Shown piece by piece: positions 1 through 64,000 of a stretch of 64,000 bases of DNA. A program made the position numbers and the translations under genes. Numbering within the stretch: the stretch's first letter is position 1; each line of letters opens with the position of its first letter. The DNA comes from Sphingomonas naphthae (GTDB taxonomy: Bacteria > Pseudomonadota > Alphaproteobacteria > Sphingomonadales > Sphingomonadaceae): NCBI RefSeq assembly GCF_028607085.1, contig NZ_CP117413.1, forward strand, positions 62,001 through 126,000, in the 5' to 3' direction. The notes under the pieces are model-generated. The model was not told the origin of the DNA. It was given only the letters and a program-made list of their open reading frames with translations, and ran no database searches.

Positions 1-519
1 CAGTTTTTCGATATCCCGCGCTTTTTCCTCGAACCGGGCGAGTTCGTCCGCATCGACTTCGCTGCCCTCGCTCTTGGCCGCCGAAAGGCGCTTGAGCAAA
101 ACACCCGTCCGATCGGCCGAGCCAATTGCAGGCCGCATAATGAGCGTCAGATAGAGCTCATTGACGAACATGCGTTTGGCCATCACGCGTTCGCGGTAGC
201 GAGCGTCCAGATCGGCTGCGAAGGTCGAACGAAACTCGCCTTCGGGATAATCCGCGACCGGCCGCCGGATGATATGGCTCCAAATCGCGAGCCGATCGTC
301 CGCGATATTGCGCAGCGTCCCGTTCAGTTTCTCATGCCAGTCGTTGAGATGGAGGGGATCGGCTGTCTCGAAGGCCAGTCCATCAAGCCGGAACATCATC
401 ATGAGATCGCGGCCATCAAGCGCGATCACCTGTTCATCGATATGCCGTGCATAGGGAAGATAGCGCCCGGGATCGGCCTCATTTTTAAGGACACGCCACG
501 GCGTCAGATTTGGCGCCAT
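1..519 (-). CDS. virB4: VirB4-type conjugation ATPase, N-terminal part (cut by window edge)
   Basis: The reverse strand stays open from an ATG at 519 to the window edge, giving 173 residues beginning MAPNLTPWRVLKNEADPGRY. VirB4 is the large ATPase at the cytoplasmic face of type IV secretion systems and drives pilus assembly and substrate transfer. Only the N-terminal domain is present, so the Walker motifs lie outside the window. The identification rests on the resemblance of the N-terminus (an LDGLAFETAD segment) and on position directly downstream of virB3. Its ATG lies 19 bp past the virB3 stop, so the two are probably cotranscribed. Confidence 0.85.
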   Translation of the reverse strand, partial: MAPNLTPWRVLKNEADPGRYLPYARHIDEQVIALDGRDLMMMFRLDGLAFETADPLHLNDWHEKLNGTLRNIADDRLAIWSHIIRRPVADYPEGEFRSTFAADLDARYRERVMAKRMFVNELYLTLIMRPAIGSADRTGVLLKRLSAAKSEGSEVDADELARFEEKARDIEKL

Positions 520-538
520 GCGCGCGCGACGCGCTACA

Positions 539-883
539 CTAGCCACGAGCGAAACCCTTGCGCTTGATACCATCCACGGGAAGCGGGGAGTAGGAACTTC
601 CTCCCCACCATGTCCGATTGCGGCAGCGCGCTTTCGTGACGGTCCACAGCCACAGCAGGCGAAAGGCATTGGCGTCGTGACGCACGATAAGCCGCGCAAT
701 GGCAAGGAAGGCGCCTGCCAGCGCAGCGGCATAAAGCGGATTACCGGTGATGATCAGGGTCAGGCAGGCCGCGAGCGCGATCGGCAGTGACGCTTCGATC
801 GGAACGCCCAACCACATCGTCGGGCGGGTGACCGCCAAAAAGAGTGTCTCTTCTACGAGCCGATCTTGATCGGGGCCTGCCAT
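539..883 (-). CDS. virB3: VirB3-type inner-membrane component of the type IV secretion system
   Basis: The product is 114 residues, the usual VirB3 size. It starts MAGPDQDRLVEETLFLAVTR, has a PTMWLGVP segment, then hydrophobic stretches at about residues 30-47 and 50-65 that should anchor it in the inner membrane. VirB3 works with VirB4 in pilus biogenesis. The gene lies between virB2 (stop at 887) and virB4 in the canonical order. The C-terminal tail is basic, with no further recognisable motif. Confidence 0.88.
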   Translation of the reverse strand: MAGPDQDRLVEETLFLAVTRPTMWLGVPIEASLPIALAACLTLIITGNPLYAAALAGAFLAIARLIVRHDANAFRLLWLWTVTKARCRNRTWWGGSSYSPLPVDGIKRKGFARG

Positions 884-886
884 GAA

Positions 887-1219
887 TCAGGCTCCGCCGG
901 TGATCGTGTCGACGATCCACTGCGCGCTGAAGACAATGAAGATGCCAACGATAACGGTGACGAGCAGGCCGAGGCTCGCGCGGCCGGTAAAAAACATAAA
1001 GCCCACGATAACTACCGCGATGACGGCGATGGTCTTGGCAAAGGTGCCTGTCAGCCAGGTCTTGATGTTCTCGGCCATCGATGTCACGCCATCGGCCGCC
1101 TGGGCATGCGCAGGGTCAGTCAGAAGCAAGGAGACGACCAGCGCGGTTACGACGACCAATACCGCTTTGACGAGCGTTCGATGCCATATCTCGGGTCGAT
1201 GCGCTGCGACGAATGTCAT
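887..1219 (-). CDS. virB2: VirB2-type major pilin (prepilin)
   Basis: A 110-residue protein with a long hydrophobic leader ending near ADPAHAQA (about residues 35-41), which looks like a signal-peptidase site. The mature part has two hydrophobic helices (about residues 54-75 and 80-105), as in the cyclic or linear T-pilins of type IV secretion systems. The start overlaps the virB1 stop by 4 bp (ATGA), which suggests translational coupling. Confidence 0.88.
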   Translation of the reverse strand: MTFVAAHRPEIWHRTLVKAVLVVVTALVVSLLLTDPAHAQAADGVTSMAENIKTWLTGTFAKTIAVIAVVIVGFMFFTGRASLGLLVTVIVGIFIVFSAQWIVDTITGGA

Positions 1220-1896
1220 TGGCTGTTTCCTTCATTCGAGGGCACGCGCGAATTTCCAAACACCATCATTGGTGCCTGCCATCCGCCCGCTGAAATGTTC
1301 CAAATGTTCGGCTGCGATGCCGCGATCGACATTTCTGGCGAGGCCGGGACAGGAAGCGGCGGTCTCGGCCTGGCGATTGCCGCCGATGGCAGTGCCGCGG
1401 ACACGGACTGCGCGCGCATGGCCGGGATCACGATCGCCGAACTCGCATAGACGCGGCCGACATAACCATTGCGAAAGCCGCGGCCGCGATCTCCCGTGTT
1501 GTATAGGGAGAGCGCCACGGAGATCGCTTGGTCCCCTGCGGGCTGGTATCGGGCGGCAGCGGCATAGTTGTCGGAGAGCACATGTGCCGACGCCGCCAGA
1601 TTCTTGCAGGGGTCGAAAGCATCCTCAACCGACAAGCCCAGCCATGAAAGGTTCGCACTGTTGATCTGCCCGAGGCCGAGATCGATGTTGACGCCTCGCG
1701 CGATAAGATTTTTTGCCTGGTAGATGGCGTCTACGACGCTTTTGGGATCCGGCCGGGCGAAGCCTCGCGCATTGACCCCAATTGCCAACGTGTTGAACCG
1801 GCTTTCGGTGTGAACGAGCGATATCAGTGTCTCTGGCGCGACCGATGGCGCGCACCGGCCCGCAAGAGCGATTACGCTGGCCAGTTCGAGGATCAT
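1216..1896 (-). CDS. virB1: VirB1-type lytic transglycosylase
   Basis: A 226-residue SLT-fold protein. LVHTESRFNTLAIG at about residues 27-40 holds the predicted catalytic Glu, and the GLGQINSANLSWLGL stretch (about 95-110) is the classic goose-lysozyme-like motif that follows it. A disordered, Pro/Ala-rich tail follows. VirB1 opens the peptidoglycan locally so the transfer channel can be built. The start overlaps the end of the upstream TrbM-like gene by 4 bp. Confidence 0.9.
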   Translation of the reverse strand: MILELASVIALAGRCAPSVAPETLISLVHTESRFNTLAIGVNARGFARPDPKSVVDAIYQAKNLIARGVNIDLGLGQINSANLSWLGLSVEDAFDPCKNLAASAHVLSDNYAAAARYQPAGDQAISVALSLYNTGDRGRGFRNGYVGRVYASSAIVIPAMRAQSVSAALPSAAIARPRPPLPVPASPEMSIAASQPNIWNISAGGWQAPMMVFGNSRVPSNEGNSQ

Positions 1897-2255
1897 TGCT
1901 GCACCTCACCCAGGGCGCCGGTGTCCGCAGCGAGCCCCTCGATGTTCGCCAGCGAATAGCTTTGCTGCGTTCCATCTTGGTTGGTCATAACGACCCGGCG
2001 CCGCGCGGGTGAATCCCGGTCGATGACCTTGGTCTTGACCAGGCCGCTACCCGAGCATCCGGGGAATGATCCGCCCATCGCAAGCTTGCGCATGAGTTCC
2101 GCCATGGGTGGGACGCAGGCGCCATATTGCGTCGCTCCACCAGGATTGGACAGGCAGATCAGCACCTGACAGCCCAGATCATTGGCCTTGGCCGGCACGG
2201 AGCCCAGCGGTGCGATGAAGAGAGGGAGAACGAGCGCGAGACGCAGCTGGAGCAT
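1893..2255 (-). CDS. TrbM-like periplasmic conjugation protein
   Basis: A 120-residue protein with an N-terminal signal sequence ending at about residue 24 (VPAKA). The mature part begins with CQVLICLSNPGGATQYGACV, a cysteine pattern resembling the TrbM/KikA family of conjugation proteins. It is the first gene of the visible T4SS operon. TrbM-family proteins accompany mating-pair formation genes, but their biochemical role is poorly defined. The call rests on the Cys-rich motif and context. Confidence 0.65.
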   Translation of the reverse strand: MLQLRLALVLPLFIAPLGSVPAKANDLGCQVLICLSNPGGATQYGACVPPMAELMRKLAMGGSFPGCSGSGLVKTKVIDRDSPARRRVVMTNQDGTQQSYSLANIEGLAADTGALGEVQQ

Positions 2256-2354
2256 TCGTTTTCTCCGCTTGGCAGCGCCCGCTCTCTGAAAATGCGATGC
2301 GACTATCCGATGAAAATCATCTCTCTTTTGAAGCTTTTGGGCTGGTTCTGGACA

Positions 2355-2374
2355 ATCCCCCCACCAAGGGGGAT
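2355..2374 (-). terminator. possible hairpin at the 3' end of the phyH transcript
   Basis: A 7-bp stem (2355-2361 pairing with 2368-2374) with a 6-nt loop lies 12 bp past the phyH stop. No clear U-run follows on the minus strand, so termination is only a possibility. Confidence 0.25.
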
Positions 2375-3143
2375 CGTAGAGAGGCCTCAGCCATCATGCA
2401 TGCGGTGTCGCGAGCCCAAGCGCTGGCCCTTCAGGAACTCGCTGAGTGCGGCATCCTGATCAGGACGCAGGGCGTCGATCGCGCCCAGATGCTCAGGTGT
2501 ATCGTCGCCCAGCAAGATCGACGGGCAGCGTCCCTCATAATTGCCAAGATTAGGCCTATGCTGCTGGTATCCAACCAGCGCCGCGAGATCGGGCGTGAAA
2601 GTCCGCGCGACATCCGGGGGATAGACCAGCCATTGATTTTCATAAGGCTTGAGCCAGCCGAGGCAGTAGCTGACGATCATGCCCTGGCGGACATCGGTCG
2701 CCTGATTGCCGCCCGCTCCGTGAAGGGTCGAACCAAGAAATATGATGGCTGATCCTGGCCGGCATTCCACTGCAATCGGCGCTCCTTGGGGGTCAGGTAG
2801 CGAAGCGTTTGCGCCGTGGCTGCGTGGCCAGATCAGGGTCGTGCCGTTGTCCCGGCGATAGTCGGTGAACGGCCACATCACATTGATCAAATATTCGATC
2901 TCGCCGGTCGGTCCCCGCCACATATCCTGATCGCGATGGGGAAATTGGGGGAGGGCACCGGGGTGCAGTTCCAGCGCTTGAGCCAGGTTGAGCTGGATCG
3001 TGTCACACCATGGGCCGAGCACTTTCCTCGCCAGTCCAATAATCTGAGGGTGCTGGATGAACTTGGCCGCTCGCTGTGACCGTTTGAGCAGACCTCCGAA
3101 CCGCTTGGTCCGGCTGCCGTAGAAGCTGACCTGCTCCCCGTTT

Positions 3144-3992
3144 TCATGCCGCTGATAAGTTAGCTTCGGTGTCCTCATGCCCCTGGCGGGGGCGGTTGGT
3201 AAACTCGGCGGGCGCCATGCCGCCGAGGCTGCTGTGCGGACGCACGGTGTTATAGTCTGTCCGCCATGCCTCGATGATCCGTCTCGCCGCAGCCAGCGAG
3301 GAGAACAGGTGCTCGTTCAGGCACTCGTCGCGCAAGCGACCATTGAAGCTCTCGACAAAGCCGTTCTGCTGCGGCTTGCCCGGCGCGATGTAATGCCACT
3401 CCACGCCCGTGTCCTGGCACCAGGCGAGGACGGCGTGACTGGTCAGTTCGGTCCCGTTGTCGCTGACCACCATGCATGGCAGCCCACGACGCTCGGCGAT
3501 GGCCGTCAGCTCCCGCACGACACGCCGCCCTGACAGCGAGGTATCGACGATGCAGGCCAGGCACTCCCGGCTGTAGTCGTCGATGACATTGAGCAGGCGG
3601 AACCGCCGGCCGCAGGCCAATGCATCCGACACGAAGTCGAGCGACCAGCGCTGGTTGGGTTCCTGCGGAATCGCCATCGGCGCCCGCGTGCCCAACGCTC
3701 GTTTTCGGCCGCCGCGCTTTCGCACCGTCAGCCGCTCCTCGCGATACAGCCGGTACATCTTCTTCAGGTTCATGCCCTTGCCTTCACGCCGGAGCAGGAC
3801 CGCCAGCCGGCGATAACCGAACCGACGACGCTCGTTGGCGATCTCGCGCATCCGTTCGCGCACAGCGTCGTCCTTCCCGCGAAGCGGCTCATATTGCCAT
3901 GCCGACCGGTTGACCCCGATCAGTCTGCAAGCGCGACGCTCGGAGAAGCCGTGGTCGGCCATCAGCTTCTCCACCGCAGCGTAGCGATCCAC
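3144..3992 (-). CDS. IS3-family transposase OrfB (DDE integrase domain)
   Basis: A 282-residue frame with an HTH_21 region, then an rve-type integrase core: WSLDFVSDA (first Asp), VVSDNGTEL (second Asp) and [16 protein letters not shown] (catalytic Glu), followed by [12 protein letters not shown]. This is the DDE arrangement of the IS407/IS51-like groups. The frame opens at a GTG, but the functional product is most likely the OrfAB fusion made by -1 frameshifting near position 4005. Confidence 0.93.
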
Positions 3993-4000
3993 AGACCGGG

Positions 4001-4264
4001 TCAGTTTTTTCCCAGCAGATCCTTCAGCGCCGACACGTCCAGCATCGACTCCGCCAGCAGCTTCTTCAGCCGACGGTTCTCATCCTCGAGCGTGCGCAAC
4101 CGCGCCGCCTCCGACACGGTCATGCCGCCGTACTTCGCCTTCCAGTTGTAGAACGTCGCATCGCTGATGCCATGCTTCCGGCATAGCTCGGCGGTCTTCA
4201 CGCCCGCCTCGTGCTCACGCAGCACGCCAATAATCTGGTCCTCGGTAAAACGGCCTCGACGCAT
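4001..4264 (-). CDS. IS3-family transposase OrfA (HTH protein)
   Basis: An 87-residue protein with an N-terminal helix-turn-helix ([16 protein letters not shown], then [20 protein letters not shown]) and a C-terminal leucine-zipper-like helix. It binds the element ends. The frame ends in AAAAAAC followed by TGA. A AAA AAC is a classic -1 slippage heptamer, and slipping there continues into the orfB frame as [13 protein letters not shown], giving the OrfAB transposase. Confidence 0.93.
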
Positions 4265-4519
4265 CGCTCGTCTCCATCTGACGAGCTAACCTACCAATGG
4301 CATGATTTCCGGGGAGCAGGTCAAAGCCACCCGTACAGAACGGCGTTGCATTGAAGTGGGGTGCGAGTTCGTCGCCGAGCGCCTCTACATCACTCACAGG
4401 CATAAGATCCGGCAGAATACAGAAGCCATCGGTCAATAGCGTCTCCAATGGTGGCTGACGCCGACCGGGAATGATTGCAGGCAATTTGAGTTGGGTAGCC
4501 ATGTCCTGTTCTCCCCTGC

Positions 4520-5137
4520 TCAGGCCGCTGCGCGATCGAGATCCATCAAATGGATCTGCGAAAAAATGCCGGACTGGCGAAGCAGACACGGCGTCTCCGA
4601 CGAGATTTCGATCCGCATCGCCGACAGGCCGCGTTCATCCTCCGCGTTCGGCAAGCCCAGCGGGGTGCAGATCCAGCCAAAGGCGAGGATTTGCTGAAAC
4701 CACGCCCATTCGGCGACGCCGGTGTAGGTCGTGATGCCATTCTGCAAGGCATGTTCGACGAGGGCTGATACGAGGCGATTGCGCGTTGCTAGCCGGTCTC
4801 GCGCGCGCAGCCGACGCGCCAGACAAAAGCGTGTAATCTCCCGAACGGCCGGTCCTGTTGGCGGGGGTGCATCACATAGATGCGGAAAAATGCTGTCGAG
4901 GATATGGGGACGATCCGTGCGCAGCAGCCGCGCAGACCCGCAATGCTCGCCGCTCTCGTCCGTAATGACGATGTACACCGCATCGTCATCATCGAACTGA
5001 TCGATTTCATATCTCGCGGCGAGAACGGGAATATCCCATCCGAGAAGATCGACGAAGACCCGCTTGCGTTCTTCGAACATGGACCGAAAGACCCTGTCGC
5101 TCAGGGCGTGTTCGATTCCGTTTCCAATAACAACCAT
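4520..5137 (-). CDS. luxI: LuxI-family acyl-homoserine-lactone synthase
   Basis: A 205-residue autoinducer synthase that makes N-acyl-homoserine lactones from S-adenosylmethionine and an acyl carrier. Family hallmarks are visible: FEERKRVFVDLLGWD (Arg24, Phe28, Trp34), EIDQFDDDDAVY (acidic residues 44-52), GSARLLRT, and VREITRFCL containing the conserved Glu and Arg. It is preceded by two luxR genes and a palindromic lux-box-like site 57-70 bp upstream, and followed by phyH. Plausible positive autoregulation by the neighbouring LuxR proteins follows from that site. The acyl-chain specificity cannot be read from the sequence. Confidence 0.95.
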   Translation of the reverse strand: MVVIGNGIEHALSDRVFRSMFEERKRVFVDLLGWDIPVLAARYEIDQFDDDDAVYIVITDESGEHCGSARLLRTDRPHILDSIFPHLCDAPPPTGPAVREITRFCLARRLRARDRLATRNRLVSALVEHALQNGITTYTGVAEWAWFQQILAFGWICTPLGLPNAEDERGLSAMRIEISSETPCLLRQSGIFSQIHLMDLDRAAA

Positions 5138-5190
5138 GATGCACCTCCTGATGAGAGGCGATCATTCGATCAGCTTACCATGCGTGCCGT

Positions 5191-5210
5191 TATCCCCAGA
5201 ACTGGGGAGA
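5191..5210. promoter_or_regulatory. lux-box-like palindrome upstream of luxI
   Basis: A 20-bp imperfect palindrome with a perfect core: CCCCAG (5194-5199), AA, CTGGGG (5202-5207). It fills the short gap between the first luxR stop and the luxI start and has the length and symmetry of a LuxR binding site. Assignment to LuxR is inferred from position. Confidence 0.6.
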
Positions 5211-5960
5211 TCATCGCCGCAAAATATCGGCGAAGCTGATTGCGCCGTCGAATAATGCGCGAGTGACAAGGCTGGTGCGCTTCGTGACGTCGTAGCGATC
5301 GCGCGCGTCCTTGAGATGCTGCGTCACGGTTTCCGCGCCGACACCGAGAATCCTGGCGATTTCCCAATCGGTCTTGCCACGCGCGACAAGTGCTACGCAT
5401 TCGACTTGGCGATCGGTTAGGTGCGGTACGGGGGTGATCGGCACGGCTGCGGCGCGGGCTATCTTGCGCGCCGCCTCAAATGCGAAACTGCCGGTCAACT
5501 GCACGAGTGGCAATTGTCCTTCGTCCATCGCTTCCCCATCGCTCATGGCAAACGAGCAGGAGCCATTCGCTTCACCAGGGATATGGGCGGGGATCGTGAA
5601 GCCATCGCCCAGGCCCGCAGCTCGGGCTGCCGTCAAAACGGCGCGATCTTTGGCACTAAGCGCGATCATCGTCGCGACGTTCGACCATGCGAAGCCGACT
5701 GTTGTGGTATGGCTTGCACGATGGATGGGGTCAGAAGCGTATAAGCGCCCTTCTTCGAAAGCCTCGACCCATTCGCGCGGATAGTGAACGAGCCGCATGG
5801 CTGTGCCATCAACCGCCAACAGATCGATATGATGAACCAAAGCGAAATATCGAAAGCCCATTTGTCCCGTGATCTCATGGACAAGGTCCATGAGTGCCTG
5901 CGGGGTGGAAGCGGCCCTTGCCGCCGTGCAGAAAGCCTGCACTTCGGCAAGGGTGATCAT
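5211..5960 (-). CDS. luxR: LuxR-family quorum-sensing regulator (luxI-proximal)
   Basis: A 249-residue regulator with an N-terminal autoinducer-binding domain (YPREWVEAFEEGRLYASDP around residues 59-77 carries the conserved Trp, Tyr and Asp) and a C-terminal GerE HTH (LTDRQVECVALVARGKTDWE onward, about residues 181-236). It is the second of two tandem luxR genes, 17 bp after the first, and directly precedes the palindrome and luxI. Confidence 0.93.
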   Translation of the reverse strand: MITLAEVQAFCTAARAASTPQALMDLVHEITGQMGFRYFALVHHIDLLAVDGTAMRLVHYPREWVEAFEEGRLYASDPIHRASHTTTVGFAWSNVATMIALSAKDRAVLTAARAAGLGDGFTIPAHIPGEANGSCSFAMSDGEAMDEGQLPLVQLTGSFAFEAARKIARAAAVPITPVPHLTDRQVECVALVARGKTDWEIARILGVGAETVTQHLKDARDRYDVTKRTSLVTRALFDGAISFADILRR

Positions 5961-5977
5961 GGGCCGCGAAAAGCCTG

Positions 5978-6739
5978 TTACACGAGCGCTTCGATATTGA
6001 GATGCCCGTCACGAACTGCACGCAGGACCAATTGGGTGCGCCGCCGCACGCCATATCGACGGCGGGCCGCCTCAACATATTCATGGACCGTATCGCGGCT
6101 CAATCCCAGGATCTGCGCGATCTCCCAATCGCTCTTGCCTTGCGCCACGAGCGCAATGCAATCGATTTGCCGGGGACTGAGCGGCACTGGCACATTCGCG
6201 AGAGCGTCAGTTTCCAGAAGACCGCGAGCGCGCTCAAAGGCTGTCGTGCCGATCAGCCGGGCCGTCAGCATGTCCTCGCTGGATAATGCCTGATCCGATT
6301 GGCGAGCAACAGTGAACATCGCGTCGGGCTCGTCCGCCATCCTAATCGGCATCGAATAGCCGGCAGACAGGCCATGCGCGCGGCCGCGCTCGAGTATTGA
6401 GATCTGACGAGCGGTTGGAAGGATGTAATCGCCGATGCGGTCCCATGTCAGACCCGAAACCGAGCGCGCGCACGCCGCATGAACCGGGTCATCCATATAG
6501 AGCCGGGTTTCGATAATCTCTTCGATCCAGCGCGTGGGATAGGTCGTGAGCATCAACGCGTTTTTGCTACGTCGCATCAGATCGACATTGTGCAACAAAG
6601 CAAACCATCTGAATCCGAACTGTCGGATGGCTGCATCTAACATGGCAGAGAGTTGTTCTAGGGTTGTCGCGGTCCGGGAGTGAGCCTCGAAAGCGCTGAT
6701 ATCGCTAAGGCGACCTCGATCATGACATTTTCTCATCAT
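5978..6739 (-). CDS. LuxR-family quorum-sensing regulator (distal copy)
   Basis: A 253-residue paralogue of the neighbouring LuxR, with the autoinducer domain (YPTRWIEEIIETRLYMDDP) and GerE HTH (LSPRQIDCIALVAQGKSDWE). The two proteins share architecture and the WEIA/WEIAQILG recognition region, but the ligand domains differ enough that they may respond to different signals or to one signal with different affinities. It is the first gene of the four-gene quorum-sensing operon. Confidence 0.92.
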   Translation of the reverse strand: MMRKCHDRGRLSDISAFEAHSRTATTLEQLSAMLDAAIRQFGFRWFALLHNVDLMRRSKNALMLTTYPTRWIEEIIETRLYMDDPVHAACARSVSGLTWDRIGDYILPTARQISILERGRAHGLSAGYSMPIRMADEPDAMFTVARQSDQALSSEDMLTARLIGTTAFERARGLLETDALANVPVPLSPRQIDCIALVAQGKSDWEIAQILGLSRDTVHEYVEAARRRYGVRRRTQLVLRAVRDGHLNIEALV

Positions 6740-7064
6740 AAGAATTTGGCCACATGATCGGCTCCGTCCAGCCTATATTCGGTGAAGACGTTGAAATGCG
6801 GGATGGGATACGTCCGCCGCTCATTCTCTCGCTCTTGCTGCACCGTTCATCGTGGTACGGGCCATGCGAACCGCAGGCTAGCTGTGTCTCTCTTAAGCTA
6901 TGGGACATCATCCTTCGAAGAGACGGGAGGTTGATCGGTGTCGGCTACCAGAGGTGGGGGGAAGGCAGCCGACACCGTGCGCTGAGGATCACATGATTGT
7001 GGTTTCGCCAGCGCAAGCTTGTAGCAGGTTGGTCGAATTCAGATGGATTGGTCCCCAACAGCAT
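6740..7064. other. intergenic region with an 11-bp hairpin
   Basis: No convincing gene. It holds the presumed promoter of the luxR-luxR-luxI operon near its left end and, at 6936-6946 and 6967-6977, a perfect 11-bp inverted repeat with a 20-nt loop. That hairpin has no T-run and could be a protein-binding site or the 3' end of the VIT transcript. Confidence 0.4.
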
Positions 7065-7766
7065 TCATACCGCTGTCCCGACGAGCGCCCCGATACCGGC
7101 CGTCATCGCCATCGCCAGCGCGCCCCAGAATGTCACCCGTAAGGTCGCCTTCAGCATCGGCGCACCACCGGCACGAGCCCCTATTAGCCCCAGCAGTGCA
7201 AGGAATAGCAGTGAAGCGCAGGCCTCGACAGCCACAAGCTTTGGTCCAGGAGTTAAAAGAACAATCGCCAAGGGTAGCGCCGCACCCGCTGTAAAAGTGG
7301 CTGCCGATGTCAGAGCTGCCTGGATAGGGCGCGCAGTCGTCATCTCGGATATACCCAGTTCATCATGGGCATGGGCCGCCAGTGCGTCTTTCGCCATCAT
7401 CTGCCGCGCTACCGATTCTGCGGTTGCAGGATCGACCCCGCGTTTTATGTATATGCCAGCCAACTCCCGCACTTCAGCTTCCACATTGGTGCCGAGCTCT
7501 TTTCGCTCGCGGTCGAGATCTGCGCGCTCGGTATCGGACTGGGAGCTGACGGAAACATATTCGCCCGCAGCCATCGACATCGCTCCAGCGACAAGACCCG
7601 CAGCACCAGCCACCAATATGTCTGACGATTTGGCTGCGGCTGCCGCAACGCCGATGATAAGGCTCGCGGTCGAGACAATCCCGTCGTTGGCGCCAAGCAC
7701 TGCGGCACGCAGCCAGCCGATGCGCGAGACAAGATGACGTTCCGCATGCAGTGTATGTCTCGCCAT
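7065..7766 (-). CDS. VIT1/CCC1-family iron/manganese transporter
   Basis: A membrane protein of about 233 residues. GANDGIVSTASLIIGVAAA near the N-terminus, AGEYVSVSSQSDTERADLD in the middle and three C-terminal hydrophobic helices are typical of the vacuolar-iron-transporter family, which moves Fe(II) or Mn(II) out of the cytosol. The start at 7766 is chosen because AGAGGAAG sits about 15-25 bp upstream; an in-frame ATG 30 bp earlier (7796) is possible. It lies next to the metal-efflux operon in the same direction, so a metal-homeostasis role fits. Confidence 0.88.
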   Translation of the reverse strand: MARHTLHAERHLVSRIGWLRAAVLGANDGIVSTASLIIGVAAAAAKSSDILVAGAAGLVAGAMSMAAGEYVSVSSQSDTERADLDRERKELGTNVEAEVRELAGIYIKRGVDPATAESVARQMMAKDALAAHAHDELGISEMTTARPIQAALTSAATFTAGAALPLAIVLLTPGPKLVAVEACASLLFLALLGLIGARAGGAPMLKATLRVTFWGALAMAMTAGIGALVGTAV

Positions 7767-7871
7767 CTCTCCGGTTCTCTTCCTCTGTGTGCCCACTGGT
7801 GGTCAGCCGAAATTGCAGGTTGTTTCTTGCGCTTCAGTTCTGACAAACATCTGACACGGCAGGTAGCGGCG

Positions 7872-9197
7872 TTACAGACCAGCGCGCAATGTCACCCTAA
7901 AGAGCGCGCCGCCACTCGGCGCATTCTCAAACGAGATTGATCCACCATGCGCCTCGACAAGGCGCTTGACGATTCCAAGGCCCAGCCCTGCGCCATTGCT
8001 GGCTCGACGGTCTCCACGCCAGAATCTTTCGAAGATATGCTGCTTGTCGGCATCCGGGATGCCATTGCCATGATCTCGAACCGAAATTGTAGGCCCAGGG
8101 CCAGCCGTGACTTCGATAGGGCCGTTACCGTCGCAATGTGCCAGCGCATTATCGACAAGGTTGCGAATGATCCTATAGATGGCCTCCCGATGGCCGAGCG
8201 CGGTCGCATCGCCGAGCTGTTCAAATTCCAGCTCCAGATTTTGTTCGAAGGCCTTGGGCGCAAGGCTGGTGACCACAGCTTTTGCGGTGTCTGCCAGGTC
8301 GACAATATCCGCGTCGTCGATCATCAAAGCGTCGGCCTGAGCAAGATCCAGCATCTGGCCAACCAACCGGGTCATATAGAGATTGTCGCGCGACAACTCA
8401 TCGCGATCTTTGCTCGGCGGCAAACGATCAATGCCAAGCTGCATGATAGCGAGCGGAGTGCGCAATTCGTGGGCGGCATTAGCCGTAAACGTGCGCAACG
8501 TGCCTATGGCGTCCTCGAGGCGTCCCAGTGCGCGATTGAAGGCGCAGACAAGCGTGTGCACTTCCCGCGGCGCCATTGGCTCGGACAGCCTCGTCGCCAT
8601 ATTATCGGGATCGAGGCTATCGACCTCCTGTTCGGCCAGCCGCAACGGATCCAGCACACGGCGCACAGCGAGGATGTTGAAGGCTAGCATCAGCAACGAC
8701 AGCGGGACGAGGGGCAGCACCGCATGCTGCAAAATCTCGTTCCAGATGACTGGCAGATAGGGCCGCAACCCATCGCCTTCGAACTGCATGAGCACCCATC
8801 GCTGCTGACCATTCTGAACGATGGTACGGACGCCGGTGATACGATAGCCGGCCAGGGTTCGCTCTCGTTGCGTCCAGTCAACCATCGCCCGGCGCTCATG
8901 GGTCAGGTTATGATCGGGATCATGCACCATGGGTTCGTCAAGATAGTGAACCAGCCAATGCGTCGACCCTGGCGGACCTTCGTGAAGGTCGGCCGTCTGA
9001 GGGCCAGCAGCGATGCGGTCGGCCTCCAGACTGAGCAGTTCTTGCGCAAGCGACTCTGGCTGGCGACTATATGTCACCACGACGATGGCGATATTGAGCA
9101 CCGCGAAAATCAGCGTCAGTACCGCAAGGCGAACAGCGATCTGTCGGAACAGGCTTGGCCCGGCTGGCCGGAATAGGGTGAGCGACCCGTCATTCAC
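7872..9197 (-). CDS. two-component sensor histidine kinase
   Basis: Starts at a GTG overlapping the response-regulator stop by 8 bp, giving about 441 residues. There are two transmembrane helices bracketing a periplasmic loop, then a HAMP-like segment, the H-box ANAAHELRTPLAIM, the N-box RNLVDNALAHC and the G-boxes VRDHGNGIPD and GAGLGLGIVKRLVE. It is cotranscribed with the regulator and the RND efflux genes, so it probably senses a periplasmic metal or a related envelope signal. An upstream ATG at 9257 would lie inside the regulator gene and is less likely. Confidence 0.92.
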   Translation of the reverse strand: MNDGSLTLFRPAGPSLFRQIAVRLAVLTLIFAVLNIAIVVVTYSRQPESLAQELLSLEADRIAAGPQTADLHEGPPGSTHWLVHYLDEPMVHDPDHNLTHERRAMVDWTQRERTLAGYRITGVRTIVQNGQQRWVLMQFEGDGLRPYLPVIWNEILQHAVLPLVPLSLLMLAFNILAVRRVLDPLRLAEQEVDSLDPDNMATRLSEPMAPREVHTLVCAFNRALGRLEDAIGTLRTFTANAAHELRTPLAIMQLGIDRLPPSKDRDELSRDNLYMTRLVGQMLDLAQADALMIDDADIVDLADTAKAVVTSLAPKAFEQNLELEFEQLGDATALGHREAIYRIIRNLVDNALAHCDGNGPIEVTAGPGPTISVRDHGNGIPDADKQHIFERFWRGDRRASNGAGLGLGIVKRLVEAHGGSISFENAPSGGALFRVTLRAGL

Positions 9198-9876
9198 TGG
9201 CTGAACGCCCAGGATACAAGGCGTAGCCGACACCATGAACAGTTTTGATTTCAGCATTTGCAGCCGCGGCTGCGAGACGTTTCCTCAGCCGCGAAACCGT
9301 TGCTTCCAGTGCGTTGGGCGTAACCTCTGCATCCATGGAATAGAGCGCGTTCTCGAGACTAGCTTTTGCCACGACATTGCCTGAGCGTCGCAGGAGTTGT
9401 TCCAGGAGCGCGACTTCGCGCGGCGTCGCATCAACAGCTTGCCCGGCGACCTGTACTGACCGTGCCGACGGATCCAGGATGATATTTCCTGCGATCAGCG
9501 TGGTATCGAGTGCATTCCCCGGCCGCCGCAGAAGCGCACGGCACCGGGCGGCCAGTTCCGGAATCTGGAACGGTTTGACAAGATAGTCGTCGGCGCCCGC
9601 ATCGAGGCCATCGACCCTATCGTCAAGCCCTCCTCGCGCTGTCAGGACCATGATCGGCGTCATATTTCGCCGGCGACGCATGGCACGGATGAGATCGAGG
9701 CCGTCGCCATCGGGAAGACCAAGGTCGACGAGCAGGAGATCATAACAGGATATTTTTTGAGCATGCTCCGCGCCGTCGACGGTATCATACCAGTCGACAG
9801 CGAAGCCAAGCTTGTCCAGCCCATCGCGGACCAGATCCGCTAGCCGCGCATTATCCTCGATCAGCAAAATTCGCAT
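9190..9876 (-). CDS. OmpR-family response regulator
   Basis: 228 residues: receiver domain with acidic pocket LLIEDN, phospho-acceptor Asp in DLLLVDLGLPDGDG, the conserved Thr in MVLTARGG and Lys in DYLVKPF, then a winged-helix DNA-binding domain (TPREVALLEQLLRRSGNVV, ending HGVGYAL). The kinase partner is immediately downstream. The first 26 bp overlap the cytochrome b gene. Confidence 0.95.
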   Translation of the reverse strand: MRILLIEDNARLADLVRDGLDKLGFAVDWYDTVDGAEHAQKISCYDLLLVDLGLPDGDGLDLIRAMRRRRNMTPIMVLTARGGLDDRVDGLDAGADDYLVKPFQIPELAARCRALLRRPGNALDTTLIAGNIILDPSARSVQVAGQAVDATPREVALLEQLLRRSGNVVAKASLENALYSMDAEVTPNALEATVSRLRKRLAAAAANAEIKTVHGVGYALYPGRSASE

Positions 9877-10426
9877 AGTCTATGTCCGTCCCGCTCGCGG
9901 CTCTCTTTTTGCCCGTAATCATTGACCATGGCAGATTTTCCCGATGCCGCAGGCTTTCAACGATGGCCGCGACGACATGAAGACATGCCGCGGCAAGGAT
10001 GATGTTCGCCGTCACTTCATGGACCTCTTCTACCCAGGCGACTCCCCAATATCGGTCAGTGCCCATCATCCAACCGGTAAGCCCCATTACAGCGATCAAT
10101 GCCATCAGGGTGAGCATCATTACTGCGCCTGCAGGATTATGGCCGACGTATCGTGGTTCGCGGCGGCGGATCAGGGCTTTGAGATATCTGGCCAATCGCC
10201 GCGGCCCCGGCACGAAATCGGAAAATCGCGCGTGTCGTGAACCAATGAAACCCCAGACAAGCCGGATCGCAAGCGATGTGACCATCGCATATCCAACATA
10301 AATATGCAGCTTTTCAGCATGGCGCAGCACCGTCAGATTTGCGACCACGCCAAGCGCTATCGTCCAGTGGAAAATGCGAACGAGCGGATCCCAGACTTTC
10401 GTCATGGGCGGATCAATTATGCTCAT
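9851..10426 (-). CDS. cytochrome b561-family membrane protein
   Basis: A 191-residue four-helix membrane protein starting VWDPLVRIFHWTIALGVV, with haem-ligand His candidates in RIFHW, HIYVGYA, EEVHEVTAN and CLHVVAA. These proteins pass electrons across the inner membrane. It sits between a PepSY gene and the two-component pair, a combination often seen with metal-response operons. The electron donor and acceptor are unknown. Confidence 0.85.
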   Translation of the reverse strand: MSIIDPPMTKVWDPLVRIFHWTIALGVVANLTVLRHAEKLHIYVGYAMVTSLAIRLVWGFIGSRHARFSDFVPGPRRLARYLKALIRRREPRYVGHNPAGAVMMLTLMALIAVMGLTGWMMGTDRYWGVAWVEEVHEVTANIILAAACLHVVAAIVESLRHRENLPWSMITGKKRAASGTDIDYANFADRG

Positions 10427-10431
10427 CTTGG

Positions 10432-10716
10432 TCAGCCGACGTTGCTCTGGACGATAGCGCCCGTAACCGGATTGAAATAGACCTCGGCACGGCGACCATC
10501 CCGGGTTCGCGCATAGACTTCATAACATGATCCGGAGACCTGGAAGGTCTTGATCTTCTGATACCCCATGTGGACGATGCGCGCGCGCATCTGGGCTTGC
10601 GACATCCAGCGGGCCTGCGGCTGTGTCGTGCACACCGGCGCCGCCGAAGCGATCGTCGCGGTCGCGAGCGCCGCTGTTGCGGCCACGCTTTTGAACCAGT
10701 GAAAGCTGATGATCAT
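10432..10716 (-). CDS. PepSY-domain secreted protein
   Basis: A 94-residue protein with a signal peptide (hydrophobic stretch ending ATIASAAPV near residue 26) and a PepSY-like repeat (YEVYARTRDGRRAEVYFNP). The start at 10716 is chosen because AGGAGAG lies 5 bp upstream; the longer frame to 10851 has no signal sequence. It is probably periplasmic and linked to the adjacent cytochrome b and metal-response genes. Confidence 0.82.
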   Translation of the reverse strand: MIISFHWFKSVAATAALATATIASAAPVCTTQPQARWMSQAQMRARIVHMGYQKIKTFQVSGSCYEVYARTRDGRRAEVYFNPVTGAIVQSNVG

Positions 10717-10854
10717 CCTATCTCTCCTAAGTCGATGGACCAGTGGACTGTCCATGTTCAGACGATGCGCCATGCTGCTGACGAAGAACTGACAGAGGGC
10801 GGTCTTCACGACTTTTCCTGGCGAAATTGATGCACGGCGCAGGCGCATCACCCC

Positions 10855-12096
10855 TCAATTGTCGCCTGGTGTGACCCAGATGCTATGAGAATCGATCTCC
10901 AGCTTGATGAGGGCGCGGACCGCGGCGCTGCGGGCTTCGATCTCGGCACGACGCGCATCGTGCGCCTGACGGCGGGCGTAAAGCATGTCGGATAGGTCGA
11001 TTGCACCCAGGACATGCCCGCGCTCAGTTCGAGCCGCCGCAGCCTCCGTACTCGCAGCCGCCGCGTCCATCCCCTGCCAGACCTCCATTTGCGAACGAGC
11101 ATTGGAAAGGTCAGTATTCGCCGTTGCCTCCACAGAGCGCTGGACGTTCGCGAGATCGAAACGTGCCGCATTGGCCTCCGCACTTGCCTGATCAGCTGCC
11201 GCCTTGCGATATCCGCCGCCCAACGGAATGGAGGCCACAAGGCCGGCGCCGCGCTCCATCCCGCTCCGCTCGCTAAAAAGGCGAACGCCAAAAGTCGGGT
11301 CGGCGATGCGGTCGGCTCTCACGCGCTGGGACACGATCCCAAGGCGCTGCGCTTCGCGGTCCGCCGCGCGGATCTCATGGCTGCGATCGATCACAAGATC
11401 GCGCATGACCGTCAGGGGCTGAGCCGGGGGGCCCGGCACGCCGAGAGCTGGTGGTTCAACCGGCAAGGGGAGATCTGGGAAGGTCGCCGACAGCATGGCG
11501 CGTGCCTGCTCCATGAGGGCGCGAGATGCTGCGGCCTGCCCTTGAGCCACGCCAAGAGCCGCATTGGCCTGATCGATGTCGAGATCGCCTGCGTCGCGCA
11601 ACTGGCGGCGACGCCGCACGGCTTGAACCGCTGTTTCCAATACCGCAACGGTCTCCCGGTCACTGCGGTTGAGCGCCCCGGCTGTCAGCCAGTCATACCA
11701 CTGGCCAGCAAGAACAAGAGCGGCCTGATGGCGCACATCCTCGGCGCGGTTTTCGGCAACCTCTATGCCAAGAGCGCCCGCCTTGCGGTCGAGGGCAGCC
11801 TTACCGGGCAATCGAAACGCCCGGCCGATCGTCGTGTCGAACTCGTCATAGCCGCCTTCACGGTCCACGGTCCGACGAATGTAACTGCCCGTCATCGTCA
11901 CTTCATGTGGTCCACGCCGCAGCATATCGTCCTGCGCGCGGGCCGCACCGACGCGGGCTCCTGCCGCCGAGACCGTCGGGTGGCCGTCCAGTATCGCGAT
12001 GATCTGAGCCTCAGGCGGAAGATCGGCGCGCTGCGCGAACGCAGGAATCGGAGTCAGGCAGGTGAAGACCGCCAGCGAAAGAGCCAGATACTTCAT
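10855..12096 (-). CDS. TolC/CzcC-family outer membrane efflux protein
   Basis: 413 residues with a signal peptide ending at PAFA, then two outer-membrane-efflux repeats rich in coiled-coil helix (AAGARVGAARAQDDMLRRGP and, in the second half, YRKAAADQASAEANAARFDL). It should form the outer-membrane channel of the RND efflux system encoded just upstream. It overlaps the end of the DUF3240 gene by 4 bp. Confidence 0.9.
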   Translation of the reverse strand: MKYLALSLAVFTCLTPIPAFAQRADLPPEAQIIAILDGHPTVSAAGARVGAARAQDDMLRRGPHEVTMTGSYIRRTVDREGGYDEFDTTIGRAFRLPGKAALDRKAGALGIEVAENRAEDVRHQAALVLAGQWYDWLTAGALNRSDRETVAVLETAVQAVRRRRQLRDAGDLDIDQANAALGVAQGQAAASRALMEQARAMLSATFPDLPLPVEPPALGVPGPPAQPLTVMRDLVIDRSHEIRAADREAQRLGIVSQRVRADRIADPTFGVRLFSERSGMERGAGLVASIPLGGGYRKAAADQASAEANAARFDLANVQRSVEATANTDLSNARSQMEVWQGMDAAAASTEAAAARTERGHVLGAIDLSDMLYARRQAHDARRAEIEARSAAVRALIKLEIDSHSIWVTPGDN

Positions 12097-12392
12097 GAAA
12101 ATCTTCCTCGCGCCGTGACCGGCGTTTGATACCAGCGGACAGGGGACCGGCGCTTTGCGCCATCGACCGCCTGCAAGATGTCATCGAGCGCCTGCGCCCC
12201 CTCGACGAGTTCGATTGCCGATCGCTTGAGAGTGGCGGTCACCTGTTCGGCTGTCTTCGCGTCGGCAAAGTCCCGGCCGTGCACAATTTCCGCGCGGACG
12301 TGGACCGGCGCTCGGGTCACGGAGCGGATCGCATCCACCAGACATTCGGTATCGGCGGCTGCGCAATGGATGGTGAGCAGAATCTCAGACAT
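12093..12392 (-). CDS. DUF3240-family small protein of metal RND operons
   Basis: A protein of about 99 residues starting MSEILLTIHCAAADTECLVD. The DUF3240 family is found almost only in heavy-metal RND operons and has a ferredoxin-like, PII-like fold; its role is not settled. The start at 12392 overlaps the RND pump stop by 8 bp (ATGTCTGA), which supports it over an in-frame ATG 30 bp upstream. Confidence 0.8.
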   Translation of the reverse strand: MSEILLTIHCAAADTECLVDAIRSVTRAPVHVRAEIVHGRDFADAKTAEQVTATLKRSAIELVEGAQALDDILQAVDGAKRRSPVRWYQTPVTARGRFS

Positions 12393-15300
12393 CGATTGCC
12401 TCCTCGTCGCGGCTCTCGCCAAAGCGTTCGAACAGGATCGGCAGCAGGATGAAGGTCAGAAGGGTCGAGGTCACCAATCCTCCGATCACCACGATCGCGA
12501 GCGGCTTCTGAATTTCGGATCCGGGACCGCTGGCGAAGAGGAGCGGCACCAAGCCGAATGCCGTGATGCTGGCCGTCATGAGCACAGGGCGTAATCGGCG
12601 CTCAGCTCCCAGTCGCACAGCATCGGCAAGGCTGGCCCCTTCTTCCAGAAGCTGACGGAAATAGGCCACAAGCACGAGGCCGTTGAGCACCGCGATACCA
12701 AGCAGGGCGATGAAGCCGACGGCCGCTGGGACGGAGAGATATTCACCCGATGCCCACAGCGAGACAAGGCCGCCCACCATCGCAAAGGGGATGTTGAGGA
12801 GAATGATGACCGAAGCGCGAAGCGAGCGCAGGGTGGCGAGCAGCACGAAGAAGATCAGCAACAGCGCGATCGGGATCACCAGCATCAGCCGGGCCGATGC
12901 CCGCTGCTGATTCTCGAACTGACCGCCCCACACCATGCGATAGCCCGGAGGCAGCTTGATCTTGGCTGCAACCGCCGACTTCGCCTCCTCCACATAGCCG
13001 ACCAGGTCGCGCCCCGAGACGAACGCCTGCACCAGCGCAAAGCGCGAGCCATTTTCATGATCGAGCTTGACCGGGCCTTGGGTGCGCTGGACGTTCGCCA
13101 TGTCGCTGACCCGGGCGAGCGTCCCGCTGGGCGTGCGCAACTGGAGGTCGGCAAATCGTGCCGGGTCCGACCGCAAGCTCTCATCGCCTCGGATCAGTAT
13201 CGGGATGCGCTTCTGCCCTTCAGCAACGATGCCGGCATGAACGCCCTCGACCTGCGCCCGCAGCATGTCCTGCATCTCGGCGACCGGCATCCCGAACCGC
13301 CCGGCAGCAGCACGATCGATGTTCAACTGAAGATAATCGACGCTGTCGTTAGCAACGGTCAGCACCTCCGATGCACCGCGAACCGTCGATAAGGTGTGTT
13401 GAACCTGCCCTGCAAGGTCGGAAAGGGTCGCGATGTCCGGCCCGAAAATCTTGACAGCAAGGTCGCCGCGCGCGCCGGTCAGCATTTCGGACACCCGCAT
13501 TTCGATTGGCTGGGTGAAGCTCGGTTGCATGCCTGGCATGCCTGCCAGCGCCTTGCGCATCTCCGCGAGGACAAACTCCTTGTCGCCGCGCCATTCCGAG
13601 CGGGGCTTCAGGCGGACGAAGCTGTCGGTCTCGTTCGGTCCCATCGGATCGAGGCCAATCTCATCGGAGCCGACCCGCGCAATCACATCCTGTACCTCGG
13701 GCACCTTGAGCAATGCCCGCTGCACCGCCTTGTCGTCCTCGACGGACTGGGCGAGATTGATGGACGGCAGCTTGGTCAGCTGGACGATGACCGAGCCTTC
13801 ATCCATGGTTGGCATGAAGGCCTTGCCCACAGAGCCATAGGCAATGACGGCGATGACCAGACCTGCCGCGGAAAGGGCATAGACGACGCGCTTGTGCGCG
13901 AAGGCGGCAGTCAGCAGCCCGTGATAGCGCGGCGCGAGCTTGCGCATGATCCATGGCTCGCGATGATGGCCACTCTTGAGGCCCAGCGAGGCAAGCACCG
14001 GCACCAGGGTCAGTGCGAGCAGGAGCGAGCCTGCGAGCGCGAATACGATGGTGAGCGCGACCGGCGCGAAGAGCTTGCCTTCCAGGCCCTGCAGGGAGAG
14101 GAGCGGGAGGAACACCAGCGCGATGATGATGATCCCGGCGGACACGGGCACGACGACATCGCTGGCCGCACGGAACACGATGTTGAGACGGGGATGACCA
14201 TCGTCATGGCTCTGGCCAAGCCGCTCGACGATATTCTCGACAACGACGACCGCGCCGTCGACTAGCATGCCGATCGCGATAGCAAGACCACCCAGGCTCA
14301 TCAAATTGGCCGACAGGCCCATGCCCTGCATGAAAAGGAAGGTGATGAGTGCGGCCATCGGCAGCGTGACCGCGACGATCGCCGCAGCGCGCCAGTCGCC
14401 GAGGAAGAGAATCAGAAGGACGATCACCAGAATCGTCGCTTCGAGAAGGGCTTCCTCGACGGTGCCGACAGCGTGACTGATCAGATCCGAGCGATCATAA
14501 AAGACGTCAATGTGCGTGCCTGCGGGCAGACCCTTTTCGACTTCTGCCAGGCGCGTGCGCACGCCATCGACCACCTGACGCGCATCGGCGCCGCGCAGTG
14601 CGATCACGAGGCCCTCAACGGCTTCGGCCTTTCCGTTCTTGCTGACCGCGCCGTAGCGGGTGAGGCTGCCGCTGCCGACCGTCGCCACATCGGACAGGCG
14701 GACGATGCGCCCGTCGCGGCTCGCGATGACAAGGGACTGGAGGTCTGCGACGGACTGGATCGCGCCGACGGCGCGTACGATCAGCGCTTCCTCGCCCGAA
14801 GAGAGACGACCCGCGCCATCATTACGGTTGCCGCTCTCGATGGCGGTGCGCAGGTCGCTGATCGAGAGCTTCGCGCTAGCGAGCGCTACAGGATCGGGCC
14901 GGACCTCGAAAGTCCGCGCATAGCCGCCAAGCGCGTTGACGTCCGCAACGCCGGGCACTGTCCGCAAGGCGGGCCGGATCGTCCAGTCGAGCAGCTCGCG
15001 CTTCTGCTGAAGCGTCTGCGGTCCTTCGATCGTGAACATATAGACATCGGACAGCGGCGTCGAAATGGGCGCGAGACCGCCGCTGACAGAAGCCGGCATG
15101 TCGCCCAGCACGCCGGCAAGGCGCTCTGAAACCTGCTGGCGAGCCCAGTAGATGTCTGTGCCGTCCACGAAATCGATCGTGATGTCGGCGATCGCATATT
15201 TGGCTGTGGATCGCAGGATGGACTGTTTGGGGATGCCGAGCATCTCCATCTCGATCGGAGCGATCACCCGGCTCTCGACTTCCTCCGGCGTCATGCCGGG

Positions 15301-15459
15301 CGCCTTGAGGATCAGCTTTACCTGGGTTTGCGCGATGTTTGGATAGGCATCAACGGGGAGGGTGACAAAAGCCCAGGCGCCGAGGCCGGCGACGACCAGC
15401 GACAGGGCCAGGACCAGCAGGCGGTAAGATAGCGCATGCGCGACAAGGGAGCGGAGCAT
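12385..15459 (-). CDS. CzcA-type heavy-metal RND efflux pump
   Basis: A 1024-residue inner-membrane proton/metal antiporter with the RND layout: N-terminal helix, periplasmic loop, six helices, second loop, five helices. The fourth-helix region reads IGMLVDGAVVVVEN. The DGAVV.VEN core typical of metal pumps is present, but the upstream Asp-Phe of the CzcA DFG signature is replaced by Ala-Ile, so the substrate (Co/Zn/Cd, Cu/Ag or other) cannot be fixed. It is preceded by the adaptor gene (3 bp gap) and followed by DUF3240 and the outer membrane factor, so the tripartite pump is complete. Confidence 0.93.
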   Translation of the reverse strand: MLRSLVAHALSYRLLVLALSLVVAGLGAWAFVTLPVDAYPNIAQTQVKLILKAPGMTPEEVESRVIAPIEMEMLGIPKQSILRSTAKYAIADITIDFVDGTDIYWARQQVSERLAGVLGDMPASVSGGLAPISTPLSDVYMFTIEGPQTLQQKRELLDWTIRPALRTVPGVADVNALGGYARTFEVRPDPVALASAKLSISDLRTAIESGNRNDGAGRLSSGEEALIVRAVGAIQSVADLQSLVIASRDGRIVRLSDVATVGSGSLTRYGAVSKNGKAEAVEGLVIALRGADARQVVDGVRTRLAEVEKGLPAGTHIDVFYDRSDLISHAVGTVEEALLEATILVIVLLILFLGDWRAAAIVAVTLPMAALITFLFMQGMGLSANLMSLGGLAIAIGMLVDGAVVVVENIVERLGQSHDDGHPRLNIVFRAASDVVVPVSAGIIIIALVFLPLLSLQGLEGKLFAPVALTIVFALAGSLLLALTLVPVLASLGLKSGHHREPWIMRKLAPRYHGLLTAAFAHKRVVYALSAAGLVIAVIAYGSVGKAFMPTMDEGSVIVQLTKLPSINLAQSVEDDKAVQRALLKVPEVQDVIARVGSDEIGLDPMGPNETDSFVRLKPRSEWRGDKEFVLAEMRKALAGMPGMQPSFTQPIEMRVSEMLTGARGDLAVKIFGPDIATLSDLAGQVQHTLSTVRGASEVLTVANDSVDYLQLNIDRAAAGRFGMPVAEMQDMLRAQVEGVHAGIVAEGQKRIPILIRGDESLRSDPARFADLQLRTPSGTLARVSDMANVQRTQGPVKLDHENGSRFALVQAFVSGRDLVGYVEEAKSAVAAKIKLPPGYRMVWGGQFENQQRASARLMLVIPIALLLIFFVLLATLRSLRASVIILLNIPFAMVGGLVSLWASGEYLSVPAAVGFIALLGIAVLNGLVLVAYFRQLLEEGASLADAVRLGAERRLRPVLMTASITAFGLVPLLFASGPGSEIQKPLAIVVIGGLVTSTLLTFILLPILFERFGESRDEEAIDV

Positions 15460-15462
15460 GCT

Positions 15463-16569
15463 CTAGCGCGCCTGCGAGAGCGCCTTGAGCGCACTCGTTC
15501 CTGACGTGACTACCCTTTCGCCCGACCGCACGCCTGATAGTAGCAGTACCTTGCCGGCGCTGGCTCCGCCTGCATCGACGTGACGAACAGCAAAGCCGCT
15601 ACCGGTCGCTATGAAAACCACGTCCTTGCCGTCGATACTCGTCAACGCGGCTTGAGGGACGCTCACCGCGCCTGCAGGTGCGGGTCCAAAGACCGAAATG
15701 TTTGTAGCGCGGCCTGCTACCACCGCCGATCCCGCCGGCAGTGTCGCTTTCACCATGGCTGATCGGGTTGCAGGATCGATCGTCGATCCTACTGCGGTGA
15801 TCGTGCCGCGCAAGTCGCCAAGACGGATCGTCATGCCGGGTCGCACGACGCCGACTAGCCGCTCGGGTAGTTGTGCTTCCACTTCGTAGCGGTCGACGGC
15901 ATCAATGACATAGGGCGCCGTCGTGCCCTCGACCGGGCTTCCCGCCTGGATATTGGCGCTCGTCACTCGGCCCGCAATCGGTGTGACCAGCGTATAGGTG
16001 CCGCTTCCGCCATGGCCGTTTACCAGCCGGAGGATGCGGGACTTCTCGGAGACGTCCGCACGTGCCTCGGCCGCGAGTGCGCGTGCCTCATCGGCGCGGG
16101 CGCCAGCTATGATGCCCTCACGGTCGAGCTGGGACAACCGGTTGGCGTTGGATTGCGCAACCCCAAGCCGCGCGCCTGCGCGCGTGAGATCCCCGTTGAG
16201 GCTTAGCACATCGCGGCTTGAAATGACCGCCAGGGCCTGTCCTCGCCGAACTGTGTCGCCCTCTACGACCATGGTACGCATAACTACGCCAGGCAGCGAT
16301 GCTGCCACCGCAACACGCGCATTGGGCGGCGGCGCGATCATAGCCGGCAAGTCGGCAAGCGGGGCGTCTGTGGCGGAGGCAGCGGGCTGCACCTGGATGC
16401 CCAGCTGCCTCGCTTGATTTGCAGGAACCACGAGCATCCCGTTGCGGCTCTGAGCGGGAACCGGGCTGACCGGGGCAGGCGCCGCAGGCATGTAGTTCCA
16501 CCACGCCAAGGCCCCCGCAAGAGCAGCTGCTATCGTGCCGCCAAGGGCATATGTCTGTCGCTTGTCCAT
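15463..16569 (-). CDS. RND efflux periplasmic adaptor (CzcB-like membrane fusion protein)
   Basis: 368 residues with an N-terminal signal anchor (YALGGTIAAALAGALAWW), a biotinyl-lipoyl-like segment (GVVMRTMVVEGDTVRRGQAL) split by a helical hairpin, and a beta-barrel region (EAQLPERLVGVVRPGMTIRL). It bridges the inner-membrane pump and the outer-membrane channel. It lacks a Cys/His-rich metal-binding N-terminus. It is the first gene of the efflux operon. Confidence 0.92.
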   Translation of the reverse strand: MDKRQTYALGGTIAAALAGALAWWNYMPAAPAPVSPVPAQSRNGMLVVPANQARQLGIQVQPAASATDAPLADLPAMIAPPPNARVAVAASLPGVVMRTMVVEGDTVRRGQALAVISSRDVLSLNGDLTRAGARLGVAQSNANRLSQLDREGIIAGARADEARALAAEARADVSEKSRILRLVNGHGGSGTYTLVTPIAGRVTSANIQAGSPVEGTTAPYVIDAVDRYEVEAQLPERLVGVVRPGMTIRLGDLRGTITAVGSTIDPATRSAMVKATLPAGSAVVAGRATNISVFGPAPAGAVSVPQAALTSIDGKDVVFIATGSGFAVRHVDAGGASAGKVLLLSGVRSGERVVTSGTSALKALSQAR

Positions 16570-16658
16570 CCCTTGCGGCTAACCGGGAGTTCTGACGAAG
16601 ACCTGACAGACCTTGCGGGACGGGAAGCGATCATCGGCGACTACAGGCGGCTTGCACG

Positions 16659-17783
16659 CTAGCGGCCGAGCAAACTCCGATAGACCTGTACGACCTTTTG
16701 CGATTCCGCGTCCCAGGATTTGCCAAGGCTATTGCGCCTCGCGGCACTGCCCATTGCACAGCGCAAAGCTTCATTTCCCGATAGCCTGGCAAGGGCGTCG
16801 CCATATGCGCAGGGGTCGGTCAGCGCACAAATCAGGCTATCCTCGCCATGCTTTAAGATGCTTCTGGCATTTTGCGCGTCGGCGCTCACGATCGGCAAGC
16901 CGCAGGCCATGGCTTCCAGGAGGACATTGCCGAACGTCTCGGTGGTGCTTGGGCAGAACATGATGTCTGCGCTGGCGATGGCCGTAGCCAATGCGGGACC
17001 GGACAGATGGCCGGTCAGAACAGCGCCTGCCAGCCCATCGAAGGCGTGCGCCGCCGGGCCGGCGCCGACGACGAGCGGCCTGATGCGCCGATCGCGCTGT
17101 TGAAGGTCATGCATCGCCGCCGTGAACGCGGATATTCCCTTTTCCATCACAAGCCGGCCCAGGAACAATATGGCTATATCATCATCCGCCAGACCGACAC
17201 TTCGGCGCCAAGGCATGTCCCGTTTTGCCGGGTCAAATCGCACTGTATCGACACCGCGGCCCCAGACGCTGACGCGATCGTCTCCGCGCATCGACCGCAG
17301 ATCGTCCACCAAGGCACTCGTTGGCGCGACGACATGGTCACTCCGTTTGTAAAAGCGATTGAGATGGGCCTCCAGAGCCGTCTGCGCCCAGCCAAGACGA
17401 TAGTAGGCAAGATATGTTTCAAAGCGGGTATGCATGCTCGCAACAACAGGCACGCCCAGCGTCTTGGCGAAAGTTTGTGCACGAAAGCCCAATATGTCGG
17501 GGGTCGAGACATGGACGATGTCCGGTCGAAACTCCCGTATGTCGTCGCGAATAGTCCGGGGAAGGCCGAGCGCCAGGCGAAATTCGCCGCGGACAGGCAA
17601 TGCGATCGACGGGACGGGGACCAGCGTTCCTTCGGGCTCGAACGCAGGCGTATCGGTCACGGGAGAATAGACCCGGACTGTGCAGCTTGCCCTGTTTTCA
17701 AGAAAGCGGACGAGGATATTCAGTGCCTGATTGGCGCCTTCGCGCAGATAGTTGTAGTTGCCGGAAAATAGCGCAATCCGCAT
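16659..17783 (-). CDS. GT4-family glycosyltransferase
   Basis: 374 residues in the GT-B fold. The N-terminal half has GNYNYLREGANQALN and DIVHVSTPDILGF; the C-terminal half has ILFLGRLVMEKGI and the nucleotide-sugar motif TTETFGNVLLEAMACGLPIV (EX7E). It resembles glycosyltransferases acting on membrane lipids or polysaccharides, but the acceptor is not deducible. It follows gtrA with a 4-bp gap and forms a three-gene operon with the interrupted ferritin-like gene. Confidence 0.88.
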   Translation of the reverse strand: MRIALFSGNYNYLREGANQALNILVRFLENRASCTVRVYSPVTDTPAFEPEGTLVPVPSIALPVRGEFRLALGLPRTIRDDIREFRPDIVHVSTPDILGFRAQTFAKTLGVPVVASMHTRFETYLAYYRLGWAQTALEAHLNRFYKRSDHVVAPTSALVDDLRSMRGDDRVSVWGRGVDTVRFDPAKRDMPWRRSVGLADDDIAILFLGRLVMEKGISAFTAAMHDLQQRDRRIRPLVVGAGPAAHAFDGLAGAVLTGHLSGPALATAIASADIMFCPSTTETFGNVLLEAMACGLPIVSADAQNARSILKHGEDSLICALTDPCAYGDALARLSGNEALRCAMGSAARRNSLGKSWDAESQKVVQVYRSLLGR

Positions 17784-17787
17784 CGCC

Positions 17788-18261
17788 TCAGACCTGTCGG
17801 AAGTTGAACAGAGCGTTCAGGACGAACACCAAGAGGCCGGCGAAGAGCGACACAATGATTCTCGCGACAAGATAATTCACATCGGTCCAATGCAGAAGAA
17901 ATGCGTAGAGGCCTGTTGTGACGATAAGACCGATGCCAGAATTGATCAGGAAAAGAACATAGCCTGTTCGCATATCGCGATCAGTCCCCCTGAAGATCCA
18001 GGATCGGCCAAGGATGTAATGCAGGCTGTTCGCAATCATGAAGCCAATACCTGCAGCCACAACCTTGTCGCAACCTGCCAGATCGACGAGAGCCCAGAGA
18101 ACGATCAAACCAGCCGCAAACACAGAGCAGCTGACAATGGTGTTCCGCACCAGCATCGCGCCGACGCGGGCGGAGATCAGGCGGCGGAAGATGGAGATGG
18201 TGGCTTCAGAATATTGCCCGTCGGCGACGGATGACCCCTGCGCATGTGGTCCGCCCCTCAT
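17788..18261 (-). CDS. GtrA-family membrane protein
   Basis: 157 residues with four predicted transmembrane helices and the GtrA pattern (FMIANSLHYILGRSWIFRG). GtrA proteins are thought to flip or position polyprenyl-linked sugars for glycosyltransferases, which suits the downstream GT4 gene. The ATG overlaps the original stop of the ferritin-like gene as ATGA, so the operon was translationally coupled before the IS insertion. Confidence 0.87.
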   Translation of the reverse strand: MRGGPHAQGSSVADGQYSEATISIFRRLISARVGAMLVRNTIVSCSVFAAGLIVLWALVDLAGCDKVVAAGIGFMIANSLHYILGRSWIFRGTDRDMRTGYVLFLINSGIGLIVTTGLYAFLLHWTDVNYLVARIIVSLFAGLLVFVLNALFNFRQV

Positions 18262-18345
18262 GCGGCCGTCATCAGACCAGCAGGTTCGTTACCGACAGAA
18301 ATCCGCTCTCCCGCGTCAGCCCATTGGCGGCATCGAACCGCCCAG

Positions 18346-19716
18346 GATCGTGTCCCACGAGGTGGTGTAGCTGGGGTCGATCCCCGCAATTTCCGGCGTC
18401 AGTCTGAGCCGATCATGTGCCCGGCACTGCCGACAGCATGATGATGGGATTGTCGCTGAGCGGTGCCATTGTTTCAAGTGTCATGTAGCGTGCACGCTGG
18501 ACGGCCCATTCGTCGGACTGTTCCATGAGGATGGCGCCAACGAGGCGGGTGATCGCGGCTTCGTTCGGGAAGATGCCGACCACCTCGGTCCTGCGCTTGA
18601 TCTCGCCATTGAGCCGCTCGATGGGATTCGTGCTGTGCAGCTTGGCGCGATGCTCCCGGGGAAAGGTCATGTAGGCCAGCACATCGGGTTCGGCATCGTC
18701 CATCAAGGTTGCCAGTTTGGGCAGTTTGGGTCGCACCTGATCGGCCACGGAACGCCATTGCTGGCTTGCAGCTTCGGGCGTTTCCTGGGCGAAGGCGGTG
18801 GCGATAAACGCGGAGACGACGCGCCTGCCACTCTTGCCGGCATGGGCCAAGGCATTGCGCATGAAGTGGACGCGGCAGCGCTGCCAGGTGGCACACAGCA
18901 GCTTGGAGACGGCCGCCTTGATGCCTTCGTGTGCGTCGGAGATGACCAGCTTCACGCCGCGCAGACCCCGGCGCGTCAGCTTGCGCAGGAAGGCTGTCCA
19001 GAAGGGTTCTGCTTCCGAAGGGCCGATGTCCATGCCGAGAACTTCACGGCGACCGTCGCTGTTCACACCCACCGCGACGATCACTGCAACCGAGACGATC
19101 CGCCCGTTCTGGCGAACCTTCACATAGGTCGCATCGATCCAGAGATACGGCCAGTCGCCCTCGATCGGGCGATCCAGAAAGGCGTGAACGCGCTCGTCGA
19201 GTTCTTCGCACAGTCGGCTGACCTGGCTTTTGGAGATGCCATCCATACCCAGTGCCTTGACCAGATCGTCGACCGAGCGGGTCGATATCCCTTGGATGTA
19301 GGCTTCCTGGATCACTGCGGTCAGCGCCCGCTCGGCCATTCGGCGTGGCTCCAGAAAACCGGGGAAGTAACTGCCCTTGCGTAGCTTGGGGATGCGCAAC
19401 TCTACTGTTCCGGCGCGAGTCTGCCAGTCGCGCTCACGATGGCCATTGCGCTGGACAAGCCGGGTAGACGACTTCTCGCCGTAGCCAGCGCCGGTCAAGT
19501 TGCCGACTTCCATCTCCATCAACCGCTCGGCCGCAAACGCGATCATGTCGCGCAAAATATCAGCGTCCGGGGTCTTCTCCACCAGCGAACGCAAGTGCAT
19601 CATAGGGTCGGTCATCGTGGTTCCTTCCGTCAGGTTCGAGCTTCGCAACCCAAACCTATCCGAAAATCACGGTGACCACCTCAGACCCCAGCTACACCAC
19701 CTCGTGGGACACGATC
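18346..19716 (-). mobile_element. IS256-family insertion sequence, 1371 bp, intact
   Basis: The terminal inverted repeats start GATCGTGTCCCACGAGGTGG at both ends and stay identical for about 30 bp. They are flanked by CCGCCCAG at 18338-18345 and 19717-19724, the 8-bp target duplication usual for IS256. One full-length transposase gene lies inside. Confidence 0.94.
18413..19615 (-). CDS. IS256-family transposase (mutator type)
   Basis: A 400-residue transposase from [14 protein letters not shown] (a GGAAGGA-like site upstream) with the family catalytic pattern: [12 protein letters not shown] (first Asp), [14 protein letters not shown] (second Asp) and the [20 protein letters not shown] motif holding the Glu. 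A further in-frame ATG at 19648 would add 11 residues. There are no disruptions, so it is probably functional. Confidence 0.95.
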
Positions 19717-20356
19717 CCGCCCAGGGATTGAGGAACAGGAAAGGCAGCTTGATGAATAGAAGTTCCGCATGGATGAAGCTGTCGATTGCGCGCTCCCACC
19801 ATGAAGATTCGCGCTTGGCGTGTGCCTCCAACCAGTCGTCATAGGGCGACCAATGGCTCGGTTCGTCACGATGAATGATCTTGAAAATTCGGGTCAGCAC
19901 GGGATCGGATTGGATGATGCGATTGCCGAGCAGTATCTCCACTTGCCTGAACCCCCGCTTCTCGGTCAGCGAGATCACGCGGCACAGCCTTTCGAACAGG
20001 GCATTGTCACTCACGACCTGGTGCGTCTGAAGCCGAGAGATCGGCTTTCGAAACATGATCTCGACAAAGCGATCGATATGCCCAAAGGACCGATCCACCT
20101 TGAGTGGCATGATGCCGCGTCTTTCAAACCAACGGCGAAACATCACATAGTGCTTCCGCTCGTCCGCGCGATGGCGCTCGATCCGCTTGATGAACGCAAA
20201 ATCCGCGGGCGATCGTTCCCGTACAGCCTCGATCACTCGATCAATGGCAGTGTAGCCGCGGTGCTCATTGTAAATATAAATGCTACCGACGACGTCGAGA
20301 TATCTGCGCCTGAACCATTCGAGCATTCCATTCTCCATGCTGCCAGACGCGGGCAT

Positions 20357-20689
20357 GGCCGTGGCTCGACGCTATAACACCTGACCTCCAAAATGGTTCG
20401 TTGCTGATTTATGTCCAGCGGTGCATCCGGCCGATCACACCCACTAAGCCTCCAGGCAGATTGAAGCGGACTGTCTCACCATCCGGGAGCGAGCCCGCAG
20501 CAATATGCTGCAATGGTCGAACAAAGCATAGCCACAGCACGAAGCGTTTTCACGTCATCTTGGACCGGTAAACCACCTAGCCGGAGTACTGAGAAGTCGT
20601 TTCGAATCGGCAAACAGATTTTTTCAACCATTCTGTCGGATAAATGCGCTGTGTAGGCCGAGAGAGGTCGAGTGCGGGGGTAGGATAAG
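20357..20689. other. intergenic region between the ferritin-like gene and the chemotaxis receptor
   Basis: No gene is supported. The right-hand end carries the leader of the chemotaxis receptor, with a GGGGGTAGG stretch before its ATG. The rest is unassigned and should include two divergent promoters. Confidence 0.4.
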
Positions 20690-22075
20690 ATGCTGACCTG
20701 GTTCACGAAAAATGCCCCTATACGGAGCAAGTTCAAAACTCTGACCAGTTGTTATGCGTTGATTTCGCTCGGCTCTGTTCTAGCGTTGAGCTTTGTTGGT
20801 GCGCCGAGCGCAGCGATCGGCATCGGGCTGGCCGGTGCCTTCATGATAACGCTTGTATCGATTATCAGCAGCCGACTCATCTGCGATCCCTATGTCAACA
20901 CGGTGGTACGAATGGAAGGCTTAGCTGCCGGCGACTTGGATTCGCCGGTGCTCTATACGGATCACAATGATTGTGTCGGTAGGCTTACCAAGGCAATGGA
21001 CACATTCAGATTGCAAGCTTGCGCAGCGATGGATGGCAAAACCGTAACTCATGTCGTGCAAATTCTCTCAGCCGGCCTTGAGGCGGTTGCAGAGGGCAAT
21101 TTGAATTGTGCCATTCATGAGCCATTTGCAGGAGACTATGATCGGCTGCGCCTCACTTTCAACGAAGCGGTGGAGCGATTGGAACGCAGCCTTACACAGG
21201 TCGCCTCGTCAGCAAGAAGCGTCAATGGTGGTTCGAATGAGATCAAATCTGCTTCGGAAGATCTAGCGCGTCGTACCGAACAGCAAGCAGCCTCTCTTGA
21301 AGAAACGACGGCAGCGATGGATCAGGTGACCGGCATGGTCGCTGAGACTGCGCGTAGCGCGGTAGAGGTTCGTAGCGCGGTGAACGCTGCGCACCAGGAT
21401 GCGAGTGAAGGCGGCGTGGTTGTCAAACAGGCAGTGACCGCCATGGACGCAATCGAGAAGTCGTCGCAAGAAATCGAACAGATCATCAACGTGATTGATG
21501 GAATATCCTTCCAGACCAATCTGCTTGCGTTGAACGCTGGGGTCGAGGCCGCGCGTGCTGGAGATGCAGGCAAGGGGTTTGCCGTGGTCGCCAACGAAGT
21601 CCGAGCGCTGGCCCAGCGCTCGGCCGACGCTGCCAAGGACATTAAGTCGCTTATAACGACAAGCAGCCAGCAGGTTGCGCGGGGAGTAAGCCTTGTGGCC
21701 GAAACCGGCACCATGCTCGGGCGTATCGCCACGAAAATCAGCGACATCAACGGCCTGATTTCTGAGATCGCGGCAGGCACCGAGATCCAGGCGTCGAACC
21801 TCCATCAGGTGAATGGCGCCGTCAACGACATGGACAAAATGACGCAGCAGAATGCGGCTATGGTCGAGGAAAGTACGGCAGCCGCGCGTAGCCTCTCCCA
21901 TGAGGCGGACGAAATGGCCATGCTGGTGGCGCGCTTCCGGCTTCGCGGACAGGATTCTGGAGTCTCTCCTCACAGAGTTCCCACGAACGTGCCTCGCTCG
22001 GCTTCGGCAGTACCGCGGCCTATGGTGCTGGGTAATCTCGCGTTGAAGGAACAGGACGACTGGAATGAGTTCTAA
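20690..22075 (+). CDS. methyl-accepting chemotaxis protein
   Basis: 461 residues. Two hydrophobic helices at about 21-62 are nearly adjacent, so there is almost no periplasmic sensor; then comes a HAMP segment (AAGDLDSPVLYTDHNDCVGRL), a second HAMP-like unit and the signalling hairpin tip (FQTNLLALNAGVEAARAG, then FAVVANEVRALAQRSADAA). The C-terminus DDWNEF resembles the aromatic-acidic pentapeptide that tethers CheR/CheB. It may read membrane or cytosolic signals. No che genes are nearby, so it would plug into chromosomal arrays. Confidence 0.95.
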   Translation: MLTWFTKNAPIRSKFKTLTSCYALISLGSVLALSFVGAPSAAIGIGLAGAFMITLVSIISSRLICDPYVNTVVRMEGLAAGDLDSPVLYTDHNDCVGRLTKAMDTFRLQACAAMDGKTVTHVVQILSAGLEAVAEGNLNCAIHEPFAGDYDRLRLTFNEAVERLERSLTQVASSARSVNGGSNEIKSASEDLARRTEQQAASLEETTAAMDQVTGMVAETARSAVEVRSAVNAAHQDASEGGVVVKQAVTAMDAIEKSSQEIEQIINVIDGISFQTNLLALNAGVEAARAGDAGKGFAVVANEVRALAQRSADAAKDIKSLITTSSQQVARGVSLVAETGTMLGRIATKISDINGLISEIAAGTEIQASNLHQVNGAVNDMDKMTQQNAAMVEESTAAARSLSHEADEMAMLVARFRLRGQDSGVSPHRVPTNVPRSASAVPRPMVLGNLALKEQDDWNEF

Positions 22076-22646
22076 GATTTTGAAGAGCGAGGAAGCTGCC
22101 TAGAGCATCGGGTCAAAAATGCTAGAATCACCTCAAACATGCCGGGAATGTTGCAGATCAATAGTAAAATGCTCTAAAAACTTAGAGCTAGCGTAATCGG
22201 CAAAATATGGTTTAGGCGATCCCGAGGGTGGGCGTTGACATATTGGACCTGATAGCCCGCTTCAATGCTTGCTGCCTCATTCAACGGGATTGCCAGCCCG
22301 ATCATGCCGCGCTGTTGATCCAGTCCTGACCGGACGCCCCAGTCAGTGGCGTTGAGGTTGATGAAGCTTTCTTCCGATACAACAAGCGCGGGAGCATGGG
22401 CTCCCAGAGGGACAGCCAAGCGCAGGAACTGGCGATAGCGCCATCCCGCGTCACCGCCGGTCCCGGACCATCGCTGTTCAAGGCGGCCGCGTGTGGTCAG
22501 GTTGTAAGCGCGAAAACGTCCCCACATTTTCGTAGGCGCTGATCTGGCTATGTTTCGCCCCTCGTTTGAAGGGTATCGTAGTGGCCGATGATGTAAGAAC
22601 ATTCGAAACAGGTTTCGAAAGGCAGGAGGGCCAGCGGCCCTCGCGT

Positions 22647-23003
22647 ATGGATGTCATTCCAGCAGGACCGATGCGGCGTCGGTGGTCGGCCGAGGCCAAG
22701 GCCCGGATCATTGCGTCGAGTTTTGAACCCGGCGCCAACATCGCAGAAATTGCACGAACGCATGGACTGCTACCGCAGCAGCTCTACGCTTGGCGGCACG
22801 ACAGTATTCCGGGCAAGCGCCTTTCCAACAAGAAGCTGGGCTTTGTCCCGGCGATGATTGAAGATGCGGGCGTCACTGGCTCGGCTGATGATGGAAGCGA
22901 TGAGATCGTGATCCGCACGGCCGCCCTTGCTATCCACGTGCCACCGGGCGCGAGCGAGGAAAATATCGCCCGGGTGCTCGCCGCTGTGAGCCGGTCGGGA
23001 TGA
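22647..23003 (+). CDS. tnpA: IS66 TnpA (HTH accessory protein)
   Basis: From ATG 22647 (MDVIPAGPMRRRWSAEAKAR) the protein has about 118 residues with a transposase_8-type HTH (ASFEPGANIAEIARTHGLLP, QLYAWRHD). Earlier TTG/GTG starts at 22566 or 22581 are possible. TnpA is required for IS66 transposition. It overlaps tnpB by 4 bp. Confidence 0.88.
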   Translation: MDVIPAGPMRRRWSAEAKARIIASSFEPGANIAEIARTHGLLPQQLYAWRHDSIPGKRLSNKKLGFVPAMIEDAGVTGSADDGSDEIVIRTAALAIHVPPGASEENIARVLAAVSRSG

Positions 23004-23353
23004 TCATCCCGCCAGGGCCGCTCAAGGTGATGGTGGCGACAAAGCCGGTCGACTTCAGGAAAGGTGCCGTCAGCCTCGCGGCGCTGGTCGAGCATGAACT
23101 CGGACTCAAGCCCTTCTCGGGGGTGGTCTTCATCTTCCGCTCGAAGCGGGCGAACAGGATCAAGCTGCTGGTCTGGGACGGCACCGGCCTGGTGCTTGTG
23201 AGCAAGGTTTTGCAGACCGGAGGCTTTCATTGGCCGCGGGCGCACGATGGCGTGATGCGGCTGTCGGCATCGCAGGCGTCGGCCTTGTTCGAAGGGCTGC
23301 AATGGTCGAAAATGCACACGCCACGCACCCAGGTTCCGGTGACGACGCGATAG
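23000..23353 (+). CDS. tnpB: IS66 TnpB (IS66 Orf2-like)
   Basis: 117 residues with the family motifs KPVDFRKGAVSLAALV and FIFRSKRANRIKLLVWDGTG. The ATG overlaps the tnpA stop. The protein is needed for transposition, but its activity is not defined. Confidence 0.95.
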   Translation: MIIPPGPLKVMVATKPVDFRKGAVSLAALVEHELGLKPFSGVVFIFRSKRANRIKLLVWDGTGLVLVSKVLQTGGFHWPRAHDGVMRLSASQASALFEGLQWSKMHTPRTQVPVTTR

Positions 23354-23420
23354 GTCGCATGCCTGATTCCCCTGATCGAAAGGCCATTGCGGACCGCCCG
23401 AAAACTGCCAGAAATGGGGC

Positions 23421-24980
23421 ATGTCCGCCACGGCATCCGACCTTCCTGATGATGTCGCCACCCTCAAGGCGATGGTCTTGGCCGGCCTCGAGCGTGAAGC
23501 TCGAATGCAGCATATCATCGACCAGATCACCCGCACGACCTTCGGGAAACGGTCGGAGAAACTGAGCGAAGATCAGTTGGCGCTTGCCTTTGATGATCTC
23601 GACGTCGCCCGTGCTGAACTCGAGGCGCTCGGTGAGCAGGCAGCAGGCCAGAAGAAGGAACGGGCGCGAAGGGAAAGTGGGACAGCACGGGCGTCGCTGC
23701 CGGCGCATCTGACCCGCGTTGAGGAAGTGATCCTTCCAGACGAGAAGGAATGCCCCTGCTGCGGAGGCACGCTGCACTGCATAGACAGCGACATATCGAG
23801 CCGGCTTGATGTGATCCCGGTCCAGTATCGCGTGATCGTCACGTCCCGACCGAAAATGGCTTGCCGCGCATGCAGCGAGGGGGTGTTCCAGGCGCCCGCG
23901 CCTAAGCATGTGGTGCCAGGCGGCCTGCCCACCGAAGCGTTGATCGCCGATGTTCTGGTCAAGAAATATGCCGATCACATGCCCTTCTATCGCCAGGCGC
24001 AGGCGCTTGTGCGTCAAGGTATCGAGATCGACCGGGGAACTATGTGCAACTGGGCGGGCCGAGCTGCAGGCTGGCTCGGGCGCCTGACCGGCCGGATGAA
24101 GGCTGACCTCCTGACGGGCGGCAGGCTGTTCGTCGATGAGACCACTGCCAAGGTCCTGGCCCCCGGCACCGGCAAGGTGAAGACGGGATATCTCTGGGCG
24201 ATCGCTCGTGATGATGGCGCGCATGGCGGCACCGATCCACCGGCGATCGCCTACACCTATATGCCGGGGCGTGGGAAAGTCTGGGCAGAAAAATTGCTCG
24301 GGGACTTCACCGGCATCGTCCAATGCGATGGCTATGGCGCCTATAAGCATATCGAGGCGCTGGACCGGAAGGGCGGCCCGGGAACGCTCGCCTTTTGCTG
24401 GGCGCACGTTAGGCGTGGCTTCTTCGACGATGCCAAGGGCGGCAACGCCCCCGTCGCCGATGAGGCGCTAAGGCGGATCGCCAGTCTCTATAAGATCGAG
24501 GCTCGTATCCGAGGCTCCAGCCCCGAACGCAGGTTGGCGATCCGCCAGGCTGAAGCCACGCCGATCATCGCCGGCATGCGCCCCTGGCTCGAGGAAATAC
24601 TGCCCAAGCTGCCCCGAAGCTCCAATACGGCCGAGGCCATCAGATACACCCTCAACCACTGGAAAGGCCTCGTCCGCTTCCTTGAGGATGGGCGGATCGA
24701 GTTGGACAACAATACCGTCGAACGGTCCATCAGGCCCATTACCCTCCAGCGGAAAAATGCCCTGTTCACAGGCCATGACCTGGGAGCTGAAAACTGGGCG
24801 ACCTTCGCCAGCCTCATCGAAACGTGCAAACTGGGTGGTATCAACCCTCAGGCCTACCTCACCGATGTCCTCACCCGTATCGTCCTGCGCAACGACACAG
24901 ATCCAATCGATGATCTGCTCCCTTACAACTGGGTCGATAGCCGCCTCGCCGCCAGCACCGTCATCGAACAGGCCGCCTAA
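23421..24980 (+). CDS. tnpC: IS66 TnpC transposase
   Basis: 519 residues: an N-terminal leucine-zipper-like segment, a zinc-binding CPCCGGTLH motif at about residues 112-120, then the DDE core (FVDETTAKVL, IVQCDGYGAYKH and, near the C-terminus, RIELDNNTVERSIRPITLQR). It ends with the IS66 C-terminal domain. Full length and uninterrupted. Confidence 0.96.
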   Translation: MSATASDLPDDVATLKAMVLAGLEREARMQHIIDQITRTTFGKRSEKLSEDQLALAFDDLDVARAELEALGEQAAGQKKERARRESGTARASLPAHLTRVEEVILPDEKECPCCGGTLHCIDSDISSRLDVIPVQYRVIVTSRPKMACRACSEGVFQAPAPKHVVPGGLPTEALIADVLVKKYADHMPFYRQAQALVRQGIEIDRGTMCNWAGRAAGWLGRLTGRMKADLLTGGRLFVDETTAKVLAPGTGKVKTGYLWAIARDDGAHGGTDPPAIAYTYMPGRGKVWAEKLLGDFTGIVQCDGYGAYKHIEALDRKGGPGTLAFCWAHVRRGFFDDAKGGNAPVADEALRRIASLYKIEARIRGSSPERRLAIRQAEATPIIAGMRPWLEEILPKLPRSSNTAEAIRYTLNHWKGLVRFLEDGRIELDNNTVERSIRPITLQRKNALFTGHDLGAENWATFASLIETCKLGGINPQAYLTDVLTRIVLRNDTDPIDDLLPYNWVDSRLAASTVIEQAA

Positions 24981-25384
24981 CGCCTGCCAGCGGGGGTGAT
25001 TTAGCGCTTACGTCAGGTTGAAACCGGGGCGCGCTATGATCTTCCAGGTGAATTGCTCGAAGACGCGCTCCTCGCTGACCCAAACTTTGCCAGTACGATT
25101 TGCGGTGGAGTGGGCATAGCCTAGCGATACTGTGAGATCAGGGCGGACTTTGACCCCGATCGACCCGCGCAGGACGGTGTGCCCATAACGCGACAGCCCA
25201 TCGAGCAAACGGAATTGACCATCGGCGGAATAGACCAGCGTGTCGGACAGTTTGCCGGTCACTGTCACGGCCGTCCATAGCTGCGCATCTTCATCGGTCT
25301 GGGCAGCCGCTGGCACGGCTGCAACAAGGGTCAGCATCGCCAAGGTGCTGACGAAAGCAATGGAGCCATACTGCCGGGGTGACA

Positions 25385-25498
25385 TCAAGATTTGAGCCAA
25401 TAGCGCAGGATCATCGACACAAGGCCAAGCGCCAGGACGCTGCTTGACCAGATCAAAATCATCCAGCCGAGCCGTCTCCACAAAGGTGCATCATCCAT
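25385..25498 (-). CDS. DUF2474/CydX-like small subunit of cytochrome bd oxidase
   Basis: A 37-residue single-helix protein, MDDAPLWRRLGWMILIWSSS then VLALGLVSMILRYWLKS. It starts in the TGATG overlap with the cydB stop and ends in a second TGATG overlap with the DUF2490 gene. Tryptophans near the N-terminus and one hydrophobic helix match the DUF2474/CioX type of bd-oxidase accessory subunit, which stabilises the CydAB complex. Confidence 0.85.
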   Translation of the reverse strand: MDDAPLWRRLGWMILIWSSSVLALGLVSMILRYWLKS

Positions 25499-26505
25499 CA
25501 GTGGTAGCCATGCTCGCCGACTTTGCCGCGGAACACCCAATAGGCCCAAGCCGTATAAGCGAGGATGATCGGCACGATGATCACGGTCCCGACCAACATG
25601 AATAACTGGCTCTCTTCAGGTGCTGCAGCGTCCCAGATCGTCACCTGATCCGGCACGACATAGGGGAATATGCTGATACCCAGACCCGCAAAGCCAAGCA
25701 GAAAGAGGCAAAGGGTTATCAGGAATGGAAGGCGCTCTGCGCGGGCGCGCAGGCTGCGAAAATAAAATATGCTCGCGATGACCACCAGAATCGGCACTTG
25801 GGCGGTGAGGAGCACGCCAGGCATTTCAAACCAATGCCGCCAATAGGCGAACACCAGATAAGGGGTCGCAGCGCTGACGACTGCCATGGCGATCAGCATC
25901 AGGATACCGAGGGTAGCTGCGAGCCGATAGGCACGGTGCTGGCCTGTTCCATCCGTCTTCCAGATAAGCCAGGTTGCGCCGAGCAACGCATAAGCGATCA
26001 CGACGCCCACACCGGTCAGCACACTGAAAGGTGAGAGCCAGTCGAGCCAACCACCGGCATAGGCATCATTCGCAACCTTGATGCCTTGCAGCAGAGCACC
26101 CAATGTGACGCCTTGCGCGAACGCGGCGATGATGGACCCCGCGGTAAAAGCGACATCCCACAGCGAGCGGTGTGCCGGATCGCGCCAGCGAAACTCGAAA
26201 GCAACGCCCCGGAATACGAGGCCGAGCAGCATCGCAATCATCAGCGGATAGGTAGCAGGCAGAATGATCGAATAGGCGAGGGGGAATGCGGCGAAAAGGC
26301 CGCCACCGCCCAGAACTAGCCAGGTCTCATTGCCGTCCCAGACCGGCGCAATGGAATTCATGGCCTGGTCCCGTTCTCGCCCGACGGCGAAAAAGGGGAA
26401 GATGATGCCAATGCCCAGATCGAACCCATCCATCACCACATAGGCGAAGACCGCGAAGGCGATAATGAAGGCCCAGATGACCGTAAGGTCGAGATTATAG
26501 ACCAT
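25498..26505 (-). CDS. cydB: cytochrome bd-type ubiquinol oxidase subunit II
   Basis: 335 residues with about eight transmembrane helices. WDGNETWLVLGGGGLFAAFP is the conserved CydB signature, and AYVVMDGFDLGIG lies near the N-terminus. It pairs with subunit I in quinol oxidation and O2 reduction. It lies 3 bp downstream of cydA. Confidence 0.96.
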   Translation of the reverse strand: MVYNLDLTVIWAFIIAFAVFAYVVMDGFDLGIGIIFPFFAVGRERDQAMNSIAPVWDGNETWLVLGGGGLFAAFPLAYSIILPATYPLMIAMLLGLVFRGVAFEFRWRDPAHRSLWDVAFTAGSIIAAFAQGVTLGALLQGIKVANDAYAGGWLDWLSPFSVLTGVGVVIAYALLGATWLIWKTDGTGQHRAYRLAATLGILMLIAMAVVSAATPYLVFAYWRHWFEMPGVLLTAQVPILVVIASIFYFRSLRARAERLPFLITLCLFLLGFAGLGISIFPYVVPDQVTIWDAAAPEESQLFMLVGTVIIVPIILAYTAWAYWVFRGKVGEHGYH

Positions 26506-26508
26506 GAT

Positions 26509-27924
26509 TTATGACCCCGCAGGTACAGGCGCGCCATCAAGCGCGTGCGCGGGCGTGATGCCGGCGGATCGGATCGGCGTCTGGGGTGGGTCGGATTCAT
26601 GTGCATGGGGCGCCTGGCCCATGAGTTTCAGCAGATACCAGACGCCTGCCCCGAATACCGAAAAATAGACCAGTATGAACGCAACCAGCGATGCCGCGAC
26701 AGCCGGCGCTGCGAGCGGAGAATGCGATACACCGGTCAATAGCTGCCCATAAACGGTGTAGGGCTGCCGCCCCACCTCTGTCGTTATCCAACCGGCAATG
26801 ACCGCGACAAACCCGCTCGGCCCCATGATGATCGCCAGACGATGCAGCGCAGGCCAATCGTAGAGCGATCCGCGCAACCGGGCGAGGACGCTCAGCAGGC
26901 CGAGGCCCAACATGGCGAAACCAAGTCCTACCATGATCCGGAACGACCAGAATATGACGCCTACCGGCGGCTCGCGATCATCAGGGATCGTGTCGAGGCC
27001 AGCGAGTGGGGCGTCGGGGCCATGCTTGAGGATCAGCGACGATGCCTTGGGGATTTGCACGGCATAGTCGATGCGCTTTTCGGCGCTGTTGGGGATGCCG
27101 AAAAGGATGAGCGGTGCGCCATCGGGATGACTTTGAAAATGGCCTTCCATCGCCATGACCTTAGCAGGCTGGTGCTCCAGCGTGTTGAGGCCGTGCATGT
27201 CGCCCGCGAAAATCTGAACTGGTGCGACGATCGCCGCCATCCACATGGCCATGGAAAACATCTTGCGAGCATAAGGATTGGAGCGATCGCGCAGCAGGTG
27301 CCAGGCACCGACCGCGCCCACCACCAGCGATGTGGTGAGGTAGGAGGCAATGACGGTGTGGATGAGGCGATAGGGAAAGCTGGGATTGAAGATGATCGCA
27401 AGCCATGAGCCGGCGGGCACGAACTGGCCCCTGGCGTTGATCGCAAACCCGGTCGGGGTTTGCATCCAGCTGTTTACACTGATGATCCAAGTGGCGGAAA
27501 TGAAGGTGCCGAGCGCCACCATGCAGGTTGCCGTGAAATGAAGCTTTCGTCCCACCTTACTCATGCCGAACAGCATGACGCCCAGAAAGCCTGCCTCCAG
27601 GAAGAACGCCGTCAACACCTCATAGGCCATGAGCGGGCCGATGACCGGCCCTGCCTTTGTCGAGAAGACCGACCAATTGGTGCCGAACTGGTAGGACATG
27701 ACGATGCCCGAAACGACACCCATGGCGAACACAACGGCAAAGATCTTGAGCCAACAGCGAAACAGGTCGAGATAGACGCTCTTCCCGGTCTTGAGCCACA
27801 ATCCTTCGAGAACTGCTAGATAGCTGGCCAACCCGATCGAGAAGGACGGGAAAATGAAATGAAAGCTGACTGTGAAGCCGAATTGAATGCGGGCCAACAA
27901 GACCGGGTCGAGCTGCTCAAGCAT
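26509..27924 (-). CDS. cydA: cytochrome bd-type ubiquinol oxidase subunit I (CioA-like)
   Basis: 471 residues from MLEQLDPVLLARIQFGFTVS. His ligand candidates are in SFHFIFPSFSIG and near MSYQFGTNWS; the distal GRQPYTVYGQLLTG is the conserved haem-site motif. The Q-loop is short, as in cyanide-insensitive (CIO) oxidases. The ATG at 27924 overlaps the upstream exporter stop by 8 bp. Bd oxidases resist sulfide, so coupling to the sulfide-detoxification genes directly upstream makes physiological sense. Confidence 0.95.
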   Translation of the reverse strand: MLEQLDPVLLARIQFGFTVSFHFIFPSFSIGLASYLAVLEGLWLKTGKSVYLDLFRCWLKIFAVVFAMGVVSGIVMSYQFGTNWSVFSTKAGPVIGPLMAYEVLTAFFLEAGFLGVMLFGMSKVGRKLHFTATCMVALGTFISATWIISVNSWMQTPTGFAINARGQFVPAGSWLAIIFNPSFPYRLIHTVIASYLTTSLVVGAVGAWHLLRDRSNPYARKMFSMAMWMAAIVAPVQIFAGDMHGLNTLEHQPAKVMAMEGHFQSHPDGAPLILFGIPNSAEKRIDYAVQIPKASSLILKHGPDAPLAGLDTIPDDREPPVGVIFWSFRIMVGLGFAMLGLGLLSVLARLRGSLYDWPALHRLAIIMGPSGFVAVIAGWITTEVGRQPYTVYGQLLTGVSHSPLAAPAVAASLVAFILVYFSVFGAGVWYLLKLMGQAPHAHESDPPQTPIRSAGITPAHALDGAPVPAGS

Positions 27925-28714
27925 GTGATGTCCCCAAAAAGGCGCCGGCACTCTTCCACAGCATATATGCCGCGACGACAAAGATCAGGATCGAAAATAC
28001 CGTGGTCAGAAGGCCTGTTGTTCCTGCCATTTTTTTCGCTGCCAACGCGCCGCCGAAGCTTCCGACCAAGCCCCCCAAGATGAATATGGCGGCGAGCGGC
28101 CAGTCAATGAGTCCCGAAAAGGCATAGTTGAGCGCTGTAGTGAGGCCAAAGGCCGTCACGGCGACCAAGGAGGAACCGATCGCATTCAGGATTGGCATGC
28201 CGGTGGACGCGACCAAGCCAGGGACGATCAAAAAGCCGCCGCCGATGCCGAAAAAGCCCGAGAACAGGCCCGTACCTAGGCCGTAGCCGAGAACCTTGGG
28301 TGCCTTCTGACGGTTGCATTCCGCTCCGGGATTACCTGCATTGCCGCGGCCGCGCAGCATCAGGATGCCAACGACGACCATCACGATGGCAAACAGAAAC
28401 AGCAGTTTCTGGCCATCGAACGCCTTGCCGACGGTTGATCCGGCAAAAGCGCCTGCGATACCCGCTCCAGCGTAGAGCGATGCACAACGCCATTTGACGG
28501 TATGATTGCGGGCATGGTTCACAAGGCCCGCCGCAGCATTGGCAGCAACTGCCAGCGCACTTGTGCCAATGGCGACATGCGGGCTGGGGACGCCAACGAG
28601 ATAGACCATCAACGGCACGGCGAGGATAGACCCGCCACCGCCGACCAGCCCCAGGGTGAAGCCGACAAGACCGCCCGAGAGCGCCCCCAGCAGATATTGG
28701 ACCGTGTCGAGCAT
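27917..28714 (-). CDS. TSUP/TauE-SafE-family sulfite or sulfonate exporter
   Basis: 265 residues with about eight transmembrane helices in two repeats (GFTLGLVGGGGSILAVPL and GLFSGFFGIGGGFLIVPGLV), the duplicated TauE/SafE signature. The ATG shares its first base with the preceding stop (TAATG). Family members export sulfite, sulfonates or other organosulfur anions. Within a persulfide operon, sulfite or thiosulfate export is the natural guess. Confidence 0.9.
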   Translation of the reverse strand: MLDTVQYLLGALSGGLVGFTLGLVGGGGSILAVPLMVYLVGVPSPHVAIGTSALAVAANAAAGLVNHARNHTVKWRCASLYAGAGIAGAFAGSTVGKAFDGQKLLFLFAIVMVVVGILMLRGRGNAGNPGAECNRQKAPKVLGYGLGTGLFSGFFGIGGGFLIVPGLVASTGMPILNAIGSSLVAVTAFGLTTALNYAFSGLIDWPLAAIFILGGLVGSFGGALAAKKMAGTTGLLTTVFSILIFVVAAYMLWKSAGAFLGTSHA

Positions 28715-30372
28715 TATGCTGCGGCCCGGTGCTGGGGCTGGGCCATCCACTCGCGACCCTTGAGCATGCCGTTCCAATAGATCCAGGGCAGGGCTTCGGA
28801 TTTGAGTAGCCAGGACAGGCGCTGCGGCTTGGTGCCCTCGATGATCCAGCTCGGGAAGCTGGGAAGCAATTTGCCGCCATAGCCGAACTCGGCCAGCAGG
28901 ATCTTGCCGCGCTCCACGGTGAGAGGACAGGAACCATAGCCGTCATAGAGCGCAGACGGTGCCTTGCCCGCCAGGAAGCCGAGCAGGTTCTCGGCAACCA
29001 CCGGCGCCTGCTTGCGCGCGGCGGCCATCGTCTTGGCATTGGGCGTCGAGCCGCCGTCGCCCAGGCCGAAGACATTGCTGTGCCGGACATGCTGCAGCGT
29101 CGTTTGATCGACATCGACATAGCCTGCCTCGTTCGCGAGCAGACTTTGCGCGAGGAATACCGGCGCCTTTTGCGGCGGGGTCACATGGATCATGTCGAAG
29201 GGCTTCGTGATCTCGCCCGCTTTGCTCCGAAACGTCGCTTGCCGGGCTGCTCCATCGACGGCGATCAGCGTGGATTCAAAGTTGAGATCGACCCCATATC
29301 GCTCGACATAGGACATCAGGGGCGGCACGAATTCCTTCACGCCGAACAGTACGGCCCCGGCGTTGTGGAAAGCCACGTCGATATTGCCAAGCACACCGCT
29401 GCGCCGCCAGTGATCGCAGGAAAGATACATGGCCTTTTGGGGCGCGCCCGCACATTTGATGGGCATCGGCGGCTGGGTGAATAGCGCCGTACCCTCGCGC
29501 AGATTCTGGACCAGTTCCCAGGTATAGGGCGCCGTCGCAAAGCTGTAGTTGGACGTCACGCCGTTGCGGCCGAGCGTTTCGCCCAGACCGTCGATGGCAT
29601 CCCAGTCGAGCGCGATGCCCGGCGCAACGACCAGCGTGCGATAGCCGATGACGCTTCCATCTTCGAGGGTCAGTTGGTCGCGCTGGGGCTCGAAGGTGGC
29701 AACCGCACCCTTGATCCACCGCACACCGGTCGGCATGACCTTCGCCTCCGGGCGGTAGGTGTCGGCGACATCGAAAACGCCGCCGCCCACCATGGTCCAG
29801 CCAGGCTGGTAAAAATGCTGGTCGCGCGGTTCGATGACGATGATGTCGAGCGCGCGATCGCGCTCCAGCAGCGAGGCGGCGGTCGCCAGTCCTGCCGACC
29901 CGCCGCCGACGATCACGACATCCGCCCTCCCGTCCGAGGGGGTTTGTGGCGCGATGCTGGCGACCTCCAGACGAGGACGCAATGGGCTCAGATCATAGCC
30001 GGCGGCGGCGGTGCTCTCCAGGATCTGGTCTGCTGACTGCTGACCGGCCTGGGATAAAGCCCACAGCGTCGCCGACCGTGTCCCGGTGCGACAATAGGCA
30101 AGAACTGGCCCTTCCAGCCGGCTGAGCGCCGAGACCATGCCCGCGATCTCTTCATCGCCGATCTTGCCGGGAGCAGCCGGAACATAGGCAAACCCCATTC
30201 CTTGCGCCTGCGCCAACGCCTCCATCTGATCAGCGGAAATCTGGTCAGTTTCTTCGCGATCGGGGCGATTGTCGATGATGGCGCGATAGCCCTGACGTGC
30301 AGCGGCCTCGACATCCGCTGCACTGAGCTGCGGCGATACGGACAGGGACGAGCTGAGTTGCTTGAAAGCCAT
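28714..30372 (-). CDS. phosphatase-like (DUF442) / sulfide:quinone-reductase-like flavoprotein fusion
   Basis: 552 residues in two domains. Residues about 1-105 form a DUF442 tyrosine-phosphatase-like fold with the Cys-loop VLAYCRTGTRSATL. Residues about 130-552 form an FAD/NAD(P) oxidoreductase starting at VVIVGGGSAGLATAASLLER, resembling SQR, with CAGAPQKAMYLSCDHW and a second dinucleotide-like GLGDGGSTPNAKTMAAARKQ. SQR-type enzymes oxidise sulfide to persulfide and reduce quinone. The start at MAFKQLSSSL (30372) is preferred over an ATG 15 bp upstream. This fusion recurs in sulfide-responsive operons. Confidence 0.88.
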   Translation of the reverse strand: MAFKQLSSSLSVSPQLSAADVEAAARQGYRAIIDNRPDREETDQISADQMEALAQAQGMGFAYVPAAPGKIGDEEIAGMVSALSRLEGPVLAYCRTGTRSATLWALSQAGQQSADQILESTAAAGYDLSPLRPRLEVASIAPQTPSDGRADVVIVGGGSAGLATAASLLERDRALDIIVIEPRDQHFYQPGWTMVGGGVFDVADTYRPEAKVMPTGVRWIKGAVATFEPQRDQLTLEDGSVIGYRTLVVAPGIALDWDAIDGLGETLGRNGVTSNYSFATAPYTWELVQNLREGTALFTQPPMPIKCAGAPQKAMYLSCDHWRRSGVLGNIDVAFHNAGAVLFGVKEFVPPLMSYVERYGVDLNFESTLIAVDGAARQATFRSKAGEITKPFDMIHVTPPQKAPVFLAQSLLANEAGYVDVDQTTLQHVRHSNVFGLGDGGSTPNAKTMAAARKQAPVVAENLLGFLAGKAPSALYDGYGSCPLTVERGKILLAEFGYGGKLLPSFPSWIIEGTKPQRLSWLLKSEALPWIYWNGMLKGREWMAQPQHRAAA

Positions 30373-30411
30373 GGTGGTTCTCCGCAAAGCGCTGAAGCAA
30401 GCGCCGGATTT

Positions 30412-30615
30412 TCAGGGACGCTGGCGGCGGGTCGAAACGCCGAACGGCAGATAGGCGGGGCAGGTCGCGATCAGGCTGGTGATGAGCAAGACAGCTGCAA
30501 CCGCGCCGAGGGCGAGAGCCAGAGTCCCTCCGATCAGACCGAGGCCGTAGGCCGCCAGAATGGCAAGCCCGACGAGCAGGCGGATGATGCGATCGGTGGT
30601 GCCGATATTCCTCAT
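30412..30615 (-). CDS. DUF2892-family small membrane protein
   Basis: 67 residues, MRNIGTTDRIIRLLVGLAIL onward, with two transmembrane helices and a conserved CPAYLPFGVST tail containing one Cys. DUF2892 proteins, including the membrane part of YgaP, accompany rhodanese and persulfide genes and may carry or channel sulfur species. It lies inside the operon, between YeeE-like and SQR-like genes. Confidence 0.85.
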   Translation of the reverse strand: MRNIGTTDRIIRLLVGLAILAAYGLGLIGGTLALALGAVAAVLLITSLIATCPAYLPFGVSTRRQRP

Positions 30616-30639
30616 GGGAGCGTCCTCATGGTCGCCGTT

Positions 30640-31053
30640 TCAGGCCGGTGGGGGGAGAAGGCGGTGCAGGGCCATGCCGGCAATCATCGCTATGACGAAG
30701 AGGCCGGCGGGAAGGGGGGCAATGGCGAGATCGGCAATGGCCGGACCGGGGCAGAGGCCCGCAATGCCCCAGCCGACGCCAAACAGGACTGCGCCGATGG
30801 CGAGGCGGCGATCGATCGAGCGGGTGCCGGGCAAGACGAAAGCGTCCGCTGCGACCGGGCGCTCCATGCGCTGCTGGGTCATCCAGGCGATCGCCATCGG
30901 CATGATCGCCCCGGCCATCACGAAGGCAAGGGTGGGATCCCAGGCGCCTAAGAGATCGAGAAAGCCCCTAACACGGGCCGGATCGGCCATACCGGAGATG
31001 GCTAGCCCGGCGCCGAAGAGGACTCCTGCCAGCAAAGTAAGGACAAGGCGCAT
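30640..31053 (-). CDS. YeeE/YedE-like (DUF6691) membrane protein, subunit B
   Basis: 137 residues from the ATG that overlaps the upstream stop (TGATG), with about four helices. It carries the [20 protein letters not shown] and [16 protein letters not shown] motifs, the second with the conserved Cys of thiosulfate/sulfur-transport YeeE proteins. Together with the adjacent partner it would make a split YeeE, as in PmpA/PmpB pairs. Confidence 0.88.
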
Positions 31054-31505
31054 CACAGCAGTCCCGCCACGCGAAGACCCGCGACGGTGGCAAAGCCGCT
31101 GGCCATGAACAGGGCGGTCGCCAGCATGGATCGGGGGGACAGGCGTGACAGGCCGCACACACCATGGCCGCTGGTGCAACCGCTGCCGAGGCGCGTGCCG
31201 AACCCGACGATCAGCCCGCCGATTAGCAGGGTCATAACCGACGCAGGGAAGAGCGTGGTAACGGGCTGAAACCGGGCGACGATGAAAGCGCCCAGAGGCA
31301 GCCCCGCCATGAAGGTCCAGGCGATGACGCGCGGCGGTCCGCCCTCAGCCAAGCCGATGGCGCGGGCCGCAAGCCCGCTGATCCCGGCAATCCGTCCGAG
31401 ACCAAGCAGCATGATGGCCGCAGAGAGGCCGATCATCAACCCGCCGATCAGGCCCTGCACGGGCATGGCTTGAGGGAAGCCGGGAATCATGAGGTCAGGC
31501 ATCAC
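31053..31505 (-). CDS. YeeE/YedE-like membrane protein, subunit A
   Basis: 150 residues with about four helices and [20 protein letters not shown], the Cys-containing YeeE/YedE signature. The two half-size proteins are translationally coupled and probably form one channel for thiosulfate or another reduced sulfur compound. The direction of transport is not evident. Confidence 0.9.
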
Positions 31506-32413
31506 AGGGCATCCAGCGGTATCTTGAGATAGCGCACGCCATTATCCTCAGCGTCAGGCAGGTGGCCGCCGCGCATGTTGATCTGGATCGACGGCAGGAT
31601 CAGGCGCGGCATGCCAAGCGTTGCATCGCGCGCTTCCCGCATCGCGACGAACGCATCCTCGTCCACGCCGTCATGGACGTGGACATTGGCGGTGCGCTGA
31701 TGGGCGATCGTCGTTTCCCAGACGAACTGGTCACGACCCGGCGCCTTGTAGTCATGGCACAGGAACAGCCGGGTTTCGCCGGGCAGGGTCAGCAGCCGGC
31801 GAATGGAGCGATAAAGCGTCCGCGCGTCGCCGCCGGGGAAATCGGCGCGGGCGGTGCCATAGTCGGGCATGAACAGTGTGTCGCCCACGAAGGCCACATC
31901 GCCGATGACATAGGCGAGATCGGCGGGCGTATGGCCCGGCACATGCAGCGCCATCGCCGGGATCGAACCGATCGAAAACATGTCGCCATCGTCGAACAGG
32001 CGATCGAATTGCGAGCCGTCACGCGCAAAATCGGTGCCCGCGTTGAACAATGTCCCGAACACTTTCTGAACGGCCAGGATCGCACGGCCGATCGCGATAC
32101 GGCCGCCCAGTTTCGACTGGAGATAGGGCGCCGCCGACAGATGATCGGCATGAGCGTGGGTTTCGAGCAGCCAGTCGATCGCAAGCTCCTTCTCCTCGAC
32201 ATAGGCGATGATCGCATCGGCCGAGGAGAAGGAGGTGCGACCCGCTGCGGGATCATAATCGAGGACAGAATCGATGATGGCCGCGCGCTTTGTCGCGGGA
32301 TCATGGACAACATAGCTGGCGGTGAATGTCGCGTTGTCGAAGAAGGATTGCACGACCGGACGGGCCGCTTCGCGCACCTGTCTGGAGATCGCCTCGATAA
32401 TCCTGTCAGTCAT
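31502..32413 (-). CDS. metallo-beta-lactamase-fold persulfide dioxygenase-like hydrolase (Blh type)
   Basis: 303 residues with the metal-binding motif ETHAHADHLSAA at about residues 84-95, the second-site LHVPGHTPADLAYVI, GDTLFMPDYGTARADFPGGD and LFLCHDYKAPGRDQF. This resembles ETHE1/Blh persulfide dioxygenases, which turn glutathione persulfide plus O2 into sulfite. It is the first gene of the sulfide operon and lies 24 bp from the palindromic operator. Confidence 0.88.
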   Translation of the reverse strand: MTDRIIEAISRQVREAARPVVQSFFDNATFTASYVVHDPATKRAAIIDSVLDYDPAAGRTSFSSADAIIAYVEEKELAIDWLLETHAHADHLSAAPYLQSKLGGRIAIGRAILAVQKVFGTLFNAGTDFARDGSQFDRLFDDGDMFSIGSIPAMALHVPGHTPADLAYVIGDVAFVGDTLFMPDYGTARADFPGGDARTLYRSIRRLLTLPGETRLFLCHDYKAPGRDQFVWETTIAHQRTANVHVHDGVDEDAFVAMREARDATLGMPRLILPSIQINMRGGHLPDAEDNGVRYLKIPLDAL

Positions 32414-32436
32414 GGTCGACTCGCTTCAATTTCGTA

Positions 32437-32455
32437 ATTACATTACCAATGTAAT
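32437..32455. promoter_or_regulatory. palindromic operator between divergent sulfide-response genes
   Basis: ATTACATT, 3-nt spacer ACC, AATGTAAT: a perfect 8-bp inverted repeat. It lies between the hydrolase gene (minus) and the peroxiredoxin-arsR pair (plus), where one repressor dimer could control both. The nearby ArsR protein is the obvious candidate. Its AT-richness in a GC-rich region makes chance unlikely. Confidence 0.7.
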
Positions 32456-32503
32456 CGTGTAATCGAGTTGCGTCAAGCGATCCGCCGTGGCATCGCCGGG
32501 ACC

Positions 32504-33148
32504 ATGGATATGACGATGCATGAACCTTCTGCGACCATCTCATCGACCGGCAGGGCATCCGCCCTGCGCATGGGTGACAAGGCCCCCAATTTCGAAGCAC
32601 GCACGACAAAGGGGCCGCTGCGATTCTCGGAGCTTCAGGGCCGATGGGTCGTATTCTTTTCGCACCCAGCGGACTTCACTCCCGTCTGCACGAGTGAATT
32701 CGTCGCGCTAGCCAAGGCGCACGAGCGATTTGCGGCGCTGAATTGCACGCTGCTGGGCCTGTCCGTCGATAGCCTGTACGCGCATCAGGCCTGGGTCCGC
32801 GCCATCGACCAGTTGTTCGGTGTCACCGTGCCATTCGCCGTCGTGGAAGATCCCTCAATGATGATCGGGCGTGCCTATGGAATGCTGGACGAGGGCGCCA
32901 CGGATAGTTCGGCGGTCCGTGCCACCTATTTCATCGACCCGGAGGGGATCATCCGCGCCATCACTCATTATCCAATGAGCGTCGGCCGATCGGTCGACGA
33001 AATGCTACGGATGCTCGCCGCCTTGCAGGCCACGGCGGATGGCAGCCGGCTTGCCCCCGCCGGATGGGCACCGGGCGACGCCATGCTGCTGCCGCCTGCG
33101 GACGAGATGACGGAAGGGGCAGACTGGTTCTGTCGCATCGCGCCATGA
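32504..33148 (+). CDS. peroxiredoxin (1-Cys/Prx6-like)
   Basis: About 214 residues from ATG 32504 (other in-frame ATGs follow 6 and 12 bp later, and a TTG at 32468). The peroxidatic motif HPADFTPVCTSEF places Cys at about residue 62; HYPMSVGRSVDEMLR and a C-terminal DWFC complete the Prx6 pattern. It reduces peroxides, and possibly persulfides, using a small thiol donor. The stop overlaps arsR by 4 bp, so the two are coupled. Confidence 0.9.
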   Translation: MDMTMHEPSATISSTGRASALRMGDKAPNFEARTTKGPLRFSELQGRWVVFFSHPADFTPVCTSEFVALAKAHERFAALNCTLLGLSVDSLYAHQAWVRAIDQLFGVTVPFAVVEDPSMMIGRAYGMLDEGATDSSAVRATYFIDPEGIIRAITHYPMSVGRSVDEMLRMLAALQATADGSRLAPAGWAPGDAMLLPPADEMTEGADWFCRIAP

Positions 33149-33546
33149 CCGCGATCCATGGCTCGCGCGAACAGGCTGACCGCGCGTCCGAAAAGCTGAA
33201 AATCTTCGCGCAGCCTCAGCGCCTGATGATCCTGTCGTTACTGCTGAGGGGGGAATGTTCTGTCGCCGAGATCGACGCATCGACCGGGATCGGCCAGCCT
33301 GCGCTGAGCCAGCAGCTCGCCGAGTTGCGGCGCAGCGAACTGGTCGCGACACGACGGGAAGCCAAACAGGTCTACTACAGTCTCGCCGACGACAACGCCC
33401 GGCTCTGCGTGAACAGTATCGAAGCGATCTTCGGGGACGTGGCCGACCTGCCACGCCCCGATAACAGCCAGCCCGCCAAGCCGGTTGCCGTCGAAACGGT
33501 TCGCCCGCCGGCCGGCGCCGCACGATTTGCGCGAATCGTTCCCTGA
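33145..33546 (+). CDS. ArsR-family winged-helix repressor, probably thiol/persulfide-responsive
   Basis: 133 residues with HTH IDASTGIGQPALSQQLAELR and wing region RREAKQVYYSLAD. There are two cysteines, Cys38 (GECSV) and Cys88 (ARLCVN). BigR/SqrR-type repressors sense persulfide through a disulfide or tetrasulfide between two cysteines, and the genes around this one are the classic BigR/SqrR targets. The Cys spacing (50) is, as I recall, shorter than in BigR (about 66), so the sensing geometry may differ. The C-terminal tail is Pro-rich and unusual. Confidence 0.85.
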   Translation: MTAIHGSREQADRASEKLKIFAQPQRLMILSLLLRGECSVAEIDASTGIGQPALSQQLAELRRSELVATRREAKQVYYSLADDNARLCVNSIEAIFGDVADLPRPDNSQPAKPVAVETVRPPAGAARFARIVP

Positions 33547-33583
33547 CGGATCAGGTCAAGGACGGGGGAGGGCGGTGTCCGCT

Positions 33584-33715
33584 CTATGCAGCCCGGCATT
33601 TGTCGGAGCAATATCGCACATTGTCCCAGTCGCGCTGCCATTTCTTGCGCCATGCGAATGGCCGTCCACAGGTTGCGCAAATTTTTGTCGGAAGGGTGAG
33701 TTTCTTGTGAACCAT
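33584..33715 (-). CDS. DUF2256 zinc-ribbon small protein
   Basis: 43 residues, MVHKKLTLPTKICATCGRPF onward, with four Cys in two pairs (CATC and the RYCSDKC tail), a zinc-ribbon-like layout. DUF2256 proteins are typically encoded beside cryptochrome/photolyase genes, and here the photolyase diverges from it 73 bp away. The function is unknown. The longer frame upstream overlaps the photolyase gene and is rejected. Confidence 0.85.
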   Translation of the reverse strand: MVHKKLTLPTKICATCGRPFAWRKKWQRDWDNVRYCSDKCRAA

Positions 33716-33788
33716 GGAAAGGCGCCTTTTCACGATGCCGTTGCTCCAGAATGCAGCGGTTGCCGGGATCGGGCGTTCAGGTGATCGC

Positions 33789-35339
33789 ATGACCCTCCTC
33801 ATACCGATCCTGGGCGATCAACTCTCGCATGATCTGGCCTCCTTGCGCGACGTGGGCAAGAGCGACACCGTGCTGCTGCTGATGGAGGTCGCGGAAGAGA
33901 CCACCTATGTGCGCCATCACAAACGCAAGATCGCGCTGATCCTGGCGGCTATGCGCCATTTTGCCGAGGAAGCCCGCGCAGCGGGCTGGACGGTCGACTA
34001 TGTCCGGCTCGACGACCCAGAGAATAGCGGCAGCTTTACAGGCGAGGTCGCGCGGGCCGTATCGCGCCACAGTCCTCATGCAATCCGGATCGTCGAACCA
34101 GGTGAGTGGCGCGTCCGGGAGATGATCGATGGCTGGGCCGCACGGTTTGACCTGCCGGTCGAGATCATCAGCGACGATCGCTTCATCTGCGGCATATTGG
34201 AGTTCCAGACCTGGGCGCAGTCGCGCAATGATCTGGTGATGGAGTTCTTTTACCGGGAGATGCGCCGCAAGACGGGCCTGCTGATGACCGCCGACGGCCA
34301 GCCGGAAGGCGGTGCGTGGAACCTCGACAAAGAAAACCGCGCACCGCCCAAGCGCGGCCTGAACTATCCCGAGCCCATGCATTTCACGCCAGACGACGTC
34401 ACGAACGACGTGATAGCGACGGTTGCGGCGCTGTTCGGCGATCATTTCGGACGGCTGGAAAAATTCGCGCTGCCCGTTACGGCGGCCCAGGCCCGGCGCG
34501 CGCTGGCCCATTTCGTCCGGACCGCTCTGCCCGATTTCGGCACCTACCAAGATGCCATGGTGACAGGGCAGGACTGGCTCTACCATAGCTGGCTCAGCCC
34601 CGCGTTGAACCTCGGCCTGCTGACACCGCTGGAGGTCGCGCAGGCCGCCGCCGACGCCTATGCTGCCGGCACCGTGCCGCTCAACGCTGCTGAGGGCTTT
34701 ATCCGCCAGATCATTGGTTGGCGCGAATATGTGCGCGGCTATTACTGGCTGGAGATGCCGGACGTCGCGACGGCCAACGCGCTGGAGGCGACGCGGCCAT
34801 TGCCGGAATTCTATTGGACCGGCGAGACTGACATGCGGTGCATGGCGGAAGCGATCCGCAACACCCGCGACCATGCTTATGCGCACCACATCCAGCGATT
34901 GATGGTCCTGGGCAATTTCGCGATGCTGGCGGGCGTGCGACCGCAGGACGTCGCCGACTGGTTTCTGGTGGTCTATGCCGACGCCTATGAGTGGGTCGAG
35001 TTACCCAATGTCATCGGCATGAGCCAGCACGCCGATGGTGGCCGCCTGGCGACCAAGCCCTATGCCGGCGGCGGCTCCTATATCAACCGTATGTCGGACC
35101 ATTGCGGCGGCTGTCGCTACGATGTGAAGCTGAAGGTCGGCCCCGATGCCTGTCCGCTCAACGCCCTCTACTGGGACTTTCTGGCGCGCCATGAACGCCG
35201 CTTTCGCCGCAATCGTCGTATGGTGCAGATGTACGCCAACTGGGACCGGATGAAACCGGAAGTCCGCGACGCTTATCGTGCCAGCGCCGCGACCTTTCTG
35301 GACCCCATCGAACCGGCAGCGCGAGGCTGGGCGCGCTGA
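33789..35339 (+). CDS. Fe-S bacterial cryptochrome/photolyase (PhrB/CryB type)
   Basis: 516 residues from MTLLIPILGDQLSHDLASLR. It has an antenna-binding N-terminal domain, then an FAD-binding helical domain (FIRQIIGWREYVRGYYWLEM, AYAHHIQRLMVLGNFAML). The C-terminal cluster RMSDHCGGCRYDVKLKVGPD followed by ACPL, plus the upstream Cys in MRCMAEAIRN, supplies four Cys for a 4Fe-4S cluster, as in the (6-4) photolyase PhrB of Agrobacterium. Probable light-driven repair of (6-4) photoproducts. The start at 33789 is chosen for family length. Confidence 0.93.
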   Translation: MTLLIPILGDQLSHDLASLRDVGKSDTVLLLMEVAEETTYVRHHKRKIALILAAMRHFAEEARAAGWTVDYVRLDDPENSGSFTGEVARAVSRHSPHAIRIVEPGEWRVREMIDGWAARFDLPVEIISDDRFICGILEFQTWAQSRNDLVMEFFYREMRRKTGLLMTADGQPEGGAWNLDKENRAPPKRGLNYPEPMHFTPDDVTNDVIATVAALFGDHFGRLEKFALPVTAAQARRALAHFVRTALPDFGTYQDAMVTGQDWLYHSWLSPALNLGLLTPLEVAQAAADAYAAGTVPLNAAEGFIRQIIGWREYVRGYYWLEMPDVATANALEATRPLPEFYWTGETDMRCMAEAIRNTRDHAYAHHIQRLMVLGNFAMLAGVRPQDVADWFLVVYADAYEWVELPNVIGMSQHADGGRLATKPYAGGGSYINRMSDHCGGCRYDVKLKVGPDACPLNALYWDFLARHERRFRRNRRMVQMYANWDRMKPEVRDAYRASAATFLDPIEPAARGWAR

Positions 35340-35437
35340 TGGTGCTGCGACTTTATGCTGACAGATCCTTCCAGACAGGTGATCCAACAGCCAGGCGCCG
35401 CCACTGCGCGCGATCAGCGACGGCGCAATCGTAGTGC

Positions 35438-35836
35438 TTAATTGGGAAAATGAATTCCGCAAAGCTTGTTACCGTCGGGGTCACGAAAATAAGCCAGTTC
35501 GATCGTTCCCATGTTTGCTGTATCGCGGGGCCCAGGGGCCGCCTCGATCGATGTGCCGCCAGCAGACACTGCGACGTCGTGAAGCCGCTTTACTTGCTCA
35601 GGTGAGTCGCACGAAAAAGCGACGGTGGCACCATTTGCTACCGTCGCCGGTTCATCGTTAATAGGCTGCGTAACGATGAAATTCGTACCAGCGCCATTTC
35701 CGTAAATGAGGCGTGTGTGGCCACTGTCGGCTATGTTTGGCGTTGCCTCGCCCATGCCCAGGACACCAAGCACTTCATTGTAGAAGCGTTTGGATCGCTC
35801 AATGTCGTTCGATCCAATCATCGTGTGGAAAAGCAC
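35438..35836 (-). CDS. VOC-superfamily (glyoxalase/bleomycin-resistance-like) protein
   Basis: 132 residues with the paired beta-alpha-beta-beta-beta modules: MLFHTMIGSNDIERSKRFYN at the start and AYFRDPDGNKLCGIHF at the end, each carrying candidate metal ligands (His4, Glu near 113). The substrate is unknown. It stands alone, with no operon partners. Confidence 0.85.
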   Translation of the reverse strand: MLFHTMIGSNDIERSKRFYNEVLGVLGMGEATPNIADSGHTRLIYGNGAGTNFIVTQPINDEPATVANGATVAFSCDSPEQVKRLHDVAVSAGGTSIEAAPGPRDTANMGTIELAYFRDPDGNKLCGIHFPN

Positions 35837-36237
35837 TTGTTTTCTCCCATAGCGTAGCAGCCGTTATGACGCTCAGCCGACGCGGGCGATAGGGTAAATC
35901 GCTGCTGCTCCGCCACTCTGACGTTATTTGCGGTCGCAGGCGGAGCCGGCCAATTGCCCGACTGCTTGCCCCGGCATGGTCTCGGTCCTAATATCCAGAA
36001 GCAGCAGGGATAGAGTAGAAGCCTGGAGACAAGGCATACGATCCTCATCTATCTTATGCTGCTCTTGCGAGCAACGAATGGGCATCGTCTGCGATACCGC
36101 TGCCTCATCTCCGAATTTTCGGTCCGATAATATATCTTATGTTAAATTTATCAGTGACTTATGACTGAACTGCTCATCGTTGAACCCGATGGTCGTGTAT
36201 ACCGCGATATTCACTGCACTGCAAAGATCCCACCGTT
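35837..36237. other. intergenic region with an AT-rich patch and a 27-codon open frame
   Basis: No recognised gene. The segment around 36115-36160 is markedly AT-rich, and it is followed by a short plus-strand frame, 36161-36244, reading MTELLIVEPDGRVYRDIHCT and seven more residues before a stop inside the end of the neighbouring minus-strand gene. It looks like the truncated beginning of a former gene and could mark an insertion boundary. Confidence 0.35.
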
Positions 36238-36789
36238 TCAGTAGCTGCCCGCCAACGCAAGCCGCACGTCCGCCGCGATTGTGTAGACGACTTCGCGCTG
36301 CGCGCCCCGATTGTGGTGGTCGACGCGATACCCCTGATAATGACGATGCAGCAATCCAGCGCGCACAAGATCGGATACAGCACGGCTAACGTTCGTCCGA
36401 CCGGATCGCAGGATGCGCGCTTCGATTTCCTCGTCCTGCTGCTGAGTCAAATCGCCCGCATTCTCCGAGCCGTCCGCCTTTGCCATTAGTTCCAACCGGA
36501 CCGCTGCAATCATGGCCGTACGGCGACAGTCCCGGTTGGCCAGCGGCGCCAGTGCTTGGCAAAGCCAATCACGAACCGGAATCTGGTCGGCATCGCTTCG
36601 AACATAGGGTCCGAGATTGCCATCCTCCCCTGCGGCCTTGGCGATCAGGTTGAGGATGAGCAGAACATACCGCGGACGCTTCGACACCTGCGATACGCGG
36701 TTGACCAGATCCGGCAGCGCGACGGTCGGCAGCGACGCAGGCTGGGGTGCTTGTTGGATATGGTCAAACAGATCAGCTTGGTGGAACAT
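36238..36789 (-). CDS. hypothetical protein with a C-terminal winged-helix-like region
   Basis: 183 residues, not assigned to a family. The middle and C-terminal parts (LILNLIAKAAGEDGNLGPYV, then SGRTNVSRAVSDLVRAGLLH RHYQGYRVDHH as separate stretches) look like a small winged-helix domain with a beta-wing. The N-terminus is low in structure (QQAPQPASLPTVALP). The start is 65 bp from a perfect 19-bp inverted repeat, so autoregulation is plausible. It reads away from the GHKL-ATPase/helicase pair and could be its transcriptional control gene. Confidence 0.65.
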   Translation of the reverse strand: MFHQADLFDHIQQAPQPASLPTVALPDLVNRVSQVSKRPRYVLLILNLIAKAAGEDGNLGPYVRSDADQIPVRDWLCQALAPLANRDCRRTAMIAAVRLELMAKADGSENAGDLTQQQDEEIEARILRSGRTNVSRAVSDLVRAGLLHRHYQGYRVDHHNRGAQREVVYTIAADVRLALAGSY

Positions 36790-36853
36790 AGCAGGAATCT
36801 AGCACAGGCGGTTCAGCTGTGAATCCCCCTAAAACACCCTTCCCCAACAAAAA

Positions 36854-36896
36854 TCACCAGTGTCACTTTACCACGCGGGTAAAGTGACACTGGTGA
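36854..36896. repeat. perfect 19-bp inverted repeat between divergent genes
   Basis: The left arm at 36854-36872 and right arm at 36878-36896 are exact reverse complements (arm core CACCAGTGTCACTTTACC) around a 5-bp spacer. There is no T-run, and it lies between two divergently read genes, so it is better read as an operator or recombination-related site than as a terminator. Confidence 0.75.
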
Positions 36897-37027
36897 CGCA
36901 GCGACTATCGATCGTGATGAACATCAACAAACGACTTGAGTCCCACGTACTCCATTGGCACCCTCCGCATCGGGGGTAATGATTGGATGAGAGGTTTTAA
37001 GAGCAGCAGCGAGGTCATCGCTGATTC

Positions 37028-40000
37028 ATGAAGTCGGACAACCCAATCGAGCAGCGTTACGAAGCCGACTTGCTCGGCAACATCCAGCAGGCACTCGCGG
37101 GTCTCCAGGGCTTCGAGGTCATGGCGCTCGAACTCATCCAAAACGCCGACGACGCGGGCGCCGCCGAGATGCGGTTCGATGTCAGGCGCGGCGGCCTCCA
37201 CGTCTGGAACAGCGCGAAATTCAGTAGCTGCGGGCTGTCGGAGCACGTCTGCCCCATGATCGAGACGGACGGCAGACCGTGTAATTTTCACGCGATCTCG
37301 AAGATGGGTAGCCGCAACAAGATCAGTGTCGGCTCGCAGATCGGACGCTTCGGCATCGGATTCGTTTCCGTCTACCAGATCACCGACGGCCCGACAGTCC
37401 GCTCGCTGGACCTTGAGATGCGCCTCGACCCGCTCCGTGGCCGCAGCCCCGCGCGAAAGGTAGCACCAGTCGTAGGCACGGAGTTCGACCTGCCATGGGC
37501 GGATCGGCCATCGCCAACGCGGGCCGGACTTCGCGCCTCTCCGACGCCGGCCGACGTCGTGGATATCATGGTCGAGCGCCTGCGCTTCGCGCTCGAGGGT
37601 GGGCTGATCTTCCTTCGCAACCTTACGCACGTCGAGCTCTTGATCGAAGGCGCCCTCGACCAGGCCATCACGATCCGCCGGAGAGACAACCATTTGGTGA
37701 TCCGTCGGGAGCCCGATGGCCGGGAGACCCAGTGGCGCATCATCACAGCCGATGCGCAAGGATTGGTTGACGAGCGTGACCTCCGGGGGCGCTTCGCGAT
37801 GCTGTCGGAACTAGACCGCGACACCAAGGTCAGCATCGCGATTCCGCTCTCGGACGACCGGGTCGATGGCCTCGTCTACGCCTTCCTCCCGACCGAGCAG
37901 CCGACGCGATTGCCCTTCCACGTCAACGCCGACTTCTTTCCTCGGCCGGACCGCCGATCGATCGTGCTCGGCGGAGAGCAGCATGACCGGCACTGGAACG
38001 AGGCGATGCTCCAGACTGCCGCCACGGCCGTGGCCGAGGATTTCGGGGAACTCACCGGATTGCTCGGCGCGCGTCGGCTCTGGGCGCTAATAGGGGCGGC
38101 GCACGCAATCCGCGAGGATCAGGCCTTCGGTTGTTTCTGGGCGGCGTTCTCTGAAGCCGCGGCCCTCCACGAATGCGCGTGGACGGTCGGAGAACAATGG
38201 GCGTCGATCGCCTCGACCCTGCTCGCACCTTCCGTGCTTGGCGCGAGCGAGCTCATCGCGCTCGAGGCCGTCGGCATCGGTATCATGCACCCTGACCTGA
38301 GGAGCAGCTGGTCCGCCTTGCAGGCGCTGGGCTCGAAGTCGCTTATGCTTTCCTCAGTCGTGGCGGGGCTCGAGGCCTACGCGGCGGCTGGGTCGGACTG
38401 GGATGCCGATCACCGGCAGGACCTGTGGAGCGCCGTCGGCAAGATGCTCGCCGCACTGCCGAAACCTTTGGCGATGCAGTCGCTGCAGACCAGACTGAAG
38501 GCCGTTCCATTTCTCTCAGACGATCGCGGTCAGCCCGCCAGCGGTTCAAGGCTCAGGATCCTGCCCCAGGGCGTTGATCGTGCGAGGATCGGCACATTGG
38601 CGCCCGGCGTGGCGATCGTCGACCAGCGGGTTCTGAGCGTTCCGCTGGTTGCCGCCCTCGTCCCAACGCTCGATCTCGCCGAAGTGGCGCGAGCTCTGGC
38701 GTCCGTGATCGCGACGCAGGACGACGCGGCGCGGATCATCGGCGAGACGGACGACGAAGTACGCGACTTCTATGCGACCCTTGTGGCACTGCCGCGCAGG
38801 CCGACGGACACCGTGGCGCTGGCCGCGCTTACACAGGTCCCGATCCTTCGCACGCATGAGACGTTCGCCGCGCCGGCCCGGGCGCTGCTGCCCGGCGGAT
38901 TCGTCGATCCCGTCGGCCACCTGTCGGTGGTTGAGGCGGCGCTGATGGGCCCGGCGATGCGCGAGTTCGCCGAAACCGCGCTCGAGGTGCGCGTGCTGTC
39001 CTTCGGCGAATTCATACGCCGCCATCTCAGCGACCTCGTCGCAGCCGACCCGACCCGCGACCAGTATCGCGCACTGATGCGCGAGATTGCTGGTCATTGG
39101 CACGAGCTCGCGTCCGCTGGCGCGCTCGACCTTCTTCGGCGAGCGGCCTTCATCCGCACGCGAGACGGCGGGTTCGCCGAACCGGGTGACTGCTATTTCA
39201 GGACCGCGGAACTCGAGACCCTGCTAGGCGAGGACCAGTCACGCTGGGTGGAAGACGACTGGATACCCCGCGATAGTTTGCCAGTGCTTCAGGACCTTTT
39301 CGAGACGCATCTCGGCATGCCTCGTCGCGCATCGATCAATCATGTCGTCGCCCGGATGGACCATCTGGTTTCCTTCGATCTGTCGGAACGGACGTCGCGC
39401 GCGGTCAATAGCGTCGCACGACACCTCATCGATCGAATGAGGACGCTGTCCCAGGCGGACCGGATCAGTCTGCAGCGGCTGCGCACGCTCGCCTGGATAC
39501 CTGCCCTGCTCGATGGAGAGCCCACCGGAACTTGGCATCTGCCGGGCGCGGTGCACAGACCCTTCCAGGCGGCGGGCTTCGCGTCGCAGGCGCGGGTCGC
39601 GGATCTACCCGTTTTTCGTCGAACCGCCGCTGGGCAGGCGCTGCCCGATTTCCTGACATTGATCGGCATGCCGGATCTGCCGCCGCTCGACGTGGTGGTG
39701 GCCCATCTCGAGCATTGCATGGCGACGGGGCGGCAGGTGTCTGACGTCACCTATCAGATCCTGAGCACCGGCCTCGACCGTCCCGAAGCAGCTGCGATCG
39801 AGCGGCTGCGCGGCAGGCCGTTCATCTGGGCGCCTGCACTCAAGACGTTCCTAGATGCCGATCACGTCTTTTGGGAGGCTCCGCCGTTCCGCGCGCACTG
39901 GCATCCCGCATCGACATTGATGATGCAACGCGCCGCACTTTATCGTGAACTGGACGTCGTCGACGTGCCGGAGGTGCGGCACTACGCCTTGCTTGCCTGC

Positions 40001-41884
40001 GAACTCGCCCAACGGGCCGAACGCTCGGCAGCCGACCTCGCCGTCCATCAGGCCTGCCTCGCGTATCTCGCGAACGCCCTGGACGCTGGCGACGTGGGGG
40101 CGGACGACGCCATCGCTGAGCTGCACGACACGTCCTCGCTGATCAGCCTTGAAGGGGACCCTGTCGATCCGGCCGACGCTATCTGGTGCGACGCCGACTG
40201 GCTCGCCGCGCCGTTCGCCGGCGCGCTCGACCATGCTCTCGTGGCGACGCCGCCATGCCGGCCAGCGACTGCAGCCCGGCTGTTCCGAGCGCTCCGCTCT
40301 GATCGCCTGTCGCGCATCGCTCGGCTCGTGCTGGGGGCTGAGCCCGACCGAACGCCGTGCAAGGCAGCGGACGGATTGCTTGCTGAACGTGGCGATCTGC
40401 TGCTCTGGCTGACGGGCGATGCGAAAACGAGAGTCCGTCTTTTCGCCGAACTGGCGCAACTGACAGTCCAGACCAGCTCATCGCTCCAGGTCTTGGCCGA
40501 ACTGCCAGAATCGACGCCGCCCGCGCGGTCCGCACCATCCGTTGCGCCCGCTTTCTACGAAGCCGCGACCGCGACGCTACACGTCGCGGTGGGCCAACAG
40601 GCCGAACTGGACTGGAGCTCGGCTTTCCGTGCGCTCTTCTCCCACTTGGACATGCTCGCGACGGAAGCCGACGCACGCCATTTGCCGATCACCGCGCTGA
40701 TGATCATGACCTCTCCGAGCCGCGCGAGCGCCGAGCATGTGCTGCGCACCGCCGGGTTCGCACCGCCTGCCGACCACAATCTCGATGGGTTGGAAGGCAC
40801 TCCCGGATTTGACGCATTCGAGGATGTCCTGTCTCCAGACGAGATTGATGCCAATGGCGAGGCGGCTGACGGCGACGACGATGCGGTGACCGAGGAAGAG
40901 CAGGACGCCAGCTCCAACGAAACTGAGCGGAACGAAGGCGCAACCCACGACGATGCGGATCAGGAGCAACCTGCGCAGGGAGATGACTGGGACGACGATG
41001 AGCCGTTCCGTTCGAAGAAGGCGACAGGTGACTTCGGCAAGGGTTCGGAGCGGAGCACATCTGATCCATCGGCTGTCCAGTCGGGGATTGGCCAACCGGG
41101 CTGGACCGGTGGCGGCGGGGGTGGCTCAGGAACGGGCGGCGGTGCTGGCGGCGGCCGAGCGCCGCACGCTGGCCTAGGAACGCAATCGAGTGGTGGCGTC
41201 AGTCCGGGTGGAGCGTCGACGCAGGCCGGTGGCGAGCCACGCGAGCGGCAGACGCGGCGCAGCCGCCTGCTCGCCTACGTTGCAACGAGTGCGCATGCCG
41301 CGTCGCTGGAACAGTCGACTCCATCGGAGCGCGAGCGGGTCGAGCTCGCGCAGGTTGATGTCGCGGCGATCGAGGCGGTCCTTCGCTACGAGCGCGCCAA
41401 GGGGCGCGAGCCGGAGGAGCAGGCGCATAACAACCCGGGCTTCGACATCCGGTCGATGTCGGCGGGGGGTGTCGTCGCACGGCTGATCGAGGTTAAGGGG
41501 CTAACCAGCGACTGGACCGAGCGCGGCGTGCGGCTCTCGAGCGTCCAGTTCGCTATGGCGCGCGAGCATCCCGAAGCCTTCTGGATCTACGTCGTCGAGA
41601 ACGCACGCGACCCGGATCGCCAGGTGGTGCACGCGATCGCAAATCCGTTTGCCAAGGTCACCGAGTACTGGTTCGACCACGGCTGGCGCGACGTCCGGGA
41701 GGAGTCGGCGAGCGCTCGTGAGTTGCGCCTTCGGGCCGGAGAGCGCATCAGGCATAGCCACTACGGAATGGGCGTGATCGAGCGGGTCGAACTTCGCACC
41801 GTTCCACAATACGTCACGATTCGCTTCCGGATCGATGGGCTCAAGAGGCTGCCGTTCAATTCCCTTCTGACCTTTCCGACCTGA
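37028..41884 (+). CDS. large GHKL/Hsp90-like (sacsin-type) ATPase with DUF3883 nuclease-like and tudor-like C-terminal domains
   Basis: 1618 residues. The N-terminal 120 or so contain the Bergerat ATP-binding fold: ELIQNADDAGA (35-45, with the Mg-binding Asn), GGLHVWNSAKF (55-65) and GRFGIGFVSVYQITD (106-120), as in sacsin and Hsp90-like repeats. A long helical middle follows without a recognised family. From about residue 1265 there is a very acidic linker, then a Gly-rich spacer near 1358-1378. Residues about 1465-1530 resemble DUF3883, with FDI and ARLIEVKG matching a PD-(D/E)XK D...EXK core. The end (GERIRHSHYGMGVIERVEL to LTFPT, about 1570-1618) resembles the UvrD/CarD-type tudor fold. 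The next gene begins 2 bp after the stop, so the two form a unit. Candidate nuclease/ATPase of a defence system; function inferred. Confidence 0.85.
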   Translation: MKSDNPIEQRYEADLLGNIQQALAGLQGFEVMALELIQNADDAGAAEMRFDVRRGGLHVWNSAKFSSCGLSEHVCPMIETDGRPCNFHAISKMGSRNKISVGSQIGRFGIGFVSVYQITDGPTVRSLDLEMRLDPLRGRSPARKVAPVVGTEFDLPWADRPSPTRAGLRASPTPADVVDIMVERLRFALEGGLIFLRNLTHVELLIEGALDQAITIRRRDNHLVIRREPDGRETQWRIITADAQGLVDERDLRGRFAMLSELDRDTKVSIAIPLSDDRVDGLVYAFLPTEQPTRLPFHVNADFFPRPDRRSIVLGGEQHDRHWNEAMLQTAATAVAEDFGELTGLLGARRLWALIGAAHAIREDQAFGCFWAAFSEAAALHECAWTVGEQWASIASTLLAPSVLGASELIALEAVGIGIMHPDLRSSWSALQALGSKSLMLSSVVAGLEAYAAAGSDWDADHRQDLWSAVGKMLAALPKPLAMQSLQTRLKAVPFLSDDRGQPASGSRLRILPQGVDRARIGTLAPGVAIVDQRVLSVPLVAALVPTLDLAEVARALASVIATQDDAARIIGETDDEVRDFYATLVALPRRPTDTVALAALTQVPILRTHETFAAPARALLPGGFVDPVGHLSVVEAALMGPAMREFAETALEVRVLSFGEFIRRHLSDLVAADPTRDQYRALMREIAGHWHELASAGALDLLRRAAFIRTRDGGFAEPGDCYFRTAELETLLGEDQSRWVEDDWIPRDSLPVLQDLFETHLGMPRRASINHVVARMDHLVSFDLSERTSRAVNSVARHLIDRMRTLSQADRISLQRLRTLAWIPALLDGEPTGTWHLPGAVHRPFQAAGFASQARVADLPVFRRTAAGQALPDFLTLIGMPDLPPLDVVVAHLEHCMATGRQVSDVTYQILSTGLDRPEAAAIERLRGRPFIWAPALKTFLDADHVFWEAPPFRAHWHPASTLMMQRAALYRELDVVDVPEVRHYALLACELAQRAERSAADLAVHQACLAYLANALDAGDVGADDAIAELHDTSSLISLEGDPVDPADAIWCDADWLAAPFAGALDHALVATPPCRPATAARLFRALRSDRLSRIARLVLGAEPDRTPCKAADGLLAERGDLLLWLTGDAKTRVRLFAELAQLTVQTSSSLQVLAELPESTPPARSAPSVAPAFYEAATATLHVAVGQQAELDWSSAFRALFSHLDMLATEADARHLPITALMIMTSPSRASAEHVLRTAGFAPPADHNLDGLEGTPGFDAFEDVLSPDEIDANGEAADGDDDAVTEEEQDASSNETERNEGATHDDADQEQPAQGDDWDDDEPFRSKKATGDFGKGSERSTSDPSAVQSGIGQPGWTGGGGGGSGTGGGAGGGRAPHAGLGTQSSGGVSPGGASTQAGGEPRERQTRRSRLLAYVATSAHAASLEQSTPSERERVELAQVDVAAIEAVLRYERAKGREPEEQAHNNPGFDIRSMSAGGVVARLIEVKGLTSDWTERGVRLSSVQFAMAREHPEAFWIYVVENARDPDRQVVHAIANPFAKVTEYWFDHGWRDVREESASARELRLRAGERIRHSHYGMGVIERVELRTVPQYVTIRFRIDGLKRLPFNSLLTFPT

Positions 41885-41886
41885 AC

Positions 41887-43590
41887 ATGGCGATCTGCTA
41901 TCCTCCCGCGGAAACCGCCGAGAGCACTTCCGCCGCCGAGCTGAAGCTGTTGCGGGCTTGCGAGAGCAAGCTCGGAGACGACTGGCTCGTGTTCCATTCC
42001 GTAGCCTGGATATCGCGGGCATCGGGCTCGGGCGCGTCCGACGGGGAACTCGATATGCTACTTTGCCATCCCCGGCACGGCATTCTCACCATCGAGGTCA
42101 AGGGCGGCGGGATCGGACTCGACTATCGGACCGGCGACTGGACATCGACTGACCGGAACGGTCGCGTGCACCCCATCAAGAACCCATTTCGTCAGGCCAC
42201 CAAGGCCAAGTACGGCGTCCTGGAGAAGCTCAAGGAAAGCCCGGCCTGGACGCGGCTGGGAATCGCTCGCTTCGTCATTGGACACGCGGTCTTCCTGCCA
42301 GATGTTGGCGACGCTCGGCGACTGGCGGGACCCGATGCTCCGGCCGAAATAACCGGCGACGCTGGCGACCTCGGGCGGCTTGACGAATGGCTGACCCGGG
42401 TGATGGCGTTCTGGGAGGGCGAGGACAGCCGCCGGCACGATCAGATCGGTCCTGGCGGGGTCGCGGTGGTGCGCCAGATCTTTGCACGTTCCGTGGCGGC
42501 AAGGCCGTTGCTGTCGACGCGCATCGGCGAGGAAGAGGTCCGCCGCCTCGAACTAACCCGCCGGCAGATGGCCGTCCTCGATCTGCTGTCGCGACACCGC
42601 CGCGTGGTGATCAGCGGCGGCGCGGGAACGGGCAAGACTCTAATCGCGCGCGAAAAGGCGGAGCGACTCGCGCGTGAAGGGATGCGCACACTCCTGGTCT
42701 GCTACAACCGGCCGCTCGCCGATCATGTGCGCGAGCAGGTGGCGGGGATCGACCTACTGGACGTCGCGTCGTTCCATCAGCTCTGCGATCGCTGGGTAAA
42801 ACGCGCCCACGCCAAGCTTGGTCGTGACCTTATGGCTGAAACCCGAAGGGACTTTCCGGGCGCCGACCACTTCGATGTCATTCTGCCTATGGCCCTGGCC
42901 CTCGCGGTTGATGCGTTCGGTCCGAGATACGACGCTATCGTCGTTGACGAGGCGCAGGACTTCGCGCTCGAGTTCTGGATGCCAATCGAGATGCTGCTGA
43001 CGGGCGGGGAGGACGCGCCGCTCTACATCTTCATCGACGAGAACCAGGACCTCTACCGGCGCGCGACCGAACTGCCAATCAAGACGCCGCCCGCGACGCT
43101 CGACCGGAACTGCCGCAACACGGGGCACATCCACGCCGCGGCTTACCGCTACTACCGCGGCGACGCCGTTGAGGCTCCGGAGATCGAAGGCACGCGGGTG
43201 GAGACGCTTATCGCCGGCGACCTCGCGAAGCAGGCACGGGCGATCGCTGCCACCGTGACCAGGCTCGTAACGGAGGAGGGAGTAGCGCCTCACGACATCG
43301 CCGTGCTGCTGTGCGCGGCCGGCGCCAAGGCGGAAGCCGAGGCGGCGCTGGCGGCTAACGCCATCCCGCGATCGGCTTCTTGGGGCAGGCTGGAGAGCTA
43401 CGGGCAATGTGTGATCACCGTTGACACGGTGGCGCGCTTCAAGGGCTTGGAGCGCGCGGTCGTGATCCTGTGGATCGACGGCTGTGATCCTGCGCTCCAG
43501 CGCGAGACCTTTTACGTCGGCCTGTCGCGAGCCAAGTCCGTTCTCTATCTCTGTGGGACGCAGGACGCCTGCCGGACGGCGATGAAGTGA
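41887..43590 (+). CDS. NERD-nuclease / SF1 (UvrD-like) helicase fusion
   Basis: 567 residues. Residues about 15-130 form a NERD domain with the PD-(D/E)XK-like set Glu18, Asp56 (DGELDM) and Glu70-x-Lys72 (TIEVKGG). From about 235 comes an SF1 motor: Walker A ISGGAGTGKTLI (about 241-252), YNRPLADHVREQ, Walker B VVDEAQDFALEF (about 352), DENQDLY, LDRNCRNT, TVARFKGLERAVVIL and GLSRAK. It lacks the long 2B insertion of UvrD/Rep. It starts 2 bp after the GHKL-ATPase stop. Likely DNA-directed helicase-nuclease partner of that protein. Confidence 0.88.
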   Translation: MAICYPPAETAESTSAAELKLLRACESKLGDDWLVFHSVAWISRASGSGASDGELDMLLCHPRHGILTIEVKGGGIGLDYRTGDWTSTDRNGRVHPIKNPFRQATKAKYGVLEKLKESPAWTRLGIARFVIGHAVFLPDVGDARRLAGPDAPAEITGDAGDLGRLDEWLTRVMAFWEGEDSRRHDQIGPGGVAVVRQIFARSVAARPLLSTRIGEEEVRRLELTRRQMAVLDLLSRHRRVVISGGAGTGKTLIAREKAERLAREGMRTLLVCYNRPLADHVREQVAGIDLLDVASFHQLCDRWVKRAHAKLGRDLMAETRRDFPGADHFDVILPMALALAVDAFGPRYDAIVVDEAQDFALEFWMPIEMLLTGGEDAPLYIFIDENQDLYRRATELPIKTPPATLDRNCRNTGHIHAAAYRYYRGDAVEAPEIEGTRVETLIAGDLAKQARAIAATVTRLVTEEGVAPHDIAVLLCAAGAKAEAEAALAANAIPRSASWGRLESYGQCVITVDTVARFKGLERAVVILWIDGCDPALQRETFYVGLSRAKSVLYLCGTQDACRTAMK

Positions 43591-43799
43591 GCGCTGATAC
43601 GCCGGCTGCGATCACCGGAAAAGGACGCTGATGAACCAGAAATGAGAGGCGGATGAGCGGCCAAATTTTACTGCAGCCACTCCAGCCCAGCTGTGGGTGC
43701 CGTCGACAAGAAGCGGCCGTCGTGCGGAATGCCGTTCGTCGGCCAGGTGAGGAAACACAACGGCTAGAGCAGGATAGAATTTGGCTTCGATAGCCTAGA

Positions 43800-44849
43800 C
43801 TATCTCTTAGCCAGAACTTTCGCCTCCTCGATGCCAGCAGCCGAACGATGCTCCCGTTCCGCTGATCGCTGCCGCGATCGCCGTGGCATGCCGAAGACGT
43901 CCGCCTTGCGTAACAGAATGCGGACGTCATCGCGGATGATCACATCCTGCCGTTTCAGATCGATGGTGATCGACGTCATCGTCTCGGGAAACGGCTGGCG
44001 CCTTCCCGTGAGCGAGAAGAGCGTGGTGCGACGGCGCAGTGGGTCGAGCCGGACTATGTGCTCCTGCTCGATATCGCCCGATAGGTACAGCGCGCACCCG
44101 ACGTAGCACCTCAGCACTCCCTCGAGGTCGGCGACGCGTTCGCTGTCGATGACAAGGCGCCCATCCTCGTCGATCGCACCGAAACCCGCATCAGATGCAC
44201 GCTCCATTGCGGTGACCGTGCGTTGCGGATCGGCAAGCGCGTGGAGATATTCGAGCGCCTGCTCTCCGAATTGCTGCTGGCTACCGAAGTGCTTGCGGAT
44301 GTCGCGCACCATAGCCGGGCTCGGCCGTGCGGCCGTGCGTGACCGATTGAGGATGTTGAGCGCCTGATGCACAAGCAGGTCGTCGCGCCGTTCGGCGGCC
44401 GCTCGCGCGAACAGCTCCGCATCTATGTCCGTGTCCTGGCTGGCCTCGATTGCGCGGGTGAACGACACACGCTCGGCGGCAAGAAGATCATGAACATCTG
44501 ACGGCACCTCGTCGGCATGGGGCAGCCGACCCCGTTCGAGCGCGAAGCCTGCTATTGCATCGATGGCGGTGGCGATACGATCGGCTAGTTGTGGTCTCGC
44601 GACCGCAGTTTTGGCAGGACGATCGGCGCGGTAGGCGCTGGTGGACGCTCGGCGTCCGCGCCGTCGCTCCAGGAGGAAGTCTTGCTCTTCCTCGGGCGAG
44701 CGGAACAGAGCGAAGATGCCTGGCGCCAAGGCGACAGGCTCGACCCCCGTCGCCTGCGTCAACATCGCCTTCAGCTCGGCCTGTTGGAAATACTTCTGGA
44801 AGGTGCCGCGTGCCGTTAGGTAGGGGAAAGGTCCCAGATCAATTTCGCT
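43800..44849 (-). pseudogene. truncated DNA-phosphorothioation-associated methyltransferase-like gene
   Basis: The minus-strand frame is open from 44849 to 43800, but the first ATG is at 44765. Upstream of that, LTARGTFQKYFQQAELKAML continues in frame, and further on come LAPGIFALFRSPEEEQDFLL and LRCYVGCALYLSGDIEQEHI. From memory, GTFQKY, the PGIFYVFRDE-like motif and the later YxGCA motif in this order characterise the Dnd-associated putative methyltransferase family (TIGR04096). The methyltransferase core that should precede GTFQKY is missing (a stop at 44852-44850) and the end after LLRKADVFG is unrelated, so both ends are truncated. No dnd genes are nearby. Moderate confidence in the family, high in its being broken. 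Confidence 0.6.
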
Positions 44850-45567
44850 TCAACGACACTTCAGCCGGTCAGCTGCTCGAAGAATCCGCCAGAATCTGTC
44901 TACTGTTCGCAAGGGCCCACAGGCGCTGGAGACTGCGTGATAGACTCCTACATCGGTTTGCGGCGCCTGTGCTCACGCTCGATAACGTTTGCCCCAACGA
45001 GCCTTCCTGTGAAATGCCGCTCGCGCTTGCCAGCCCCTCAATGCGTCGTTGCCTTATCGCAATCTGCGCCGCGATGCTCGATGCAGACTGTGACCCAACG
45101 GTGCGAAACGAGGACGAGCCGGTTGTCGACGTATGGGCGCGGATGGTCGATAGCATCGCACTCCAACAGTTCATCCAAGATCGTCAGGCGTGCTCGCCGA
45201 CGTTGAAAAGAACAGTGGAAGCAGCGTGCCATCGGAACGAAAAAGTCGAGCGGATGTCCGCGTTACGGAGCGCCTCGACGGCCTACAAAACTCTCTTCCG
45301 TGACGCGGCCGGAAATGCGTTCTCTTCGCGCCATTAAGTACCCGCGAGCCTACGGATGGCAGGCGCATTTGGCCTCTAGCTGGCCGCACGCTTTTTAGCG
45401 GCAAGTGTCCATTAACTTAGGAGGTTGGCGGCGCGCACCTGAATGCGGCGCTTCTGCTGGATTTCATCAATTCCATTCCGTCCCGCGATTGGGCAACATG
45501 CGCCCATTCCCGCCGCTCAATGCTCCTAGGGTAGCGCCTGAAAGCAGACGTTACGCAGCTTGGCGCC
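44850..45567. other. recombination-scar region without a confident gene
   Basis: A plus-strand frame running to a stop at 45337 contains protein-like sequence from about 44850 (ESARICLLFARAHRRWRLRD, then CLIAICAAMLDADCD and VVDVWARMVDSIALQQFIQD). Its 5' half overlaps the methyltransferase remnant, where it is clearly a shadow. It may be the 3' remnant of a second gene joined at about 44850. From 45338 to 45567 I see nothing. Confidence 0.3.
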
Positions 45568-46044
45568 TCAACCCGTTCCTCCGGAGGCATCCGGCGCGGT
45601 GCCGGGGGCGGTATCCTGAGCCTTTCCGGTCGGCGCCCCATCCTGCGCTGCACTCATCGCCGTCAGATAGTCGACGATAGCCGGAATGTCCTTGTCCGCC
45701 ACGGGAGCCTTGTAGACATCCTTCATCTTGGTGACCGTTGCCTTCCACTGGTCCGCTGAAAGCACTGGCTGGGTCATCGCCATGCTGGCGGAATGGCAAG
45801 ACGTGCAATTCGCATTGATGACATCGGCATGAGGGCCATCGGGATATTGCTGCTCATCGATAGGAAGATCGACCGTATCCGAGGTCATGGTAAAGCCGTT
45901 CACGGAAATGCTGCTGGGTGTAGGCCCTGTGGATTGGGGTTCGGGCAGCGGGGTGTAGCTGCCGGGAGGGCCCACCATCATGAGGGTGAAGACGGTCACG
46001 CCGAGCAGTCCGACGGCCAGCATGCCTGGGGTTGGCGCTTTCAT
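45568..46044 (-). CDS. c-type cytochrome, probable sulfite dehydrogenase electron-transfer subunit
   Basis: 158 residues with an N-terminal signal anchor (MLAVGLLGVTVFTLMMVG) and one haem motif, NCTSCHSASMAM, at about residues 79-90. MTQPVLSADQWKATVTKMKD provides the distal Met region. It starts 11 bp after the sulfite dehydrogenase gene and is the natural acceptor of its electrons, as SorB is for SorA. The C-terminal tail is Ala/Pro-rich and probably disordered. Confidence 0.85.
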   Translation of the reverse strand: MKAPTPGMLAVGLLGVTVFTLMMVGPPGSYTPLPEPQSTGPTPSSISVNGFTMTSDTVDLPIDEQQYPDGPHADVINANCTSCHSASMAMTQPVLSADQWKATVTKMKDVYKAPVADKDIPAIVDYLTAMSAAQDGAPTGKAQDTAPGTAPDASGGTG

Positions 46045-46055
46045 GCCAAAGCTCC

Positions 46056-47306
46056 TTATGCCGTCACGATGGTAGTGGTTTCGATATTGCCGCGCATGAA
46101 ACCGCCAGGGTTCCAGATCGGCGCCATCGGCTGTGCGACGCCTGCCGTATTCCAGCAGCGCGACATAAGCGACGTCTTTCCGGGGCCGGGCAAGGGAACC
46201 TGGGCGTCCCACCGCCGGAAACTGTACTTCCCGTGGTCCGGTCCGAGCTTGGTTGCAAACCAGTGGCGACCGCCGTCGGTGGACACATCGACCCGTGCCA
46301 CGCCGCAGTCGCCGCCCATGGCGATGCCGCCAAGCGGGATCGAGGCCTCGTGCGCGATCCGCTGACCTTCGCCCAGACTGGTGACCCACGAACGCGGAAT
46401 CATGCGGTTGATCGGAACGGTCGGGAAGTCCTTGGCGCCAGGCTTCACATTGGCGCCGGGCGTCGCCGGGATCTTGTAGGCCTTGGCCATCCAGTATTCG
46501 TCGTCAGGCCCGGGCAGGACCTCGATGTCGTTGAGCATCTTGACCCAGTAGGTGGAGTACCAGCCCGGCACGATCAGCCGGATCGGGAAGCCGTTGAGGA
46601 GCGGCAGCTGCGTGCCGTTCATGCCGAAGGCGATCATCACTTCGCCGTCGCGGGCATGATCGATGTCGAGCGCCTTCTCGAAGTCCGGGGCACCGGCGAC
46701 CACAGGTTGATCGAGAGCGCCGAAACGAACCTGGACGGCCCCCGCCTTCACCCCGGCCAGATCGAGCACATCGCGCAGGCGCACGCCGAGCCACTTCGCA
46801 TTGCCCATCGCCCCGTTGCCCCACTGCGCGCCGGGGACGCGGGGCTGGAACAGCCCTCGCGAATTGCCCGAGCACTGGTTCACGGCGGCCATCTCAACCC
46901 TTGGCAGGCGCATCAGTTGTTCCAGATTGATCGCGATCGGCTTGTTGACGTGACCGCGGATAGTGAGCCTGAAAGCATCGACGTCGATCGAGGTCGGGAT
47001 GTCCGCCCAGTGCCAGCGCACGAAGAACTGATCATTGGGGGTGAACACGTCGCGGTCAAAGACAGCCATCGGTGTTTCGAGCAAGGGCGGATGGATGCGC
47101 TGGAGGATCATGCTGCCCTTGCCGGGAAATGCGCTCGTCATCGGGCGCTGCGCATTGCCGCCGGGGAGATGCAGGTCGGTCAGCCCCTGCGTGATGCCCT
47201 GCGCCAGCGCAGGCGCAGCGGCGATGGCTGCACCGCCGAGCGCGGCATTCTGCAGGAAACGGCGGCGGCTTGTTTCGGCCGCGAGCTCGGCATCCAGTCT
47301 GTCCAT
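46056..47306 (-). CDS. molybdopterin-dependent sulfite dehydrogenase (SorA/SoxC-like)
   Basis: 416 residues. A twin-arginine-type leader SRRRFLQNAALGGAAIAAAP points to Tat export. The molybdenum-binding domain has the ligand Cys in VNQCSGNSRGLFQPRVPGAQ, then WLGVRLRDVL and GYSTYWVK-like text (WYSTYWVKMLNDIEV); the dimerisation domain follows from about residue 290. It oxidises sulfite to sulfate in the periplasm, passing electrons to the adjacent cytochrome c. Confidence 0.92.
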   Translation of the reverse strand: MDRLDAELAAETSRRRFLQNAALGGAAIAAAPALAQGITQGLTDLHLPGGNAQRPMTSAFPGKGSMILQRIHPPLLETPMAVFDRDVFTPNDQFFVRWHWADIPTSIDVDAFRLTIRGHVNKPIAINLEQLMRLPRVEMAAVNQCSGNSRGLFQPRVPGAQWGNGAMGNAKWLGVRLRDVLDLAGVKAGAVQVRFGALDQPVVAGAPDFEKALDIDHARDGEVMIAFGMNGTQLPLLNGFPIRLIVPGWYSTYWVKMLNDIEVLPGPDDEYWMAKAYKIPATPGANVKPGAKDFPTVPINRMIPRSWVTSLGEGQRIAHEASIPLGGIAMGGDCGVARVDVSTDGGRHWFATKLGPDHGKYSFRRWDAQVPLPGPGKTSLMSRCWNTAGVAQPMAPIWNPGGFMRGNIETTTIVTA

Positions 47307-47391
47307 GGTCGTATCCTCTCGGGCAAAATGGTGGCGGGTGCTGCTGTGAGAAGCAAGCGATCAGAACACCGTTACTGATCGCAATGCCCGA

Positions 47392-48546
47392 TCAGTTTGT
47401 GGCGGCGATACAGGGCGATACGAAGAGATTGCCGCGCCATCCGCCGATCAAGGTCTTTGCGGCGACCACCATCCACATCAGGGCAAGCGCCAGGGTCAGA
47501 ACGGTGCCCACGATACCGAAGAAGGCAAGGTGCAGGGTCGTGCCAAGGCGAAAGGTTGCCACGGTGAAGACGCCTAGCGGGAAGGTATAGCCCCACCAGC
47601 CAAGGTTGAACGGGATACCTGCCCGCCAGTAGCGCCAGGTGATGAGCGAGGCGAGCGCCAGCCACCAGAGGCCAAAGCCCCACAGCAACAGACCGGCGAT
47701 TGTGCCGATGCCTTGGGCGACAGTGCCGACATCGGCCAGCCCATGCCCAGCCATGATCGCGGGGGCGTCGCCGCCCAGAACCAGCATGCCCAGCGCGCCG
47801 GTACCGATCGGGCCAAGCGCCAGCCAGCTCGATGCGGCCATGCCCTCATGCGGCAGCTTGTGGAGCGCCATGCGCAGGATCAACAGTGCAAGAATGCTGA
47901 AGGCGACCGGGACCGAATAGGCCCACAGGATGTAGGACGTGACGAGCATCCCGAACTGCGCGCTGTCTTGCGCCAGATGCGGCGCCAGCAGTCCTCCGCT
48001 GGCAGCCGTCACTTCGGCCGCCACGACCGGCAGCAGCCACACCGCCGTCATGCCGTCGAGCCAATGCTGGTGGCGCGTGAACATGAAGTAGGGGATCAGC
48101 ACACCGCAGCTTACCGCCATGGCGGCGTCGATCCACCACAAGACCGTGGCGACCGGTACGATGCCCTCGCCGAAGCGCGCGATACCGAATGCGATGCACC
48201 CGTTGATGATCGTGGCGAGGCCCATGGGGATCGTGCCGATGAACATCGATACGGTGTTGTGGCCGAAGATGCGCCGCGCTTCGTGGCCGAACAGGATCCA
48301 GCGCGCGGTATAGAGCGCGGTGAAAAGGCTGAAGAGCCCGATGTTGAAGAACCACAGCACCTCTCCCACAGGCTTGAGCGAAGCGCCGATGCCCGGCACC
48401 TGCGGGAGGGCCAGCGCAAGAATGCCCGTGCCCATGGTGGCGGCAAACCAGTTGGGCGTGAACTGGCGGATCATCTCGCGCGGGTGATCGAGCCGGCTGA
48501 GTGGGCGCATCCCTTCGAGGATGGGCTTGATATCCGTGGTCATCAT
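47392..48546 (-). CDS. TDT/SLAC1-family (TehA/Ssu1-like) sulfite or anion exporter
   Basis: 384 residues with ten predicted helices, including TPNWFAATMGTGILALAL near the start and the duplicated helical pattern of the tellurite-resistance/dicarboxylate (TDT) family. Beside a sulfite dehydrogenase the most likely substrate is sulfite, though tellurite or dicarboxylates are known for relatives. The start overlaps the lysR stop by 4 bp. Confidence 0.88.
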   Translation of the reverse strand: MMTTDIKPILEGMRPLSRLDHPREMIRQFTPNWFAATMGTGILALALPQVPGIGASLKPVGEVLWFFNIGLFSLFTALYTARWILFGHEARRIFGHNTVSMFIGTIPMGLATIINGCIAFGIARFGEGIVPVATVLWWIDAAMAVSCGVLIPYFMFTRHQHWLDGMTAVWLLPVVAAEVTAASGGLLAPHLAQDSAQFGMLVTSYILWAYSVPVAFSILALLILRMALHKLPHEGMAASSWLALGPIGTGALGMLVLGGDAPAIMAGHGLADVGTVAQGIGTIAGLLLWGFGLWWLALASLITWRYWRAGIPFNLGWWGYTFPLGVFTVATFRLGTTLHLAFFGIVGTVLTLALALMWMVVAAKTLIGGWRGNLFVSPCIAATN

Positions 48547-49412
48547 CCAAACTCCTTGACCAGTTCGGTCAGCGCGTCGGCTGCCCGGGTGCGATACCGC
48601 TCCTTGTGGCGTAACGCTTCAAATGGACGGGCAGGCATTGCGAGCGGCAATTCATGAAGGTGCCCTGCAGCAAGTGCGCGGCGCACCACCAGTTCGGAAA
48701 GGACCGCGACACCGGCGCCGGCCTCGACAGCGGACCGTACGGCTTCGTTGGACGGCAGCGTCATGGCGATGTTCAGGTCTGCCGGATCGATACCGCGATC
48801 ACGCAGGACATCCTCGAAACTCGACCGTGTGCCGGACCCGTGCTCCCGCACGATCCAGTTGGCGCCGCGCACCCAGTCCTCATCGATGGTATCGACAGCC
48901 TGCCCCGAGATCAGCAGCATCCGGTCCTCGCCGACTTTCCAGTGGGCGAGTGCGGGCTGGTCGATCGAACCTTCGACAAAGCCCAGTTCCGCGCGGCCAT
49001 CCAGTACCTGTGCCGCCGCACCCTCGCTGTTGTCGATTGCGAGTTCGACGCGGATCGCGGGGTGGCGGCTGTGAAACTGAGCCAAGCGCGAGGGCAGCCA
49101 GTAGCTGGCGATGGTCTGGCTGGCGACAAGGCGCAGGGTTCCGCGCTTCAGGCCGCCGTACTCGGCCAGGGTAAGCTCCGCCGTCGCGGCGCGGCCAAGA
49201 ACGGCGCGTGCCTCATCGAGGAACATGCGACCCGCCTCGGTCAGTTCGATGCCGCGGCCCACGCGGTTGAAGAGCGGCACGTCATGCCTGGCCTCCAGCG
49301 TAGCGATCGCCGCGCTGGCAGCGGACTGGGTCACGCCCAGTGCCTCGGCGGCCCGCGTCATATGTTCGCGTTCGGCAACGCCCACGAAGATGCGTAATTG
49401 TTCAAGGGTCAT
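48543..49412 (-). CDS. LysR-family transcriptional regulator
   Basis: 289 residues with the N-terminal HTH (MTLEQLRIFVGVAEREHMTR to LGVTQSAASAAIATLEARH) and a periplasmic-binding-protein-like sensor domain (RGTLRLVASQTIASYWLPSR). It is coupled to the exporter gene downstream and likely regulates sulfite export and oxidation in response to a sulfur compound. The family resembles CysB/CbbR-type regulators only in general terms. Confidence 0.92.
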   Translation of the reverse strand: MTLEQLRIFVGVAEREHMTRAAEALGVTQSAASAAIATLEARHDVPLFNRVGRGIELTEAGRMFLDEARAVLGRAATAELTLAEYGGLKRGTLRLVASQTIASYWLPSRLAQFHSRHPAIRVELAIDNSEGAAAQVLDGRAELGFVEGSIDQPALAHWKVGEDRMLLISGQAVDTIDEDWVRGANWIVREHGSGTRSSFEDVLRDRGIDPADLNIAMTLPSNEAVRSAVEAGAGVAVLSELVVRRALAAGHLHELPLAMPARPFEALRHKERYRTRAADALTELVKEFG

Positions 49413-49495
49413 GGTGATCTCCTGTCACCATTGATACCGCAGCCCGATCAATCACTCCAACGCATTGATTATATCATTCCAATCTCGTTCTAAGA

Positions 49496-50092
49496 TCATT
49501 TGATGAGTGCGTTCCTGGCGGCGAGCAGCGCGCTTTCGATCCGTTGGCTGACATCAGGACTGGTGCAGACATTGGCCGGACTAGGGTGGGGCATGGTGAT
49601 GACCGACACATCGGGCCGTGCCTCTTCGATAAGTGCTTCCGCCCCCGCCGCCACCCGGCCCGCCAAGATGCAGACCCGCACGCCCGGCAGTTTCGCAAGC
49701 AGGTCGGGAAGCGTTGCGAGACCTTCGGCAATCTCCGTTCGGCGCAGCGCGCGATTGCGGGCACCGGGGGCGTGGACGATCCAGGGCACGCAATTCCACT
49801 GAACGATGTCCATTCGCGCGATGCCCGCCGCTTCCAGATAACGGCGAAGGTTACGAGCAGTGCCAGATGGGTTGTCCCGCGACACGAAGCGAGTGCGATC
49901 AGGCCCGGGGCCCGGCGTCTCAAGAAGCAGGAGAAGGCGCGCATCTATGCCGCCATCGAACGGGTCGAAATGCGGCACCGTGTGTCCTGCGCCAACGAGC
50001 CCCTCACGCCATATCTCCAGCGGCGCAATGTGCGGCGCACCAAGTGCCGCTCTGCGTTCGGCGATCAACGCGGGATCATCCAGCCAGGCCAT
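49496..50092 (-). CDS. uracil-DNA-glycosylase-superfamily protein
   Basis: 198 residues with LLLLETPGPGPDRTRFVSRD near residue 60 and MPHPSPANV near residue 170, which correspond to the GEAPG-like and HPS motifs of the UDG fold. The active-site Asp of family 4 enzymes is not evident, so the substrate could be a different base or none. It stands alone. Base-excision repair is a plausible role. Confidence 0.82.
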   Translation of the reverse strand: MAWLDDPALIAERRAALGAPHIAPLEIWREGLVGAGHTVPHFDPFDGGIDARLLLLLETPGPGPDRTRFVSRDNPSGTARNLRRYLEAAGIARMDIVQWNCVPWIVHAPGARNRALRRTEIAEGLATLPDLLAKLPGVRVCILAGRVAAGAEALIEEARPDVSVITMPHPSPANVCTSPDVSQRIESALLAARNALIK

Positions 50093-50274
50093 TGATCGTC
50101 AAATCCTATCGAAACTACAAAAATCATCGGTTGGATCGATGGCGAGTGTTGCGCCATGTGTTCGACAGGCAACGCCTGCGTTGGCGTACCTGCTCCTCGG
50201 CAGCTCGCATTTTTTCCGTTGCATGCTGCGAGGATGACACCTGCGACCGCTGTAGGCGTTATCGCCGGAACGCC

Positions 50275-50658
50275 ATGACGAAAGGGCTTCACTTGAAACT
50301 GCTATGGGGATTGGCCGGCCTTTGCGCGGCGACAGCATCGGCGGCCGCACTGGCGGCATCGTCCGATGGCTTTGCAAGCCAGATGGCAGCCTCCATGGAG
50401 CGGATGCACCATGCGATGATGATTGCGCCATCGGGCGACCCGGACCGCGACTTCGCGGCGATGATGATCCCCCATCACCAGGGCGCGATCGAGATGGCGG
50501 AAGCGGAGCTCAGATACGGAAAAGACGAACGCCTGCGCCGCCTGGCTCAGGGCATCATCGTCGAGCAGCGGCAGGAGATCGCCGTCATGCAGGACATTCT
50601 CGCGAAAAAGACAGGCCCCGCTGCCAGCGCGCACCATCACATGGGAGACGACAAATGA
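50275..50658 (+). CDS. DUF305-family periplasmic His/Met-rich protein
   Basis: 127 residues with a signal peptide (LLWGLAGLCAATASAAALAA) and the DUF305 pattern: MMIPHHQGAIEMAEAELRYG and a His-rich tail HHHMGDDK. DUF305 proteins are often linked to copper or metal handling. It starts an operon with a beta-propeller protein and a DedA protein by 4-bp overlaps. The ATG at 50275 is chosen to give the signal peptide. Confidence 0.88.
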   Translation: MTKGLHLKLLWGLAGLCAATASAAALAASSDGFASQMAASMERMHHAMMIAPSGDPDRDFAAMMIPHHQGAIEMAEAELRYGKDERLRRLAQGIIVEQRQEIAVMQDILAKKTGPAASAHHHMGDDK

Positions 50659-52091
50659 AGAAGACGCTGAGCATCGTGTCGTACACCTTGCCGATAGCGG
50701 CTGCCCTTGTCGCACTCCCGGCAAATGCGCAGCAGGTTCCCAATGCCCAGCCTGATCGGGCTATCAGCGCTCAGGACCGTTTCTACACCTCGGACCAGTT
50801 TTCCAACACGGTATCGGTCATCGATCCGTCGACGAACACGCTGCTGGGTGTCATCAAGCTCGGCGATCCTACGCCTGCAAATCTCAGCCCGCTCTATCGC
50901 GGCCAGCTTCTGGTGCATGGCATGGGCTTCTCGCCTGATCGCCGTACACTGGCGGTCGTGTCGATCGGGTCCAACTCGGTCAGCTTCATCGATACCGCGA
51001 CCAATGCCGTGAAGCACACCGCCTATGTCGGGCGTTCCCCGCATGAAGCCTTCTTCCGGCCCGATGGCCGAGAAGTCTGGGTGAGCGTGCGCGGCGAGGA
51101 TTATATCGCTGTGCTCGACGGGACCACCTTCAAGGAGACGGGCCGTATTGCTGTACCCAATGGGCCGGGCATGACGATCTTCTCGCCCGATGGGAAATAC
51201 GGCTACGTCTGTTCCAGCTTCTCGCCGGAAACCGTCGTGATCGACACGAGGTCGAAGCGCATCGTTGGCCGCGTGAAGCAGGACAGCCCGTTCTGCCCGG
51301 ACATCGCCGCCACGCCTGACGGCAAGCAGGTATGGCTGACGCTCAAGGACGTCGGCAAGGTCATGGTCTTCGACGCCAAGCCGCCTTTCGCCGTGATGAA
51401 GACGATCGACACCGGGCCGATCACGAACCATGTCAACATCGCCAGGACTCCCAAAGGCCAGTTCGCCTATGTCACGGTCGGCACGCAGAATATCGTCAAG
51501 GTGTTCCGCACCGACACTTTCGACCAGATCGCCTCGGTGCCGGTCGGCGCGCTGCCGCATGGGCTCTGGCCCTCAGGCGATGGCAGCCGGATCTATGTCG
51601 GGCTGGAAAATGACGATGCAGTCGCCGTCATAGATACGGCCACGAACAAGGTCATTGCCACGATCCCGATCGGACAGGGCCCGCAAGGCGTCGCCTATGT
51701 GCCCGGCGCCGTGCCTTCGGGGCAAGGCCTCGACAACCTCGTGCCGCTCGCCAAGGCGCAGGGGAAAGCGCAGGTCGTCCTGGAAGGTCAGGGACAGAGC
51801 CAGGTGTCGCTGTTCGATCAGGGGCAGGTCCAGATCCTGCAGGCTGCCGTCGCCGGACTGGCGCCCAAGCAGACCTTTACGCTGGGTCTGGCGGCACGTC
51901 AGGATGGCACCGGTACAATCGAGCCGCTGGCCAAGTTCATGACCAATCCGGCAGGCGCGGCGATCGTCAATGCGGTTGGCCCGATCCGGCAGATCGTCAA
52001 GGATGCCGCGCCTGCAGAGCGCCGCTTCCTCGTAATCCGTTCCGGCGCGCCGGATGAGGCTGGCGCGGTGGTCCAGCGGCAGAAGCCGTGA
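50655..52091 (+). CDS. YVTN/YncE-like beta-propeller periplasmic protein
   Basis: 478 residues with a signal peptide ending LPANAQ and repeats of the YVTN type: NTVSVIDPSTNTLLGVIKLG, NSVSFIDTATNAVKHTAYVG, DYIAVLDGTTFKETGRIAVP and DAVAVIDTATNKVIATIPIG, each about 45 residues apart, which should build a seven-bladed propeller. Residues past about 380 form an extra domain of unknown type. The ATG overlaps the DUF305 stop by 4 bp. The function is unknown; YncE relatives bind DNA or metals. Confidence 0.85.
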   Translation: MKKTLSIVSYTLPIAAALVALPANAQQVPNAQPDRAISAQDRFYTSDQFSNTVSVIDPSTNTLLGVIKLGDPTPANLSPLYRGQLLVHGMGFSPDRRTLAVVSIGSNSVSFIDTATNAVKHTAYVGRSPHEAFFRPDGREVWVSVRGEDYIAVLDGTTFKETGRIAVPNGPGMTIFSPDGKYGYVCSSFSPETVVIDTRSKRIVGRVKQDSPFCPDIAATPDGKQVWLTLKDVGKVMVFDAKPPFAVMKTIDTGPITNHVNIARTPKGQFAYVTVGTQNIVKVFRTDTFDQIASVPVGALPHGLWPSGDGSRIYVGLENDDAVAVIDTATNKVIATIPIGQGPQGVAYVPGAVPSGQGLDNLVPLAKAQGKAQVVLEGQGQSQVSLFDQGQVQILQAAVAGLAPKQTFTLGLAARQDGTGTIEPLAKFMTNPAGAAIVNAVGPIRQIVKDAAPAERRFLVIRSGAPDEAGAVVQRQKP

Positions 52092-52660
52092 CGCTTGAAG
52101 CGATCCTTAGCCAGTACGGCCTTGCGGCTCTGTTCCTTGGTGCGGGCATCGAAGGCGAGACGGTAGTCGTGCTGGGCGGCGTGATGGTCCACCGTGGCCT
52201 GATCGCGTACCCGGCGGCCATCGCGGCGGCAGCACTCGGGTCCTGTATCGCGGACCAGATCTTCTTTGCCCTCGGCCGCCGGTTCCGCGATCATCGCTAT
52301 GTTCGGCGCGTCCAGCAGAAGGCCGCGTTCCGCCGCGCCATCGATGTGTTCGAGCAGCGGCCAGTGCTGTTCGTGTTCGGCTTCCGCTTTCTGTATGGCC
52401 TGCGCACTGTCAGCCCCATCGCGATCGGCACGACCGCGCTTCCTGCCTCCCGCTTCATGGCTATCAACGCATTGGCGGCCGTGGTCTGGGCGACAGTCTT
52501 CGTGACCCTGGGTTACCTGTTCGGTGAGGGCATCGAGGCTGCTTTTGGCCGCGTCCGCGATGTGGGCCATGTTCTGCTGCCCGTACTCGCGGTGCTGCTC
52601 CTCGTCGGCCTCGCCGCACACTTCCGGCACCGCAGGCGCGAGGTCACAGCAAAGGACTGA
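52088..52660 (+). CDS. DedA-family membrane protein
   Basis: 190 residues from a GTG start overlapping the propeller stop, with re-entrant-type helices and the family features GETVVVLGGVMVHRGL and RFLYGLRTVSPIAIGTTALP. DedA/SNARE-associated proteins influence lipid carrier recycling and membrane potential. It closes the three-gene DUF305 operon. Confidence 0.88.
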   Translation: MTLEAILSQYGLAALFLGAGIEGETVVVLGGVMVHRGLIAYPAAIAAAALGSCIADQIFFALGRRFRDHRYVRRVQQKAAFRRAIDVFEQRPVLFVFGFRFLYGLRTVSPIAIGTTALPASRFMAINALAAVVWATVFVTLGYLFGEGIEAAFGRVRDVGHVLLPVLAVLLLVGLAAHFRHRRREVTAKD

Positions 52661-52727
52661 CGAGGCGAGCTAGATTTTCGCAGAAGCGGGAAACACGCGG
52701 GCGATCACGCCATTCCTCCAGCAAAAG

Positions 52728-54039
52728 TCAGTCGCTTCGGCGGATGTATCCCCGTTGGACATCCGCGAGAGGTCCGGTGGACGCTTCATCATGCAAGATC
52801 AGGCTGATCTCGGCATTCAGCATGAAGGAGCGAACATCGGCATTGCTGGATCCGATGACGGCCATGCGGCCATCGATCGATACGTTCTTCGCGTGCAGCA
52901 ACCTGTCGCGGTAGAGGTGGAGGCGTACGCCCGCCTCGAGCAGTTCGCTATAATAGGATCGCTGGGCAAGGTTCACGAGCCGCTGGTCCACGACACGCGA
53001 AACGACGAGGTCGATCGCGACGCCGCGTGCGACCGCGTTCTTGAGCGCGGTCAGCAGGGCTTCGTCTGGGATCAGATAGGGCGAGACAATGGTGATATTC
53101 TCTTGCGCCTCGTGAACGAGTTCGACGAGCAATCGCTCATAGCCGGGCACGCGGTAGTCTGGCCCACTGGGCATCGCCTGCAATTCTGAGGCGCCTGAGG
53201 CATCGGGCACGGGCAAGGCCGCGATGGTCTGTTCGGTCTCAAGGAACAAGTCGCTGGCAAAGACCGCATCGAGCGCGCAGACAACCGGGCCTTCAACCCG
53301 CGCTACGAGTTCGTCATTTACGATCCCGGGCTTGAAATCGCGGTTCACAATATTCTGCGACCCTACGAAAGCGACCCTGCCATCGATCAGGCACAGCTTG
53401 CGGTGATTGCGCAGATCGCTTCGCGCACGGCGAAGCGCCGCGAAGCGAACCGGCAGGACCAGGCGGGCAGTGACGCCTCGGTCCGCCAGCATCGGTAGGC
53501 TGCGTTTTGCCCAAGGGCGCGAGCCCAGCGCATCGATCAGGACGCGGACATCGACGCCGCGTGCATGTGCGCGGCCAAGGGCATCTGCGACTTTCTGTCC
53601 CGTCCGGTCGTCTGCGAAGATGTAGGTCAGCAGATGCACCCGAACATGGGCTGCATCTATCGCCGTCACCATAGCGTCGATCGTGCCGTCATAGTCCTCA
53701 AGCAGATGGAGGGCGTTGCCCCCACAGTTTGGAAAACCGCCCAGCCATTGTGCAAGCACAGCTGTCCGGGAAGGCGCGCTTTTGCTGCTCATCAGCGCCT
53801 GCCCGGCACTCTCCCGCTCCGGCGCCGCCCGCCTGAAGCGGTCCCGCCGCCAGGATGGGAACGCGGCCCGGCCGATCAGGCGGTACAGGATGAAGGCGGG
53901 CACCGGCAAGAACAGCACGAGAAGCAGCCAACTGCGCGCCGCTTCGGGCGGACGCCGCACCGGAATGACCAACCATGATGAGCCGGATCGCCCATTCGAG
54001 CAGCAGATAAGCGAGCGTCAGGTTCGGGATGGAGATCAT
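52728..54039 (-). pseudogene. cardiolipin synthase-like phospholipase D protein with an N-terminal frameshift
   Basis: The body, from about 53969 down to 52728, has two HxKxxxD-type PLD motifs (NHRKLCLIDGRVAFVGSQN and LLHAKNVSIDGRMAVIGSSN), the mark of cardiolipin synthases. The N-terminal membrane helix starts in a different frame at ATG 54039 (MISIPNLTLAYLLLEWAIRL then IM). Joining the frames needs removal of one base near 53972, after which the family sequence IM(V)VIPVRR follows smoothly. It could be a real frameshift or a sequencing error; translation from an internal TTG might still give a protein lacking one helix. Confidence 0.8.
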
Positions 54040-54105
54040 CGCGCGATGCTACCTGTCTCTGCTGCGTCGTGTCGATGCGCCCGTCAGATCACGCCCCCTT
54101 CAACC

Positions 54106-54966
54106 TTAGCGAACCATCAGGAGCGGGATGTCCGCCTTGGCGAGCAGGTGCCGGGTGGTTCCGCCTGCGAACCATTCGATCAGCTGGTTATGCCGATAGG
54201 CTCCCGTCACAAGCATATCCGCTCCCGCCAGATGGGCCTCAGTCAGGAGTTGCTGACCAAGGTTTTCGTGCGAGCGCGGCACGACGTGGAGCTGGTGCGC
54301 AATCCCTGCATCGTCGAGCAGCGCTTCCAGCATGAGCGCCGGATCACCTGCATCGCCGATCCGAATAGCGGTGACGTCAGTGGCGCCTTCCAACCAGGGC
54401 GTGGCCGCCTCGATGGCGCGCCTTGCCGCATCGGAGTCGCTCAAGCCGGCAGCCACACGCGAAAAGCTCTGACCGGGCTGGGGCTTCCAGGAAACCGGGA
54501 CGATCAGCACCGGTTTCTGGCTATCGAACAGCGCGGCATGCAGGGCGTCCCCGCCGTCCATGTTTCGCTCGTGGGCGATCACGACCAGCAGGTCGGCATT
54601 GTTCGCCTCCTGCGTCACCACGACTTGCTCATCCCCAACGATGGTTCGCCAGGCAACGGGTGGCGCGTCCTGGGCGGCTCCTGCGGTCCATGCCACGAAA
54701 GCCGTGTGGCAGGCGGCCGATCGCTCGCTGGCCGTGCCTTCCCAATGTTCGCGCAGACGCTGCATATCGACCTCTTCGCTGGCGGCAACGAGCAGGCCGG
54801 GATCGACCACGACATTCAGCGCTTCGATTGTACAGTCCCCCACGCTCTGCGCTGCGAGAACGGCTGCATTGAGGCATGTCGCAGTGCTGTCGGCTCCGAC
54901 GATGACGGAAAGGATCTTTATGCTTTGCTCTCCTGATGCGGCCTTGCCGGGGCTTCGATCGACCAA
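54106..54966 (-). CDS. universal stress protein with two UspA domains
   Basis: About 280 residues, with tandem UspA domains ([20 protein letters not shown] near the N-terminus; GADMLVTGAYRHNQLIEWFA at the C-terminal end). The second carries an ATP-binding GxxxxxxxxxG-type stretch ending LLAKADIPLLMVR. The start is uncertain: the in-frame ATG at 54966 overlaps the upstream gene by 49 bp, and no closer ATG or GTG is well placed. It forms an operon with DUF190 and the fluoride antiporter. Confidence 0.8.
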   Translation of the reverse strand: MVDRSPGKAASGEQSIKILSVIVGADSTATCLNAAVLAAQSVGDCTIEALNVVVDPGLLVAASEEVDMQRLREHWEGTASERSAACHTAFVAWTAGAAQDAPPVAWRTIVGDEQVVVTQEANNADLLVVIAHERNMDGGDALHAALFDSQKPVLIVPVSWKPQPGQSFSRVAAGLSDSDAARRAIEAATPWLEGATDVTAIRIGDAGDPALMLEALLDDAGIAHQLHVVPRSHENLGQQLLTEAHLAGADMLVTGAYRHNQLIEWFAGGTTRHLLAKADIPLLMVR

Positions 54967-55319
54967 TGTTCGAGCTGTTTGTAGATGACCACCTTCGTCG
55001 ACAGCAGGGCGGCATGCCGCTGGCAGAACAGTTCAAGATCGGCGCGGTGGCCGATCAGTTCGACGCACATGGTCAGATAGGGATTGCTCGTTTCCGCGCC
55101 CTGATCGAGCACCGGCCCGTGGTTGCTGAAGCCGTAATGGGTATAATGGGCTACGGCGTTCATCAGACCGGCAGCCTTGGCCTGGACGACAAGCTCACGA
55201 TAGAGCGGGCGTGCTGACCACAGCTTCCATGCCTTGCGCGGCTCTGCCGTATCACGCGGCGCCATGTAGATACGCAGCATGCCGATCTCGCTGGACGTGA
55301 GAATAGCCGTGTCAGTCAT
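54918..55319 (-). CDS. DUF190 PII-like protein
   Basis: 133 residues from ATG 55319, which overlaps the clcF stop by 8 bp. The core ([20 protein letters not shown], then [10 protein letters not shown]) matches the DUF190 family, PII-like proteins usually encoded beside fluoride exporters (CrcB/Fluc or CLC-F). It probably modulates the antiporter. Confidence 0.82.
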
Positions 55320-56700
55320 TTTTACGAAGATCCTGCTTTGTGATCTGAGGGCGCGCGGCGCGAACGCTCCGCAGCGTAATGCCGGGGCTGATGGAAATGC
55401 GCGGATGCTTGGGGACGGCAATCTGCTGAGACAGGTAGATGCCGCTGTGGCCTGAGCACAGATAGGCGACGAAACAGGCTACGGCGATGTAGACGGCATG
55501 GGTAGCACCGAACAGTTCGATGCCCATGATGGTGCAGGCCAAAGGCGTGTTCGCTGCCCCGGCAAAGACAGCAACGAACCCGAGACCGGCAAAAAGATCG
55601 ACAGGAGCGCCGAATAGGGTGCCAAGGGCGTGGCCGAGCGCCGCGCCGATGAAGAACAGCGGCGTTACCTCGCCTCCCTTGAAGCCGGTGCCCAGCGTCA
55701 CGACCGTGAACAGCAGCTTGAGCGCCCAACTCCAGTAGTCAGGCCCCGGCGCGAAAAAGCCGGCGATGGTGGGTGTCGAGGCGTCGGGCGCCCAGACGCC
55801 GAGGCCAAGATAGTCGCGCGTACCGAGCAGATAGACCAGAGCGATCACCGCCAGGCCGCCCAGGAAGGGACGCAGCGGCCCGAAGCGGACGTGGCGCTTC
55901 ACGAAGTCGCCGAAGCCGTGCGACAGTTCGGAGAACAGCAGGCCGACCAGTCCAAACGCCACACCGGCAACGCCCGCCTCGAGCAGAAGCACCGGGTCGA
56001 CGGCAATCGGTCCGACCGCGCGCTGGAGATAGTCGATATGGTACAATCCGTGGTGGATTCCCCACTGGTGACAGGTCCAGTCGCCGACAATCGCAGCTAT
56101 CAGTACCGGCACCAGCGCCCGATATTCCACACGGCCGACTGCCAGCACTTCGAGAGCGAAAACGGCGCCTGCCAGCGGTGTGCCGAAAACGGCCCCGAAA
56201 CCTGCGGCAATACCCGCCATCAGGATGATGCGGGTACTCTCGGCATCAAGCCGAAACATCGTGGCGAAGGCGCTGGCAAGGCTGCCGCCCAGCTGCACAG
56301 CCGTCCCTTCTCGCCCGGCCGAGCCGCCGAACAGGTGCGTGACAACGGTGCCGAGGAAGATTAGCGGCGCCATGCGCAAAGGTACGCCGCCGCCCGGTTC
56401 ATGGACCTGCTCGACGATCAGGTTGTTGCCGCCTTCGACGCTGCGGCCAAACAGATGATAGAGCAGCCCGACCGCGAACCCGCCGACCGGCAGGAGGAAC
56501 AGCAGCCATGGATGCGCAAAGCGCGTGCGCGTGGCAATATCCAGGCTCCAGAGGAAGGCTGCGCAGAGACTGCCCACCGCCGCCGCCATGGGAACAAGGA
56601 GCGCCAGCCAACGCAACACGGACAGAGCATGGTCGTGCCGGTCCCGAACAAAGGTCAGGACGTTCAGGTTCGACAGCAATATTGCGAATTTAGCGCGCAC
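55312..56700 (-). CDS. CLC-F-type fluoride/proton antiporter
   Basis: 462 residues with ten or more transmembrane helices. [14 protein letters not shown] at about residues 126-139 and [20 protein letters not shown] near residue 345 are CLC signatures of the fluoride-selective branch. The GTG start has a perfect AGGAGG 4 bp before it, and a fluoride riboswitch sits 28-88 bp upstream. It exports fluoride coupled to proton uptake. Confidence 0.93.
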
Positions 56701-56728
56701 GATTCCTCCTTGTTGCGAAAACGCATCA

Positions 56729-56788
56729 GGTAGGAATCATCAGCCCGAAGGCGGTTCGGCCGAAGCCCGGCGGAAATCCATCGCCTTG
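56729..56788 (-). promoter_or_regulatory. fluoride riboswitch (crcB motif)
   Basis: On the minus strand the leader reads GGCGATGGATTTCCGCC at its 5' side and GGGCTGATGATTCCTACC at its 3' side, with a CCGCC stem between. These match the conserved GGCGAUG...CGCC...GCUGAUG...CUAC elements of the crcB RNA. It ends about 28 nt before the CLC-F start, whose expression it should switch on with fluoride. Confidence 0.92.
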
Positions 56789-56925
56789 CCGGCGCATATC
56801 GTATGGCGAATGCGTTTGGTCAAGCAGCAACGCATGCGGAGGTGGATCTGTACGGCAACTTCATGCCTCTCCTGCGCTGGAAGCTGTCAGTCGCCTTTCG
56901 GCCCGCAGCCGACCTTCTCCGGCAT

Positions 56926-57843
56926 TCACGGCGATAAGGTCGCCGGTAACTTCGGCACGACGATCAAGCCCAAATTCCGCGCCTGAGAAATCACGCGCCT
57001 CACCCCCTCAGGCGACCATTGCGTACCTTTGCGCGGCGTTGGCTCTCGCAAATCCTTGCTCAACCACGTCGCGAGGCTGCGAAGAGTAGCATCTGGATCG
57101 TTGTTGAGCTTGTCGGCCACCAGCAATGCGATCCGACTGTCGGGAGCCAATCGCGGCGCCGCCTCGAGTATCACCCGATCAGCGTAGCCCGCTTCGACCA
57201 ACGTTCGGCATGCCTTCACCAGGGTACGCTCGGAAAACGACCGCACCGGCGGCTTAAGCGCCTGAATACGCCGGAGCACCAAGCTCCAGGGTAAGTGCGG
57301 TCGCAACCGCTCGACGATTGGCAGCCATCGAAGCCGGCCATCGACCAATTCGTGAAGATGCTTTTCCTTCAAACTGTGGCGCAAGTCGCCTATCGCCGAC
57401 GGGTCTCTCGCGCGCATCTTCGGATTTCCCGGTCTGGCGCCGCGCGCAACCGCGGCCTTCAGCCCTGCCCGCGTCCGCTCGCGAATAAGCGCACGTTCGA
57501 ACTCCGCAAAGGCGCCAAGCATCTGTGTCATCAGCATCCCTTGCGGGCTGCTGGTGTCGATCGGATCATTGATCGAGCGAAAATACGCTCCCTTGGCGCG
57601 GAGCGCTTCGACGATTTCCAGCAAATGTGACAACGATCGTGCGAGGCGATCGATCCGCACAACCACGAGGGTGTCCCCCTGTCCCACCGCTGCGAGCGCG
57701 CTGGCCAGTTTCGGACGGCTGCGGCTAGCGCCGCTGGCCCGGTCCTCGAATAGGGTTACACAGCCTGCGCGTCTTAACTCACTAATCTGGGCGAAGGTAT
57801 CCTGTTCGTCGGTAGAAACGCGGGCGTAACCGATCAAGGGCAT
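56926..57843 (-). CDS. serine recombinase (resolvase/invertase) with extended C-terminus
   Basis: 305 residues. The resolvase catalytic domain starts MPLIGYARVSTDEQ with the nucleophilic Ser at about residue 10, and continues through TLVVVRIDRLARSLSHLLEI and FAEFERALIRERTRAGL. Instead of the short HTH of Tn3 resolvases it carries about 150 further residues (LHELVDGRLRWLPIVERLRP onward) with no recognised fold. The upstream palindromes at 57861-57916 are the obvious candidate recombination site. Confidence 0.9.
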   Translation of the reverse strand: MPLIGYARVSTDEQDTFAQISELRRAGCVTLFEDRASGASRSRPKLASALAAVGQGDTLVVVRIDRLARSLSHLLEIVEALRAKGAYFRSINDPIDTSSPQGMLMTQMLGAFAEFERALIRERTRAGLKAAVARGARPGNPKMRARDPSAIGDLRHSLKEKHLHELVDGRLRWLPIVERLRPHLPWSLVLRRIQALKPPVRSFSERTLVKACRTLVEAGYADRVILEAAPRLAPDSRIALLVADKLNNDPDATLRSLATWLSKDLREPTPRKGTQWSPEGVRRVISQARNLGLIVVPKLPATLSP

Positions 57844-57860
57844 TTGTCACAATCCATCTA

Positions 57861-57916
57861 ACGGGGTCAACCGACCGGTTGTCCCCGTATGGTAATCGCT
57901 TGAGCCCCGGTTGACC
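57861..57916. repeat. res-like palindromes upstream of the serine recombinase
   Basis: A 28-bp imperfect palindrome, 57861-57888, has 12 of 14 paired positions. Its GGTCAACC arm recurs inverted as GGTTGACC at 57909-57916. The position 18 bp upstream of the recombinase start is typical of resolvase binding sites that also autoregulate the gene. Confidence 0.5.
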
Positions 57917-58302
57917 ATCGTCCGAGGCGGATCAGATGCCTGGCACCCATCCCGTTTGAACCGAGTGTGCGGACGTTGAGAGAAGCCCCCTGCCCCGCCT
58001 GTCCTAGCCTGTGAATGCGCTAAGAAAGTGTCGCCGAAAAACGCTGGAGATCAGCCACGCAGCATCCAGGCGTCCGGCGGTATTCTTCCCTGAATCCAGC
58101 CGTATTCTTTCAACGCAGGATCCAGAAATTGGGCGGCGCCGGAGCGTCCAGTCGTATCCTGAAAACGACAGCAGCCATCCTATCGACGCGACAATGGTTA
58201 TGCAATAACTGCAATTATCGCATGTTTATTATTTGACCATATCGGGAAGGGAAACCAACTGGCGATTTTGGTTTCCCTCTCAAGTGCGATACCGTCAGAT
58301 CG
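57917..58302. other. intergenic region with short degenerate repeats and a palindromic operator
   Basis: No gene is evident. Around 58070-58165 the motif CCGTATTCTT and variants of TCCAG-CGTATYCT recur three times at irregular spacing. At 58249-58257 and 58269-58277, GGGAAACCA and TGGTTTCCC form a perfect 9-bp inverted repeat with an 11-nt spacer, 26 bp before the start at 58303. Confidence 0.45.
58249..58277 (+). promoter_or_regulatory. palindromic operator before the HTH-tailed gene
   Basis: GGGAAACCA and TGGTTTCCC form a perfect 9-bp inverted repeat separated by 11 nt. Placement just ahead of the ATG of a protein ending in an HTH suggests autorepression; this is inference. Confidence 0.45.
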
Positions 58303-59223
58303 ATGGCACGCCAAACCATAGATGAGTCTCTCACAGAACATGCCTTGCTGATGCTCGGCCGCCTTGATGGCCGACTCCGCAACAGCCCGTGGGCCGATAT
58401 CTGGCTTGCCCGCGCGCGGCTGTCCGGTGCGGCGCACTTAGCGGGTCTCGCAGGTGTGCCGGTCGATGTCGAACATCTTCAGGACTGGATATGCGGACGC
58501 ACGTCCCCTCCCCGCGCCTCCGAAGGCCTCAATGATCCGGTTTCTGTCGCGGCCGTGTTTCATCTCGCCATCGAGGCTACGGTTAGCGAGCGCGACCCGA
58601 TTGCACGGGCGACGCTCAACATTCTGCGCACCGTCCTTGATGACCGCGCTGAAGCCGCGACCTGGGCCGCGAGCGACCTCGCCTATTTCGGTTCCGCTTG
58701 GCGTCAGGCCCGCATCGCAGCAAAAGCCCCCTACCCTGCCCCCACACTTCGCGCGGTCGCGGGAAGGATCGTCGATATGCTGGCTGTCGTAGGATCGGCC
58801 GAGCAAGCGGCGGTGGACATAACGGCAATCGACGGGCGAACGGTCATGCTCGAACCCCGCGCGCGCGATCGGTCCTGGCTGGTGGCCAGTCATGTGCCGG
58901 CTATCCTCCACGCCGCTGGTCTCACGCTTGGGCCCCTGCCCTCGCTCGTCTTGCTGCCTAAATTTCCTCCTCCGCAGATTGACGACATTATGCCTGTCAT
59001 CACCCGGTCGCTACACACGGCCTGCAAAGCAGGTCTGAAAGATCTCGACTGGCTCGAGCGGCGCGGACCATCGACATTAAATGCAGCAGCGACCCGTCGG
59101 AGCCGCGCGCCTCTCCTGGCTCGCCTCGAACTGGCTTACCCAGGCCTGCGCCAACCTGCGGTGGCGCGGTTGCTCGGCATTACCCCGCAGGGCGCACGCA
59201 AGCTGATGGCGAAGCTCACTTAG
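58303..59223 (+). CDS. hypothetical plasmid protein with C-terminal HTH (RHE_PE00001/DUF1612-like)
   Basis: 306 residues. LTEHALLMLGRLDGRLRNSP and WLARARLSGAAHLAGL near the N-terminus resemble the rhizobial plasmid proteins annotated as RHE_PE00001/DUF1612. The C-terminus ends in a helix-turn-helix (QPAVARLLGITPQGARKLMA). It converges on parB, leaving 5 bp between the stops. The role is unknown; a DNA-binding regulator is plausible. Confidence 0.7.
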   Translation: MARQTIDESLTEHALLMLGRLDGRLRNSPWADIWLARARLSGAAHLAGLAGVPVDVEHLQDWICGRTSPPRASEGLNDPVSVAAVFHLAIEATVSERDPIARATLNILRTVLDDRAEAATWAASDLAYFGSAWRQARIAAKAPYPAPTLRAVAGRIVDMLAVVGSAEQAAVDITAIDGRTVMLEPRARDRSWLVASHVPAILHAAGLTLGPLPSLVLLPKFPPPQIDDIMPVITRSLHTACKAGLKDLDWLERRGPSTLNAAATRRSRAPLLARLELAYPGLRQPAVARLLGITPQGARKLMAKLT

Positions 59224-59228
59224 GCGCA

Positions 59229-60245
59229 CTATTGCCAGTGCTTGTCGAGCAACGCTTTCAGCGCATCTTCGGCTTCCGCGCGCGTGCCGCCCGCCTGCGT
59301 CAACAACGTCACCCTCAGACCCTTACGATCCTTGCCATCGATTCTGAGCAACGGCTTGCCCGATTGGGATGAAAGCGTTTCAGCCGTTCCTGACCTCTTG
59401 GGGGTTCCTGACTTCTTGGGGGGATCTGCGGCCAGCACGAGTGCGCGGATGATGTCCGGCACTGCCGTAGGGGCACCCTCCTCTCCAGATCGACTACCGA
59501 GAACTGCCGCTTCGGCGAATACGCGCTTACGCCGATCATCGGGTTTGAGAAGAGGCTTGATGGCCGTCACATGCTTGATGCGCAAATCTTGCGGATTCGG
59601 GAAGGCGGCCATAAGTTCGTTCGGTAGACGCGCAAGATCGAGGTATCGGCTCAGCCAACTCTCGGTAACCTTTATCCGCTCGGCCATGACCTTCTGACGC
59701 CCCTCATAATAGGCATCGAGCGCGCGCAGATAGTCGCGGGCGCGCTCCAGATCGGTGAGGTCTTCCCGCGCCCGATTCTCGATATCCGCAAGCCGGAAAG
59801 CTTCCTCGTCAGACAGCTCTCGTATGTCGACCAGGAAGCGAAAATCGGGATAATTATGGCTTCGCAGCCAGCTTATCGACCAATGGCGTCGTGCGCCGCA
59901 GATGACCTCGAATTCATAATCGGCCTCGCCGCGCACCCGACGCACGATCGCGGGCATTTCCTGACGGCCTTGTGCCTTCATGCTTTCAATCAGATCGGCA
60001 CATCGTTCTTCGGTGAGCAGGGCATATTCGCGGTTATGGCCGATCCACATTCGACAGCGCGCAGGATCCACCAACTCGTGGGTCCGGCTCACCACAGTTC
60101 CAGCGGCCAACTCTGCCAAGCGGTTCTCTCGGCCCGTCAGCACATTCGTGCCGAGCCCCGGCCGACGGGGCGCAGAAGCAGTATCTTCCGGGGGATCGAT
60201 CCCGGCCGCAAGCCCGGCGGCGAAACTCGCATTTTTCCTGCTCAT
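59229..60245 (-). CDS. parB: ParB-family plasmid partition protein
   Basis: 338 residues from ATG 60245. The ParB N-terminal domain contains CGARRHWSISWLRSHN and ENRAREDLTDLERARDYLRA, and the HTH region KVTESWLSRYLDLARLPNEL. It binds centromere-like sites and loads the ParA system. The 20-bp palindrome at 60265-60284 lies just upstream of the start. Confidence 0.93.
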   Translation of the reverse strand: MSRKNASFAAGLAAGIDPPEDTASAPRRPGLGTNVLTGRENRLAELAAGTVVSRTHELVDPARCRMWIGHNREYALLTEERCADLIESMKAQGRQEMPAIVRRVRGEADYEFEVICGARRHWSISWLRSHNYPDFRFLVDIRELSDEEAFRLADIENRAREDLTDLERARDYLRALDAYYEGRQKVMAERIKVTESWLSRYLDLARLPNELMAAFPNPQDLRIKHVTAIKPLLKPDDRRKRVFAEAAVLGSRSGEEGAPTAVPDIIRALVLAADPPKKSGTPKRSGTAETLSSQSGKPLLRIDGKDRKGLRVTLLTQAGGTRAEAEDALKALLDKHWQ

Positions 60246-60264
60246 GATTCCGCTTTCCCACCGG

Positions 60265-60284
60265 AAATTGCACCGGTGCAATTT
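60265..60284. repeat. 20-bp perfect palindrome, candidate parS (copy 1)
   Basis: AAATTGCACCGGTGCAATTT, perfectly symmetrical, between the parA stop and parB start. An identical copy is on the other side of parA at 61661-61680. Candidate centromere or ParB operator. Confidence 0.75.
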
Positions 60285-60291
60285 TGCCCGT

Positions 60292-61521
60292 TCACGCCAA
60301 ACCTTCCTTGCGCAATCGGTTCAAGTGACTGGGCCACATTGCCCGAATATCCAGTTCAATTTCAGCGTTGACGCCATCGAGATAGGTTAGGCACCGGTTG
60401 CGTACCGCGCTGCTCGTCACCGGCCCATCGAGCTCATAGACAGTCATTAGACGCGCTGTCGCATTGTCGATCTCGGCGGAGTCCTTCAGCGGCGTTCTGA
60501 CCAAAGCATGGCCGAACAACGTCCGCATCAAATTGAGCAGTTCCTTTTGCATCGATTTGTTTTCATCGACCTTGGATGCCACGAATCGAAGGAACTGGAG
60601 CGTCGGTGCGAAACCTCTCTCCGCAAGCGTCTCGATTGTTTCATCGAGCATGGCCAGGAATGCCGCAGTGGAGGAAAAATCCATAACCGTTGGGGGCACC
60701 GGCACAACGAGCGCATTTGCCGCGCGCAGGACGGACAGCGAAATCGCGCCGAGGGCGGGAGGCGGATCGAGAACGACAACATCGAACCGGTCGGAGATAC
60801 TGGCGATGCCTTGTGCAAGGCGATCGATAAGCCCCCCCTGCCCCCGCGCCATGCGCGCCGCAATCTCATATTCGGACTGAAACAATCGCAGATTGGCCGG
60901 GATCAGTTCCAGTCCATCGAAGTGAGTCTTCCGCAAAGCGTAGTCGAGGGAGGTCATCTCTTCCTGCCGCAGAAACGGGTAGAGCGTATCGTCCTCGGTC
61001 AGATCAAGGTCAGGCACATATCCGAACAGCGTCGTAGCGGACGCCTGACTGTCGCAATCGATCAGCGCCACACGATAGCCCTGGATTGCAAGATACTGGG
61101 CAAGATGCACAGAAAGCGTGGACTTGCCGACACCGCCCTTGAAATTCTGGACCGCAACCACGCAGCACGGGTCGTCGGCGGCTCGCCACGGTCTCGTACC
61201 GAACAACCCGCGCATGTCATTGAGCTGCGCGAGCGTATATCCGACACGCCGATTATTCTCGGTTCGCGGCGGGGGTGGAAGACGACCATCCTTCTCCGCG
61301 TCCCGGATTGCTGCCGGCGTGCGGCCAACTAGGTCAGCTGCCTTACCGATAGGGAAGGTCGGTTCGCGACGATCATCCGCCCGCGCACTCCTTGCGGAAT
61401 CGCGCAAGCGCTCCAGCACCGACGAGGTGCGCTGGGCGAGCGTCGCCACTGATAGGAGGTCTTGCGTACCGTCTATGTCGAGTGATGCTGCCACGAGCGC
61501 CCCTTTTGAAACTAGGGGCAC
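60292..61521 (-). CDS. parA: ParA-family partition ATPase
   Basis: 409 residues. A MerR-like N-terminal DNA-binding segment (FPIGKAADLVGRTPAAIRDA) precedes the deviant Walker A NFKGGVGKSTLSVHLAQYLA and Walker B-type DVVVLDPPPALG, typical of type Ia ParA proteins. Starts at a GTG (61521); a second GTG at 61482 is possible. It moves plasmid copies apart with ParB and also represses its own operon. Confidence 0.93.
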   Translation of the reverse strand: MPLVSKGALVAASLDIDGTQDLLSVATLAQRTSSVLERLRDSARSARADDRREPTFPIGKAADLVGRTPAAIRDAEKDGRLPPPPRTENNRRVGYTLAQLNDMRGLFGTRPWRAADDPCCVVAVQNFKGGVGKSTLSVHLAQYLAIQGYRVALIDCDSQASATTLFGYVPDLDLTEDDTLYPFLRQEEMTSLDYALRKTHFDGLELIPANLRLFQSEYEIAARMARGQGGLIDRLAQGIASISDRFDVVVLDPPPALGAISLSVLRAANALVVPVPPTVMDFSSTAAFLAMLDETIETLAERGFAPTLQFLRFVASKVDENKSMQKELLNLMRTLFGHALVRTPLKDSAEIDNATARLMTVYELDGPVTSSAVRNRCLTYLDGVNAEIELDIRAMWPSHLNRLRKEGLA

Positions 61522-61660
61522 AATAGCCTCACTTGCGCTTTTACGTCAAACACAAGCTCGATTTCGAAAGTCGATCATCTGCGCCGAGCTCGATCATCGG
61601 CTGAAGTTGCCATTCCTGCCAAATTGGCCAGCCTATCCTGACTCGGTGGGGGCGGGCACC

Positions 61661-61680
61661 AAATTGCACCGGTGCAATTT
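61661..61680. repeat. 20-bp perfect palindrome, candidate parS (copy 2)
   Basis: The same AAATTGCACCGGTGCAATTT as at 60265-60284, located 3 bp after the rep stop and about 140 bp before the parA start. Confidence 0.75.
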
Positions 61681-61683
61681 CCG

Positions 61684-62868
61684 CTATGGCCGTCCCCGAC
61701 GGGCCACGAAACTCTCACAAAATCCGGTCCATGAACTGGTCAGCTTCGCACCCTTAAGCTTCCCCAGGCGATCTCCCATTTGCTGGCGATAAGCGTCGGC
61801 AATGAGGTCGATGTCCCACCCACCGCCATGCGATCTGGCGATCGCCGCAAGCACCTCAGCGTTGAAACGGATCGTTCCCTGCGGAAACATGATCTCGGCG
61901 CCCTTCTCGGGCGAGGTCAATGAACCGACAGCCGCCTTGACGACCGATTCGACCGCCAGCGTCTCCGCAATCGTCTCTACTGTTTCTTCGCGTCGCGCCT
62001 TGCGTCCCGTTGAATGGCGCTCAATCTCATCCACAGTGGCGATCTGTGCCGGCGCGTCCTTGGGCTCAAAACGGAACTCGATTTCAGTAACCGTCCGCCC
62101 TTGGCGAATTTCTTTCCACTCAACCCGGAAGTGCGCGAGTTGGTCGATCTCAGCCTTTGCCTTTTCAAGAACCTTTCGGCGAAGCTGAGCGAAATCCTTA
62201 TAAACGTCAGGCGATATGCCAAGAGCGGCGCGCAGCGCAGCCATATCACCCTTCCAGGTCGATTGCCGCCGATGGAGGCGCAACGATCCGATCTCATACA
62301 ATTTCAGCGCATAGCTGGATCGAAAACCGAGCACTGCCTGGCGGTTAAGAACAGCATAGCTTTCCGACTCCTGGATGAGCTTGCGAGCATCCGGGGTGAA
62401 CTCCCACTCGATCCAACCAGCGTCAGCGCCATCGCTGTCCTCAGCTTCCTCCCGCGATGAGGAGATAAGGGAGAAACGCAAAGTCGCCTTTTTCCCGCGC
62501 CAAGATCGGTCGTCGATGGCGAACAGCGTGCGGTGAAGCTCCTCGAGCATATCCGAAATGCGCTCATTGCCCTTATGCCCGCGCCGAATGTCGGCCTTGC
62601 GCATACGATGCGGGCGATCCTGCCAAGCATCACCGCCCGCCGTCAGGATCATCAGCGCAAGCAGACGGGAGGCGGTAAGGCTAAGAGACTGGCCCTTTAC
62701 GAACTTGATTTCAACAATGCTGCCCGGCTTGGCAAATTCTTCGCCACCCTTGGCCTGCAACGCGGCTGCTACGCGCATCGCCCGGCCTGGAGCCGAATCA
62801 GCTTGCGCCTCGGCATCTTCAGCGACGCTTAGATTTTCCGCAGATTCCATGTCATAAGCCAAGCGCAA
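61684..62868 (-). CDS. repA: Rep_3-family plasmid replication initiator
   Basis: 394 residues (or 388 from MESAENLSVAE). Winged-helix initiator segments are visible: FVKGQSLSLTASRLLALMIL, SYALKLYEIGSLRLHRRQST and YKDFAQLRRKVLEKAKAEID. It should bind the iterons lying directly upstream (62945-63207) to start replication. Its position immediately before parA-parB is the usual rep-par arrangement. Confidence 0.93.
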   Translation of the reverse strand: MRLAYDMESAENLSVAEDAEAQADSAPGRAMRVAAALQAKGGEEFAKPGSIVEIKFVKGQSLSLTASRLLALMILTAGGDAWQDRPHRMRKADIRRGHKGNERISDMLEELHRTLFAIDDRSWRGKKATLRFSLISSSREEAEDSDGADAGWIEWEFTPDARKLIQESESYAVLNRQAVLGFRSSYALKLYEIGSLRLHRRQSTWKGDMAALRAALGISPDVYKDFAQLRRKVLEKAKAEIDQLAHFRVEWKEIRQGRTVTEIEFRFEPKDAPAQIATVDEIERHSTGRKARREETVETIAETLAVESVVKAAVGSLTSPEKGAEIMFPQGTIRFNAEVLAAIARSHGGGWDIDLIADAYRQQMGDRLGKLKGAKLTSSWTGFCESFVARRGRP

Positions 62869-62889
62869 ATAGGGCAGATTCGCCTAATT

Positions 62890-63210
62890 GCTGCCTGACC
62901 TGTCCTCTCTCGTCAAGTCAGGGCAGGCAAACGCCGGTTTTGCGCCCCCAACAGGTCAGGATGAATTTCGGCCAGCGATCAAGAAAATGCAGAATTTCCG
63001 CCGAGTCGGACGCTTGCCTCCCGATAATCGAAATTCCGCTGGCTAAACACGCAGGGGAAGGGAATGTTGTCCGGCTTCTCGCCAGTTTGATCGGCCATAA
63101 TCCTCGCCCCCAATCGGTCAGGAATGCCCCAATAGGTCAGCTTCGATCCCCCAGTGGGTCAGGAAAGAGCCCCCAGCAGGTCAGCCAAACTCCCCCGCGA
63201 GGTCAGGTGA
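62890..63210. other. iteron-type replication origin (oriV)
   Basis: The unit CCCCCANNNGGTCAG recurs at 62945, 63107, 63126 (one C short), 63148, 63170 and 63192. The GGTCAG cores of the last four are exactly 22 bp apart, and a reversed GACCTG copy lies near 62897. Iterons next to a Rep_3 gene mark the replication origin and also the site of copy-number control. Confidence 0.82.
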
Positions 63211-63281
63211 AAAGCCGCATAGCACTGAAATATATGCGTTTTCTGGCCGGGAATCTGAATCTCTTAGAATCACGAATCCTT

Positions 63282-63304
63282 CCGCTGCGAGCAGCGGCGT
63301 TTTT
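63282..63304 (+). terminator. rho-independent-like terminator
   Basis: CCGCTGC and GCAGCGG form a 7-bp stem with a 2-nt turn (realistically a 6-bp stem with a 4-nt loop), followed by five T residues. It ends plus-strand transcripts coming from the origin side before the SSB-like gene. Confidence 0.5.
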
Positions 63305-63477
63305 AGAGATAATTTTTGAAGAATAGCGAGCGGAGTGATTCGCCTTAAAGGATCCCCCCGAAAGAGGGGATTTCAGCAGACGCACTACCACGCCTAGCAT
63401 TATCGCCATCCGTCAACGCACGCTTGGCTTTTAAGGCCGGCTGTTCATTCGTCTCATTCAGTCCACGGAGATGCAGC

Positions 63478-63795
63478 ATGATCAATTTCGCCAAGTTCGA
63501 AATCATCGGGCGAATCGGCGAGATTGATGCCCGTCCCAAGGTGACCCTGCTGTCGGTCTGCGCCAATTATCGCCGTAAGGGGGACGACGCTGAGTGGACC
63601 GATGACAGCTATTGGAACCGGGTCAGTGTTTTTGCCGAGGGGCAGCGCAAGCATATCTCCGACAAGGCACAGGTGGGCGATCTTGTCAGGATTGCAGGCC
63701 GTCTCAAGGACACATCTTACGAGCGGGATGGCACAACGCACTACACGACTGATCGGATCGTCGAAGAATTCGGGATATTGGCTACCAAGAACTGA
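63478..63795 (+). CDS. single-stranded DNA-binding protein-like (OB fold)
   Basis: 105 residues, MINFAKFEIIGRIGEIDARP onward, with the SSB OB-fold core: SVCANYRRKGD, SYWNRVSVFAEGQ, and GDLVRIAGRLKDTSYERDG. It lacks the acidic C-terminal tip of housekeeping SSB (it ends ILATKN), as many plasmid SSB-like proteins do. Probably supports plasmid replication or transfer. Confidence 0.85.
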   Translation: MINFAKFEIIGRIGEIDARPKVTLLSVCANYRRKGDDAEWTDDSYWNRVSVFAEGQRKHISDKAQVGDLVRIAGRLKDTSYERDGTTHYTTDRIVEEFGILATKN

Positions 63796-63854
63796 TCCCG
63801 AGAGGGGAGGCTGCACAGCGACCAGTGCCCTCCCTCAGCTCCAGGATCCAACAC

Positions 63855-64000
63855 ATGCCCACGATAAGCCATACAGCCCAAGATCGCGCTCGTCAGATTG
63901 TCGAAAGTCTTGGCGGACGATGGAACGGCTCGCGTGGGGAATGCCGATGCCCCGCCCATGACGATCATACGCCAAGCCTCTCAGTGCGGCTCGGTAAAAC
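63855..64000 (+). CDS. plasmid primase/TOPRIM protein, N-terminal start (cut by window edge)
   Basis: An open frame from ATG 63855 reads MPTISHTAQDRARQIVESLG, then CRCPAHDDHTPSLSVRLG, to the window end. The CRCPAHDDHTPSLSV motif is the zinc-ribbon start of CHC2-like primases. It starts 60 bp after the SSB-like gene. Confidence 0.75.
   Translation, partial: MPTISHTAQDRARQIVESLGGRWNGSRGECRCPAHDDHTPSLSVRLGK

What the first reader, a model, noticed from the sequence alone, without database searches (positions are those of the whole stretch)
37028..43590. Candidate two-gene defence system: GHKL/Hsp90-like ATPase-DUF3883 protein plus NERD-SF1 helicase
Seen: a 1618-residue protein with the sacsin/Hsp90 ATP-binding motifs (ELIQNADDAGA, GRFGIGFVSVYQITD) and a C-terminal PD-(D/E)XK-like DUF3883 core, followed after 2 bp by a NERD domain fused to an SF1 helicase. 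Known: sacsin-like ATPases, DUF3883 and NERD-helicase proteins are recurrent in anti-phage islands, and Nhi of staphylococci is a single-protein nuclease-helicase. Inference: this specific pairing is a nuclease-motor system distinct from those I can name.
Basis: partly seen in the sequence, partly recalled or inferred. Interest (0 to 1): 0.9.

Follow-up and report, generated by a model that had tools for sequence, protein, structure and literature searches.

The report
Two-gene TmtA–helicase defence cassette
A probable plasmid of a sphingomonad bacterium carries a conserved pair of genes, one a known kind of anti-virus protein (TmtA of Tiamat) and the other a DNA-unwinding enzyme with its own cutting domain, that probably work together to destroy foreign DNA; the first gene belongs to a known family, while I found no description of the fixed pairing.

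Summary
37028-41884 encodes a 1618-aa sacsin/Hsp90-type ATPase with a C-terminal NOV_C (DUF3883) nuclease; 2 bp later 41887-43590 encodes a 567-aa NERD-SF1 helicase. The first gene is not unnamed: it matches PADLOC's TmtA model nearly end to end; TmtA is, from recall, the single protein of Tiamat. New here: (1) Conserved pairing. All 6 intact NERD-helicases of the close clade follow a TmtA at 1-4 bp (truncated TmtA in one); a seventh locus is a deletion remnant of both. Four of the six were found through TmtA. 0 of 11 distant NERD-helicase loci examined have TmtA; one TmtA of the same PADLOC subfamily (Microvirga) is unpaired. (2) TmtA's tail (~1567-1610) is a UvrD/PcrA-type Tudor domain, normally a helicase's partner-binding tail, which the partner helicase lacks. 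The pair sits in a ~7.9-kb cargo segment of a probable sphingomonad plasmid. Most likely: a nuclease-motor anti-invader unit, a two-gene Tiamat variant. No function was tested; TmtA's middle ~1300 residues stayed unresolved.

The parts
37028..41884 (+). tmtA-like gene, 1618 aa (protein 1): N-terminal sacsin/Hsp90-type ATPase, long middle region, acidic/Gly-rich linker, PD-(D/E)XK-type (NOV_C) nuclease, Tudor-like C-terminus
   Evidence: ORF; PADLOC TmtA PDLC03969 1278.7 bits over residues 1-1614
37082..37432 (+). SACS (Hsp90-like, GHKL) ATPase domain core, residues 19-135; E35, L36, N39, D42, A43, N61, F65, K98, G106, G109, G111, F112 invariant
   Evidence: Pfam SACS 9e-16; invariant in 6 of 6 aligned rows; sacsin crystal structures are the best solved relatives; counterparts of ATP-binding residues named for sacsin in PMC9880540 (passages), matched by my reading of the motifs
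41363..41614 (+). NOV_C / DUF3883 PD-(D/E)XK-type nuclease core, residues 1446-1529; D1473, E1488, K1490 invariant in 6 of 6 rows
   Evidence: Pfam 3.7e-14; invariance; helix-strand pattern and weak Foldseek matches to Holliday junction resolvases, E 0.02-0.2, prob 0.90-0.99
41726..41857 (+). UvrD/PcrA-type Tudor domain, residues about 1567-1610; H1576, Y1579, K1606, L1608 in the positions that I assign to PcrA H681, W684, K712, L714
   Evidence: Pfam PcrA_UvrD_tudor weak here (E 0.083), over its cut-off in one homologue (L005, 26.8 bits); PDB profile hits; Foldseek ranks 1-7; alignment; PcrA residues from PMC5397179 passages
41887..43590 (+). NERD-SF1 helicase gene, 567 aa (protein 2)
   Evidence: ORF; 50-60% identical to five downstream partners of other TmtA genes
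41932..42240 (+). NERD nuclease domain, residues 16-118; E54, D56, E70, K72 invariant in 6 of 6 rows
   Evidence: Pfam 7.5e-10; invariance
42544..43566 (+). SF1 (UvrD/Schlafen-group-3-like) helicase core; Walker A GGAGTGKT 244-251, DEAQD 354-358, YVGLSRAK 543-550; no Tudor match of its own
   Evidence: Pfam; invariance; PDB profile hits to SLFN11/SLFN5 and, weaker, RecD
36854..36896 (.). perfect 19-bp inverted repeat (5-bp loop), shared with two other plasmids, at the left edge of the cargo segment
   Evidence: homology of those plasmids to the window ends at 36902/36903
36903..44820 (.). cargo segment that holds the pair, bounded by where homology to other sphingomonad plasmids stops (left) and resumes (right); the two sides are judged against different plasmids
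43800..44765 (-). convergent ORF, 321 aa, matching only positions 148-407 of 478 of a DNA phosphorothioation-associated methyltransferase model, below its cut-off (112.9 of 150 bits): probable truncated remnant; not thought to belong to the pair

Best explanation
A two-gene variant of Tiamat: TmtA (Hsp90-type ATP-clamp protein with a PD-(D/E)XK-type nuclease and a UvrD-type Tudor tail) and a co-encoded NERD-SF1 helicase act as one anti-phage or anti-plasmid nuclease-motor unit. Proposed working, step by step: (a) both proteins are made from one message (the 1-4 bp gaps in six loci are shown; translational coupling is inferred from them); (b) they act in a common complex or pathway (inferred from conserved pairing and joint decay in one locus); (c) the SF1 motor loads on exposed single strands or ends of invader DNA and moves (inferred from family); (d) ATP-driven closure of the TmtA clamp switches on its nuclease, with NERD as a second cutter, so invader DNA (perhaps cell DNA too) is cut (inferred by analogy with VcSduA, Gabija and Hachiman); (e) the Tudor tail, a domain that UvrD/PcrA use to dock on RNA polymerase or UvrB, brings TmtA to its partner helicase or to a transcription or repair complex (inferred).
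For: TmtA model match. Pairing: TmtA upstream of the NERD-helicase in window, L002, L003, L004, L005 (TmtA truncated) and L017; remnant of both in L018. The six other genomes each hold exactly one NERD-helicase match at 1e-10, the paired one or, in G361, the remnant; the window's genome likewise has one match to its own protein 2. Paired NERD-helicases form one clade, support 98/99. ATPase, nuclease and helicase motif residues invariant. Defence neighbours: BREX genes in L018, ZacC in L017, Dnd-associated methyltransferase fragment in the window, cytosine-methyltransferase-like and Vsr-like ORFs in L004 (read by eye, not family-tested). Precedents: VcSduA, a GHKL ATPase plus PD-(D/E)XK nuclease in one chain, where E27A and K557A both abolish defence (PMC12137116 passages); HamAB nuclease-helicase (PMC12278908 abstract); Gabija (PMC12407980 abstract).
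Against: No functional test. TmtA alone is a system elsewhere (recalled), and the Microvirga TmtA of the same PADLOC subfamily has no NERD-helicase match within 10 kb, though an annotated UvrD-helicase lies about 1.6 kb away on the other strand; so the helicase may be an optional helper. The sample is small (7 loci, all Alphaproteobacteria), and four of the six intact pairs were found through TmtA, in a search that reaches close relatives only. No complex was modelled. The held pieces of the host RpoB lack the exact B. subtilis helicase-interaction motif, which weakens an RNA-polymerase tether. No defence gene was identified by a family search beside L002, L003 or L005 (one L003 neighbour tested, no match; the rest not tested).
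Confidence: 0.6

Rival explanations
1. Ordinary Tiamat plus an independent neighbour: TmtA is the whole system and the NERD-helicase is a separate defence or repair gene that happens to sit in the same operon in this lineage.
For: TmtA-like proteins occur without a NERD-helicase match in Microvirga, Deinococcus and Calothrix; NERD-helicases of about 33-36% identity sit in another setting, next to DrmA/DrmB-type genes.
Against: Paired helicases form a clade of their own; the six intact pairs have gaps of 1-4 bp; no second helicase copy in the six other pair-bearing genomes; the remnant in L018 keeps pieces of both genes.
Confidence: 0.25
2. A DNA repair or plasmid-maintenance unit: a UvrD-like motor with a Tudor-bearing partner helps incoming plasmid DNA be repaired or replicated in the recipient, rather than attacking foreign DNA.
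For: Lies on a probable conjugative-type plasmid; the Tudor is of the UvrD/PcrA kind; recipient UvrD is reported to take part in conversion of transferred plasmid DNA (PMC10085688, title and start of abstract in the listing).
Against: Rare: 2 of 196 genomes of the order sample, the window's own included; lies in a variable cargo segment; three of the six other loci lie on contigs of more than 1 Mb (L004, L005, L017), so not only on plasmids; two nuclease domains; decay in relatives (L005, L018); defence neighbours.
Confidence: 0.1
3. [quoted passage not shown]
For: Same two-part format of nuclease effector and helicase sensor (PMC12278908 abstract).
Against: No HamA or HamB match in the rows shown; the sensor is unknown; the closest one-chain analogue, VcSduA, protects at all tested phage doses in a way its authors read as sparing the cell (PMC12137116 passage).
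Confidence: 0.25

Closest known systems
Tiamat (TmtA; PADLOC PDLC03969)
   Same: Protein 1 is a near full-length match: sacsin/Hsp90 ATPase at the start, NOV_C/DUF3883 nuclease near the end.
   Different: Tiamat is defined as one gene (recalled; the paper that I recall as its source, Millman et al. 2022, is not held). Here a NERD-SF1 helicase is a conserved second gene, and TmtA ends in a UvrD-type Tudor for which the Deinococcus and Sulfuricurvum TmtA-like proteins show no match.
VcSduA (Shedu type I-D)
   Same: GHKL ATPase followed by a PD-(D/E)XK nuclease in one chain; both activities needed for defence (PMC12137116 passages).
   Different: Nuclease is DUF4263, not NOV_C; single gene; no helicase partner.
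Gabija (GajAB)
   Same: Nuclease protein plus SF1 helicase, two proteins in one system (abstracts).
   Different: GajA is of the OLD nuclease family (abstract; its TOPRIM nuclease is recalled); protein 1 has no GajA match and protein 2 only weak GajB matches, best 30.5 bits.
NERD-helicase next to DrmA/DrmB-type genes (DISARM/ARMADA-like operons; PADLOC RTasNERD-Hel, C3a187)
   Same: Protein 2's nearest relatives outside the pair, about 33-36% identity, same NERD-SF1 architecture.
   Different: There the partners are a UvrD-like helicase, DrmA- and DrmB-type proteins; no TmtA. Whether they are ARMADA was not tested.
Nhi of staphylococci
   Same: Nuclease-helicase protein.

Membership tests
Tiamat | TmtA protein (PADLOC model) | tested here: met
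   PDLC03969 E 0, 1278.7 bits, residues 1-1614, profile 1-1560 of 1563
Tiamat | Hsp90-like ATPase plus DUF3883/NOV_C in one chain | tested here: met
   SACS 19-135, NOV_C 1446-1529; invariant motif residues
Tiamat | single-gene system (definition recalled) | tested here: inconclusive
   a second gene is present in 6 of 6 loci of this clade (TmtA truncated in one) plus a remnant, but absent in Microvirga of the same subfamily; whether it is required is untested
Tiamat | anti-phage activity | not testable with these tools
   needs plaque assays
Gabija | GajA | tested here: not met
   no GajA among the 10 matches of protein 1 up to E 0.1
Gabija | GajB (UvrD-type helicase) | tested here: inconclusive
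   best GajB match to protein 2 30.5 bits, partial
Nhi | Nhi model match over the protein | tested here: not met
   22.2 bits over 58 residues
Shedu | DUF4263 (SduA) nuclease | tested here: not met
   C-terminal nuclease matches NOV_C; no DUF4263 or SduA among the matches of protein 1
Hachiman | HamA (DUF1837) and HamB | tested here: not met
   no HamA or HamB in the PADLOC rows (all 10 for protein 1; the best 25 of 31 for protein 2); no DUF1837 in Pfam
DISARM / ARMADA-like | DrmA and DrmB beside the NERD-helicase | tested here: not met
   no PADLOC match up to E 0.1 for the five other window ORFs tested around the pair; present beside a distant relative (L038)

The most novel reading that the evidence does not exclude
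A split-UvrD immune machine: the SF1 motor (with a NERD nuclease) sits on one chain and the UvrD/PcrA Tudor docking tail on its partner, an Hsp90-type clamp nuclease, so that the complex is steered to transcribing RNA polymerase or a UvrB-like factor and destroys actively transcribed or R-loop-bearing invader DNA. To my knowledge it would be the first transcription-coupled, chaperone-fold-gated bacterial nuclease-motor defence.
Probability: 0.15. Interest if true: 0.8.

Novelty: new variant of a known kind. Interest (0 to 1): 0.5.

Why it matters
Tiamat is catalogued, but no mechanism for it turned up in the listings and the passages that I saw. A conserved helicase partner and a UvrD-type docking tail give concrete handles on how a TmtA nuclease might be delivered to DNA, and make three direct tests possible: is the helicase required, does the Tudor bind the helicase or RNA polymerase, and does ATP binding switch the nuclease. 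TmtA also shares its nuclease domain with plant NO VEIN proteins (Pfam name; that NO VEIN is a plant protein is recalled): in one metagenome survey all 'Tiamat' calls of plant samples lay on plant genome sequences (PMC12409356 passages), so a mechanism may bear on a eukaryotic family too.

Tried and rejected
Considered and rejected: Nhi, Gabija, Shedu and Hachiman as the family. A viral home for the helicase: no relative confirmed in viral contigs; one unannotated phage record at 32.6%.

Led nowhere: AlphaFold2 of residues 1-1190 gave mean pLDDT 44.9 and is not used. A self-comparison of the middle region suggests a repeat of about 100 residues, about 663-782 against 890-995, hhalign 90.7%, the best of 91 window pairs; left as a hint. 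The C-terminal model is itself modest (mean pLDDT 58.3; no Foldseek match at E 0.001 or better). The exact B. subtilis RpoB helicase-interaction motif was not found in the held pieces of the host RpoB. A link between Tudor residues and pairing is not clean: the five-locus clade keeps H, aromatic, K and L/I, but the paired G194 lacks the H and unpaired Microvirga keeps some. The small gene 36238-36789 is found in 134 plasmid records and is taken as plasmid backbone, not a partner. A 14-base scan for the palindrome half-site in viral contigs gave 38 stretches, unused. A TmtA search of the phylum found the window's own genome alone (1 of 398) and one of the class of Rhizobium tubonense found that genome alone (1 of 172).

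Rows dropped before counting: G023, a 44-residue helicase match at 1.6e-4; G1408/L036, same coordinates and score as G194 and counted as the same genome; plasmid hits to protein 2 beyond the four fetched.
Full report
What is there. Window 37028-41884 (+) encodes a 1618-residue protein and 41887-43590 (+) a 567-residue protein; two bases lie between stop and start. Protein 1 has Pfam SACS at 19-135 (9e-16) and NOV_C at 1446-1529 (3.7e-14), with a weak PcrA_UvrD_tudor match at 1571-1608 (0.083). Protein 2 has NERD at 16-118 and UvrD-type helicase matches at 236-321 and 511-555.

Name. PADLOC's TmtA model PDLC03969 covers protein 1 almost entirely (1278.7 bits, residues 1-1614). That TmtA is the protein of the one-gene system Tiamat is recalled; the source paper is not held. 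Protein 2's best PADLOC models are RTasNERD-Hel (218.4 bits in all; best stretch residues 1-298) and C3a187 NERD+UvrD (89.2 bits, residues 16-558); Nhi scores 22.2 bits.

Conserved pairing. A TmtA query in genome contigs, which reaches close relatives only, gave four loci: Rhizobium tubonense L002, Agrobacterium cavarae L003, Sphingomonas kyeonggiensis L004, Xanthobacteraceae 501b L005. All four have a NERD-helicase of 58-60% identity directly downstream; in L005 only the C-terminal part of TmtA remains, behind ORFs that look like an istA/istB insertion (my reading; not family-tested). A TmtA query in 196 genomes of the order matched two: the window's own and G194, also paired (L017; TmtA 32%, helicase 50%). 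A helicase query in 385 genomes of the class gave four matches at 1e-30: the window's own; G361, where 51 N-terminal TmtA residues are followed, in another frame, by about the last 300 residues of the helicase, a deletion remnant of a pair (L018); and two distant ones without TmtA (L019, L020). The gap between the two genes is 2 bp in the window, 1 in L002, 2 in L003, 2 in L004, 3 in L005 and 4 in L017, there if the ATG is the start (coordinates). Each of the six other pair-bearing genomes (L002-L005, G194, G361) holds exactly one helicase match at 1e-10. Searched with protein 1, 11 unpaired NERD-helicase loci of about 26-36% identity (L009-L012, L019, L020, L038-L042) gave no TmtA match in the fetched flanks. 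Of the 11 plasmid records covering at least 80% of protein 2 I fetched four. A tree of 17 helicases puts the six paired ones on one side of a branch, support 98/99.

Exceptions and limits. The Microvirga plasmid TmtA (33% identical; PDLC03969 1283.9 bits) has no NERD-helicase match within 10 kb, though a gene annotated UvrD-helicase lies about 1.6 kb downstream on the other strand. More distant TmtA-like proteins of Deinococcus and Calothrix are likewise unpaired in the fetched flanks. In Sulfuricurvum a short TmtA-like protein of 1006 aa directly follows a lone NERD protein and precedes qatABCD, a hint that NERD and TmtA meet more than once. Pairs are rare: by TmtA, 2 of 196 genomes of the order, 1 of 398 of the phylum and 1 of 172 in another class sample; by a close helicase, 1 of 297 and 2 of 296 in two order samples; the centre genome is among the matches each time. 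Four of the six intact pairs were found through TmtA, so the helicase-to-TmtA direction rests on few independent finds.

Anatomy of TmtA. The residues described as ATP-binding in sacsin (PMC9880540, passages) correspond to E35, L36, N39, D42, A43, N61, F65, K98, G106, G109, G111 and F112, all invariant in 6 of 6 rows, Microvirga included. The correspondence is by my reading of the motifs; the printed sacsin alignment bears it out for the first and last motifs but not around N61 and F65, where it runs otherwise. In the nuclease, D1473, E1488 and K1490 are invariant. A model of the last 234 residues (mean pLDDT 58) has a helix-strand order fitting PD-(D/E)XK; Foldseek lists UvrD/PcrA Tudor domains first (ranks 1-7, E 0.003-0.008), then the like-folded domains of Mfd and CarD among Holliday junction resolvases (E from 0.02); none reaches E 0.001. 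A sequence profile of the same region independently finds UvrD/PcrA Tudors in the PDB (E 0.0015-0.01). Pfam's Tudor model passes its cut-off in L005 and stays below it in the window, L002, L003, L004 and L017; in Microvirga it is weaker still, E 0.24. In PcrA, H681, W684, K712 and L714 are needed to bind RNA polymerase (PMC5397179, passages). By my alignment with two UvrD pieces, the window, L002, L003, L004 and L005 keep H, an aromatic, K and L or I there; G194 lacks the H; Microvirga has L, F, R or K, and I. The partner helicase stops 17 residues after its last motif and has no Tudor match. In B. subtilis the Tudor binds RpoB and UvrB through a short motif (PMC8318588, passages); that exact motif is absent from the held pieces of the host RpoB. 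So the docking target is open: the helicase itself, RNA polymerase or another factor.

Anatomy of the helicase. NERD residues E54, D56, E70 and K72, Walker A, DE[AG]QD and the core of the last motif are invariant in 6 of 6. The best solved relatives by profile are the Schlafens SLFN11 and SLFN5, matched over the C-terminal hundred residues.

Setting. The window lies on a 131-kb contig with VirB1-3-like genes (539-1896, below NCBIfam cut-offs), a ParB-family gene (over the cut-off), and RepA- and RepM-like genes (below cut-offs) at 59229-62868, hence a probable conjugative-type plasmid. To the left, homology to plasmids of Sphingomonas paeninsulae and Sphingobium yanoikuyae stops at 36902/36903, just behind an inverted repeat (perfect in the window, 36854-36896) that those plasmids share, and each plasmid carries something else beyond it. 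To the right, 97.4% identity over 13.4 kb to S. yanoikuyae pTB1 starts at 44821. The pair therefore sits in a cargo segment of about 7.9 kb, together with a convergent ORF that matches part of a Dnd-associated methyltransferase model below its cut-off. Other loci lie near BREX genes (L018, the remnant) or ZacC (L017; of the Azaca system, recalled).

How it most likely works. Shown: two adjacent, nearly touching genes; conserved ATPase, helicase and two nuclease motif sets; a domain of UvrD type on the partner rather than on the helicase. Inferred: the SF1 motor engages invader DNA ends or single strands; ATP-driven clamp closure of TmtA licenses cutting; NERD adds a second cut; the Tudor recruits. 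Precedents are VcSduA (GHKL ATPase and PD-(D/E)XK both needed; PMC12137116 passages), HamAB (PMC12278908 abstract) and Gabija (PMC12407980 abstract). Whether cutting is selective or suicidal cannot be told from sequence.

Novelty. Searches for Tiamat, DUF3883, NERD, helicase, TmtA and Hsp90-like ATPase in the held papers showed no description of this pair in the listings; I looked at passages of ten papers and the abstracts of two more, not at whole texts. The library lacks most subscription papers, so this is weak evidence of absence. I file it as a new variant of a known kind.

Noticed in passing
window 36854-36896: Perfect 19-bp inverted repeat, shared (with small changes) with two other sphingomonad plasmids whose contents differ just beyond it: a possible conserved insertion or recombination point, beside a small gene (36238-36789) found in 134 plasmid records.
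   Followed up: partly
window 43800-44765: Probable truncated remnant of a DNA phosphorothioation-associated methyltransferase next to the pair; other Dnd genes were not searched for.
   Followed up: partly
L009, L011, L012, L038, L039, L040, L042 (8-10 kb around the NERD-helicase): Recurrent four-gene operon in 7 of the 11 unpaired loci: UvrD-like helicase, DrmA-type helicase, DrmB-type protein, NERD-SF1 helicase; PADLOC names tested only for L038, annotation or ORF sizes and order for the others.
   Followed up: partly
L025 8195-11901: Sulfuricurvum: stand-alone NERD protein with Top1-type zinc ribbon directly before a short TmtA-like protein (SACS plus NOV_C), then qatABCD.
   Followed up: partly
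L020 1382-16104: A 993-aa ORF that reads by eye like an Hsp90/HATPase-type protein (no PADLOC match at 1e-10) and a methyltransferase-like ORF lie opposite an operon with a NERD-helicase and a DrmA-type helicase.
   Followed up: no
L018 999-11117: BREX genes (PglZ, PglX, BrxC, BrxB) beside the deletion remnant of a TmtA-helicase pair.
   Followed up: yes
window 44821-58225: 13.4 kb at 97.4% identity to Sphingobium yanoikuyae plasmid pTB1, mostly metabolic, transport and stress genes by its annotation.
   Followed up: yes
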